Virus record (IMG/VR): IMGVR_UViG_3300007541_000141
Location: 1-28,383 of that record
Source: a virus
Reading direction: 5' to 3' (one strand)
DNA: 28,383 nt
Positions 1 to 28,383 of the stretch are shown here, one piece after another. Position 1 is the stretch's first letter, and the number at the start of each line of letters is the position of its first letter. Both the position numbers and the translations under genes were made by a program. The notes under the pieces were generated by a model, which saw nothing but the letters and a program-made list of their open reading frames with translations, had not been told where the DNA came from and searched no databases.

Positions 1-312
1 AAGCGTATGCACAAAGCCGAAGTGGAAGACCGAGGCACTTATCGTTGGGCACTATACGATGTATTTGGTTTTGATCCAGGCATGTATGGGCGCGGTATGG
101 ATTGTGGCTACATGTCACTGCACAACATCATCTACGATGGCCTAGAGCTTGAGGCAATGAATGGTGTCACTCGTTTTGAGGTGATTGATGAAGAAGGTCG
201 CACTTATGTTAATCACTTCAACGAAGATCAGCGAATCAAGTTCAGTCTGCAAGACGATGATAAAACGTTGAAAGTGTTTATTGATAGTAATAGTTGGAAA
301 GAGGATTTATAA
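1..312 (+). CDS. Hypothetical protein, possibly 5'-truncated by the window edge
   Basis: The frame is open from base 1 and stops with TAA at 310-312. The first ATG is at 7, but two codons (Lys-Arg) precede it without a stop, so the gene may begin outside the window. The visible product is about 101 residues, acidic and aromatic-rich, with no signal peptide or membrane segment. I recognise no catalytic motif and no family. The stop overlaps the next start by one base (TAATG), so it is probably translationally coupled to the following gene. It heads a train of small same-strand genes typical of T4-like accessory regions. Coding status is likely; function unknown. Confidence 0.6.
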   Translation, partial: KRMHKAEVEDRGTYRWALYDVFGFDPGMYGRGMDCGYMSLHNIIYDGLELEAMNGVTRFEVIDEEGRTYVNHFNEDQRIKFSLQDDDKTLKVFIDSNSWKEDL

Positions 313-734
313 TGGGTGCATTGATTAGAAACGCGATTCGTACACCGGACGGTACTATTCTCGAAAGTCGACATCGACACGACTTCAAAGAATACACTGA
401 CAAGAATGGTGTTACTTACATGATTGATGGTGGTCTGGACTACGTACGAAGATCTATGAATGTAGGCCACCCGGCACAAGACCTTACTGTTTATCTCGAG
501 GACGGACATACACGAGTGAGAGAAGCGTTGACTTGGGGCACGTACGGTCCGAACGGAGATCAGCCTCTTCGATATGTTCGGCTAATGGACATGACGACTG
601 ATCATATTCAAGCATGCTTAGATAATGTTCCGACCATGTATCCACAGATTCGAACCGCGATGGAAGATGAGTTATCTTATCGCCGCTCAGTAAAAAATTG
701 GATAGAAGTAACCTCAAAGGAAGTTACACGATGA
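312..734 (+). CDS. Conserved phage hypothetical protein
   Basis: A 140-residue product starting MGALIRNAIRTPDGT. I chose the ATG at 312 because AAAGAGG at 298-304 lies seven bases upstream and the ATG overlaps the preceding TAA; a longer frame from 294 would lack a good ribosome site. The N-terminal part (rough residues 5-50: RTPDGTILESRHRHDF, then YMIDGGLDY) resembles a small protein family I associate with tailed phages, but no function is known to me. The remainder is soluble and rich in Arg and Asp, with no transmembrane segment. Its stop TGA overlaps the next ATG (ATGA), again suggesting coupling. Confidence 0.7.
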   Translation: MGALIRNAIRTPDGTILESRHRHDFKEYTDKNGVTYMIDGGLDYVRRSMNVGHPAQDLTVYLEDGHTRVREALTWGTYGPNGDQPLRYVRLMDMTTDHIQACLDNVPTMYPQIRTAMEDELSYRRSVKNWIEVTSKEVTR

Positions 735-955
735 ACGAACGAATTAAAGAACTTTATAAACAAGCGGAAAAATCTGTTGCGTTTCTTAGCAATTCAAAGG
801 AATCTAAAGAGAAAATCATGCTAGAAAAATTCGCCGAGTTGATTGTTATTGAGTGTGCTAGTATATGTTATAATAGCGGTTTGGAGGATTCTGACGCTCA
901 TGCACAAAACTTGATGTTCCATTTCAACATTGACAATTGCAGGAATGACAAATGA
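731..955 (+). CDS. Small conserved phage protein, paralogue of the next gene
   Basis: A 74-residue product beginning MNERIKELYKQAE. The ATG at 731 overlaps the preceding stop (ATGA) and is preceded by AAAGGAAG at about 716-723, so this start is preferred over an upstream alternative at 698. Residues about 36-50 (LEKFAELIVIECASI) carry an L/I-E-K/R-F-A-x-L-I-V-x-E-C-A pattern that I associate with short proteins of T4-like phages, often in several divergent copies. The neighbouring gene at 952 has the same pattern, making this a tandem paralogue pair. The role of the family is unknown. It appears soluble and largely helical. Confidence 0.7.
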   Translation: MNERIKELYKQAEKSVAFLSNSKESKEKIMLEKFAELIVIECASICYNSGLEDSDAHAQNLMFHFNIDNCRNDK

Positions 956-1224
956 ACGAACTAATCGAACACTGCATGTATGAATCTGGTTTGACCGCAC
1001 AAGGATGCTGGGACGAACTTGACGATTATGCGAAAGAAGCAATTGAAAGATTTGCGGTGTTGATTGTACGAGAATGTGCTGACATTGCAGATAGAGAGTC
1101 TAGCCAACCTTGTGATTCATGCGGTGAGTTAATCAAACAGTATTTCGAAGTTGAGCATCAGAAGTCTGTAGGTAAGCGATTAATGGACAAATACTCCGGA
1201 GCACTCTCCGATCTTGCCAAGTAA
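952..1224 (+). CDS. Small conserved phage protein, paralogue of the previous gene
   Basis: A 90-residue product starting MNELIEHCMYESG. The start overlaps the previous stop (ATGA at 952-955) and has AGGA at 941-944, seven bases upstream. Residues about 32-46 (IERFAVLIVRECADI) match the same motif in the preceding protein, so the two are divergent tandem copies. Unlike its neighbour it has a CDSCGEL segment at about residues 55-61 that could bind metal, though only one Cys pair is visible. The C-terminal third is helical and charged. Function unknown; the duplication suggests the family is under diversifying pressure. Confidence 0.72.
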   Translation: MNELIEHCMYESGLTAQGCWDELDDYAKEAIERFAVLIVRECADIADRESSQPCDSCGELIKQYFEVEHQKSVGKRLMDKYSGALSDLAK

Positions 1225-1245
1225 AAAACATTTAGGAGTTGAGTG

Positions 1246-1467
1246 ATGAAAGAAATCACTGACGAAGAATACGAACTCTTTATTAAAATGCTTCATATAT
1301 GGAAGCACGGTTCCCCAGAAAAAACTGGCGCATTCTTCATCTGTGGCGAAGCAGGCGAACGAGACGAAATGGGATTGCCAGAACATATTCTTGTTTGTCC
1401 TGCTTATGGGTCAGACGGCATGGCAATGTACACTATGAGCAAACCTTACAGCGCGCCGGGATATTAA
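1246..1467 (+). CDS. Hypothetical protein
   Basis: A 73-residue acidic product starting MKEITDEEYELFIKML. I place the start at ATG 1246 rather than the adjoining GTG at 1243 because AGGAG at 1234-1238 then sits seven bases upstream. The sequence has a short helical N-terminus and a Gly/Pro-rich second half; no recognised domain. It follows the paralogue pair by 21 bases and precedes another small gene by two bases. No membrane segment or signal peptide. Function unknown; coding status is supported by the strong ribosome site and by its place in a same-strand gene train. Confidence 0.6.
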   Translation: MKEITDEEYELFIKMLHIWKHGSPEKTGAFFICGEAGERDEMGLPEHILVCPAYGSDGMAMYTMSKPYSAPGY

Positions 1468-1469
1468 TA

Positions 1470-1673
1470 ATGCTTAAAAAGTATATCTACAGAACTGATC
1501 ATGGTGTAGGTGAAACTGAGTTTGGGTTGATACTCGATGAAGATCATATGCCGATTTGTTTTGATACTCTTCATGACTGGGTAATGGCACACCTAAAACC
1601 TATACATAGAAATTTAGCGTGGAAACTTGTACACGTAGAGGAAGTAACTGAAGATGAAAGTACGAATACGTAA
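1470..1673 (+). CDS. Hypothetical protein
   Basis: A 67-residue product starting MLKKYIYRTDHGVGE. The frame is open further upstream, but that portion overlaps the preceding gene and reads as a basic, Arg-rich shadow, so I use ATG 1470, two bases after the previous stop. The protein is soluble with several His and Trp residues and no motif I recognise. Its 3' end overlaps the next gene by 20 bases, which would need translational coupling. The ribosome site is weak (GGGA), consistent with re-initiation after the upstream gene. Function unknown. Confidence 0.55.
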   Translation: MLKKYIYRTDHGVGETEFGLILDEDHMPICFDTLHDWVMAHLKPIHRNLAWKLVHVEEVTEDESTNT

Positions 1674-2388
1674 ATATCCTACTTGGTTAGGTCCCTATCA
1701 ACTAGTCGAGAAGCTTTGCTTTTGGGCTAAAGAAGAAAAAGACGAATATGGATTTCCCGAAAAACCAAAATGGGTATTCAACCTCGGAGATAAATTAGCT
1801 CATAGTTGGTTGGGAGCTCCTATCTCTCGCGTTGCTAATGCTTGGACTGACTTTCATCATAAGCGCCGAGTGAAAGTGCAGATCGAATCTTGGGATACTT
1901 GGAACATGTATACAACCGTTGGCTATATTGTACTGCCGATGTTGAAGCAACTTAAGGAGACTAAGCACGGTTCTCCCTATGTTGATTTAGAAGATGTTCC
2001 AGAGTATCTGAGAGTGAATGGCACAACTCGAAACGAAAGCATGCAATATGACTTATTTGCCGACGAGAAGTACGATAGTCTAGCTTGGGATATGACTCAT
2101 CAGCGTTGGGAATGGGTGTTGAATGAAATCATCTTCGCTTTCGAAAGTATCGTCGGAAATAACGAAGACTGGGAGGATAAGTATCACACCGGTGAAATGG
2201 ATCGTGTGTATACACCTGTCGATAAGCACGGTAATGAAGTTGATACTGAAGATCCAGAGTTCTTTCGCTGGGACAAAGGTCCTAATGACACATGCCACTT
2301 CGATTCAGAAGGATATAAAAAGGAAGCCGATCGCATCGCTAACGGGTTTAGACTATTCGGCAAATACTATCAAGGGTTATGGGATTAA
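1654..2388 (+). CDS. Conserved T4-like marine phage protein of unknown function
   Basis: A 244-residue product starting MKVRIRKYPTWLGPYQLVEK. GAGGAAG at 1638-1644 is nine bases upstream of the ATG. I recognise the general architecture from T4-like marine phages: an N-terminal WLGPYQL...FW segment, a central WDTW segment (residues about 80-83) followed by IVLPMLKQLKETKHGSP, a WEWVLNEIIFAFE segment, and a C-terminal GFRLFGKYYQGLWD. The conserved Trp-rich blocks suggest a structured, possibly nucleic-acid- or protein-binding fold, but no biochemical role is known to me. No transmembrane helix. The stop overlaps the next start (TAATG), so the next small gene is probably co-translated. Confidence 0.75.
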   Translation: MKVRIRKYPTWLGPYQLVEKLCFWAKEEKDEYGFPEKPKWVFNLGDKLAHSWLGAPISRVANAWTDFHHKRRVKVQIESWDTWNMYTTVGYIVLPMLKQLKETKHGSPYVDLEDVPEYLRVNGTTRNESMQYDLFADEKYDSLAWDMTHQRWEWVLNEIIFAFESIVGNNEDWEDKYHTGEMDRVYTPVDKHGNEVDTEDPEFFRWDKGPNDTCHFDSEGYKKEADRIANGFRLFGKYYQGLWD

Positions 2389-2642
2389 TGAACAAAGATT
2401 TTTTTAATCCTTATACAGAAGAAATCGAAAATCTAGTCGAGCTCGCAAAGGAAGTTGAGATAGGTGATCCTTTTGACTGGGCAGATGTTTCTATCGATGA
2501 AGACGAGGCTTATCGTCTCATGGCAATGAACATTCTATCGATAGATATGAGTAAGCAAGTTGCTGCAGCTACAATTGTAAAGTTGTGTGTAGAGAATATG
2601 GTATTAAATATGAGACTTATGCAGAATGCGAACAAGAAGTAA
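2388..2642 (+). CDS. Small conserved hypothetical protein
   Basis: An 84-residue acidic, helical product starting MNKDFFNPYTEEIEN. Two ATGs are possible (2379 and 2388). I prefer 2388 because it overlaps the previous TAA by one base and leaves AAGGG at 2372-2376 at a workable distance of eleven bases, whereas 2379 is too close. No catalytic motif, signal peptide or membrane segment. The gene overlaps the next, a small membrane protein, by 17 bases. Small genes with this organisation occur in T4-like marine phages, but I cannot name a function. Confidence 0.6.
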   Translation: MNKDFFNPYTEEIENLVELAKEVEIGDPFDWADVSIDEDEAYRLMAMNILSIDMSKQVAAATIVKLCVENMVLNMRLMQNANKK

Positions 2643-2796
2643 AATTTGGACTATTTGGAAGTACGCGCTCGGAGGATTTTCTGATGACAAGACAGAACCT
2701 TATGATGACTACGTGGCTTTGCTTCGTACTATTATCGTCGGCGTTAATTTTATTACATGCTTTTTTATCATAGCAAACATCGTACATAATTGGTAA
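2626..2796 (+). CDS. 56-residue predicted membrane protein
   Basis: ATG at 2626 opens a 56-codon frame ending at TAA 2794-2796. The product begins MRTRSKIWTIWKYALGGF, continues with a charged DDKTEPYDDY stretch, then has one hydrophobic helix (about residues 33-52, RTIIVGVNFITCFFIIANIV) and ends HNW. The pattern (basic aromatic N-terminus, ALGGFSD, PYDDYVALLRT, single transmembrane helix) resembles a short membrane protein that I associate with T4-like marine phages. It overlaps the previous gene by 17 bases, so translation is probably coupled. A competing ATG at 2684 with GGAGG upstream gives only 29 residues in another frame and is judged a shadow. Function unknown. Confidence 0.68.
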   Translation: MRTRSKIWTIWKYALGGFSDDKTEPYDDYVALLRTIIVGVNFITCFFIIANIVHNW

Positions 2797-2814
2797 ACAA
2801 GAGGCTAATAAAAA

Positions 2815-3036
2815 ATGACATTAAATTACGAAAGACGGAACGCGGTGAATCGCACACGTGAATTGTTATTTGACATTCTTTCGGGAAAGTATCCTGAAGT
2901 GGCGCACCACTCAGAGCTTTGGCACGAAGTAAGATCTTGTCTTAAACACTATCCAGGCGAATACTATATGGAGCTTGCACAGGAACAAGCTCCAGAAATT
3001 TTTGGTGATTGGGAATACTACCAAAAGAAACCTTGA
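2815..3036 (+). CDS. BPSL0761-like small protein
   Basis: A 73-residue product starting MTLNYERRNAVNRTRELL. The N-terminal M-T-x-x-Y-E-R-x-x-A-V-x-x-T-R pattern, a central helical part and the C-terminal CLKHYPG (about residues 43-49) resemble a small bacterial and phage family annotated as BPSL0761-like; this assignment is from memory and not searched. Function of the family is unknown. It ends at TGA 3034-3036, directly against the stop codon of the minus-strand gene, with no intervening terminator. It closes the leftmost train of small genes. Confidence 0.62.
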   Translation: MTLNYERRNAVNRTRELLFDILSGKYPEVAHHSELWHEVRSCLKHYPGEYYMELAQEQAPEIFGDWEYYQKKP

Positions 3037-3747
3037 TTACCAGTTAGTAATGTACACCATGAACTGTCTAGGGACTAAAGATTTAAAATCAGGTTTAAAT
3101 ATTTTTTCTTTAAGACTATCATCTTGAAATCTTACTTTATCCATATCAATAAAAGGTTTTAAGAACGAATCTCTCCATTTACAAAACTTTTCTTCTGATC
3201 CGTATTGAGCGTCAAGGTGAATCATCACCGCAGTGTGTCTTACTTGCGTAGATAGAAATAGCGCGTTGTCAGGTGTAAGTATGTTGTACTCTGCTCCACA
3301 CGCACAAATTTTTAGAAAGTCGATCTTTTCGATGTTATAGGTGTCGACTAATTGTCTAAAAGACATTAGTCTAGGTTCTTCGCTGTTTATCACACTTTTC
3401 GAAACATACACATTCGAGAGATCAACATCGGTTTTTCCTATCGCAGCATTGATGGCAACGACAGGTGAATGCTCACGGTCTATGATGTGATCGCTGACGT
3501 TCTTGATAGCGGTCTTAAGTAAAGCCTTATTAGGTTCAATCATATAAACTTTCGTTGCTCCAGCATCTAGAGATTTAGCCGAAAACAATCCTATGCTAGC
3601 TCCAATGTCAACAACGACATCATCGGGTAGTACTTCGTACCACCAATCGTAGTTCTTAGCTACAAACATTTTATAGTGTAAATTTGCTACGTCGTTGATA
3701 GATAGCCCGCTGGTATCAGCTTCGAAAGTAAAAGTCTTAGGTCTCAT
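3037..3747 (-). CDS. FkbM-family SAM-dependent methyltransferase
   Basis: A 236-residue product read leftward from ATG at 3747. Residues about 44-54 (DVVVDIGASIG) form the glycine-rich SAM-binding loop of class I methyltransferases, followed by acidic-loop residues VYMIEPN. Spacing and the later KIDFLKICACGAEYNIL strand fit the FkbM family, which O-methylates sugars and related substrates; in most FkbM proteins the corresponding segment is L-K-I/V-D-x-E-G, and here KICACGAE deviates, with Cys replacing the usual Asp. GAGG lies about seven bases upstream of the start. It is the only minus-strand gene in the window and abuts the convergent stop with zero spacing, so it looks like a later-acquired accessory gene. 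Substrate unknown. Confidence 0.78.
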   Translation of the reverse strand: MRPKTFTFEADTSGLSINDVANLHYKMFVAKNYDWWYEVLPDDVVVDIGASIGLFSAKSLDAGATKVYMIEPNKALLKTAIKNVSDHIIDREHSPVVAINAAIGKTDVDLSNVYVSKSVINSEEPRLMSFRQLVDTYNIEKIDFLKICACGAEYNILTPDNALFLSTQVRHTAVMIHLDAQYGSEEKFCKWRDSFLKPFIDMDKVRFQDDSLKEKIFKPDFKSLVPRQFMVYITNW

Positions 3748-3767
3748 TTTATATCCTCAAGGGTTTG

Positions 3768-3775
3768 AATAAATA
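3768..3775 (+). promoter_or_regulatory. Candidate T4-type late promoter
   Basis: AATAAATA matches the T4 late promoter box TATAAATA at seven of eight positions and lies 29 bases upstream of the tail-tube-like gene, in the divergent gap after the minus-strand methyltransferase. Late promoters of this kind are read by host RNA polymerase carrying gp55, which is encoded at 6674. No sigma70 -35 box accompanies it. A structural gene is where a late promoter is expected, but a single octamer in AT-rich DNA can arise by chance. Confidence 0.45.
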
Positions 3776-3804
3776 GTATAGAATCAATAAATGGGATTTC
3801 TATT

Positions 3805-4290
3805 ATGATCACGAATTATTTATCTACCGGTGGGTTCGACATCAAAATATCGAGACTACCTAATGTAGAATTTTTCTCGCAAAAGCTATTACTTCCCAGT
3901 GTTACTGCTAACCCAGTTGAAACACAGACACCGCTGCGCGCAATGTACAGCGTATCTGATCACATGAGATTTGCCGACTTCGATTTATCATTCATCATAG
4001 ACGAAAACATGGAGAACTATCGAGAGGTTTTCGACTGGATCGTTGGATTCGGAACACCTGATAATCTAAATCAATACAAAAGACTCGAAGCTTCGAAAGA
4101 AGGTTTAGTCTCAGACGTTTCTGTTATTTTGCTTAATAGTCACAAGAATCCTAACGTTAGGTTTAACTTTATCAATTGTTTTCCTATCGGCCTCACACCA
4201 GTGTCTTTTGACATGTCTCAGCAAGACGTTCAATACGCAGAAGCAACAGTAACTCTAAGGTATGACGCTTTTACTATTGAGAAGTTATAG
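3805..4290 (+). CDS. Tail-tube-like structural protein (T4 gp19-type fold)
   Basis: A 161-residue product starting MITNYLSTGGFDIKISRLPN. Length matches T4 gp19 (163 residues). The order PNVEFFSQKLLLPSV, DFDLSFIIDENMENYREVFDWI, VSDVSVILLNSHKNPN and a terminal DVQYAEATVTLRYD is the pattern of the myoviral tail-tube/baseplate beta-sandwich: a loop entering the tube, a helix with FDWI, and a final antiparallel strand. In T4 the gp19 protein forms the inner tube of the contractile tail. The assignment rests on pattern memory; a baseplate tube-initiator (gp54-like domain) is the main alternative. It is preceded by a candidate late promoter, consistent with virion-protein expression, while the following uvsY has its own sigma70 promoter. 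Confidence 0.6.
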   Translation: MITNYLSTGGFDIKISRLPNVEFFSQKLLLPSVTANPVETQTPLRAMYSVSDHMRFADFDLSFIIDENMENYREVFDWIVGFGTPDNLNQYKRLEASKEGLVSDVSVILLNSHKNPNVRFNFINCFPIGLTPVSFDMSQQDVQYAEATVTLRYDAFTIEKL

Positions 4291-4319
4291 TTGACATTTT
4301 GATTTAACTGTGGTATAAT
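4291..4319 (+). promoter_or_regulatory. Consensus sigma70 promoter for uvsY-uvsW
   Basis: TTGACA at 4291-4296 and TATAAT at 4314-4319 are separated by exactly 17 bases; the -10 is preceded by TGG, giving an extended -10. Both hexamers are perfect. The -35 abuts the TAG stop of the tail-tube-like gene. Predicted start near 4326 leaves a leader of about 27 bases before uvsY. Confidence 0.88.
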
Positions 4320-4352
4320 AGCACAGTTATAAATTCAAATTAGGTTTAAATT

Positions 4353-4790
4353 ATGGATACAAATGACATTTCTGCTTTGTGGGCAGCTGACGCTCCCATC
4401 GATGAGACTAACCTCGTAGGTGAGAGCAAGCGAATTCCATTGCTTCACAGCAAGTACTACAACCTATATTATCGTGAAGTTTTGCGAGTCAAGAAGCTCA
4501 AAGCCGAGTACAAAGAACTTGAAGCACTCAAGCGCGAGTACTACGATGGAAGCATTGACGAGCAGACGCTTCGTGAGAAAGGGTGGAAACCTTTTCAGCT
4601 TAAAGTGTTAAGAGCTGATTTAGATAAATACGTACAGGCGGATAAGGATATTATCAAACTCAGTTTGACGATTGACTTCCATTCGGCTAACGCGAATTTC
4701 TTAGAAGACATCATTAAGACGATTCATAGCCGAAACTTCGTAATTAAGAATATGATAGACATACTTAAATTTCAATCTGGTGATTATTAA
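4353..4790 (+). CDS. uvsY: UvsY recombination mediator protein
   Basis: A 145-residue product (T4 UvsY is 137). The N-terminal part has DAPIDETNLVGES followed by a helical LLHSKYYNLYYREVLRVKKL region; the middle KREYYDGSID and the C-terminal LDFHSANANFLEDIIKTIHSRNFVIKNMIDILKF-type arrangement correspond to the T4 protein (which has SRGFAIKHIQDM near its end). UvsY forms a ring that helps load the UvsX recombinase onto gp32-coated single-stranded DNA during recombination-dependent replication. It is the first gene after a perfect sigma70 promoter and is followed immediately by a membrane protein and uvsW, matching the uvsY/uvsW linkage of T4-like genomes. The AGG ribosome site is weak. uvsX and gene 32 are not in this window. 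Confidence 0.88.
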   Translation: MDTNDISALWAADAPIDETNLVGESKRIPLLHSKYYNLYYREVLRVKKLKAEYKELEALKREYYDGSIDEQTLREKGWKPFQLKVLRADLDKYVQADKDIIKLSLTIDFHSANANFLEDIIKTIHSRNFVIKNMIDILKFQSGDY

Positions 4791-5002
4791 TGTTTAAAGC
4801 AGTACTGAAATTCTTCGAGAGACCTTTAGAGGACAACCCAGTGGATAAGGTGATCATCGAAAAATTGCCGGGATCAGAAAACAAGACTGTGAATGAAATA
4901 TATCAGTCGAGATGGGTATGGTATCACACGCTTCTAGCCATCGAGCTCTTCTTCACTAACGTACTGCTACTATTAATTTTATTTGTGTTAGCATTTAAAT
5001 AA
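4790..5002 (+). CDS. Predicted single-pass membrane protein linked to uvsY
   Basis: A 70-residue product whose start overlaps the uvsY stop by one base (TAATG). It has a charged N-terminal half (MFKAVLKFFERPLEDNP) and a C-terminal hydrophobic helix spanning about residues 47-69, ending FVLAFK, so the N-terminus probably faces the cytoplasm or is anchored as a tail-anchored protein. A membrane protein between uvsY and uvsW is a recurring arrangement in marine T4-like phages as far as I recall. Whether it relates to recombination or to inhibition of superinfection is unknown. Confidence 0.7.
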   Translation: MFKAVLKFFERPLEDNPVDKVIIEKLPGSENKTVNEIYQSRWVWYHTLLAIELFFTNVLLLLILFVLAFK

Positions 5003-5023
5003 AAAGGAAATGCTTTTTTCGTC
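4991..5023 (+). promoter_or_regulatory. Structured ribosome-binding region of uvsW
   Basis: The only Shine-Dalgarno-like sequence ahead of uvsW, AAGGA at 5004-5008, is 15 bases from the ATG at 5024, too far for normal use. GCATTT (4991-4996) can pair with AAATGC (5008-5013), placing most of it in the loop; alternatively AAAAAG (5001-5006) can pair with CTTTTT (5013-5018). Either fold could alter the effective spacing or the access of ribosomes. Pairing was judged by eye. Confidence 0.35.
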
Positions 5024-6520
5024 ATGAGCGAATTGATTAAGATCGAATACATTGACTCTGTGTACATGAAGGTATCTGCTGATTCAGGTACTCTCATGGA
5101 GATTGCTGAGTATTTTTCGTTTCGACCTGAAGGGTATCAATTCAATCCCCGCTATAAAGCTCGCGTATGGGACGGAATCATTCGTCTCTTTCAGCCAATG
5201 AGACCAAAGCTATACGTCGGTCTCTTTCCACATCTTAAAAAATTCTGCGAAGATCGAGGATACGATATTCAGGCTCCCGACAATATAGGAGCCGATGAAG
5301 TATTCGATGACGACTATGCTGTTCAACTCGCAGAAGAAATTAAATGCAAGTACACACCAAGAGATTATCAGAACGAGTATATCGTGAACGCTCTTCGAAA
5401 GCGTCGTTCTCTATCACTTAGTCCTACTTCTTCTGGTAAGTCATTAATCATTTATCTGATTCAGCAACACTACTATCAAGCTTTCGGACACCGTACACTC
5501 ATCATCGTTCCGACGATATCGCTAGTACATCAGATGGCCGGCGACTTCGTTGACTACGGCTGTGATGAGAGTATCATTTATCGTATTCAAGGTGGTGTTG
5601 ATAAGAATACTAAAGCTCCTATCGTAATCAGTACTTGGCAATCTCTAATTAAACAACCCAAAGAATGGTTCGACCAGTTTCGAGTCGTGCTAGGTGATGA
5701 AGCACATACGTTCCAGGCGAAGTCTCTTACGACTATCATGGAGAAGCTTACTAACTGTGAGTATAGGCATGGGTTCACTGGTACGCTAAAATCATCAGAA
5801 AGCAAAACTCACCGCATGGTGTTGGAAGGTTGTTTCGGACAAGTAAAGCGCTACGTCAATACTAAGAAGTTAATGGAAGACGGAACGGTAGCGGACTTTA
5901 AAGTCAAAGCGATCGTCTTGTCTCATAGTAACGAGACTCGAAAAGTTTTTAAAGATGCTATAAGTAAGATCAAGGAAGGAACAAAGAAGTGGCCTGCAGA
6001 ACGCGAGTTTATTGTAAACCACGAGAAGCGCAATAACTTTATTCGTAATCTCGTTCACAGCCTCGAAGGCCAAAACAATCTCATTCTCTTTGATCTGGTA
6101 GAGAAGCACGGTAAAGTACTTGAGCCTCTACTTCAAAAAGAAGGTAGAGAACTACACTTTATTTACGGTGGAACGACAGGAGAGGAGCGTGAACGTATTC
6201 GACATTTGGTGGAAAATGATGAAAGAAAATGCCATGATATACTTGCATCTTATGGCGTGTTTTCAACTGGTGTAAATTTACGAAGACTCGATAACGTGAT
6301 CTTCGCTTCGGGTTCGAAGTCCGAGATCAAAGTTTTACAGAGTATTGGTAGAACTTTAAGAAAGGCTGATGATTCGAATAAGGCTACGCTATATGATATA
6401 GCTGATGATCTTTCTGTCGGAGAGTCTTTTGAGAACTATACGCTTAAACATTTTAAAAAGCGGATAGAAATTTATGGGCAAGAAGAATTTGCTTTTAAGA
6501 TATTCACAGTTGAGATATAG
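5024..6520 (+). CDS. uvsW: UvsW RNA-DNA/DNA helicase
   Basis: A 498-residue product (T4 UvsW is 503). The N-terminal region SFRPEGYQFNPRYKARVWDG matches the T4 N-terminal domain. Superfamily 2 helicase motifs follow: Walker A SPTSSGKS at about 133-140, TLIIVPTISLVHQM (motif Ia), DEAH at 225-228 (T4 has DECH), TGT in GFTGTLKS (motif III), and C-terminal GVFSTGVNLRRLDNVI and QSIGRTLRKAD (motifs V and VI). UvsW unwinds R-loops and branched DNA, shutting off origin-dependent replication late in infection and supporting recombination-driven replication with UvsX/UvsY. It is third in the uvsY operon. Its ribosome site is unusually distant. A predicted antisense promoter downstream points into its 3' end. 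Confidence 0.92.
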   Translation: MSELIKIEYIDSVYMKVSADSGTLMEIAEYFSFRPEGYQFNPRYKARVWDGIIRLFQPMRPKLYVGLFPHLKKFCEDRGYDIQAPDNIGADEVFDDDYAVQLAEEIKCKYTPRDYQNEYIVNALRKRRSLSLSPTSSGKSLIIYLIQQHYYQAFGHRTLIIVPTISLVHQMAGDFVDYGCDESIIYRIQGGVDKNTKAPIVISTWQSLIKQPKEWFDQFRVVLGDEAHTFQAKSLTTIMEKLTNCEYRHGFTGTLKSSESKTHRMVLEGCFGQVKRYVNTKKLMEDGTVADFKVKAIVLSHSNETRKVFKDAISKIKEGTKKWPAEREFIVNHEKRNNFIRNLVHSLEGQNNLILFDLVEKHGKVLEPLLQKEGRELHFIYGGTTGEERERIRHLVENDERKCHDILASYGVFSTGVNLRRLDNVIFASGSKSEIKVLQSIGRTLRKADDSNKATLYDIADDLSVGESFENYTLKHFKKRIEIYGQEEFAFKIFTVEI

Positions 6521-6533
6521 ATCTATCTTAAAA
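6493..6533. repeat. 10-bp perfect inverted repeat at the uvsW 3' end
   Basis: TTTTAAGATA (6493-6502) and TATCTTAAAA (6524-6533) are perfect complements separated by 21 bases, straddling the uvsW stop codon. Neither strand has a T-run directly after the second arm, so it does not look like a standard terminator. On the minus strand the hairpin would form near the 5' end of the transcript predicted from the promoter at 6545-6573. Confidence 0.5.
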
Positions 6534-6544
6534 CCGGTGGTAGG

Positions 6545-6573
6545 ATTATAACACCTATTTTCTGAAATGTCAA
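6545..6573 (-). promoter_or_regulatory. Consensus sigma70 promoter on the minus strand, antisense to uvsW
   Basis: Read on the minus strand, TTGACA (plus-strand TGTCAA at 6568-6573) and TATAAT (plus-strand ATTATA at 6545-6550) are separated by exactly 17 bases, both hexamers perfect. Predicted start is near 6538, heading left into the end of uvsW where no minus-strand gene is credible. A 7-bp dyad, ACCTATT (6553-6559) and AATAGGT (6572-6578), overlaps the -35 and could be an operator. An A-tract region on its upstream side resembles an UP element. Confidence 0.72.
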
Positions 6574-6577
6574 TAGG

Positions 6578-6612
6578 TAATTGAAAAAAAATTGAAAAAA
6601 ACACTAAAACAG
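6578..6612. promoter_or_regulatory. A-tract, UP-element-like region between divergent promoters
   Basis: Two near-identical blocks, AATTGAAAAAAA repeated about every 11-12 bases between 6579 and 6601, followed by ACACTAAAAC, lie between the minus-strand -35 (6568-6573) and the plus-strand -35 (6613-6618). Phased A-tracts upstream of -35 boxes bind the alpha-subunit C-terminal domain of RNA polymerase, and here they could serve both promoters. Confidence 0.5.
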
Positions 6613-6641
6613 TTGACAATTAAGCAAATTTGTTATAGAAT
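6613..6641 (+). promoter_or_regulatory. Sigma70 promoter for gp55 operon
   Basis: TTGACA at 6613-6618 and TAGAAT at 6636-6641 with a 17-base spacer; the -35 is perfect and sits in the recurring CAGTTGACA context, and the -10 differs at one position. The predicted start near 6648 leaves a leader of about 26 bases. TATAATGGGG at 6652-6661 is a second -10-like sequence but has no -35 at the right distance; TATAAATC at 6641-6648 also resembles a late box. Confidence 0.7.
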
Positions 6642-6673
6642 ATAAATCTTTTATAATGGGGTAAAACTATAAA

Positions 6674-7177
6674 ATGGCAAAGAAACGAAACTATGTGAAC
6701 AACCCAGATCTTTTGCAGGCGCTGATTGACTATAGAGAAGCGTGTAAAGAAGCAGAAGATAGCGGAGACAAAATCCCTCAAGTTCCAGAATATATCGGCA
6801 AATGTATCTTACTTATAGCGCAACGCTTAGCTACTAAACCTAACTTCTCTGGATACTCCTATAAAGAAGAAATGATCTCGGACGGAATCGAAAACTGCTT
6901 GCAGTACATTCATAATTTCGATCCAGAAAAATCTTCTAATCCCTTCGCGTATTTTACGCAGATCATTTGGTTTGCTTTTCTTCGCCGCATTCAAAAAGAA
7001 AAGAAACAAACCTACATCAAATTTAAAGCATCTCAAAACATGTTAACACAGTCCCTCATTGAAGACTCTAACGAGGATCCTATTCAAATGTATGAACCTC
7101 CTGAATATATGAGCGAATTCATTGAGGATTTCGAAAACAAACTTAAGAATAAGAAAGACGAGGACGAAGAAGAATGA
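6674..7177 (+). CDS. 55: Late-transcription sigma factor gp55
   Basis: A 167-residue product (T4 gp55 is 185). The core YKEEMISDGIENCLQYIHNF followed by DPEKSSNPFAYFTQIIWFAF and LRRIQKEKKQ is the reduced sigma region 2 typical of gp55: it contacts the beta' coiled coil of host RNA polymerase and reads the TATAAATA late promoter. T4 gp55 also carries a C-terminal peptide that binds the gp45 clamp to activate late transcription. Here the hydrophobic segment EFIEDFENKL (about residues 148-157) is followed by a strongly acidic tail (KKDEDEEE), so the clamp-binding element may be internal rather than terminal. It is preceded by its own sigma70 promoter and overlaps the next gene by four bases. Confidence 0.9.
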   Translation: MAKKRNYVNNPDLLQALIDYREACKEAEDSGDKIPQVPEYIGKCILLIAQRLATKPNFSGYSYKEEMISDGIENCLQYIHNFDPEKSSNPFAYFTQIIWFAFLRRIQKEKKQTYIKFKASQNMLTQSLIEDSNEDPIQMYEPPEYMSEFIEDFENKLKNKKDEDEEE

Positions 7178-7602
7178 AAGTATTAGTATTTGGACTTCCA
7201 GGTTCAGGGAAGAGCACTCTAGCTGAGCCACTCGCAGAATTAGTAAATGGTGTCTGGTTAAACGCAGACGCAGTACGTAAAGAATATGATGACTGGGACT
7301 TCAGTGACGAAGGACGAATGCGTCAAGCAATGCGCATGCGCTACCTGTCTGATGGTGTGTCAAAAGCCGGAAAGATTGCGATCACCGATTTTGTATGCCC
7401 ATTCCAAAAAGCGCGAGATTCGTTCGATCCTGACTACACTATCTGGTTAGACACGATTAAAGAAGGTCGCTTTGAAGATACGAATAAAATCTTCGAAAAA
7501 CCTCGGCACGTTGACTACCACATCACAGAATGGTTTCCTGACACACATAAAAATCTAAAACCTTTAATAGAAAGAGCATTCGCACAATGGTTGAAAAGGT
7601 AA
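7174..7602 (+). CDS. P-loop kinase, adenylylsulfate-kinase-like
   Basis: A 142-residue product starting MKVLVFGLPGSGKSTLAEPL. The Walker A loop GLPGSGKS is at residues 7-14, and LNADAVRKEYDDWDFSDEGRM followed by AITDFVCPFQKARDSF follows the order of CysC (LDGD-VR, FS-x-R, a strand ending in F-x-x-P). APS kinase phosphorylates adenylylsulfate to PAPS, the sulfate donor. The protein is shorter than cellular CysC (about 200), so it may be a minimal or repurposed P-loop kinase. It overlaps gp55 (ATGA) and is followed by a DUF2061 protein and an HxGH nucleotidyltransferase, a trio I believe recurs in marine T4-like phages. A sulfotransferase-like gene lies at 14501. Confidence 0.7.
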   Translation: MKVLVFGLPGSGKSTLAEPLAELVNGVWLNADAVRKEYDDWDFSDEGRMRQAMRMRYLSDGVSKAGKIAITDFVCPFQKARDSFDPDYTIWLDTIKEGRFEDTNKIFEKPRHVDYHITEWFPDTHKNLKPLIERAFAQWLKR

Positions 7603-7808
7603 GTCGTAAACGTCACATCGCTAAAACGCTTACATGGAGAGTACTAGCAACAACAGATACTTTTATCATCGCATGGTTGATTACAGGTCAGGTTGATTGG
7701 GCCGCGGGTATCGCTAGTATAGAAGTAGCTACAAAGATGGTATTGTACTACTGGCACGAACGGTTATGGTACAATCACATCAAATATGGAGTAAACAAAG
7801 ATGTATAA
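7587..7808 (+). CDS. DUF2061 membrane protein
   Basis: A 73-residue product starting MVEKVSRKRHIAKTLTWRVL. The R-H-I-x-K-T-L-T-W-R start, a TDTFIIAWLITGQ hydrophobic segment, then GIASIEVATKMVLYYWHERLWY match the DUF2061 family of small membrane proteins (Pfam family recalled, not searched). Two short hydrophobic helices are visible at about residues 19-35 and 40-56. In bacteria this family is found near or fused to sulfate-assimilation genes, which fits the APS-kinase-like gene that it overlaps by 16 bases. It overlaps the following nucleotidyltransferase gene by eight bases, so all three are probably translated together. The exact role is unknown. Confidence 0.8.
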   Translation: MVEKVSRKRHIAKTLTWRVLATTDTFIIAWLITGQVDWAAGIASIEVATKMVLYYWHERLWYNHIKYGVNKDV

Positions 7809-8220
7809 TTCTACTTTCGATTTTAAGAAGCCTACGGTACAAATGTTAGGTCGCTGGCAACCTTGGCATCCAGGTCATACTGCTTTATTCAAAAAAGCCT
7901 TGACATTGACCGGACAAGTTGTTATAATGGTACGTGAAGTATATGGTTTTGACGGAGACGCAGGCGCGGGTCGTACGAATGATCAGTCTGATAATCCTTT
8001 CGGCGAGATCACAGTTATAGATAATATTAAATCTGCATTAGAAGCCGAGGGTTATTACGATGGAGAGCATTATATTATTATGTGTGTTCCTAATATCGTT
8101 GATATTTCTTATGGGCGTGGCGTGGGTTATACTTTTACTGAACATGATCTTGGAGAGGATGTACACGCTATTAGCGCGACTAAGATCCGTGAAAAAATGA
8201 GAGAAGAAGGAAAATTATGA
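7801..8220 (+). CDS. HxGH-type nucleotidyltransferase
   Basis: A 139-residue product. The sequence GRWQPWHPGHTALFKKAL (residues 17-34) contains the HxGH nucleotide-binding signature (His23, His26), and ISATKIR (124-130) is the ISxTxxR-type second motif, both diagnostic of the cytidylyltransferase/NMN-adenylyltransferase superfamily. These enzymes transfer a nucleotide from CTP or ATP to a phosphorylated acceptor. The acceptor cannot be read from sequence: NMN, a sugar or lipid phosphate, or (by neighbourhood) a sulfur-related substrate are possible. It overlaps both neighbours (eight bases upstream, four downstream). A perfect sigma70 promoter lies inside the coding sequence at 7900-7928. Confidence 0.78.
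   Translation: MYNSTFDFKKPTVQMLGRWQPWHPGHTALFKKALTLTGQVVIMVREVYGFDGDAGAGRTNDQSDNPFGEITVIDNIKSALEAEGYYDGEHYIIMCVPNIVDISYGRGVGYTFTEHDLGEDVHAISATKIREKMREEGKL
7900..7928 (+). promoter_or_regulatory. Intragenic consensus sigma70 promoter
   Basis: TTGACA at 7900-7905 and TATAAT at 7923-7928, 17-base spacer, with TGT before the -10. Both hexamers are perfect although the sequence also encodes LTLTGQVVIMV of the nucleotidyltransferase. Transcription from about 7935 would serve peptide deformylase, gp47 and gp46 independently of gp55. Confidence 0.65.
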
Positions 8221-8804
8221 ATTTAGTATATTATCCGAATCCGATTCTTAGCACAGAGTTAGCAGATGTTAACGTTCAAGAGCCTGGATTCGACCCTGTG
8301 AAATTGAAAGAAGATATGGTTAACCTTATGGTAAAGAACAAGGGCCTCGGTCTGAGTGCTTGCCAAGTAGGTCTTAACTATAAGCTATTCGTAATGGGTG
8401 AGAGTCCCAGCACGTCGATGATGGTTATCAATCCTGAAATTCTTGAAGAAAACTTTGAAGAGGAAATTGAATTCGAAGGATGTTTAAGTTTTCCAGGCGT
8501 TTTTGTTAAAATGCCGAGAGCGAAGTCTGTTACTGCTAAGTGGTTAGACGAAAACTTCGAAGTTCATGAAGGTACTATTGAAGGATACGGAGCAAGATGT
8601 TTTCTACACGAGTACGATCACTTACACGGAGTAACATATAAAGATAAAGTTTCTCGACTTAAGTGGGATCGAGCTGTTAAGAAAAAAGAAAAAGTAAACA
8701 AACAACGTATGCGGCTAGTTGATTATTTCAGTAAACTCGAAGCTGCTAAAGCGTCAGTACAACCTAAAGAAGAAGTATTAGACTTAAACACTTCTAAGGA
8801 ATAA
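8217..8804 (+). CDS. def: Peptide deformylase
   Basis: A 195-residue product with all three deformylase motifs: GLGLSACQ (43-50, motif I G-x-G-L-A-A-x-Q), EGCLS (87-91, motif II, with metal ligand Cys89) and HEYDH (131-135, motif III, His131 and His135 metal ligands, Glu132 catalytic). It removes the N-formyl group from nascent proteins. Many marine phage deformylases stop soon after motif III; this one has about 60 further residues, including a basic KKKEKVNKQRMRL segment, so the C-terminal extension is a real feature rather than a truncation. Phage deformylases probably keep N-terminal processing going when phage proteins are made in bulk. The start overlaps the previous stop (ATGA), and gp47 begins three bases after its stop. 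Confidence 0.93.
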   Translation: MNLVYYPNPILSTELADVNVQEPGFDPVKLKEDMVNLMVKNKGLGLSACQVGLNYKLFVMGESPSTSMMVINPEILEENFEEEIEFEGCLSFPGVFVKMPRAKSVTAKWLDENFEVHEGTIEGYGARCFLHEYDHLHGVTYKDKVSRLKWDRAVKKKEKVNKQRMRLVDYFSKLEAAKASVQPKEEVLDLNTSKE

Positions 8805-8807
8805 AAC

Positions 8808-9869
8808 ATGAAAATAGCTATCGTAACCGATATTCATATCGGTGCACGTGGTGATAGCCGCGTATTTCACGAAGTTCAGCGAAAGTTCTTCCAAGAAGTA
8901 TTCTTTCCTTATATCGACGAGCACGACATCAAGGTCGTATTTGACTTAGGTGATACGTTCGATCGTCGTAAGTATATTAACTACGTGAGCTTACAGAAAG
9001 GTAAAGAGTTCTTATTTGACGAACTTGCAAAGCGAGATCTTCAATTCCACGCATTGATCGGTAACCATGATACGTATTACAGTAACATGAATGATGTTAA
9101 TAGTATGGATCTTCTGTTACAAGAATATCCGAACTTTAAACTCTATCAAGACAAAGCCGAACACCTTACTCTCGGTTCAACTAAGTTTCTTATGCTTCCT
9201 TGGATCAGTAAAGAAAACGCTGAGTATAACTTAAAGATGGTCGCTGAATCCGATGCTAACATAGTTATGGGACACCTTGAAGTGAAAGGATTCGAGATGA
9301 TGAAAGGTTCTCTGTGTACTCACGGTCTCGACATGAGCGTGTTTAAAAGCTTTGAATCCGTTTACTCAGGTCACTTCCACCACCCATCAAGATACGGTAA
9401 CGTCGAGTACTTAGGTGCTCCTTACGAAATGACTTGGTCTGACTACAATGGTGCTCGTGGCTTCCATGTATTCGACACTGAAACTCGTGAGATGGAAAAG
9501 ATTCTGAATCCGAATCGTGTGTTCTTTAAGATCGACTATGATGACGAAGACTGGACGATTGATGATGTTGCTTCGATGGACTTAGATAGATATAAGGATA
9601 CTTTTATAAAAGTTATCGTTAAGAATCGTACCAACGCATATCTTTATGACCTTTTCATGAATAGGTTATCAGAATGTGGTGCGGTTGATGTGAAAGCTAT
9701 CGACGACAATCTCAATCTTGAATCAGCAGGTGTTGAAGAGATTCTCGACGAAACAAAAGACACCACTGAAATTTTACATAATTACATCGACTCTCTAGAT
9801 ACTTCTGTTGAAAAATCTAAGATCAAAAGAGTGATCGATGGTCTGTATAGCGAGGCTTTAAGTTTGTAA
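8808..9869 (+). CDS. 47: gp47 recombination endonuclease subunit (Mre11/SbcD-like)
   Basis: A 353-residue product (T4 gp47 is 339). Calcineurin-like phosphoesterase motifs appear in order: DIHIG (8-12), FDLGDTFDRR (45-54), GNHD (85-88), MGHLEVKGFE and SGHFHHPSRYG, which supply the metal ligands of the Mre11-type nuclease. With gp46 it forms a complex that resects DNA ends for recombination-dependent replication and helps degrade host DNA. AAGGA precedes the ATG. Its stop overlaps the gp46 start by one base, ensuring matched synthesis of the two subunits. The C-terminal third carries helical and acidic segments (VEEILDETKDTTEIL) expected to contact gp46. Confidence 0.94.
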   Translation: MKIAIVTDIHIGARGDSRVFHEVQRKFFQEVFFPYIDEHDIKVVFDLGDTFDRRKYINYVSLQKGKEFLFDELAKRDLQFHALIGNHDTYYSNMNDVNSMDLLLQEYPNFKLYQDKAEHLTLGSTKFLMLPWISKENAEYNLKMVAESDANIVMGHLEVKGFEMMKGSLCTHGLDMSVFKSFESVYSGHFHHPSRYGNVEYLGAPYEMTWSDYNGARGFHVFDTETREMEKILNPNRVFFKIDYDDEDWTIDDVASMDLDRYKDTFIKVIVKNRTNAYLYDLFMNRLSECGAVDVKAIDDNLNLESAGVEEILDETKDTTEILHNYIDSLDTSVEKSKIKRVIDGLYSEALSL

Positions 9870-11581
9870 TGCGAATTCATTTTAAGAAGGTAAAATATAA
9901 AAACATTCTATCTACCGGTAATAATTTTACCACTATCGAGCTTGATGGCTCACCTACAACTCTAATTACTGGTAGCAACGGTTCAGGTAAAAGTACTCTA
10001 CTCGACGCGATCGTGTTCGGCCTATACGGTAAACCTTTCCGTAAGATTAATAAGATTCAGCTTGTTAACTCTATCAATCAGAAAGCTATGTTGGTAGAGA
10101 TTTACTTTTCTGTGGGCATGGTTAACTACATGGTTCGTCGAGGAATGAAGCCTAACGTCTTTGAAATCTATAAAGATGGTGAGATGATTAACCAAGACGC
10201 GGCTGCTCGTGACTACCAGAGTTACCTCGAAAGCAATATCCTCGGTATCAATTATAAGTCCTTCAACCAGATCGTCGTACTTGGTAGTGCAACGTATGTT
10301 CCTTTTATGGAGCTACCAGCACAACAACGACGTGAAATCATCGAGGACTTACTCGACATTCAAGTGTTTAGTACGATGGGTCTACTCGCTAAAGATCAGA
10401 TTACAGCTAACAAGCAAATGATTAGTGAGAACTCGTATAAGACCGAAAGTACAGACAGCAGCATTAAGCTCGTGAAAGAAAACAACGAAGAGATTCGTAA
10501 GATTCGAGAAACAGAAGCCGAAAAGATTCGTGATAAGATGAAGACTTATATCGACGAAGTTGAGTCTAAAAAAGAAGCAATTGAAACCGTAGAAGAAGAC
10601 ATCAGAGTTCTCTATGAATCGATTGCAGATAAAAAAGATTTAAGAACGAAGTTCGATAAAGCAAACACTCTACGAGCTGATATGGAACGTAATCGCTTGA
10701 ACTTCGAAAAAGAACTGAGCTTCTATCACGATAACGATAATTGTCCAACCTGCAAACAAGGAATTGACCATGATTTTAAAAATAATGTCGTGGAAGAAAA
10801 ATCCAAGCGGAAGCTGGAAATTGAGTCTGGACTACACGATATTGCAGAACAGATCAAAGGCTATCAAGAAAGACTTGACGCCATTAGCAAAGTTGAAGAT
10901 GAAATACAAGAAAAAACCTTCGAAATCTCTGAAATCAAGGCAGAAATTAGATCTGCTAAAGCGGCGCTTGGGACTCTTAAGTGCGAATTGGAGTCGGCGG
11001 AACGAGAAGTCGAAGAAGTTGACACCAGCAAACTACAAAAACTTGAAGCCGAGCTTGAAAAAATCAAAGCGCAACGCATTGAATTGTTGGAAGAAAGAGA
11101 GGTTCTTAGCATCGTAAGTACTATTCTGAAAGACGGTGGGATCAAGGCTCGAATCATTAGTCAATATATTCCGGTTATGAATAAGTTGATCAATAAGTAT
11201 CTCGCAGCGTTCGATCTATTTGTCGACTTTCAACTTGACGAGAACTTCAACGAAGTAATCAAGTCTCGATTCCGTGACAACTTCTCCTATGCTTCTTTTA
11301 GTGAAGGTGAAAAGCTTCGTATTACCCTCTCAATCATGCTAGCATGGCGTTCTGTCGCTAAGCTACGAAACAGCGTAAGTACTAACCTGCTTATCCTTGA
11401 CGAAACTCTTGATGGTGCTTTGGACAGCGTTGGTATCGAAAGCTTAATTGAAACTCTACATACACTGAACAGCGACGACAATATTTTTGTAATCTCTCAC
11501 CGTGGTGACCAGTTCGCTGAGAAGTTCGATACAGCAATTCGATTTGATAAGGTGAAAAACTTCAGTGAGATCGCTGCATAA
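9869..11581 (+). CDS. 46: gp46 recombination endonuclease subunit (Rad50/SbcC-like ATPase)
   Basis: A 570-residue product (T4 gp46 is 560). It starts MRIHFKKVKYKNILSTG and has Walker A GSNGSGKST at 35-43, a Q-loop region near QIVVLGSATYVPF, long charged coiled-coil arms on both sides of a zinc hook CPTC (Cys292 and Cys295), the ABC signature FSEGEKLRI at about 477-485, and Walker B LLILDETLD at about 508-516. This is the complete Rad50 layout: two ATPase halves joined by coiled coils that dimerise through zinc. It drives the gp47 nuclease. No truncation or frameshift is visible. The coiled-coil section yields several spurious frames in other phases. Confidence 0.95.
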   Translation: MRIHFKKVKYKNILSTGNNFTTIELDGSPTTLITGSNGSGKSTLLDAIVFGLYGKPFRKINKIQLVNSINQKAMLVEIYFSVGMVNYMVRRGMKPNVFEIYKDGEMINQDAAARDYQSYLESNILGINYKSFNQIVVLGSATYVPFMELPAQQRREIIEDLLDIQVFSTMGLLAKDQITANKQMISENSYKTESTDSSIKLVKENNEEIRKIRETEAEKIRDKMKTYIDEVESKKEAIETVEEDIRVLYESIADKKDLRTKFDKANTLRADMERNRLNFEKELSFYHDNDNCPTCKQGIDHDFKNNVVEEKSKRKLEIESGLHDIAEQIKGYQERLDAISKVEDEIQEKTFEISEIKAEIRSAKAALGTLKCELESAEREVEEVDTSKLQKLEAELEKIKAQRIELLEEREVLSIVSTILKDGGIKARIISQYIPVMNKLINKYLAAFDLFVDFQLDENFNEVIKSRFRDNFSYASFSEGEKLRITLSIMLAWRSVAKLRNSVSTNLLILDETLDGALDSVGIESLIETLHTLNSDDNIFVISHRGDQFAEKFDTAIRFDKVKNFSEIAA

Positions 11582-11586
11582 AGTGG

Positions 11587-11615
11587 TGTACATTACCATG
11601 TCTTTGTGGTATAAT
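11587..11615 (+). promoter_or_regulatory. Sigma70-type promoter for DNA polymerase
   Basis: TATAAT at 11610-11615 is perfect and carries an extended -10 (TGG); 17 bases upstream is TGTACA (11587-11592), matching the -35 at four of six positions. The predicted start near 11622 leaves a leader of about 25 bases containing AAGG at 11637-11640. Weaker -35 than the other promoters in the window. Confidence 0.65.
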
Positions 11616-11646
11616 ATCCTCACAACATTGAACAGTAAGGTAAATT

Positions 11647-14187
11647 ATGACTTCATTCTATACTTCCGTAGAACGTTACGGCAAGAATATTCTTTGGCGA
11701 GGCTACGAGAACGGTAAACGATTCTCGTATCGTGTTCCTTTTAGGCCTACACTCTACTTGCATACGCCAAAGAAAGGTGGTGAGTATGAATCCTTAATTG
11801 GCAAGAAAACACTACACGCTCAAAAGTTCGGTGAGATGCGAGAAGCTAAGAACTTCATCGAAGAGTACAAGGGTGTACAAAACTTTGAAGTCTATGGTAC
11901 AACCAACTTCATCACTCAGTTTATTCAAGAACACTATCCTGACGAAATTCGATTTGACATCAACGCAGTAAACATCGTATCATTCGACATCGAGGTCGAT
12001 ATTCGAGACGGTTACGCTGATGTCGAGCAAGCAGACAAAGAAATCACTTCAATCGCCTATAAGTCTTCGAAGTCTTCTAAGTACTATCTCCTCGGACGTA
12101 AAGACTATGATAAGACCAAGACGATCACTGGTATCGAGCCTGATGATATTGAGTTCATCAAGTTCGATACTGAAGTGCAGATGCTTCAAGCATTCATCAA
12201 GATTTGGTGTCACGATTATCCTGATATTGTGACAGGTTGGAACGTCGAATACTTCGATATTCAATATATTGTGACACGTATCCTTCGACTTCTCGGTGAA
12301 GAAAGTGCAAAGCGTCTTTCCCCTTGGAAGTCAATCAACAAAACAACTCGTGAGTTCTTCGGTAAAGTTCAATCAACTTACAAGATCTCGGGCATGACTG
12401 TTGTTGACTACATGGACGCTTTCAAGAAGTTCGGTTATAAGTACGGTCCTCAAGAATCTTACAAACTCGATCATATCGCTTATGTCGTACTCGGTGAGAA
12501 AAAGTTAGATTACTCTGAGTACGGAAACCTTACTGCTTTGTATGACGAGAACCCACAACTCTATCTTGACTATAACCTTAAAGATACGCTCCTCATTCAA
12601 AAGATGGAAGACGAAACATCACTACTTGCTTTGGTGATGACTGTCGCTTATGGTGGCGGTGTAAACTATTCTGATGCGTTCGGTACAGTGGGCATCTGGG
12701 AAAGCACGATCTATCGACGACTCATGAAAGATAAAATCGTTCCTCCCATCAAGACGAGTCCTGGCCAACGAGCAGGTGAACTCGTCGGTGGTTATGTAAA
12801 AGATCCACGACCTGGAATGTATCCTTGGGTCGTATCTTTTGATTTGAACTCACTGTATCCTCACTTGATGTTGCAATACAACATGTCACCAGAAACCTAT
12901 CTTCCTAATGAACGAGACGTGGTTACACAAGAAATGGTTCTGGGTGACGACTATCAAAATCGAAATAGTAAGATGTCAGTAGCTGCTAACGGTGTTTGTT
13001 TTAGCAATGAAAAACTTGGTATCATTCCAGAAATCATTGACGAGTACTACAACAATCGTTCTCAGATTAAGAAACAAATGCTTGCTACCGAACAGCAATA
13101 CGAGATTGAAAAAGATCCTGTTGAACGTGAAAAGCTCAAGCGAGAAATCAATCAGCTTCACAACTCGCAAATGTCGATTAAGATTGCTATGAACTCGCTT
13201 TATGGTGCTACTGCTAACATCTACTTCTTGTACTATATTAACGACATGGCCGAAGCGATCACTACGTCGGGTCAGCTCAGTATTCGATACGCACAAAAGT
13301 CTGTTAACGACTATCTAAATAAGATTCTCAAAACAAAAGACAAAGATTATATCGTCTACATCGACACTGATTCGATTTATGTAAACTTCGGTCCTCTAGT
13401 AAAAGAAGTATTCGGTACTACTCAAATTGATCGGGCCAAGGGTGAAGAGTTTCTTGACAAGATTTGCTCTGACAAGATCGAAAAGATTATTGAAAAGGGC
13501 TATGAAGATCTCGCCTCGAAGATGGGTGCCTATCGTAATGCTATGGTCATGAAACGTGAAAAGATTACTGATCGGGCGATCTTCATAGCTAAGAAGCGTT
13601 ATATTCTAAACGCACTCAACAGCGAGGGTGTACACTATGACACACCTAAGATTAGTGTAACTGGTCTTGAGTCTGTTCGTTCATCGACACCAGAAGTTTG
13701 TCGTGAAAAGATGAAAGATGTGTTTAAGGTGATCATGAACGAAGGTGAATCGGAAACTCAAAAGTTCATCGCCGATTTTCGTAAAGAGTTTCGAAAACTT
13801 CCAGCCGAAGATATTGCAAAGACGTCCGGCACAGACAATATAGATAAGTACAGGAACAAAACAACTCTTTACAAGAAAGGTTGTCCTATGCATGTTCGTG
13901 GTTGCATTCTATACAATCACTTCATCACAGAGAAAAAGCTCGACAAGAAATACGTCAAAGTTCAGTCGGGCGATAAGATTAAGTTCTTGTACTTGAAGAT
14001 TCCTAATCCTCTTCGAGAAAATATGATCTCGTTCCCAGGTGTTCTTCCAAAAGAACTCGGACTGAATGACTATATAGATTATGATACTCAATTCGAGAAG
14101 GTCTTCTTGAGTCCTATTGAAAACATTCTCGAAGCGCTTGGGTGGTCTTCAGAAAAAGTTAACACAATTGAAGACTTCTTCAGTTGA
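11647..14187 (+). CDS. 43: gp43 family B DNA polymerase
   Basis: An 846-residue product (T4 gp43 is 898). Proofreading motifs: Exo I SFDIEVDI (Asp114, Glu116), Exo II GWNVEYFDIQYI, Exo III YNLKDTLLIQKM. Polymerase motifs: A FDLNSLYPHL (Asp399), B KIAMNSLYGATAN, C YIDTDSIY (Asp573, Asp575). All catalytic residues are present. It replicates the phage genome with clamp gp45 and loader gp44/gp62. The C-terminus KVNTIEDFFS is a short hydrophobic-acidic tail in the place where T4/RB69 polymerase carries its clamp-binding peptide. It has its own promoter and is not split by introns or inteins. The TGA stop lies within the -35 box of the next promoter. Confidence 0.97.
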   Translation: MTSFYTSVERYGKNILWRGYENGKRFSYRVPFRPTLYLHTPKKGGEYESLIGKKTLHAQKFGEMREAKNFIEEYKGVQNFEVYGTTNFITQFIQEHYPDEIRFDINAVNIVSFDIEVDIRDGYADVEQADKEITSIAYKSSKSSKYYLLGRKDYDKTKTITGIEPDDIEFIKFDTEVQMLQAFIKIWCHDYPDIVTGWNVEYFDIQYIVTRILRLLGEESAKRLSPWKSINKTTREFFGKVQSTYKISGMTVVDYMDAFKKFGYKYGPQESYKLDHIAYVVLGEKKLDYSEYGNLTALYDENPQLYLDYNLKDTLLIQKMEDETSLLALVMTVAYGGGVNYSDAFGTVGIWESTIYRRLMKDKIVPPIKTSPGQRAGELVGGYVKDPRPGMYPWVVSFDLNSLYPHLMLQYNMSPETYLPNERDVVTQEMVLGDDYQNRNSKMSVAANGVCFSNEKLGIIPEIIDEYYNNRSQIKKQMLATEQQYEIEKDPVEREKLKREINQLHNSQMSIKIAMNSLYGATANIYFLYYINDMAEAITTSGQLSIRYAQKSVNDYLNKILKTKDKDYIVYIDTDSIYVNFGPLVKEVFGTTQIDRAKGEEFLDKICSDKIEKIIEKGYEDLASKMGAYRNAMVMKREKITDRAIFIAKKRYILNALNSEGVHYDTPKISVTGLESVRSSTPEVCREKMKDVFKVIMNEGESETQKFIADFRKEFRKLPAEDIAKTSGTDNIDKYRNKTTLYKKGCPMHVRGCILYNHFITEKKLDKKYVKVQSGDKIKFLYLKIPNPLRENMISFPGVLPKELGLNDYIDYDTQFEKVFLSPIENILEALGWSSEKVNTIEDFFS

Positions 14188-14212
14188 CATTTACAAACAA
14201 AAGTATTATAAT
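14184..14212 (+). promoter_or_regulatory. Consensus sigma70 promoter overlapping the gp43 stop codon
   Basis: TTGACA (14184-14189) and TATAAT (14207-14212), 17-base spacer, both perfect. The TGA of gp43 is inside the -35 box. The next ATG is at 14222, so a start seven bases after the -10 would leave a leader of about three bases; GGAG at 14213-14216 would then be upstream of the transcript. Confidence 0.88.
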
Positions 14213-14221
14213 GGAGTTATT

Positions 14222-14497
14222 ATGAAACTAATTAGACTTACGACTGGCGAAGAAGTCGTCGCTTCAATTAAAAATGAAACAGAAACTAGCGTTACTATCG
14301 AAGATGGAATTCTTCTAATTCCGGCTGGAGAAGGTAAGATCGGAATGGTACCTTTCATGCCTTATTCTGATGGAAGTCCGATTGAAATTAATCGAGCTTC
14401 TATCATGTTCATGACGAAACCTAATGAAGATCTTTATCGTCAGATACTTCGAGTAACGACAGGAATCGAAACACAATCTTCTGGAATCGTATTGTAA
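14222..14497 (+). CDS. Sm-like small phage protein
   Basis: A 91-residue product starting MKLIRLTTGEEVVASIKNE. I use ATG 14222 rather than the longer frame from 14117, which would overlap the polymerase gene by 71 bases. The pattern (L-x-T-G-E-E-V-V-A-x-I, SVTIEDGILLIP, MVPFMPYSDG, IEINRASIMFMTKP) is that of small beta-barrel proteins in T4-like marine phages that I associate with the Sm/Lsm fold; I recall a structure of such a protein of cyanophage origin. If so it may bind RNA like Hfq, but this is inference. GGAG is five bases upstream of the ATG. It is first in a two-gene unit with a sulfotransferase-like gene. Confidence 0.68.
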   Translation: MKLIRLTTGEEVVASIKNETETSVTIEDGILLIPAGEGKIGMVPFMPYSDGSPIEINRASIMFMTKPNEDLYRQILRVTTGIETQSSGIVL

Positions 14498-14500
14498 ACA

Positions 14501-15220
14501 ATGGCTTCTATAAAAAAAATATGTATCATTACTAACTTTAGATGTGCTAGCACAGCTTTTAATCTGTTAAAAGCTGAAGAGTACGGAGTGCCTTACAAAG
14601 GCGAGTTGTTTAGCCATGAAAAAACTTTTGATATTGGAAACACAGATAAATTTAAAAAATTTTCTGGCACAAGAACCAATGAAAATTTTTACGCCGAGCT
14701 AAAGAACAATGAGAGTGTTGAGTGCTGCTTTAAGATCATGCCGGTTCACACTCAATATGATGTAGATTTTTTAATTGACATAGCAAAAGCTACAGATAAG
14801 GTTTACTATCTTTATAGAAGAGATTTTTTATCTCAACTTACTAGTTATATCGCTATTCGTGCTTATGGTAACGCACAGAAAACAGGGTTTAGAACTAATG
14901 TAGGGTTTAACCAAAGAGAAGAAAGAGCAAGACAGTTAGTGTTAGGCACCCTCGGCGAAGAAAAAACTTATGAACTCGAAATGAGTCTTAAAGACAGAGA
15001 GTTGAACGGACTTCACGGTAACATAGGTGTTAAGATGCTGCGCAGACAGCTTATAAGAAATTATGAAGTGATGGCAGAAGCTTATAAGATTTTTCCTGGT
15101 GAATTAATATGCAAAGAAGATTACTTCACCGAAGAAAAATATAAGCCATATAACAGAAAGGTTACTTGGAATGAAGATCCAAATTTTGAAGACTTTGATG
15201 TCGAAGGTCTATTCATTTGA
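14501..15220 (+). CDS. Sulfotransferase-like protein
   Basis: A 239-residue product starting MASIKKICIITNFRCASTAF. The N-terminal strand followed by RCASTAF (residues 14-20) resembles the 5'-phosphosulfate-binding loop of PAPS sulfotransferases (R-x-G-S-T/S), and YYLYRRDFLSQLTSYIAI (about 106-123) resembles the 3'-phosphate-binding region (R-D-x-x-x-x-x-x-S). The second half is less clear. Such proteins would move sulfate from PAPS to a sugar or protein; the target is unknown. It uses AGA for many arginines and is AT-richer than polymerase or gp46, suggesting separate ancestry. The ribosome site is weak and the gap to the upstream gene is three bases. Link to the APS-kinase-like gene at 7174 is inference. 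Confidence 0.55.
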   Translation: MASIKKICIITNFRCASTAFNLLKAEEYGVPYKGELFSHEKTFDIGNTDKFKKFSGTRTNENFYAELKNNESVECCFKIMPVHTQYDVDFLIDIAKATDKVYYLYRRDFLSQLTSYIAIRAYGNAQKTGFRTNVGFNQREERARQLVLGTLGEEKTYELEMSLKDRELNGLHGNIGVKMLRRQLIRNYEVMAEAYKIFPGELICKEDYFTEEKYKPYNRKVTWNEDPNFEDFDVEGLFI

Positions 15221-15245
15221 CAAATGCACGAAACTATGTTATAAT
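15217..15245 (+). promoter_or_regulatory. Consensus sigma70 promoter overlapping a stop codon
   Basis: TTGACA (15217-15222) and TATAAT (15240-15245), 17-base spacer, both perfect, with TGT before the -10. The sulfotransferase-like gene's TGA (15218-15220) lies within the -35. Only 11 bases separate the -10 from the next ATG (15257), predicting a leader of about five bases. Confidence 0.88.
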
Positions 15246-15256
15246 GGAGAAGTGTT

Positions 15257-15517
15257 ATGATTGATAAGAAAGAAAAAGACGAAGTACTAACTATCTTCAT
15301 GGAAGAATGCGCAGAAGCTACTGTTGAAGCATCGAAGCTTATTCGGTTTGGTTCAGAGACTTTTGCCGATGTTCACAAGATGGAAGTTGAAGTCGGCGAC
15401 TTACTTTGTATGATTGATCTCTTAGACGAATACGGTATTATTAATCTAAAAGAAGTCACGCAACACCGTGAAGCAAAGCGTGAAAAATTAAAAAAATGGA
15501 GTAACTTGAAAGTATGA
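15257..15517 (+). CDS. MazG-like nucleotide pyrophosphohydrolase
   Basis: An 86-residue all-helical product. FMEECAEATVEASKLIRFG (residues 14-32) carries the E-E-C-A-E metal-binding motif, and MEVEVGDLLCMIDLL supplies the second acidic set (E-x-x-D), the hallmark arrangement of the all-alpha NTP pyrophosphohydrolases (MazG/dUTPase-like). The end REAKREKLKKWSN matches versions in T4-like phages. Members hydrolyse (d)NTPs to monophosphates, and phage MazG-like proteins are proposed to tune nucleotide pools or ppGpp. GGAG (15246-15249) precedes the ATG, but lies in the promoter region. It overlaps the glutaredoxin gene by four bases. A second MazG-like protein lies one gene downstream. Confidence 0.75.
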   Translation: MIDKKEKDEVLTIFMEECAEATVEASKLIRFGSETFADVHKMEVEVGDLLCMIDLLDEYGIINLKEVTQHREAKREKLKKWSNLKV

Positions 15518-15738
15518 TTACAATTTATGGAAAACCAAATTGCGGATATTGCAATATGGCAAAAACACTATGTGAACAAAAGGGTGCAGAGTATTCTTAC
15601 CTCAGCTTAGGTGATGACTATGACGCAGACGAATTTGCAGAAAAATTTCCAACAGCAAGGACGTTTCCTCAGATCGTCGTTGATGATCAAGCTGTAGGAG
15701 GTTATAACGAACTAAGGGATTATTTCGACAATGTCTAA
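15514..15738 (+). CDS. grx: Glutaredoxin
   Basis: A 74-residue product with the complete glutaredoxin fold signature: active site CGYC (residues 10-13), TFPQI with the conserved cis-proline (about 50-54), and GGYNEL (62-67) for glutathione contact. It reduces disulfides and, in T4-like phages (NrdC), serves as electron donor to ribonucleotide reductase; no nrd genes are in this window. The start overlaps the previous stop (ATGA) and its end overlaps the next gene by eight bases. It is sandwiched between two MazG-like genes, placing it in a nucleotide-metabolism unit driven by the promoter at 15217. Confidence 0.93.
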   Translation: MITIYGKPNCGYCNMAKTLCEQKGAEYSYLSLGDDYDADEFAEKFPTARTFPQIVVDDQAVGGYNELRDYFDNV

Positions 15739-16126
15739 AGATTGGGTAGATGATATTAATGCTATGCATGCTCATTATGGTATGCATGAAAGATTTGAAA
15801 AATTTACTGACGATGAAAAGCGTTTGTTTCTTGAATTCCGCGCAAACTTTTTACAAGAAGAGCTTGACGAGTTAAAAGCAAACATGGACAACCCTGAAGA
15901 GGTTGTAGATGCACTGATTGACCTCTGTGTTGTTGCTATTGGTACACTTGACACTTATGGTATTGATGCTCACAAGGCATGGAACGAAGTTCTAAAAGCT
16001 AATATGAACAAACAAGTTGGAGTTAAAGAAGGTCGTCCGAATCCACTAGGGTTGCCTGACCTTATGAAACCAGAAGGTTGGACTCCTCCTTCTCACGAAG
16101 GTAATCATGGTAGATTAACTAAATAA
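15731..16126 (+). CDS. MazG/HisE-like pyrophosphohydrolase, second copy
   Basis: A 131-residue product. FLEFRANFLQEELDELKANM (residues about 33-52) holds the EELDEL metal-binding helix, and PEEVVDALIDLCVVAIGTLDTYG supplies the E-x-x-D motif of all-alpha NTP pyrophosphohydrolases, resembling phosphoribosyl-ATP pyrophosphohydrolase-like phage proteins. The C-terminus (GRPNPLGLPDLMKPEGWTPP) is a Pro-rich tail common in phage versions. It is distinct from the smaller MazG-like protein two genes upstream: different motif spacing and length, so probably a different substrate. The gene overlaps glutaredoxin by eight bases; an AAGGAG site after its stop serves the following gene. Confidence 0.8.
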   Translation: MSKDWVDDINAMHAHYGMHERFEKFTDDEKRLFLEFRANFLQEELDELKANMDNPEEVVDALIDLCVVAIGTLDTYGIDAHKAWNEVLKANMNKQVGVKEGRPNPLGLPDLMKPEGWTPPSHEGNHGRLTK

Positions 16127-16139
16127 CAAGGAGAAAACA

Positions 16140-16337
16140 ATGCGAACTCTAATGATTGAAGCACTAAAGGCCCACGCTAAAGGCCACATTCAAAAGCATA
16201 AAGCAAATGTTGAGGTGTATCTTAATCATCCGGCTGGTGTAGCAGAACACCCAGATGTTATTGAGACTATTGAAAAAGAACTCAACATGATCGCAGAATA
16301 TCACGACCAGCTCGAAGTACTCGAAAAATATTTCTAA
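16140..16337 (+). CDS. Small conserved helical protein
   Basis: A 65-residue product starting MRTLMIEALKAHAKGHIQKH, predicted to be two helices, His- and Glu-rich. The start MRT-x-MIEALKAHA-x-GHIQKH and the ending ELNMIAEYHDQLEVLE match a short family in T4-like marine phages as I recall it. No function known. A strong AAGGAG site lies immediately upstream. It overlaps the next gene by one base (TAATG). It sits with the nucleotide-metabolism genes, but that does not show a role. Confidence 0.7.
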   Translation: MRTLMIEALKAHAKGHIQKHKANVEVYLNHPAGVAEHPDVIETIEKELNMIAEYHDQLEVLEKYF

Positions 16338-16681
16338 TGGCTTACACAAAAAGAACGTGCCACCATTGTGGATACCGCGACATACAACCAAACATGTATA
16401 AGAGGACGATTAAACACGAAATCGGATCTTCTAATGCTAAACTGTCTAAGCGTGCTCTATTAACATCTACCATTTTTGGTAGCGACAGAGGAGCTAGACA
16501 GGTTAAGAATTGGGCTTCTGGTAATACATCGCGCTCGTACGTACGAAATAGACAAGTATGGGTTTGCTATGATTGTGATTCAGAATTCTATGAATCTTCT
16601 TCAAGTGGCCTATTTTATTATGTTAAAGGCATATTCTATACGACACTTGTATTCTTAATCATGGGATTTATTCTCAGTTAA
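16337..16681 (+). CDS. Zinc-ribbon protein with a C-terminal membrane helix
   Basis: A 114-residue product starting MAYTKRTCHHCGYRDIQPNM. CHHC (8-11) and a later CYDC (about 76-79) are spaced like a zinc ribbon, and a hydrophobic segment at about residues 91-113 (FYYVKGIFYTTLVFLIMGFI) forms a single membrane anchor. Between them are basic Arg/Lys/Ser residues. I do not recognise the family; a membrane-tethered zinc ribbon might bind nucleic acid or a host protein. The start overlaps the previous stop. It is the last gene before the structured leader region at 16700. Confidence 0.65.
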   Translation: MAYTKRTCHHCGYRDIQPNMYKRTIKHEIGSSNAKLSKRALLTSTIFGSDRGARQVKNWASGNTSRSYVRNRQVWVCYDCDSEFYESSSSGLFYYVKGIFYTTLVFLIMGFILS

Positions 16682-16699
16682 AAAATATTTAAAAAACAG

Positions 16700-16728
16700 T
16701 TGACATTTACTCCAAACTGTATTATAAT
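16700..16728 (+). promoter_or_regulatory. Consensus sigma70 promoter for the DUF262-HNH to dCMP-deaminase operon
   Basis: TTGACA (16700-16705) and TATAAT (16723-16728), 17-base spacer, both perfect, in the recurring CAGTTGACATTTA context. An A/T-rich stretch (16681-16697) lies just upstream. The expected start, near 16735-16736, coincides with the first base of a 9-bp stem in the leader. Confidence 0.88.
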
Positions 16729-16735
16729 TGTATCT

Positions 16736-16830
16736 GATTGGTGGGAATTGGCTATGACGGCGAGACGAAAGTTTAGGACCCACGAAGGCATCGAACCACC
16801 AATCTTCTTATGTTGCCGAGTTGAAGGCAA
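16736..16830 (+). ncRNA. Structured 5' leader RNA, possible cis-regulator
   Basis: The transcript from the promoter at 16700-16728 should begin near 16736. GATTGGTGG (16736-16744) is perfectly complementary to CCACCAATC (16796-16804), closing a 51-base internal domain. GTGGG (16741-16745) can pair instead with CCCAC (16779-16783), which would break the long stem, so two exclusive folds exist. A second hairpin, TTGCC (16813-16817) with GGCAA (16826-16830), lies closer to the downstream ribosome site (GGAG 16850-16853). I compared it mentally with tRNA, hammerhead, glutamine riboswitch and RNase P signatures and found no match. Regulation is inference. Confidence 0.45.
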
Positions 16831-16834
16831 TTAA
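16754..16834 (+). CDS. Possible 26-residue leader peptide
   Basis: ATG 16754 to TAA 16832-16834 encodes 26 residues starting MTARRKFRTHEGIEPP and ending CCRVEGN. GGTGGG at 16740-16745 is a possible ribosome site eight bases upstream, but it lies in the 5' arm of the leader stem, so translation and folding would compete. The peptide is basic at its start and has two adjacent cysteines. I know of no homologue, and such a frame could be accidental within a structured RNA. It ends 27 bases before the DUF262-HNH start. Confidence 0.3.
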   Translation: MTARRKFRTHEGIEPPIFLCCRVEGN

Positions 16835-16861
16835 TTGAAAATTGAAATCGGAGTAGAAACG

Positions 16862-18214
16862 ATGGAATATAGTGTCAAAGTAATGTCGGCACAAGAAATT
16901 GTCGACCTTCTCAATACTGGAAAATTAAATCCAGATCCTATCGGCCAACGGCCACCTGTATCATCAGGCGTAAAAAAATCTGTAGCAATCATTAAAGGTC
17001 TCATGTCGGGATTCGGTTGTGGTATGCTCACTATTCGTGACATCCGCAACGACAAAGAATCTCAAAAGATCTATGGTTGTGATTATCTTGTTATCGATGG
17101 CGGACACCGCTGTCGAGCACTTAAAGCATACTATTCTGGAAAGATTCTAGTTAACGGTGAGAAATACGTTGATTCAGATTTTGACTTGAATGATGTACAA
17201 ATCCCCGTTGATGTGCGTGTGTGCTCAAGCAAAGAAGCTTCCGTTCTGTTCAAGAACATTAATACTACCACACCCACTAACTTCATGGAAATGGTTATGT
17301 CCGATGAAGAATCTCTAGTGTGTGAGTATATCCGCAAACAAACTTCTTATGTGCGTGAGTACGGTAACGAACCACATTCAATCTTTGAAAAACTAGTCAA
17401 ACCAGACGGTAAGCTTATTGTAAGTAACTGGGTAGACCAACAGCCTAATCCTCGTAGGCGCTGGGACGAGTTTGTAGCAATCGCTATTATTCGTTCGGTG
17501 GGAAAAGGTTTAGTCGACGCCGGTCAAACAGAAATTGAGAAACTTTGTGATGATGAAGTCTTAATTAGTTCATCAGTTAAGACTATGGTAACTGACTTTT
17601 TAGACGCTACATTACGACTACGACAATTTCGAAAGTTTCAGTTAAACGACGCCATCTTCTCGGCATTTTCTGTTTACTACTTTGGTCTTGTAGGCCAACA
17701 CGGTAAATTTAAGATCAGTGACGAGGAAGCTTTCTTTAAGAACTTCATGAGTACATATACGAGGTTGACTGGAAAGCAGGACAAGAGTCTAGAAAAAGAA
17801 ACGCTTGAGTACAAGGGTAACGTATTCTTCATCAAAGAATTCGTCCGCAAATACCGTCGACACTCTGCAGATAGTACTGCGCAAAAAATTGTGTTCGACC
17901 TATTTACAAAGCACTCAAACTGTGATACAATAGGCATTACAATTTTGGATAATACTCGTTCACTAAGTAAGACTGATCGAGAAGAAGCGCTGGCTGCTCA
18001 AGGGTATGTCTGCGCTATCGACGGTTTACCACTTAATCTCGATGAAGCGGTATTCGGTCATGATACTCCTTGGTCTAAAGGTGGTAAGAGTGAGTTAGCG
18101 AATGGTGCTATGATTCGAGCAGAACACAATCGAGACATGGGTACCGTAACTCTTGACGAGTATCGTTTAATTTTAAGTATGAGGAAACAAAATGAGCAAG
18201 CAGCAACAGCCTGA
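16862..18214 (+). CDS. DUF262/ParB-like protein with C-terminal HNH nuclease domain
   Basis: A 450-residue product. I use ATG 16862 (GGAG eight bases upstream) rather than TTG 16835. The N-terminal 160 residues have IGQRPPVSSG (about 27-36) and VIDGGHRCRALKAYYSG (about 77-93), like the QR and IDGQQR motifs of DUF262/ParB-type proteins, which in GmrSD and related enzymes couple NTP hydrolysis to DNA cleavage. The C-terminal 70 residues have YVCAIDGLPLN, FGHDTPWSKGG (His400, Asp401) and MIRAEHNRDMG (His422, Asn423), an HNH-type beta-beta-alpha metal site. The middle is helical. It is the first gene behind the structured leader. The domain pair is that of modification-dependent restriction systems; here it may act on host or competing phage DNA, or be a homing-type enzyme. 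Confidence 0.65.
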   Translation: MEYSVKVMSAQEIVDLLNTGKLNPDPIGQRPPVSSGVKKSVAIIKGLMSGFGCGMLTIRDIRNDKESQKIYGCDYLVIDGGHRCRALKAYYSGKILVNGEKYVDSDFDLNDVQIPVDVRVCSSKEASVLFKNINTTTPTNFMEMVMSDEESLVCEYIRKQTSYVREYGNEPHSIFEKLVKPDGKLIVSNWVDQQPNPRRRWDEFVAIAIIRSVGKGLVDAGQTEIEKLCDDEVLISSSVKTMVTDFLDATLRLRQFRKFQLNDAIFSAFSVYYFGLVGQHGKFKISDEEAFFKNFMSTYTRLTGKQDKSLEKETLEYKGNVFFIKEFVRKYRRHSADSTAQKIVFDLFTKHSNCDTIGITILDNTRSLSKTDREEALAAQGYVCAIDGLPLNLDEAVFGHDTPWSKGGKSELANGAMIRAEHNRDMGTVTLDEYRLILSMRKQNEQAATA

Positions 18215-18536
18215 GTCAGTCAACGTTCTTCAAGAATGTGTTGAACTACAATTAAAAAAGTCTCGTGATTATCAGAATCCGAACTCAACCGTAAAGCAAG
18301 CTGACTACTACCCTAATGGTATCGTAACTATTCATGACATCATGCACGCTAAAATGCTTCGCATGAAATCAGTTATGGAAGCTATGCAGTCAGCTGACTA
18401 TGATCCGAACTTTGAATCACTTGAAGATTCGGCTAAAGATCTCATCAACTACGCAAGCTTCTTTGTTTCGTATTGCCGCGGTGGTATCAGTGGTCAAGAT
18501 CCGAACAAAAATGTTTTCAACAGGAATAAAAAATGA
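18192..18536 (+). CDS. Nmad1 (DUF1599)-like nucleotide-modification-associated protein
   Basis: A 114-residue helical product. The segment KKSRDYQNPNSTVKQADYYP, then IHDIMHAKMLRMKSVMEA and LEDSAKDLINYASFFVSYC resembles the K-x-x-D-Y-x-x-x and L-E-D-x-x-x-D-x-x-N-Y-A pattern of the small domain named nucleotide modification associated domain 1 (Nmad1, DUF1599), which occurs beside thymidylate-synthase-like enzymes in phages making modified bases. The assignment is from memory. Here it lies about 460 bases upstream of a dCMP hydroxymethylase gene, fitting that association. It overlaps the HNH gene by 23 bases, with GAGGAA inside that gene as its ribosome site. Confidence 0.55.
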   Translation: MSKQQQPESVNVLQECVELQLKKSRDYQNPNSTVKQADYYPNGIVTIHDIMHAKMLRMKSVMEAMQSADYDPNFESLEDSAKDLINYASFFVSYCRGGISGQDPNKNVFNRNKK

Positions 18537-18730
18537 AACCGAATCCTTTTCTGTTTCTTACTTTAGTGTTAGCAGTATTATTCTTTTTTCCTTTAGCGAC
18601 AATTTGGTCTCTAAACACTTTGTTCGAAACTGGAATTGCTTACACTTTTAAAACTTGGTTAGCAGCAGTATTTTTACAAATGGTAACCTTCGGTGGTGTT
18701 AGTAGCACCATTCGACAAACATCTAAATAA
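18533..18730 (+). CDS. Small two-helix membrane protein
   Basis: A 65-residue product with two hydrophobic segments (about residues 5-26 and 38-58) separated by LNTLFETGIAYTFKTW, starting MKPNPFLFLTLVLAVLFFF. This short protein type, with NPF at the start and IWSLNTLF in the loop, is known to me from marine T4-like phages without an assigned role. Topology is probably both ends on the same side of the inner membrane. The start overlaps the Nmad1-like stop (ATGA). It is not obviously a holin: no lysozyme gene is nearby and it lies in a DNA-metabolism operon. Confidence 0.7.
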   Translation: MKPNPFLFLTLVLAVLFFFPLATIWSLNTLFETGIAYTFKTWLAAVFLQMVTFGGVSSTIRQTSK

Positions 18731-18745
18731 TGGAGATTATATAAA

Positions 18746-19000
18746 ATGGCAAACGTGATTATCCCCTCTTCTGAAGAAGACCGTAAGCGTATTCGTGACG
18801 CTATGGAAGAAATTAGCAACTCGTATACTCGAGTCGAAGCTGAGCGTGACTTCGTAAAAGAAGCAATTAACAACCTAGCCGAAGACGTCGATGTTCCTAA
18901 GAACATTCTTCGTAAAATGGCTCGTATCTATCATAAGCAAAACATGGCCGCAGTAGTATACGAAGTGGAAGATATTGAGGCTCTGTTGGAGTCAATCTAA
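18746..19000 (+). CDS. dsbA: DsbA-like double-stranded DNA-binding late-transcription protein
   Basis: An 84-residue helical product (T4 DsbA is about 89). DRKRIRDAMEEISNSYTRVE followed by AERDFVKEAINNLAED and the C-terminal NILRKMARIYHKQNMAAVVYEVEDIEALLE matches the T4 protein, whose C-terminal part reads in similar order with A-L-Y-H-K-D-N. T4 DsbA binds double-stranded DNA, including late-promoter DNA, and modestly stimulates late transcription. The gene sits 15 bases after the membrane protein gene and one base overlaps the dCMP hydroxymethylase start. Early position in the same transcript as the hydroxymethylase is noted but not explained. Confidence 0.72.
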   Translation: MANVIIPSSEEDRKRIRDAMEEISNSYTRVEAERDFVKEAINNLAEDVDVPKNILRKMARIYHKQNMAAVVYEVEDIEALLESI

Positions 19001-19680
19001 TGAATAATGTAAAAGGCATCCGACGAAAGATCTTAGATCGTTTTCTCGACGAAGATTTTGTCATTGATCGAACTGGTGCCAAAACAATTGAAATTATCGG
19101 TGAGTCTTTTGTTGCTGACGAAGATTGGGTTATTCGTAAAGCAAATAAAGAATACATCGAGCGAGAACTACAGTGGTATGAATCACAGTCTTTGTTCGTT
19201 GATGATATTCCTGGCGAGACTCCACAGATCTGGAAAGACATCGCTGACCGTGAAGGTAAGATTAATTCTAACTATGGTTGGTGTATCTTCTCAAAAGAAA
19301 ATGGTTTGCAATACGAGAACGTAAAAGCAGAACTGACTGCTAATCCGAATTCTCGTCGAGCGACTATGATCTACAACCGCCCTACCATGCATACTGATTT
19401 CTGTAAAAACGGTATGAATGACTTTATGTGTACTTATGCAAACACCTTCATGATTCGTGACGGTAAGTTAATCTCTCACTATATCATGCGTTCGAATGAT
19501 GCAGTGTTTGGGTTTAACAATGACGTTGCTTGGGCTAAATATGTTCAGGCTCGACTCGCTAAAGAACTTGAAGTCGAGGTCGGTGATCTTATCTGGACCG
19601 CTTCGAACTTTCACGTGTATGAACGTCACTTTAAGTTTATTGAGAAATTGATCGATGAAATGGGACAAAAGATTTATTAA
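19000..19680 (+). CDS. 42: Deoxycytidylate 5-hydroxymethyltransferase (gp42)
   Basis: A 226-residue product (T4 gp42 is 246) with near-identical blocks: VIDRTGAKTIEIIGESFVAD, LFVDDIPGETPQIW, INSNYGW, SRRATMIY and MNDFMCTYANTF. Cys144 is the catalytic nucleophile (T4 Cys148) and RSND (164-167) binds phosphate. Asp175 in FGFNNDVAW corresponds to T4 Asp179, the residue that makes the enzyme use dCMP instead of dUMP (thymidylate synthase has Asn). It converts dCMP and methylene-tetrahydrofolate to 5-hydroxymethyl-dCMP, the precursor of hmC-DNA that resists restriction. The C-terminus is shorter than in T4. Its 3' end overlaps dCMP deaminase by 26 bases. The phage therefore very probably contains modified cytosine. 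Confidence 0.93.
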   Translation: MNNVKGIRRKILDRFLDEDFVIDRTGAKTIEIIGESFVADEDWVIRKANKEYIERELQWYESQSLFVDDIPGETPQIWKDIADREGKINSNYGWCIFSKENGLQYENVKAELTANPNSRRATMIYNRPTMHTDFCKNGMNDFMCTYANTFMIRDGKLISHYIMRSNDAVFGFNNDVAWAKYVQARLAKELEVEVGDLIWTASNFHVYERHFKFIEKLIDEMGQKIY

Positions 19681-20113
19681 TCTCGCTCGAGAAATTTCGA
19701 CTTGGAGTAAAGATCCAAGTACGAAAATTGGGGCGGTTATCGTAAATGATGACCGTCGCATTCTTGCGACCGGCTACAACGGCTTTCCTCGTGGGATAAG
19801 CGACAATGACTGGCGGTATGAAGATCGAGAAGAAAAGTACAAGTATGTAGTTCATGCTGAAATGAATGCGATCTACAACGCGACATTCAATGGTATCTCT
19901 TTGAATGATTCGACACTCTATGTTTGGGGTTTACCTGTATGTAGCGAGTGTGCTAAAGGTGTTATTCAAGTGGGTATTAAAAAGATTGTTATGCCTAAGC
20001 TTGATTTCCCTGAACGCTGGGTTGACTCGTTTCGAAAGTCTCGAGAACTTTTCTTAGAAGCCGGTATTGACTGGTATTTTTTAGAAGTTGACGAAGAAGA
20101 CGAAGACAGTTGA
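19655..20113 (+). CDS. cd: dCMP deaminase
   Basis: A 152-residue product starting MKWDKRFINLAREISTWSKD. The zinc site is complete: HAEMNAI (His67, Glu69) and PVCSEC (Cys96, Cys99). The N-terminal sequence with DPSTKIGAVIVN matches the dCMP deaminase family (T4 Cd, 193 residues), rather than cytidine deaminase. It converts dCMP to dUMP for dTTP synthesis, drawing on the same dCMP pool as hydroxymethylase; no thymidylate synthase or dUTPase lies in this window. ATG 19655 lies inside the gp42 frame with an overlap of 26 bases. Its C-terminus is acidic (EVDEEDEDS), and its TGA is embedded in the next promoter's -35. Confidence 0.93.
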   Translation: MKWDKRFINLAREISTWSKDPSTKIGAVIVNDDRRILATGYNGFPRGISDNDWRYEDREEKYKYVVHAEMNAIYNATFNGISLNDSTLYVWGLPVCSECAKGVIQVGIKKIVMPKLDFPERWVDSFRKSRELFLEAGIDWYFLEVDEEDEDS

Positions 20114-20138
20114 CAATAAATAGATTCTTTGATATAAT
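20110..20138 (+). promoter_or_regulatory. Consensus sigma70 promoter for the DNA-modification operon
   Basis: TTGACA (20110-20115) and TATAAT (20133-20138), 17-base spacer, both perfect, with TGA before the -10 (extended -10). The dCMP deaminase TGA (20111-20113) is inside the -35. The next ATG is only nine bases after the -10 (20148), predicting a leader of about three bases. AATAAATA inside the spacer also resembles a late promoter box. Confidence 0.88.
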
Positions 20139-20147
20139 GGTAAGATT

Positions 20148-21368
20148 ATGAAAAAGATTGTAGTGATAGACAACTTAACTGAAACTTTCAAAGGATCTAT
20201 AGTTCGATCAGGTCTGCAGAAAAGTTCAAAACTCGATGCCCGTGCTTTCGCTAAGATGGGCTACAACACTCACTTCATTTATTGTGGTGAGTGCAAAGAC
20301 GATTATAACTATACACATCACGTAGTTAACGAGCTCGGTTCTAAAGATCGAGCGATGGCTGAAGGCAAGAATCCTTCTCGAGTTTCTCGTTACTACATCA
20401 AAGCATATCTTGATTCAGTTAAAGATGTTCTTCAAGACGCTGACTATATTATCGCTCACTGTCATAGTGTTTCAATGATTACTCTAGTCAATAGTCTAGT
20501 TAAGAACAAACGCATCATGTTTGTCATTCATGACGTGATTGATCTCATGTGGTGTTATGGAACGAGTGATGTTATTCGTCGTATGCGCGCCACGGATCGC
20601 AACATGGTATACGTTGCTACGAACTCGAAATACTCGGTTCAGCGCATGACTGACATTCACTTGCGAGCTGTTGCTGCAAAATATCCAGAAGCTCCTATGC
20701 CAGGCGAAGAAGCTTTCGATGGTTATGTCAAACACTTCGTTTGGACTGATGAAGTCGTAACAGAAGACGATATTAAAAATGTTGAGAAAAAATCTGCTAT
20801 CATCGGTCGCTATGAGACATCTAAGTTTCACCATAAAGTTTATGGGTACAAGAATCCAGACAACGTAATCGTTCACTATGGTATTAAAGATCCTCGTCGA
20901 GATAAGACCGGTAAGTACTATGAGAAGCTTACTAAGACTGCTAACGCTTATGCCGAGAATCTTTCTGACGACGATTTGTTTAAAGCTATTAAGAGCTCAC
21001 AGTCAATTATTCTTCCGTGCCATCACGAGGGATTCGGTTATACTGCTTTCGAAGCAGGCATCTACGGAGTGTGTCCAGTAATCTTCCAACGAGAACTCGA
21101 ACACTTAGGTGTTTGGGCTCATGCAACATCCGAGTATCTTACTCGAGCGAATGTTAAGCACTTTGTCGCCGACTTCAACAATCCCGATGACATATATAAA
21201 GCTATAGACGAGAGTATAAAGATCAGCATCGAAGATCGTTTTGAAATATCTCGTAACCTTTTAAATTATTTTAGCGTTGAGAACTACGTTAACGAGCGAA
21301 TCGAATTACTTGATTCTATGGAAGAGCGAGTCTCAACCCAAGTTGATCTTGAGGATTTTTTTGTATGA
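20148..21368 (+). CDS. GT-B glycosyltransferase, candidate hmC-DNA glycosyltransferase
   Basis: A 406-residue product, close to T4 alpha-glucosyltransferase (400). Two Rossmann halves are visible: an N-terminal half with SIVRSGLQKSSKLDARAFA and MGYNTHFIYCGECKD, and a C-terminal half with IIGRYETSKFHHK (Arg221) and LPCHHEGFGYTAFEAG (290-304), where the E-x-x-x-x-x-x-x-E donor-sugar motif sits, then CPVIF. Activity would move a sugar from a nucleotide-sugar, and context (gp42, dCMP deaminase, DNA-acting neighbours) suggests hydroxymethylcytosine in DNA as acceptor. The C-terminus VDLEDFFV resembles the polymerase tail TIEDFFS; T4 alpha-glucosyltransferase is reported to bind the gp45 clamp. A cell-wall or LPS glycosyltransferase remains possible. 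Confidence 0.72.
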   Translation: MKKIVVIDNLTETFKGSIVRSGLQKSSKLDARAFAKMGYNTHFIYCGECKDDYNYTHHVVNELGSKDRAMAEGKNPSRVSRYYIKAYLDSVKDVLQDADYIIAHCHSVSMITLVNSLVKNKRIMFVIHDVIDLMWCYGTSDVIRRMRATDRNMVYVATNSKYSVQRMTDIHLRAVAAKYPEAPMPGEEAFDGYVKHFVWTDEVVTEDDIKNVEKKSAIIGRYETSKFHHKVYGYKNPDNVIVHYGIKDPRRDKTGKYYEKLTKTANAYAENLSDDDLFKAIKSSQSIILPCHHEGFGYTAFEAGIYGVCPVIFQRELEHLGVWAHATSEYLTRANVKHFVADFNNPDDIYKAIDESIKISIEDRFEISRNLLNYFSVENYVNERIELLDSMEERVSTQVDLEDFFV

Positions 21369-22558
21369 TTAAACACGCATCTATCGTACCGCTGATCGGT
21401 GGTGAGACCATCGGCTCAGAACTCGCGTTTGGCGAGAAACCCACCTACATGATGTCGTACGAGGCCTTCGCAGCCAACGACGCTCACGCCCGTAATTACT
21501 ATAGCGGTACTCCATACTATGTTCTAGATAAGGGAGAGAAGCCCACAGAGAGTGTAGACGTAGTATCTTCTGTGTGTCCATGTGCAGGACTGTCTCAGCT
21601 ATCTCACGGATTCGGAGACGACAACCCTAACAACCAGTGGATGGAAATTACTGCTGAACATGTTCTTGGAACAGTAAAACCTAAAGTGTTCTGGGGTGAG
21701 AATGCGCCAGGCTTCGCAGGTAAAATCGGCGACACAGTTCGAAACAAACTCAAACAGATCGGAAAAGAAAACGGATATACTATGACTGTATATCGTACTC
21801 GATCTCTACTCCACGGTGCACCACAAATTCGTGAGCGTTCTTTCTACTTCTTCTGGAAAGATACTAAAACTCCTCTCTTAAGTTGGTACAATAAGCAATA
21901 TACTAAAATTGAAGATGTGATTCGAGGTGTAGCAGGCTCAAACAGCTTTACTGATCCTATCAATCCAAAAACTCCGAGTGTAGATGATCTCTATTATAAG
22001 TTCGTGTTAGAACACATTCACGGTGGTATTAGCCATAAAGAATTCTTTGAAATCGCTGAGCCACAAAGAGTAAGAGCACAAGACATGTTTTCATATATCG
22101 AACGTAGCGGATATGACTACAAGCAAGTCGGAGAATGGATGGAAGAACATGGGTACGAAAGAGAAGTTGAAAAGTGTTTACGAAAGTATGAGAAACTCAA
22201 AGCTGGTGGAAACATCATGCGACGCGGTACTATCATTCCTAAAGATTACATTGGCGCTTTCGTTGGTCATTATCCTACCTGTCTTACTCACCCTGATGAA
22301 GATCGTTATATTAACTATCGCGAAGCTATGGCAATCATGGGACTACCTAATGATTTTGAGCTCCTCAATCCGAAGAGAAGTGCAAACCATATTTGCCAAA
22401 ACGTTCCCGTGCAAACAGCTAGAGACATGGCGACGGAAGTAAAGAAATACCTAGAAGGTAAGTTACAAATGGTTGACGCTGACTATGTAGTACAGTACAA
22501 TCATACACAGAAATCAGAATACTTAGAAAAACACGACACGCTAGAAGCCTTTATCTAA
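21365..22558 (+). CDS. Cytosine-C5 DNA methyltransferase homologue
   Basis: A 397-residue product. Motifs of C5-cytosine methyltransferases in order: PLIGGETIGSELAFG (motif I-like, 9-23), SSVCPCAGLSQ (motif IV, Pro72-Cys73 nucleophile), WGENAPGFAG (motif VI, Glu112-Asn113), QIRERSF (motif VIII, 154-160), YREAMAIMGLP (motif IX-like, 318-328) and CQNVPVQTARDMATE (motif X, 344-358). A long insertion between motifs VIII and IX (about 165-290) carries an unrecognised target-recognition region. Motif IV has an unusual Cys pair and lacks the common Gln-Gly. In a phage making hmC the C5 carbon is normally occupied, so its job is unclear. The C-terminus DTLEAFI resembles the tails of the polymerase and upstream GT. 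Overlaps both neighbours. Confidence 0.78.
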   Translation: MIKHASIVPLIGGETIGSELAFGEKPTYMMSYEAFAANDAHARNYYSGTPYYVLDKGEKPTESVDVVSSVCPCAGLSQLSHGFGDDNPNNQWMEITAEHVLGTVKPKVFWGENAPGFAGKIGDTVRNKLKQIGKENGYTMTVYRTRSLLHGAPQIRERSFYFFWKDTKTPLLSWYNKQYTKIEDVIRGVAGSNSFTDPINPKTPSVDDLYYKFVLEHIHGGISHKEFFEIAEPQRVRAQDMFSYIERSGYDYKQVGEWMEEHGYEREVEKCLRKYEKLKAGGNIMRRGTIIPKDYIGAFVGHYPTCLTHPDEDRYINYREAMAIMGLPNDFELLNPKRSANHICQNVPVQTARDMATEVKKYLEGKLQMVDADYVVQYNHTQKSEYLEKHDTLEAFI

Positions 22559-23157
22559 TGAGTGATATTTTCGTCATTGATGACGTGATTTCAAAACCAG
22601 AACAAGATCGTATAGAAAAACTTATGTTTTCTAAAACTCTGTTCTGGACGTTCTTCGATGATGTAGCTTTGAGTGATCATGAAAATGAACTACTAGGAAT
22701 AAATAAAAAGACGCCGGCCGTAGGTTGTTATTTTAAGCAAGAAAATCCTCCTTACTTTTTTGGAAGAATGTACTTTCAAGTCGAAAACGTTGCGCGGCAA
22801 GCAGCAAAGAAGGCGGGCATCAAATTTGACAGTATAGTCGATGCTCGTTCTTTTCTAATGTTTCCCTTGCATGAAAACGTAAGAAAGGAGTACGACAATA
22901 TTCACGTCGATATGCTTGAAGATCATTGGGTTTGCTTATACTATGTAAATGATTCTGATGGAGACACGGTTCTCTTTAAACAAACTAAAGAAGATATGAA
23001 TAACGACTTTGAAGTTTTTAAGAACACTAAGTTCGAACCTCTAAAGCGAGTAACGCCGAAGAAAGGAAGAGCAGTAGTATTTAATGGAAATAGATATCAT
23101 AGTAGCACAGCACCGACTAACGGTGTTCGATGTATTTTAAATTTTGATTTGAGATAA
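22558..23157 (+). CDS. 2-oxoglutarate/Fe(II)-dependent dioxygenase
   Basis: A 199-residue product with the double-stranded beta-helix signature: HVD (His116, Asp118), YHSS (His181) and VRCILNFD (Arg191, which binds the 2-oxoglutarate carboxylate). The order and spacing (about 65 residues between HxD and the distal His, ten to Arg) and KGRAVVFNG fit the prolyl-hydroxylase-like branch. It would oxidise a C-H bond using O2 and 2-oxoglutarate. Such proteins are common in marine phages, and substrates are mostly unknown. Position directly after a C5-methyltransferase homologue (TAATG overlap) and between two glycosyltransferases suggests a modified base, but a protein target cannot be excluded. 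It uses AGA for arginine more than its neighbours. Confidence 0.82.
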   Translation: MSDIFVIDDVISKPEQDRIEKLMFSKTLFWTFFDDVALSDHENELLGINKKTPAVGCYFKQENPPYFFGRMYFQVENVARQAAKKAGIKFDSIVDARSFLMFPLHENVRKEYDNIHVDMLEDHWVCLYYVNDSDGDTVLFKQTKEDMNNDFEVFKNTKFEPLKRVTPKKGRAVVFNGNRYHSSTAPTNGVRCILNFDLR

Positions 23158-23161
23158 AAAT

Positions 23162-23794
23162 ATGAAAGATTTGATTTTTGATTTTGAAACACTGGGATCT
23201 GAACCTACTGATTGCGTAGTCATTGATTGCTCAGCTATGGTTTTCGATTGGGATAAAATGTTGTCTAACGATCCTTACACACTTAAGGACGTTGCATTAG
23301 CTAAAAAGTTTAAGCTCTCTGTTTCCGATCAAGTTAAAAACTATAACTATAAGATCGAAGACGATGTGCTAGAATTCTGGCAAAGGCAAGAAAAAGAAGT
23401 TCGCAGTCAAATTAAACCTCGTCCAGACGATCTTACCGTCGAAGAGTTCGTAAAACAATTTCACGACTTAGTCATAGATTCTGGCGTAAAGCATTGGTGG
23501 TCTCGATCGAACACCTTTGATCCTGTCATTCTAGTCAGACTATTCGACTCCCAAGGTAAGAAACAACACCTCTACGAGTATCTTAAGTTTTATCTCGTAC
23601 GCGACACTCGTACGTACATCGATGCTAAATTTAATTTTAGTAATAGTAAAAATGGCTTTTGCCCAGTAGAAGATACTGAAGGTTGGGAACGAGCCTTTAA
23701 AGCACATGACAGTTCTTTTGATATTCTAGCAGATGTCATGCGCTTACAAGCAATTGTTAGAGCAGAAAATGATTTGGAGCAAGTTAAATTATGA
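23162..23794 (+). CDS. dexA: DexA-like DEDDh 3'-5' exonuclease
   Basis: A 210-residue product (T4 DexA is 227). Exo motif I is IFDFETLG (Asp7, Glu9), motif II WWSRSNTFDPVIL (Asp120), motif III FKAHDSSFDILADVMRL (His182, Asp187), the DEDDh arrangement of proofreading-type exonucleases. The first motif and the AHDS-xx-D end align well with T4 DexA. T4 DexA is a non-essential single-strand 3' exonuclease. It begins four bases after the dioxygenase gene and overlaps the next gene (ATGA), so it belongs to the same operon as the putative modification enzymes. Whether that reflects function or simple packing is not known. Confidence 0.87.
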   Translation: MKDLIFDFETLGSEPTDCVVIDCSAMVFDWDKMLSNDPYTLKDVALAKKFKLSVSDQVKNYNYKIEDDVLEFWQRQEKEVRSQIKPRPDDLTVEEFVKQFHDLVIDSGVKHWWSRSNTFDPVILVRLFDSQGKKQHLYEYLKFYLVRDTRTYIDAKFNFSNSKNGFCPVEDTEGWERAFKAHDSSFDILADVMRLQAIVRAENDLEQVKL

Positions 23795-24651
23795 AAATTG
23801 AAATTCAAGTAGATGAACTAAGAAAGTATAAGCTTTTTGTGGGAACACCTATGTATGGTGGGATGTGTGCCGGGATGTACACCAAGTCTACTAATGATTT
23901 AAGTATGTTATGTGCAAATCATAGTGTCGGATTGCGTTATTACTTTCTATTCAATGAAAGTCTCATTCAGCGAGCTCGAAACTACATCGTTGATGAGTTT
24001 CTAAGATCTGAATGTACACATCTTCTATTCATCGACGCTGACATCGGCTTCAATCCTCGAGACGCCTTAGCTCTACTGGCTATTCAAGTATCTGAACCAA
24101 ACCGATATGACATTGTAACCGGACCTTATCCTAAGAAAACAATTGCTTGGGAGAAAGTAGCTCGCGCTGCTGCTGAAGGTTTTGCAGAAGAAAACCCCTT
24201 TACGCTAGAGCAATTCACTTCGGACTTTGTGTTTAATCCTGTTAAAGGTATGACACAGTTTAAGTTAGGTGAGCCTGTGGAAGTAAGAGAAGCCGGCACT
24301 GGTTTCATGCTGATCACACGAGAAGCTCTGCTAAAATATCGAGACGCTTATCCTGAACTTGCTTATAAACCAGACCACGTTCGAACAGATCAGTTCGATG
24401 GCTCTCGAGAAATCACCGCTTTCTTTGACTGCGCTATCGATCCTGAGTCAAAGCGGTATCTTTCAGAAGATTACTTCTTCTGCCATAAAGCTCGTGCCGC
24501 AGGACTTTCTGTCTGGATGTGTCCTTGGATGCAAATTAATCATGTTGGTTCTTATATCTTCAGGGGGAATATGGGAGCCATCGCTCAACTAGGAGTGACT
24601 GCTACAGCAGACAGAACATCTAGCAAGAAAACATATCAAAAAAACAGTTGA
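23791..24651 (+). CDS. GT-A family glycosyltransferase
   Basis: A 286-residue product. LFVGTPMYGG begins the fold; THLLFIDADIGF (about 76-87) contains the DxD metal-binding motif (Asp82, Asp84); YLSEDYFFCHKARAAG (223-238) has the E-D-Y catalytic-base motif of GT2-type enzymes; and NHVGS (His251) follows. This is a complete inverting GT-A enzyme. It could add a second sugar to a modified base, or act on surface polysaccharide. It overlaps dexA by four bases and ends the operon that begins with the GT-B enzyme, so two glycosyltransferases of different folds bracket the C5-methyltransferase and dioxygenase. The TGA lies within the next promoter's -35. Confidence 0.78.
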   Translation: MKIEIQVDELRKYKLFVGTPMYGGMCAGMYTKSTNDLSMLCANHSVGLRYYFLFNESLIQRARNYIVDEFLRSECTHLLFIDADIGFNPRDALALLAIQVSEPNRYDIVTGPYPKKTIAWEKVARAAAEGFAEENPFTLEQFTSDFVFNPVKGMTQFKLGEPVEVREAGTGFMLITREALLKYRDAYPELAYKPDHVRTDQFDGSREITAFFDCAIDPESKRYLSEDYFFCHKARAAGLSVWMCPWMQINHVGSYIFRGNMGAIAQLGVTATADRTSSKKTYQKNS

Positions 24652-24676
24652 CATTTTGACCAAACTAGTGTATAAT
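24648..24676 (+). promoter_or_regulatory. Consensus sigma70 promoter for the sliding clamp operon
   Basis: TTGACA (24648-24653) and TATAAT (24671-24676), 17-base spacer, both perfect, in the CAGTTGACATTT context. The upstream GT-A gene's TGA (24649-24651) is inside the -35. The predicted start near 24683 leaves a leader of about 28 bases with GGAG ahead of the gp45 ATG, a normal arrangement. Confidence 0.88.
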
Positions 24677-24710
24677 AATCAAGTAATTTTTCAAACGGAG
24701 AATCTATATT

Positions 24711-25376
24711 ATGAAATTTTCAAGTGAAACTTTGGCTGTTCTCAAAAGCTTTACCGCTATCAACAAATCTATTCAGATGAAACCTGGTAATGTTTTGAAA
24801 ACAATTACTCCAGAGAAAACTCTCATTGCTATCGCAGAAATCCCAGATGAAATTCCTTCAGAGGCTTGTGTCTACGATCTGTCGAGGTTCCTATCAATTT
24901 TGAGCCTTTATAATGATCCAGACGTCGAGTTCGGAGATAAATACTTTATTATCTCTGAAGGTAAGCGTAGAACCAAGTACGTCTATGCAGATGTATCAAT
25001 GATTCATACGCCGCCTGAAAAAGAGATAAATATTCCTTCAGAAGACGTTGTTGTGAATGTAACTCAAGGTGATCTATCTTCGGTTCTTAAAGCAGCAGGT
25101 GTTCTACAATTTTCAGAGATCGCATTTGTAGGCGATGGCGACAAATGTTATCTGAAAGCTATCGACAGTTCCAATGAAGGCGCAGATGACTTTGGCGTCG
25201 AAATTGGTGATACTGCCGATAAATTCAAGGTGATCATTAAAACTGATAACCTTAAACTAATGCCTTTAGACTATCAAGTAACTCTTTGTTCGAAGGGAAT
25301 CTCAGAGTTTAAAGGAAAAGGTGTCACATATTATGTGGCAATTGATTCAAAGTCGACTTATAATAAGGGTGAATAA
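24711..25376 (+). CDS. 45: gp45 sliding clamp
   Basis: A 221-residue product (T4 gp45 is 228). It starts MKFSSETLAVLKSFTAINKS and has the T4-clamp features QMKPGNVLKTI, EIPDEIPSEACVYDLSRFLSI, YFIISEGKRRTKYVYAD and a C-terminal LMPLDYQVTLCSKGISEFKG. Two repeated domains make a trimeric ring that encircles DNA and holds polymerase gp43; the same surface binds gp55 in late transcription and, in T4, alpha-glucosyltransferase. GGAG precedes the ATG. The gene is followed two bases later by a small conserved gene and then, beyond a terminator-like hairpin, by the clamp loader genes, so clamp may be made in excess over loader. Confidence 0.94.
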   Translation: MKFSSETLAVLKSFTAINKSIQMKPGNVLKTITPEKTLIAIAEIPDEIPSEACVYDLSRFLSILSLYNDPDVEFGDKYFIISEGKRRTKYVYADVSMIHTPPEKEINIPSEDVVVNVTQGDLSSVLKAAGVLQFSEIAFVGDGDKCYLKAIDSSNEGADDFGVEIGDTADKFKVIIKTDNLKLMPLDYQVTLCSKGISEFKGKGVTYYVAIDSKSTYNKGE

Positions 25377-25378
25377 TT

Positions 25379-25642
25379 ATGAATGGACAATTCCAACAAC
25401 AGCAAGAGCAAAAGGTTGTTATCAACCTAGGTGATCTTAGCACAGTACTTCAGTTGATCGATGTCGTATCAACTCGTGGCGGGTTCCAAGGCAATGAACT
25501 GGCCGGTGTCGGTTTGCTACGCAACAAGATCGAAGCCTTCCTACGTCAGAATGCTCCTCAGCAGGATCCTAACGTAGCAGGTGAAGAAGTAGATGTTGCT
25601 ATGCCAGCACAAGGTCCTTTGGCTGACAAAGTAATCGACTAA
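25379..25642 (+). CDS. Small conserved protein between gp45 and gp44
   Basis: An 87-residue product starting MNGQFQQQQEQKVV. The first ten residues are Gln-rich; the middle VINLGDLSTVLQLIDVVSTRGGFQGNEL and a helical VGLLRNKIEAFLRQNAP are followed by a Pro/Ala-rich acidic tail. A small protein of this composition at this position recurs in T4-like marine phages as I remember, but no function is known. It begins two bases after gp45 and is followed by a hairpin. Its expression probably tracks the clamp. No metal site or membrane segment. Confidence 0.65.
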   Translation: MNGQFQQQQEQKVVINLGDLSTVLQLIDVVSTRGGFQGNELAGVGLLRNKIEAFLRQNAPQQDPNVAGEEVDVAMPAQGPLADKVID

Positions 25643-25668
25643 GATTGCTTAGACCTTTCTCGAGAATA

Positions 25669-25710
25669 GGGGACTCAGCTAATGCTAGTCCCCGCCTTTC
25701 GAATTTTTAT
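25669..25710 (+). terminator. Terminator-like hairpin between clamp and loader genes
   Basis: GGGGACT (25669-25675) pairs with AGTCCCC (25687-25693); inside it AGC (25677-25679) can pair with GCT (25684-25686) around a TAAT loop, with one bulged C. A T-rich stretch (25703-25710, then TTTATATT) follows after a nine-base gap. The GC-rich stem stands out in this DNA. The gap before the T-run makes partial termination more likely than complete. No obvious promoter follows before gp44 at 25736, so some read-through is expected. Confidence 0.62.
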
Positions 25711-25735
25711 TTTATATTATGATTATGGTGAATAA

Positions 25736-26689
25736 ATGTCTATTGACGCAAAAGCAAATGAAGTGCTGTGGGTGGAAAAATACAGACCCCAGCGTATTGA
25801 AGATACAATCCTTCCTGAAAAACTAAAAAAGACTTTTCAAAAATTCGTTTCTGACGATTCAGTTCCTAATCTTCTTCTTACTGGTGGTCCAGGCGTAGGT
25901 AAGACTACTGTCGCTAAAGCCATGCTCGAAGAGATGGGCTGTGACTACATCGTTAAGAATGGTTCTCTTAATGTGAATATCGACACTCTTCGATATGAAA
26001 TCTCTACATATGCATCATCAGTTTCTCTTTCAGGTGGACGTAAATATGTAATCTTCGACGAGGCTGACTATCTTAACGCAGCTTCAGTCCAACCCGCTCT
26101 TCGTAACTTTATCGAAGAGTATTCAGCCAACTGCGGTTTTATCTTTACTTGTAATTTTAAAAATCGTATCATAGCACCTCTTCGTTCTCGTCTTTCAGAA
26201 GTCGATTTTACTATCGAAACGAAAGATCGTCCGGCTCTTGCTGCTTGCTTTTACAAGCGAGTACGAGCTATTCTTGACCAAGAACAAGTAGAGTATGACA
26301 ACAAGGTTGTCGCTAAAGTTATCGAGAAACACTTTCCCGACTTTCGTCGAGTACTAACCGAACTACAATCTTATGCAGCGTCCGGCAAGATTGATGAAGG
26401 TATCTTCGTTAATCTCAAGCAAGAATCTATTGACGCTCTGTTCGGACTTCTAAAAGCAAAAGACTTTACTAACATGCGTAAGTGGGTCGCTAATAACTCA
26501 GACCAAGATATGAACGAAATGTTTCGTCGAATCTATGACGCAGCTACGAGTAAGGTCGAGTTCCGTAGCCTTCCTGGTTTCATTGTTACGATGGCTGACT
26601 ATATGTACAAAGCAAACTTCGTTGCTGATCAAGAAATTAACATGGTCGCTTTTCTAACTGAAGTAATGATTGAATCGGAGTTCGCATGA
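25736..26689 (+). CDS. 44: gp44 clamp loader large subunit
   Basis: A 317-residue product (T4 gp44 is 319). AAA+ motifs: LWVEKYRPQRIEDTILP at the start, Walker A GGPGVGKTT (50-58), Walker B VIFDEADYL (106-113), sensor I region FIFTCNFKNRI, and LRSRLSEV (149-156) in place of the SRC motif of cellular loaders, consistent with phage loaders. Four gp44 with one gp62 open the gp45 ring and load it at primer-template junctions. The start is preceded by a weak ribosome site (GGTG) and a T-rich leader. Its TGA overlaps the next ATG. Confidence 0.95.
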   Translation: MSIDAKANEVLWVEKYRPQRIEDTILPEKLKKTFQKFVSDDSVPNLLLTGGPGVGKTTVAKAMLEEMGCDYIVKNGSLNVNIDTLRYEISTYASSVSLSGGRKYVIFDEADYLNAASVQPALRNFIEEYSANCGFIFTCNFKNRIIAPLRSRLSEVDFTIETKDRPALAACFYKRVRAILDQEQVEYDNKVVAKVIEKHFPDFRRVLTELQSYAASGKIDEGIFVNLKQESIDALFGLLKAKDFTNMRKWVANNSDQDMNEMFRRIYDAATSKVEFRSLPGFIVTMADYMYKANFVADQEINMVAFLTEVMIESEFA

Positions 26690-26868
26690 AGCCAACAGTT
26701 ACAGACGAAGTAGAACAAACTGAAGCACAGCGCCGTACTGAAATATGCAAAAGCTGCGAATTCTATAAACCTATGCTGAATCTGTGTGGTAAATGCAATT
26801 GCTTTATTCCTGCTAAGACGCGTCTCAAAGCGTCATTCGGCGGAAAGTGCCCGCTAGGAAAATGGTAA
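26686..26868 (+). CDS. Cysteine-rich small protein (DUF6171-like)
   Basis: A 60-residue product: CKSCEFYKPMLNLCGKCNCF is followed by IPAKTRLKASFGGKCPLGKW. Four to five cysteines in C-x-x-C ... C-x-x-C-x-C ... C spacing indicate a zinc-binding or redox knuckle. The pattern matches a short family I recall as DUF6171, present in T4-like marine phages; function unknown. It overlaps gp44 (ATGA) and the next gene by one base, so three genes between gp44 and gp62 are probably translated in sequence. Confidence 0.75.
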   Translation: MKPTVTDEVEQTEAQRRTEICKSCEFYKPMLNLCGKCNCFIPAKTRLKASFGGKCPLGKW

Positions 26869-27056
26869 TGTTTAAGAAGAAACTCGAGTGTTTCAATTGC
26901 TCTGTGCGTATAAAAGGAGGTGAAGAATATACAATCAAGCTCGAAACACTCGAAGGACCTCATGAAGTTAAGATGTGCGAAAAGTGTGCAGAAGATTTCG
27001 ATAAAATTATGATACAAGTAGAGGAGATCATACGTGAAAGAAATGAGCCCTTTTGA
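26868..27056 (+). CDS. Small zinc-ribbon protein
   Basis: A 62-residue product starting MFKKKLECFNCSVRIKGGEE. I use ATG 26868, which overlaps the previous TAA and has AGGA at 26856-26859, rather than the in-frame upstream start at 26847. CFNC (8-11) and CEKC (about 37-40) are positioned as a zinc ribbon around a beta-hairpin (EYTIKLETLEGPHEV). The C-terminal helix is acidic and overlaps gp62 by 23 bases, carrying gp62's ribosome site GAGGAG. Role unknown; a transcription or replication cofactor is possible from position only. Confidence 0.68.
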   Translation: MFKKKLECFNCSVRIKGGEEYTIKLETLEGPHEVKMCEKCAEDFDKIMIQVEEIIRERNEPF

Positions 27057-27426
27057 TTTTATGAACGCTGCTTCTTTCACGAAAGAAGATCTCATAAAAG
27101 ATAATCAGAATCCAGATGTAGCTGAAAAACAATACAATGCTTATATCGTAAATCGTGGTTTCACAAATTTTGATGACACGATTCTACACGCAAATGAAAT
27201 GAACATGAGACACGGACTATTTCCGGCTGCTCAATTTGATTACTATCGTGCGGTTCTTCGTAAGCGCAAGCGATTTTCAAAGTGGCCTAAAGCAGATAAG
27301 AATGCTGACCTAGATGCAATCCAGCAGGTATATCAGTGCAATCGTACAGTCGCTAAGATGTACCTTAACACGCTATCTAAAGAAGGCTTACAGATGGTTC
27401 ATGATCGTCTAGTAACAGGTGGTTAA
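27034..27426 (+). CDS. 62: gp62 clamp loader small subunit
   Basis: A 130-residue product, shorter than T4 gp62 (187) but of the short form usual in marine T4-like phages. SPFDFMNAASFTKEDLI, then YNAYIVNRGFTNFDDTILHANEMN and AAQFDYYRAVLRKRKRFSKW follow the order of T4 gp62 (K-F-M-V-E-N-A-L-S-Q-F..., then N-Y-L, R-x-K-R-Y-x-K-W). It joins gp44 as the clamp-loader's fifth subunit. I use GTG 27034, seven bases after GAGGAG (27021-27026), over ATG 27043, which would be 16 bases away. The C-terminal T4 extension is absent. Confidence 0.85.
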   Translation: MKEMSPFDFMNAASFTKEDLIKDNQNPDVAEKQYNAYIVNRGFTNFDDTILHANEMNMRHGLFPAAQFDYYRAVLRKRKRFSKWPKADKNADLDAIQQVYQCNRTVAKMYLNTLSKEGLQMVHDRLVTGG

Positions 27427-27437
27427 GCAATGAAAAA

Positions 27438-27445
27438 AATAAATA
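27438..27445 (+). promoter_or_regulatory. Candidate late promoter box before regA
   Basis: AATAAATA matches TATAAATA at seven of eight positions, in the 76-base gap between gp62 and regA. It might give a late or extra transcript for regA and the downstream methyltransferase. Base composition here is very AT-rich, so chance occurrence is likely enough that I keep confidence low. Confidence 0.25.
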
Positions 27446-27502
27446 GAATTATATGGTTTTTTGCCATTACCACTAATTACTATAACAAAGGTGATATGCA
27501 TC

Positions 27503-27907
27503 ATGGACAACGAAGATATTTTTAGAGGCGTCGGTGTAGAAGTTACTCTGCCGACACCCGATAGTTTTCTTAAGATTAAGGAAACACTTACCCGCATTGG
27601 TATCTCTTCTCGCAAAGATAAGAAACTCTTTCAATCGTGTCACATCCTTCATAAGAAAGGGCGTTACTCAATTCTGCATTTCAAGGAATTGTTTATCCTT
27701 GACGGAAAGCACAACACTTTCACAGATGAAGATAGAGCGCGCCGCAATACAATTGTGAATCTTCTTGAAGAGTGGGAGCTTATTAAGATCGTCGATCCTA
27801 ATAAAACTAAAGAGCCAGTAGCATCATTAAATCAAATCAAAATTATTTCTTATAAAGAAAAAGATGAGTGGGAGCTCACCGTAAAATATAATATCGGTAA
27901 AAAATAA
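27503..27907 (+). CDS. regA: RegA translational repressor
   Basis: A 134-residue product (T4 RegA is 122). TPDSFLKIKETLTRIGISS, KDKKLFQSCHILHKKGRYSI, LHFKELFILDG and DEDRARRNTIVNLLEEWELI correspond block for block to T4 RegA. RegA binds AU-rich sequences around start codons of early phage mRNAs, including its own and those of replication genes, and shuts down their translation. I use ATG 27503 (AAGGTGA nine bases upstream); this gives an extra 10-12 residues at the N-terminus relative to T4, MDNEDIFRGVG, that may be real or may indicate a later start. The gene follows gp62, as in T4. Confidence 0.9.
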   Translation: MDNEDIFRGVGVEVTLPTPDSFLKIKETLTRIGISSRKDKKLFQSCHILHKKGRYSILHFKELFILDGKHNTFTDEDRARRNTIVNLLEEWELIKIVDPNKTKEPVASLNQIKIISYKEKDEWELTVKYNIGKK

Positions 27908-27918
27908 GGATTAGTAAT

Positions 27919-28383
27919 ATGGTTAATGAAGGATTCACACCAAAAATTATTTTGAAAGCTTCTTTTAGCCTGTTGCCCGAGTTAAAAGGAAAAACTGTTC
28001 TAGAATTCGGAAATAAGAAAAATCATTATGGTGTTTGGCGAGACGATTATTTAAGAGCAGGTGTAAAAAGCTATCATTCTGTAGATCTTAACGGTCTAGA
28101 TGGCGCTATTCCTATTGATCTAAGAAGCGAATCAGCTGCTGAACAGATTAAAGAAGCTACAGGCCTTGATTCTTTCGACATAGTTACTAATTTTGGTATA
28201 AGCGAACACATCCCAGTTCAACGCACATTCTATAAGTGTGTACACAACATTTCTAAACCCGGAACTTTCGTAGTTCATTGGACTCCTCGAGCTCACTATT
28301 TTAAAGAACACGGATTTCACGGTTCGATCTGGCACTGCAACGATAATTTTTTCGAAGAACTAACTAAAGCTAATAACTACAAA
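27919..28383 (+). CDS. SAM-dependent methyltransferase, 3' end outside the window
   Basis: ATG 27919, with AAGGA (27905-27909) about nine bases upstream, opens a frame that continues to the last base, giving 155 residues so far. KGKTVLEFGNKKN (about 23-35) resembles the SAM-binding loop (the usual D-x-G-x-G-x-G is degenerate: EFGNKKN), YHSVDLNG supplies the acidic residue for ribose, and DSFDIVTNFGISEHI is the motif IV region, so the class I methyltransferase fold is likely. Substrate unknown. It is 11 bases after regA. Together with the minus-strand FkbM-type gene it is one of two methyltransferase-like accessory genes here. Confidence 0.65.
   Translation, partial: MVNEGFTPKIILKASFSLLPELKGKTVLEFGNKKNHYGVWRDDYLRAGVKSYHSVDLNGLDGAIPIDLRSESAAEQIKEATGLDSFDIVTNFGISEHIPVQRTFYKCVHNISKPGTFVVHWTPRAHYFKEHGFHGSIWHCNDNFFEELTKANNYK

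Follow-up and report, generated by a model that had tools for sequence, protein, structure and literature searches.

In phage T4, the replication origins oriF (ori(uvsY)) and oriG (ori(34)) are about 100 bp long, and a promoter together with an A+T-rich unwinding element suffices for them (PMC3016281). Both use R-loop primers, have little sequence in common and are shut down by UvsW, and a further T4 origin, oriE, uses an early promoter (PMC3016281). Antisense transcription has been described in the T4-like cyanophage S-PM2, where CfrI, an RNA of ~225 nt that is antisense to psbA and a homing endonuclease gene, was detected, and the early genes of S-PM2 and Syn9 have σ70-like motifs upstream (PMC2984593). 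A third related system is the ops element of RfaH, a short hairpin in the non-template strand of the transcription bubble (PMC5995543). For Syn9, only a predicted single origin is mentioned (PMC2984593). Indeed, both the timing of late transcription and the sites at which replication starts are largely unknown for T4-like cyanophages. These phages are among the most abundant viruses in water.

The window, that is, the whole stretch of 28,383 nucleotides analysed here (IMG/VR virus record IMGVR_UViG_3300007541_000141), belongs to a T4-like virus of water bacteria and carries uvsW and gene 55 on the plus strand, separated by a gap of 153 bp that houses a promoter pointing the opposite way. The features of this junction are as follows.

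5024–6520, plus strand: uvsW helicase gene (phrog_16, E 3e-94), whose 3′ end would be overlapped by the predicted antisense transcript
6533–6541, minus strand: candidate start hairpin of the window copy, ACC-acc-GGT, weak, with 3 bp only (4–6 bp in many relatives)
6538, minus strand: predicted transcription start (+1), an A at the seventh base past the −10, placed from σ70 geometry
6545–6550, minus strand: −10 hexamer TATAAT, exact match (ATTATA on the plus strand), spacer 17, conserved
6568–6573, minus strand: −35 hexamer TTGACA, exact match (TGTCAA on the plus strand), kept in relatives
6613–6641, plus strand: gene 55 promoter, TTGACA-N17-TAGAAT (11/12), back-to-back with the antisense promoter
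6674–7177, plus strand: gene 55, late sigma factor (phrog_234, E 3e-62), the gene to which the element is tied across phages

The minus-strand promoter at 6545–6573 is an exact TTGACA-N17-TATAAT (12/12), as the earlier note had described. Its hexamer spacing lies within the 16–18 nt of σ70 promoters and its predicted purine start ~7 nt past the −10; the +1 position is a purine in 73% of 73 lineages. The window contains eight exact promoters (0.03 expected by chance). Such promoters are thus a common feature of this phage, and since the seven others all lie on the plus strand, what sets 6545–6573 apart is its direction. The next long minus-strand open reading frame (ORF; 3037–3747, methyltransferase-like) lies ~2.8 kb downstream, in agreement with the earlier statement that no minus-strand gene follows for nearly 3 kb, and the predicted RNA would reach uvsW ~18 nt past +1. 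We are almost certain that the promoter is real and conserved, and its exact retention in relatives with a wholly changed spacer makes 6545–6573 very probably a functional antisense promoter. Two further features pointed out previously, a 7-bp dyad over the −35 (ACCTATT/AATAGGT, 6553–6559 and 6572–6578) and a 10-bp inverted repeat (6493–6502 and 6524–6533), are indeed present in the window but, judged by eye, absent in relatives; both the dyad (6553–6578) and the repeat (6493–6533) are probably incidental. A megablast search of window positions 5500–7500 against phages gave no match, and a tRNA search found none.

The promoter recurs widely among relatives. We compared 117 distinct T4-like regions, using the 300 bases upstream of gene 55 in each; the gene 55 search contributed 80 further loci. 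A minus promoter matching at least 11 of 12 positions is found upstream of gene 55 in 73 of the 117 regions (0.5 expected), and an exact one in 47 (0 expected). In the uvsW–gene 55 gaps of relatives whose uvsW is 64–91% identical, the exact minus promoter occurs nearly always, with a spacer of 16 or 17. The sequence between the hexamers turns over wholly, being different in every relative while the promoter stays. In 23 of the 117 regions, including those of Melnitz, Marzo, MA01 and the relative L010, the best match falls below 10/12. Conservation in relatives had been proposed as a check on the promoter, and the outcome is divided: the promoter is exact in most relatives around a scrambled spacer, but is missing in L010 and L011, whose uvsW is 86% identical. 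These two lack it because another ORF, metallophosphoesterase-like, occupies the gap (5796–6500 in L010). The loss counts against the promoter being strictly required at this site and does not count against its having a function. A chance or decayed promoter might be expected in an A+T-rich phage and would fit L010 and L011, but this explanation is contradicted by the conservation, with observed counts of 73 and 47 against the 0.5 and 0 expected, and we find it hardly conceivable. An extra ORF between uvsW and gene 55 also occurs in L019 (3474–4022, methyltransferase-like by eye), where the antisense promoter is kept. In many compact freshwater phages (L128–L180), a second TTGACA lies within the spacer upstream of gene 55, in the layout TTGACA-N5-TTGACA-N6-TANNNT, an 11-bp repeat on one helix face.

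The conserved part beyond the hexamers is a hairpin that straddles the predicted start, from about −6 to +9, directly past the −10. Most copies can form a stem of 4–6 bp, with a loop that is often T-purine-T over −1 to +2. Stems starting at offset 0 occur in 32% of 73 lineages and those starting at offset 1 in 26%, versus ~0–5% at most other offsets; a second peak at offset −5 arises from the loop TTAT matching the −10 itself. Watson-Crick stems of at least 4 bp are found in 29 of 73 lineages, versus 3.7 when right arms are re-dealt (maximum 11 in 2000 permutations), figures that exaggerate independence because the lineages share ancestry. There are 29 different 4-nt arm sequences, and the stem covaries. 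Like the ordinary early σ70 promoters of T4-like cyanophages, the element consists of TTGACA and TATAAT; unlike it, the other exact promoters point at genes and have no hairpin. A stem of at least 4 bp is present in 19 of 28 exact minus promoters versus 1 of 41 plus promoters, and the hairpin is thus specific to the antisense promoter. The exact promoter and start hairpin are kept across dozens of related viruses, which argues that the module does something important.

The pairing appears to take place on one strand. Stems that reach 5 bp only through G·U pairs are found in 14 lineages on the minus (non-template) strand versus 1 on the plus strand, an asymmetry that neither a duplex operator nor a hairpin in plus-strand mRNA would be expected to produce. 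We therefore rejected a palindromic operator for a DNA-binding protein, as well as a plus-strand hairpin or terminator of uvsW mRNA, the terminator also because a U tract is missing. Since polymerase would start within the loop, the left arm cannot be part of the RNA. It is simplest to suppose that what folds is the DNA of the non-template strand, at a stage when it is unpaired in either the initiating bubble or an R-loop. The cleanest single case for pairing is provided by the tandem copies of L120, whose stems differ and are each self-complementary (AGCG/CGCT and AGAG/CTCT).

Pairing in the non-template strand of the transcription bubble, to which the G·U asymmetry points, is shared with ops, whose non-template hairpin recruits RfaH (PMC5995543). 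By analogy, the hairpin could recruit a transcription factor, and antisense transcription would then be factor-modified or antiterminated; a hairpin in the initial bubble that is strand-specific and sequence-flexible would suit such a role. However, the target of ops is elongating polymerase and its sequence is what is recognised, whereas the present hairpin lies at the start and varies freely in stem sequence. Furthermore, there is no downstream gene to profit, and we regard factor loading as quite improbable.

Copies of the element occur elsewhere in the genomes. Complete genomes contain 1–3 dispersed sites, sometimes in tandem, that are mostly gene-less and antisense, with genes in unannotated genomes taken from simple ORF calls. 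The copies located are listed below.

G001: 96384 and 96478 (tandem), and 177417
G003: 174958 and 175052 (tandem), and 70784
G002: 79143 and 160004; also 9446, which is inside an ORF and may be chance
Sinorhizobium phage phiN3: 24954, 86123 and 159572
S-PM2: 74932 and 153193
Sf-FR1: 45508–45554, antisense to the gene preceding a DNA helicase gene

Copies of one genome resemble each other over the stretch between the −35 and about +20 but diverge beyond it, and stems differ among some copies of the same genome (G002, phiN3). Most copies are situated at operon junctions, where they point antisense into a gene's 3′ end. One of the phiN3 copies lies upstream of gp33, gp59 (helicase loader) and gp32. 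Two copies read in the sense direction into genes, S-PM2 153193 and P-SSM7 ~46147. The positions in phiN3 (24954, 86123 and 159572 of 206713) and G002 (9446, 79143 and 160004 of 217966) are suggestive of even spacing, although they are few points. Tandem promoter-hairpin duplications, 76–94 bp apart, are found in L120 (upstream of gene 55), G001 (96384/96478) and G003 (174958/175052). In G004, an exact minus-strand promoter at 80823 with a 5-bp start hairpin (AAGAC-tatc-GTCTT) lies antisense in a long tail-fibre-like ORF. Three consecutive exact minus promoters, 74–77 bp apart, are present without a start hairpin in L187 (Melnitz-3, 71500–74500).

Across phages, the promoter follows gene 55 and not uvsW. 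In phiN3 and in cultured cyanophages (S-PM2, S-CAM1, S-RSM4, S-8S55, P-SSM7, S-RIM8 and others), a T4-GC 139 gene intervenes between uvsW and gene 55, and the promoter adjoins gene 55 and points into gene 139 instead of uvsW. L019 is the opposite case, since its promoter lies 58 nt past uvsW and the inserted gene parts it from gene 55. This tie to gene 55 suggests an insulator or timer, in which host polymerase on or from the antisense promoter would collide or compete with sense transcription at the operon junction. Gene 55 expression or readthrough from the upstream operon would then be delayed until σ70 transcription is shut off, and the hairpin would slow promoter escape. In compact freshwater phages, the −35 begins only ~17–22 nt before the gene 55 start. 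The gap there is largely taken up by the element, frequently with no plus promoter left upstream of gene 55, as would be expected of such a device. Consistent with it as well, the antisense −35 in S-PM2 lies ~5 bp from the −35 of the plus promoter, the two promoters overlap in P-SSM7, the other copies are likewise at operon junctions, and the sequence of the RNA would be irrelevant, which matches what is observed. In many phages, however, the gene 55 promoter is downstream of the element and out of reach of a roadblock, and the sense-oriented copies of S-PM2 and P-SSM7 fit badly. We consider transcriptional insulation possible but somewhat doubtful.

The body of the predicted RNA has little to distinguish it. 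Measured against mononucleotide shuffles, the window RNA is not unusually stable (folding z −0.9 for +1 to +80 and +0.2 for +1 to +150), and in 71 relatives the mean z is −0.4 and −0.5 over the same two lengths. Terminator-like sites on the minus strand of the relatives' predicted RNAs are near chance (4 versus 1.8), and with no excess of fold or terminator, neither a structured small RNA nor an intrinsic terminator on the minus strand is supported. The uvsW 3′-end codons under the predicted RNA have no excess synonymous conservation (ratio 1.04–1.07 versus a gene mean of 1.14), an Rfam search of the window and of 5900–6700 gave nothing credible, and no ORF of at least 50 aa starts just downstream of the promoter in the window.

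These results bear on two RNA-based explanations. In the first, a cis-antisense RNA would pair with the 3′ end of the upstream mRNA, that of uvsW here and of gene 139 in cyanophages, and alter its stability or translation. The strength and orientation of the promoter and the overlap with uvsW in the window would fit, and a cis-antisense RNA is known from S-PM2 in CfrI (PMC2984593), likewise a case of antisense transcription in a T4-like cyanophage, as predicted here. Unlike CfrI, the RNA here is a predicted one, and neither its target nor its sequence is conserved: the promoter faces uvsW in the window's group but gene 139 in cyanophages, and the additional copies face still other genes. The RNA also has no terminator or fold, the overlap carries no synonymous constraint, and the hairpin would be left unexplained. 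We therefore think cis-antisense control unlikely, and the more specific proposal of the earlier note, an antisense RNA damping uvsW, is unsupported, given that the promoter tracks gene 55. In the second explanation, a small RNA acting in trans, which the same note had offered as an alternative, or the leader of a small protein would be made from this strong gene-less promoter, and the first ~20 nt are indeed common to copies within a genome. However, the copies diverge past +20 and have no conserved body, fold or terminator, and we judge this explanation very improbable, the more so as the dyad and the inverted repeat are unconserved as RNA structure. Our searches of the literature, mostly open-access so that an earlier description is possible, found no paper that links uvsW to an antisense RNA and none that treats cyanophage promoters in connection with both antisense transcription and uvsW.

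Together, these observations describe a cis-acting promoter without a gene, that is, a putative strong antisense host-σ70 promoter with a short non-template start hairpin. The promoter is predicted to be strong and has no gene, and its start fold is constrained whereas the RNA body is not; this suggests that initiation itself is the function, and we infer that the initiating complex or its R-loop, and not the RNA sequence, would be what is selected. The leading reading, by analogy with T4 oriF and oriG, is an R-loop replication origin, to which transcriptional insulation and cis-antisense control are close rivals. Host polymerase would transcribe early from the antisense promoter and leave an RNA-DNA hybrid just downstream of it. 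With the bubble kept open partly by the non-template hairpin, leading-strand DNA synthesis would be primed by the 3′ end of the RNA, as at oriF and oriG. UvsW, the helicase that removes such R-loops late in T4 infection, is encoded next door. The retention of an exact promoter around a scrambled spacer, the covarying hairpin, the unconstrained RNA and the 1–3 mostly gene-less antisense sites per genome are in agreement with an origin, and a promoter is present, as within the minimal T4 origins. Like oriF and oriG, the element has a promoter with no need of a gene product, little common sequence, few copies per genome and UvsW nearby or involved (PMC3016281). Unlike the T4 origins, which use MotA middle promoters (or, in oriE, an early one), it has a plain σ70 consensus and a start-straddling hairpin, and its putative origin role has no support from skew. 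We know of no T4 origin with such a hairpin.

Several results temper the origin reading. Fourfold-site skew at 12 copies has no consistent change and gives no sign of an origin, a weak test because T4-like phages turn to recombination-dependent replication; raw GC skew follows gene strand, is thus uninformative and was set aside. Downstream A+T content is only modestly raised, and not at every copy: it is at the 96th percentile in the window, the 100th in S-CAM1, the 61st–100th in S-PM2 depending on offset and near the 50th in G002, while in phiN3 it is at the 78th–94th just past the start and about average further on. The sense copies, the 3-bp stem of the window hairpin and the 23 regions lacking the promoter also count against an origin. 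Furthermore, an origin does not predict the tie to gene 55, which a role in timing or insulation explains better. Given the absent skew support, the uneven A+T content and this tie, we hold the R-loop origin only as a tentative possibility. We likewise regard as doubtful, though conceivable, the broader proposal of a widespread promoter class in T4-like phages of cyanobacteria, rhizobia and freshwater hosts, with a sequence-free non-template hairpin at about +1 that would function in the initiating complex and 1–3 copies per genome that would also serve as R-loop origins. The module lies beside the late sigma gene and uvsW in the cultured phages S-PM2, S-RSM4, S-CAM1 and phiN3, which makes the questions of timing and origin directly testable. 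A requirement that one strand of the start site be able to fold would, if true, by itself make this promoter element unusual.

Other features of the window lie outside this junction. Downstream of gene 55, a single kinase family (phrog_10255) is matched by two adjoining ORFs, in its first half by 7174–7602 and in its second by 7801–8220. A small ORF (7587–7808) lies between the two, and the arrangement represents either a split gene or two domains. An exact plus promoter (7900–7928) lies inside the second half-kinase ORF; in the relatives L012, L016, L021 and L023, a similar sequence (GGTACGTGA.. or GGTTCGAGA..) comes after an exact promoter. At three plus-strand promoters of the window (14184, 15217 and 20110), GGAG or GGTAAG directly follows the −10 and an ATG lies 9–11 nt later, so that a transcript starting at +1 would be near-leaderless and lack the ribosome site.

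Follow-up and report, generated by a model that had tools for sequence, protein, structure and literature searches.

A conserved structured RNA at a predicted transcript start

Comparison with related phage sequences shows that positions 16736–16804 of the window (the whole 28,383-nt stretch of DNA analysed here, IMG/VR record IMGVR_UViG_3300007541_000141) encode a conserved structured RNA, of a class that is well supported. This element is predicted to stand at the very 5′ end of a single phage transcript in each genome. Its parts, and the promoter that precedes it, are as follows.

16700–16728 (+): sigma-70 promoter TTGACA-17-TATAAT, a 12/12 match, kept in 9/9 variants
16736–16804 (+): entire conserved RNA element at the predicted transcript start, matched by the R1 search
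16736–16744 (+): P1 5′ arm, GATTGGTGG, from the predicted +1; 8 of 9 P1 pairs changed on both sides
16745–16758 (+): conserved 5′ strand of the internal loops, GAAUUG GCU AUGAC; near-invariant columns in alignments A1 and A2
16751–16753 (+): P2 5′ arm, GCU, partner 16787–16789; 100% paired, with one-sided changes only
16759–16781 (+): P3, a variable apical hairpin with a GG/CC base and an AGAC-GAAA-GUUU top; relatives have other hairpins in its place
16782–16795 (+): conserved 3′ strand, ACGAA GGC AUCGAA, including the P2 3′ arm at 16787–16789; near-invariant in A1 and A2
16796–16804 (+): P1 3′ arm, CCACCAATC; perfect 9-bp pairing with 16736–16744

What is conserved folds as one irregular hairpin (P1-P2-P3) with the class layout P1 - GAAUWG - GCY - ANGRC - P3 hairpin - AYGAC - GGY - AACGAA - P1′. 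The class consensus is GAAUWG GCY ANGRC for the 5′ internal-loop strand and AYGAC GGU AACGAA (also given with GGY) for the 3′ strand. Elements are 57–70 nt in size, with one larger variant, and P1 spans 9–13 bp across the nine variants. The window element has all of the R1 class features (P1 at +1, the two conserved strands and a variable P3) and matches R1 at 79.5 bits (E 5.7e-19), the window sequence (W) itself being among R1's source sequences.

The original prediction had described a 9-bp stem opening at the first transcribed base, and both the pairing and the placement were borne out: the stem is perfect, and 7 nt separate it from the −10 box of the promoter (TTGACA at 16700–16705, a 17-nt spacer and TATAAT at 16723–16728). 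In all nine variants the first base of P1 lies 6–8 nt 3′ of the −10 box, at the predicted +1, the 5′ end of the transcript being predicted from promoter sequence. The window, G009, G021 and G022 together have 121 near-consensus promoters. In a ranking of these for stems anchored at +1, the four that bear the motif took places 2, 4, 5 and 6, and at the remaining promoters such stems were no commoner than at random sites, which argues that pairing at +1 is a property of the element and not of promoters generally. A general rule that these phages begin their transcripts with hairpins was rejected: levels were at background except for the element and two other promoters in G021. At these two (L246:9910 and L245:18871) transcripts would open with a 12–13-bp hairpin, which at L245:18871 is followed by TTTTTT, giving a terminator-like hairpin at +1. 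Perfect TTGACA-17-TATAAT matches occur seven times on the plus strand of the window (4291, 7900, 14184, 15217, 16700, 20110 and 24648), far more than expected, and several overlap gene ends.

Covariation of the closing stem

Folded as a single sequence, the leader is just moderately unusual: positions 16736–16860 (125 nt) gave a z of −2.0 against shuffles and 16736–16804 alone a z of −2.8, with 7 of 1000 shuffles equally low. Comparison with relatives therefore had to decide. The claim that no other gap in the window is as long or as structured held for length (180 nt, with others reaching 165 and 172 nt) and failed for structure, since two shorter gaps fold more strongly against shuffles (4291–4352, z −3.5; 25643–25735, z −2.7).

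Compensatory changes in relatives, on which the original prediction had been made to depend, are present for P1. In alignment A1, which holds seven distinct sequences, 99% of cells are paired across three helices and both-sided changes fall in 26 cells, against 8.1 ± 2.2 in shuffles (0 of 500 as high; the shuffle test ignores kinship, and the independent lineages may number six to eight) and 3–8 cells in slid controls. With L209 added, 97.3% of cells are paired and 29 are changed on both sides, shuffles across both alignments giving 8–9.5 and again not reaching the observed count in any of 500. Nearly all of the covariation is carried by P1, where 8 of 9 pairs show both-sided changes. P2 has one-sided changes only and P3 little countable variation, and the case for both helices is accordingly weaker than that for P1.

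The nine variants, all of them metagenomic sequences from IMG/VR contigs, are W, the L006 type, the L001 type, L003, the L057 type, L251, the L061/L209 types, the L139 type and L144. The bases that make up P1 differ from lineage to lineage, and each sequence is paired with its partner: GATTGGTGG in W, GATTGTTGG in L006, AATCTGGTGG in L001, GATCTGGTGG in L003, GAACTGGTGG in L057, GTTCAGTGG in L251, AAGGAATGAGG in L061 (one mismatch), ATAAGGAATGAG in L139 and GTAAGGAATAAAG in L144. The core is kept in eight of the nine; in L003 it is absent and a plain perfect 10-bp hairpin is left. In L251, P1 is perfect and begins at +1 despite enclosing an extra domain of ~65 nt, for which reason this variant was omitted from the pair counts. 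The enlarged L251 variant followed by ACCTTTTTT (L251:3440–3581, minus strand) resembles a large terminator-like leader.

The same alignments speak against mutually exclusive stems, as originally proposed from a pairing of GTGGG (16741–16745) with CCCAC (16779–16783). These segments are indeed complementary in the window, and the alternative pairing is not conserved, being possible in 52.5% of cells against 51.0% in shuffles. The CCCAC half is absent from L001, L057, L061, L139 and L144, and the two segments are complementary only in W and L251, with 4 bp in L006. The C's of CCCAC are explained by the inner stem P3 and its flank.

Could the conservation instead reflect a leader peptide or another coding artefact? 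Short frames do exist, such as one of 26 codons from 16754 in the window. However, other variants have ACGAC or AAGAC in place of its start codon, the peptides diverge, no ribosome site precedes the frame, L144 lacks any frame of at least 10 codons, and the covariation fits an RNA. We regard this explanation as very improbable.

An apparent module upstream of changing genes

Downstream of the element, the window carries the following features.

16812–16831 (+): second hairpin, UUGCC-GAGUUGAA-GGCAA, stem 16813–16830, compensated in relatives
16850–16853 (+): ribosome-binding site GGAG, 8 nt 5′ of the ATG at 16862, unpaired with the element
16862–18214 (+): first gene, encoding a ParB-like protein (DGGHRCRAL motif)
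19000–19680 (+): fifth gene, of the dCMP hydroxymethylase/thymidylate-synthase family, T4 gp42-like

Relatives of the ParB-like gene in IMG/VR are 78–81% identical (L001–L009) or about 50% identical (L010–L012). The promoter is present throughout L001–L009, and a related leader in all of them except L003. The hairpin that the original prediction had included in the leader structure is present, and it is a separate element of the ParB-like gene's own leader. Read by eye, its stem is UGACC/GGUCA in L006, GUAACC/GGUUAC in L012 and UUGUCC/GGACAA in L010. Because L010 and L012 lack the conserved element and have the second hairpin itself near the promoter, 5–6 nt 3′ of the −10 box, the window clade seems to have gained the element as a module placed between the promoter and an older leader. 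The second hairpin, with its CC-loop-GG core and compensatory stem changes, is specific to the ParB-like gene and is possibly a binding site for a regulator or for the ParB-like gene product.

In the window clade, the element is followed by the ParB-like gene and then by genes for a DsbA-like protein, dCMP hydroxymethylase and dCMP deaminase. The description of this unit as an operon for hmC precursors was thus loosely right, dCMP hydroxymethylase being its fifth gene and dCMP deaminase its sixth, with a further perfect promoter at 20110. Adjoining these two genes are glycosyltransferase-like, C5-cytosine-methyltransferase-like and 2OG-Fe(II)-oxygenase-like genes, which make 20148–23157 an unusually rich cytosine-modification island.

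The supposed special link to hmC precursors did not survive comparison. In G014, G015, G021, G022, L209 and L092 the element heads tRNA clusters, which have no ribosome cover, and in L057, L136, L137 and L251 it precedes a gene of 142–148 amino acids after about 150–290 untranslated nt. This change of downstream gene between relatives is a strong argument against a switch dedicated to hmC precursors. A ligand-sensing riboswitch or attenuator for nucleotide (hmC) metabolism would account for the aptamer-like look of the element, with conserved internal-loop nucleotides within a closing stem, and a U-rich stretch follows P1′ wherever a protein gene is downstream, except in L006. A riboswitch nevertheless couples its aptamer to a switching expression platform, and here only the aptamer-like core was found: the alternative pairing is not conserved, the Shine-Dalgarno sequence is not sequestered in the predicted fold, and the downstream genes, tRNAs among them, lack a common metabolic theme. 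We consider such a switch improbable.

A tRNA-like sequence, AAGGCAAC...GGTTCGATTCC...GTTGCCTT, is conserved between L115 (about 2650–2755, minus strand) and L061 (about 14490–14590, plus strand); it has a good T arm and acceptor, and ARAGORN calls no tRNA there.

Carriers and searches against known RNAs

Every carrier that could be tested belongs, by its DNA polymerase, to one narrow, uncultured T4-like clade. The window polymerase is 71–84% identical to those of G009, G015, G021, G022 and G025, and at most about 46% identical to that of any cultured phage; the G017, L251 and L209 contigs have no polymerase gene and fall outside this test. The R1 search found one credible copy of the element per contig and no match in eight cultured T4-like phages (T4, KVP40, S-PM2, HTVC008M, Cr30, 44RR, C48C1 and AB1I1M-1) or in HK022. 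Three element-bearing phages carry tmRNA genes of the permuted, alphaproteobacterial type, whose tags end in ALAA (L223:12761–13184, plus; L246:2772–3124, plus; L209:1108–1528, minus). These genes hint at alphaproteobacterial hosts for the carriers G021, G022 and L209.

As had been predicted, the element matches no known RNA class: the 4,227 families of Rfam 15 gave no match either at the gathering threshold or at permissive E-values, and blastn in cultured phages, E. coli genomes and plasmids returned nothing convincing. The class is absent from the catalogues searched, and may have been listed earlier outside the open-licence literature. It was the search with the conserved-strand pattern, not the gene search, that brought in unrelated loci; since exact patterns were used, distant members were missed. 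In a pattern scan of 85k prokaryote species genomes, three matches were judged to be chance, being GC-rich or unfolded and lacking a promoter. Weak matches of 15–20 bits (L184/L187, L168, L202, L206, L074, L083, L041, L087 and L118) were not accepted; among those inspected, none lay at a promoter with a paired P1.

A possible role in modifying the transcribing polymerase

While the class itself is well supported, its mechanism is something we infer. The best explanation, to which we give a probability of roughly 40%, is that this transcript-start RNA acts in cis, in antitermination or by docking on the polymerase. The unpaired strands are conserved while P1 and P3 drift, which implies a recognised surface. 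These invariant internal-loop strands would offer a conserved protein a surface to dock on, the likeliest candidates being host RNA polymerase or its elongation factors; loaded as it emerges, the element would make the polymerase resist termination on transcripts that begin with a long untranslated stretch, either tRNA clusters or leaders of 118–290 nt. With P1 at +1, the 5′ end would be shielded as well.

The comparison that bears most on this comes from G022. In its 195 kb there are exactly two perfect matches to a boxA-like 14-mer (GCTCTTTRAMAATT), where 0.015 would be expected, each directly 3′ of a plain GGAATGAAAATTCC hairpin at the +1 of a tRNA-cluster promoter. At the first cluster the order is promoter, element, 18 nt, second promoter, GGAATGAAAATTCC hairpin and boxA; at the second it is promoter, hairpin and boxA. 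At both clusters (L223:645–715 and L232:3494–3565) the boxA-like sequence after the +1 hairpin reads GCTCTTTGAAAATT. Boxes B and A together form a signal of the rrn/nut type (PMC10250234), and the G022 boxA differs by one base from the gamma-proteobacterial consensus GYTCTTTAANA; whether rrn boxA acts as an anti-Rho element is itself in dispute (PMC5725501). The G022 hairpin and boxA thus look like an antitermination leader of the rrn/nut type, placed at the head of tRNA operons in a phage. Allowing up to two mismatches, no boxA was found in the window leader, nor with the element in relatives other than G022. The best pointer to function is that the element takes the position of a known polymerase-modifying leader in those relatives whose element-bearing tRNA loci lack boxA. 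Like rrn and lambda nut boxB-boxA leaders, it places a hairpin at the opening of transcripts of untranslated RNAs; unlike them, it is larger and has no boxA.

A functional precedent for RNA alone modifying the polymerase near a phage early promoter is provided by HK022. Its putL RNA is ~70 nt long and lies just downstream of PL, and putRNA is structured, with non-canonical pairs, and thought to act on the polymerase of its own transcript (PMC9378689). The element is likewise a phage RNA of about this size just 3′ of an early promoter. However, putRNA, which suppresses termination by way of the beta′ zinc-binding domain, has two stem-loops that form a V with an RNA triplex, whereas the element consists of one irregular hairpin in which two internal-loop strands are conserved. 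R1 found no match in the putL region, which we located by AGACG-N7-CGTCT and G35/U28 numbering, or in the whole HK022 record, and there is no sequence relation. The stable RNAs of the T4 tRNA cluster are likewise small, non-coding and tied to tRNA clusters of T4-like phages; R1 has no match in T4.

Several findings count against antitermination. There is one element per contig although the large contigs each have dozens of sigma-70 promoters; the element heads a coding operon in the window clade; and L003 keeps the hairpin without the core. Antitermination alone also leaves the strict +1 placement unexplained, as putR works ~270 nt from its promoter (PMC9378689).

That placement favours protection of the 5′ end, in which a paired terminus would prolong the life of early transcripts by blocking both the removal of pyrophosphate and the tethering of RNase E, the core recruiting a further RNA-binding protein. 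Protective 5′-terminal stem-loops require a stem at the 5′ end (PMC3997798), and in every variant P1 begins within a nucleotide of the predicted +1. The perfect 10-bp hairpin of L003 and the presence of another hairpin at +1 in L010 and L012 point the same way, and nuclease protection has been proposed as a need of T4 delayed-early RNA (PMC2988021). The 5′-terminal protective stem-loops of ompA and papA, a kind that raises transcript half-life, begin, as the element does, with a stem from the first nucleotide, but they need no conserved internal loops. A plain hairpin would do for protection, which leaves the near-invariant internal loops unexplained, and only one promoter per phage is so equipped, +1 stems otherwise being at the level of random sites. 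We hold this explanation to be unlikely.

The single copy per contig, with its changing neighbours, favours in turn a trans-acting RNA, released by tRNA-adjacent processing or by termination at P1 and a U-rich stretch, that would bind or decoy a host or defence factor. Consistent with this are the element's own strong promoter, its closure 5′ to 3′ by P1, the tRNA-like sequence within a few nt 3′ of it in L115, the U-runs after P1′ in L001, L057 and L251, and its resemblance to a module placed before the older ParB-like leader hairpin. Against release, the window, L006 and the tRNA-linked variants have no strong terminator 3′ of the element, and every predicted transcript that opens with the element runs on beyond it; nor did we find it to mimic any known RNA. 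Such a role in trans seems to us as unlikely as 5′-end protection.

Returning to action in cis on the polymerase, it is possible, if on balance doubtful, that the element represents a class of RNA-only antiterminator, or of polymerase-modifying RNA, that is new and has no relation to putRNA or boxA, and that it sits at the first nucleotide of early transcripts and has been carried as a module from one operon to another within this uncultured T4-like clade. Few RNA-only antiterminators are known to us. What we describe is a well-covarying RNA class so far seen only in phages without a close cultured relative, and the module is short enough for direct tests in E. coli systems, provided that these conserve the recognised partner. 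Both antitermination and protection from nucleases remain under debate for the delayed-early RNA of T4 (PMC2988021). If polymerase-modifying or protective, the element would bear on the way in which T4-like phages keep early transcription going across stretches that are Rho-sensitive or untranslated.

Follow-up and report, generated by a model that had tools for sequence, protein, structure and literature searches.

The window, as the whole stretch of 28,383 nucleotides analysed here is called, is on sequence grounds part of a T4-like aquatic phage and includes a site at which its relatives exchange sugar genes. An earlier sequence-only reading proposed a cytosine hypermodification pathway spanning two adjacent operons, and all the genes that it named at the locus are present by sequence or profile matches (Table 1). 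A megablast search with positions 17000-28383 against 50,697 phage records gave no match.

Table 1. Genes and promoters of the locus (positions in the window).
Feature	Position	Strand	Evidence
PRA-PH/MazG-like pyrophosphohydrolase, candidate dCTP-removing enzyme (predicted function)	15731..16126	+	PF01503 3.3e-8, above cut-off
Nmad1-like (DUF1599-like) small protein	18192..18536	+	PF07659 0.028, below cut-off; phrog_18404 1.9e-13
DsbA-like dsDNA-binding transcriptional regulator	18746..19000	+	PF11126 3e-6; phrog_639 7e-17
dCMP hydroxymethylase, T4 gp42 homologue	19000..19680	+	PDB 1b49 (T4 dCMP hydroxymethylase) best match, E=5.7e-72
dCMP deaminase	19655..20113	+	PF00383 1.5e-21; phrog_174 1.1e-46
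Perfect sigma-70-type promoter TTGACA-17-TATAAT	20110..20138	+	12/12 consensus bases
GT-B (GT4-like) glycosyltransferase, predicted hmC-DNA glycosyltransferase	20148..21368	+	AlphaFold fold; weak Pfam matches
C5-cytosine methyltransferase homologue, altered motif I (PLIGG)	21365..22558	+	PF00145 5e-17, profile positions 59-324 only
2OG-Fe(II) oxygenase, sporadic insert	22558..23157	+	PF13640 1.7e-5, just below cut-off; phrog_274
DexA-like 3'-5' exonuclease	23162..23794	+	PF16473 2e-14; phrog_255 1.5e-31
GT-A-fold glycosyltransferase of gp45 neighbourhood	23791..24651	+	phrog_1574 2.8e-57
Second perfect promoter, 5' of sliding clamp gene	24648..24676	+	12/12 consensus bases

Alignment of the hydroxymethylase to 1b49 places Cys144 and Asp175 opposite Cys148 and Asp179 of the T4 enzyme, in agreement with the earlier assignment of these residues to an enzyme acting on dCMP. 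The dCMP-specifying aspartate is found in all of the motif matches among its relatives (81/81). By its residues the enzyme is thus of the gp42 type, and it is predicted to produce hydroxymethyl-dCMP. Many related contigs also have the MazG-like gene 5' of the hydroxymethylase. The sequence-only reading had also placed an Nmad1-like protein in the hydroxymethylase operon. Such an open reading frame does exist nearby, but its score against PF07659 (15.2 bits, with a cut-off of 25) is too low for membership of the family, and it lies outside the range 19000-24651 attributed to the pathway, with the DsbA-like gene between it and the hydroxymethylase. The gene adjoins the hydroxymethylase in many contigs.

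The promoter at 20110, which had been proposed to drive the second operon, matches the consensus perfectly and is kept upstream of the GT-B gene in several diverged contigs. The GT-B message is probably leaderless, because 9 bases separate the -10 hexamer from the start codon. The genes that follow had been described as joined by start-stop overlaps of one to four bases. This is the case for GT-B and methyltransferase (4 bases), methyltransferase and 2OG oxygenase (1 base), and DexA and GT-A (4 bases), but the 2OG and DexA genes are separated by a 4-base gap.

The locus has a conserved frame, found in well over 150 related loci, that runs hydroxymethylase, dCMP deaminase, a variable slot, methyltransferase homologue, DexA (not always present), GT-A and sliding clamp, with the replication genes gp45-gp44-gp62-regA downstream of the cassette. 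The slot is filled by GT-B in the window and, in sister phages, by a T4-type DNA alpha-glucosyltransferase (AGT) or by other glycosyltransferases together with sugar-nucleotide enzymes; the TET-associated glycosyltransferase (TAGT, PF20691) occupies it in some relatives. At least one listed cassette gene was found in the slot in 138 of the 138 typed loci. The slot AGTs of the sister contigs match PF11440 at 1.2e-72, and their profile matches PDB entries 1xv5/1y8z at 4.9e-116. Profile comparison gives a 74.6% probability for a C-terminal region common to the AGT and C0 slot families. Cassettes with UDP-galactopyranose mutase and with inositol-phosphate synthase also occur. In a literature search, no paper was found that joins UDP-galactopyranose mutase with phage hmC and, among the papers covered, none that names phage HY126.

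The AlphaFold model of GT-B (mean pLDDT 70.6) has the two-domain GT-B/GT4 fold. It superimposes on 5zes_A with a Z-score of 26.6 (3.1 Å over 329 residues), on 9iqz with a Z-score of 21.5 and on T4 AGT (1y8z) with a Z-score of 20.2. The closest folds belong to GT4 enzymes whose acceptors are small molecules or glycans. By sequence the protein falls outside the T4-type DNA alpha-glucosyltransferase family: a Pfam scan gave no PF11440 match, the profile comparison with the slot AGTs gave a probability of 0.3%, amounting to no similarity, and profile comparisons with slot families C0 and C3 likewise revealed none. No match was found among PDB sequences, or by tblastn among the 50,697 phage records.

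The model of GT-A (pLDDT 87.2) has the GT-A fold and resembles STIV A197 (2c0n; Z-score 17.4, 2.6 Å over 170 residues). Its residues include Asp82-x-Asp84 and Glu226-Asp227, of which Asp82 and Asp84 are invariant in the alignment. The gene stands beside gp45 in five annotated phages. Where at least 8 kb of upstream DNA was available (19 GT-A loci), the hydroxymethylase, deaminase, Nmad1, DsbA and methyltransferase genes were all present in 16 loci and all five absent in 3. Seven GT-A contigs lacking the hydroxymethylase, which are fragments, yielded no thymidylate synthase. A role for GT-A as an hmC-specific enzyme was dropped, since phages that lack a dCMP hydroxymethylase carry it as well. 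The two glycosyltransferases had been taken to suggest a disaccharide; this idea is unsupported, because GT-A also adjoins the clamp gene in phages that have an ordinary, Asn-type thymidylate synthase or none.

The translated 2OG gene has, by eye, the HxD...H...R residues. A Pfam scan up to an E-value of 0.1 returned only PF13640, DUF6445 and PF13759, and no TET/JBP family. Although the gene had been read as a step of the pathway, it occurs in the slot region only in the window and two other contigs (L019 and L045) among 179 loci, and was dropped from the core.

The methyltransferase homologues keep Cys73, Glu112-Asn113 and Gln154/Arg156/Arg158, and motifs IV (PC), VI (EN), VIII (QxRxR) and X (N) are present in the family. 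An aspartate aligned near motif III is mostly retained, and the acidic residue of motif II is variable. The family has PLIGG in place of the FxGxG of motif I, which is found in none of 133 homologues, as against 23 of 29 bacterial controls, a count biased towards FxGxG by a loose pattern that takes the best candidate per locus; the remaining controls have LC(A/S)GAGG there where the stretch is shown. Culturable phages with a homologue include XG4, S-TIM5 and phage G. The hydroxymethylase accompanies the methyltransferase in 78/78 loci having at least 6.5 kb of upstream DNA. The type of glycosyltransferase in the slot is tracked better by the methyltransferase tree than by those of neighbouring genes: over the same 55 loci, the slot type changes 15 times on the methyltransferase tree, 25 times on that of the deaminase, 23 on that of the hydroxymethylase, 24 on that of GT-A and about 32 times in shuffles. 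Blocks of 150 columns from the methyltransferase alone (63 loci) give 14-15 changes. The trees indicate that the methyltransferase homologue is co-inherited with the glycosyltransferase type, partly as an effect of adjacency and among loci that are mutually related.

The frame, the AGT in the slot of sister contigs and the 78/78 linkage therefore make hydroxymethylation followed by glycosylation by GT-B the best reading of the locus. Gene identities, order, linkage and fold, taken from sequence or model, make a T4-type cytosine-hypermodification locus of this kind probable; we infer the reactions on DNA and the sugar. The gp42-like enzyme would make 5-hydroxymethyl-dCMP, to be incorporated in place of dC, while the dC pool would be drained by the deaminase and probably the MazG-like enzyme. 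GT-B, as the slot equivalent of AGT, would glycosylate the hydroxymethyl group in DNA, with a nucleotide sugar as donor, and the methyltransferase homologue would perform some step on the same DNA. GT-A and DexA would be part of the frame of replication genes and would not have to act in the pathway, and the 2OG oxygenase would be a sporadic addition. The case for hypermodification, which formerly rested on neighbourhood, is strengthened by the slot AGT and the hydroxymethylase linkage, but the pathway had been drawn too wide by including 2OG and GT-A. Against the preferred reading stand the absence of a sequence match between GT-B and any DNA glycosyltransferase and the nature of the contig, a 28 kb fragment.

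The glycosyltransferases might instead modify host surface polysaccharide and lie beside the hydroxymethylase by chance, leaving the DNA with plain hmC or unmodified C. The GT4 character of the closest GT-B folds and the occurrence of GT-A without a dCMP hydroxymethylase agree with this, and a study of pelagimyophages (SAR11 myophages) preferred to take host surface sugars as the targets of such glycosyltransferases (PMC7029224). It is nevertheless unlikely for GT-B, whose slot holds AGT in sister contigs and where the GT-B homologues found are placed, an argument that does not extend to GT-A. Still less probable is a TET-like route that starts with 5mC formed in DNA by the methyltransferase homologue, continues with its oxidation to hmC by the 2OG enzyme and ends with decoration by the glycosyltransferases. 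The three kinds of genes do lie head to tail behind a single promoter, and PF20691 appears in the slot of some relatives. However, the 2OG gene matches PF13640 rather than any TET/JBP model and is missing from nearly all methyltransferase loci, and 5mC oxidation would be unnecessary because a dCMP hydroxymethylase accompanies the methyltransferase.

A further alternative concerns the methyltransferase homologue alone and is compatible with glycosylation of hmC as set out above. The protein has about an even chance of being an ordinary SAM-dependent C5-methyltransferase that methylates either a short motif or the cytosines that remain, for instance against host restriction, with no role in sugar chemistry. 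The retained catalytic Cys, Glu-Asn, QxRxR, motif X Asn and, mostly, the aspartate near motif III speak for this, whereas the missing FxGxG, the variable motif II acid, the constant pairing with the hydroxymethylase and the co-inheritance with slot type speak against it. More tentatively, and with rather low probability, the family may be a repurposed enzyme acting on hydroxymethylcytosine without the usual SAM chemistry. Its cysteine would attack C6, and the 5-hydroxymethyl group would be removed, exchanged or activated. The enzyme would be the partner of exchangeable sugar cassettes giving different DNA decorations. One of these would be glucose; the genes present suggest that galactofuranose, pentose or heptose, or inositol units may be others.

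The locus resembles the T4 gp42/AGT pathway in its homologous hydroxymethylase, in the AGT that sister contigs carry in the same slot and in the downstream gp45-gp44-gp62-regA. It differs in that GT-B is GT4-like and not detectably similar to AGT in sequence, the methyltransferase homologue is constant and the cassette lies contiguously beside gp45. In RB69 (arabinosyl-hmC) and Shewanella phage Thanatos (pentosyl-cytosine), a hydroxymethylase is combined with a phage-coded supply of nucleotide sugar. In some relatives the slot carries NTP-transferase/kinase genes that are similar to these systems by domain content, whereas the slot of the window holds GT-B only, with no nucleotide-sugar gene there; the modification-gene table of Thanatos contains no C5-methyltransferase (PMC12838424). 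With the TET/C5-methyltransferase/TAGT phage systems the locus shares a C5-methyltransferase homologue, and some of its relatives share TAGT as well, but hydroxymethylation in the window would occur at the nucleotide level and no TET/JBP domain was found in the window genes scanned. In the gp301-gp306 region of Bacillus phage G, a C5-methyltransferase (25% identity) and an annotated alpha-glucosyltransferase are five genes apart, and the thymidylate-synthase family has a second member that carries the Asp residue. However, motif I is FGGSASIG and the gene order is different.

Glycosylation of hmC is known mainly from enterobacterial relatives of T4. If the preferred reading is true, it would be common in aquatic T4-like phages and arranged as a cassette-exchange site, which would predict several undescribed DNA sugars. 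What appears to be new, from alignments and trees, is a methyltransferase family with PLIGG at motif I but intact catalytic residues, whose tree tracks the slot glycosyltransferase. This raises the question of why phages that incorporate hmC retain a C5-methyltransferase-like protein whose cofactor motif is altered. The question is testable, because covalent complexes with hmC are known for M.MpeI, a C5-methyltransferase whose transfer of methyl to hmC has been attributed to the hydroxymethyl group being lost (PMC11347137).

All the genes named in the sequence-only reading, which had proposed a cytosine hypermodification pathway across two adjacent operons, are real in this virus record of 28,383 bases carrying T4-type replication genes. 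In the alignment of the hydroxymethylase to 1b49, its Cys144 and Asp175 coincide with Cys148 and Asp179 of the T4 enzyme. The dCMP deaminase, the C5-methyltransferase homologue and DexA pass the Pfam cut-offs and the 2OG dioxygenase gene scores slightly below; the proposed Nmad1-like protein is present as an ORF, but its score lies far below the cut-off. The ORF 5' of it has no Pfam match, a weak match to phrog_1583, a C-terminus that is HNH-like by eye, and homologues in only a subset of relatives. Elsewhere, a small P-loop kinase-like ORF and a nearby CTP_transf_like ORF are possibly a donor-supply pair. Their homologues adjoin the cassette in three related loci (L021, L022 and L161), all of which also have GT-B.

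Features of the window and matches of the slot proteins of related loci
Feature	Position (strand)	Match
Kinase-like and CTP_transf_like ORFs	7174-8220	APS_kinase, 1.7e-9; CTP_transf_like, 0.0012 (below cut-off)
ORF 5' of Nmad1	16850-18214	
dCMP hydroxymethylase	19000-19680	T4 dCMP hydroxymethylase 1b49, E=5.7e-72
Promoter	20110	sigma-70 consensus, 12/12
GT-B	20148-21368 (+)	
Methyltransferase homologue	21365-22558 (+)	
2OG	22558-23157 (+)	
DexA	23162-23794 (+)	
GT-A	23791-24651 (+)	
C0		weak glycosyltransferase matches only
C1		phosphatase-plus-kinase by appearance
C2		CTP_transf_like, 3.1e-16
C4		PF11440, 1.2e-72
C10		NTP_transferase, 1.5e-11
C12, C20		glycosyltransferases
C16		HMUDK_hel, 6e-8
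C18		TAGT, 6.7e-18
UGM		PF03275, 9.5e-55
Inositol-phosphate synthase		1.4e-23

Because the Pfam matches of GT-B and GT-A are only weak, both structures were modelled. GT-B has a GT-B/GT4 fold (mean pLDDT 70.6), with Z scores of 26.6 to 5zes_A and 20.2 to the T4 alpha-glucosyltransferase 1y8z_A. Enzymes with other acceptors match better, so the fold by itself is no pointer to DNA. GT-A has a GT-A fold (pLDDT 87.2; Z 17.4 to STIV A197). The promoter proposed before GT-B was confirmed, and occurs in several diverged contigs as well, though not in every one. Its -10 hexamer ends 9 bases 5' of the ATG, which makes a leaderless message probable.

The methyltransferase homologue, GT-B, GT-A and the hydroxymethylase served as queries to collect related loci, which were then compared by tblastn of the window proteins. 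These loci share a constant frame: hydroxymethylase, deaminase, a variable slot (filled by GT-B in the window), methyltransferase homologue, (DexA), GT-A, gp45, gp44, gp62 and regA. Of the five-gene order to be checked for conservation with gp42, the methyltransferase homologue, (DexA) and GT-A belong to this frame; the GT-B slot is variable and 2OG sporadic. Typed by content, 138 loci, a few sharing one contig, contain the T4-type alpha-glucosyltransferase (AGT) alone (24), C3 with UDP-galactopyranose mutase (21, nine of which add an epimerase), the window's GT-B (18), protein clusters C1+C2+C0 (17), C3 alone (12), an AGT-like protein then C1+C2 (9), C12+C3 (8), or inositol-phosphate synthase with an HMUDK-like protein and C17 (7: L072, L185, L188, L189, L231, L247 and L249); the remaining types are smaller. 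An inositol-1-phosphate synthase gene is also found in Cr30. Cluster C4 takes in distant AGT-like members of about 25% identity, and the domain scan gave no named family for C3 or C17. Sugar identities assigned to these cassettes from gene content are guesses.

Slot glycosyltransferase type changes 15 times on the methyltransferase tree, 25 on that of the deaminase, 23 on the hydroxymethylase and 24 on GT-A (the same 55 loci; quick trees without a mixture model, six labels, one per locus); shuffled labels average 31-32. Four 150-column methyltransferase blocks still give 14 or 15 changes each in a 63-locus set, so greater length does not cause the low count. The methyltransferase gene directly adjoins the slot, and joint transfer by adjacency is therefore part of the explanation; the deaminase, at the opposite edge, does not track slot type.

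Cys73, Glu112, Asn113, Gln154, Arg156, Arg158 and Asn346 of the methyltransferase homologue are invariant in a 17-row alignment. None of 133 homologues has FxGxG ahead of the catalytic Cys; in 130 the motif reads PL(I/V/A)GG. FxGxG occurs in 23 of 29 bacterial C5-methyltransferases taken as controls, the other six having LC(A/S)GAGG where the stretch is visible. The motif II acid varies, and the Pfam match begins at profile position 59. Together, motif I, motif II and the Pfam start suggest a changed cofactor site, but are no proof of lost SAM use.

In 78 methyltransferase loci the sequence reaches 6.5 kb or further upstream, and every one of them has the hydroxymethylase on that side. Of the GT-A-anchored loci, 19 extend 8 kb or more upstream; 16 of these have the full set of hydroxymethylase, deaminase, Nmad1, DsbA and methyltransferase, and three have none of the five. 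These counts are not independent, since the loci are mutually related. Beyond the group, Pseudoalteromonas phage XG4 has both hydroxymethylase (one in-frame stop in the PF00303 scoring) and methyltransferase homologue. Cyanophage S-TIM5 (L014) and Bacillus phage G (L251) pair the homologue with a thymidylate-synthase-family protein, possibly a hydroxymethylase, having Asp at the deciding position; the phage G homologue is only 25% identical and differs in motif I. The S-TIM5 protein with this dCMP-specifying Asp carries a ThyA annotation.

GT-A lies at or near gp45 in DLP_6, Cr30, phiM12, OC and RHph_I1_18. The thymidylate synthases of Cr30, phiM12 and RHph_I1_18 are of the Asn type, and DLP_6 and OC have no PF00303 match; GT-A is therefore not tied to hmC. 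Nine GT-A contigs (L100-L103, L107-L109, L112 and L134) lack hydroxymethylase, deaminase and methyltransferase homologue within the stretch covered. L102, L107 and L134 instead have in that place a glycosyltransferase (in L102, phrog_842, 'beta-glucosyl-HMC-alpha-glucosyltransferase') and epimerase-like and UDP-glucose-dehydrogenase-like ORFs. A pelagimyophage study ascribed phage glycosyltransferases to surface sugars (PMC7029224). Among 179 loci, a 2OG gene in the position it has in the window was found only in L019 and L045; a lone distant match in L063 lies elsewhere.

T4 DNA contains hmC in place of dC, and this hmC is then glucosylated. In Thanatos, a hydroxymethylase and sugar-supply genes accompany a deoxypentose on cytosine (PMC12838424). 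M.MpeI becomes covalently bound to DNA containing 5hmC; that it also transfers methyl groups to 5hmC was attributed to loss of the hydroxymethyl group (PMC11347137). The best reading of the window is an hmC route in which both GT-B and the methyltransferase homologue act on DNA. The hydroxymethylase would convert dCMP to hm-dCMP, which would be incorporated into DNA; GT-B would then glycosylate the hmC, and the methyltransferase homologue would act on this DNA too.
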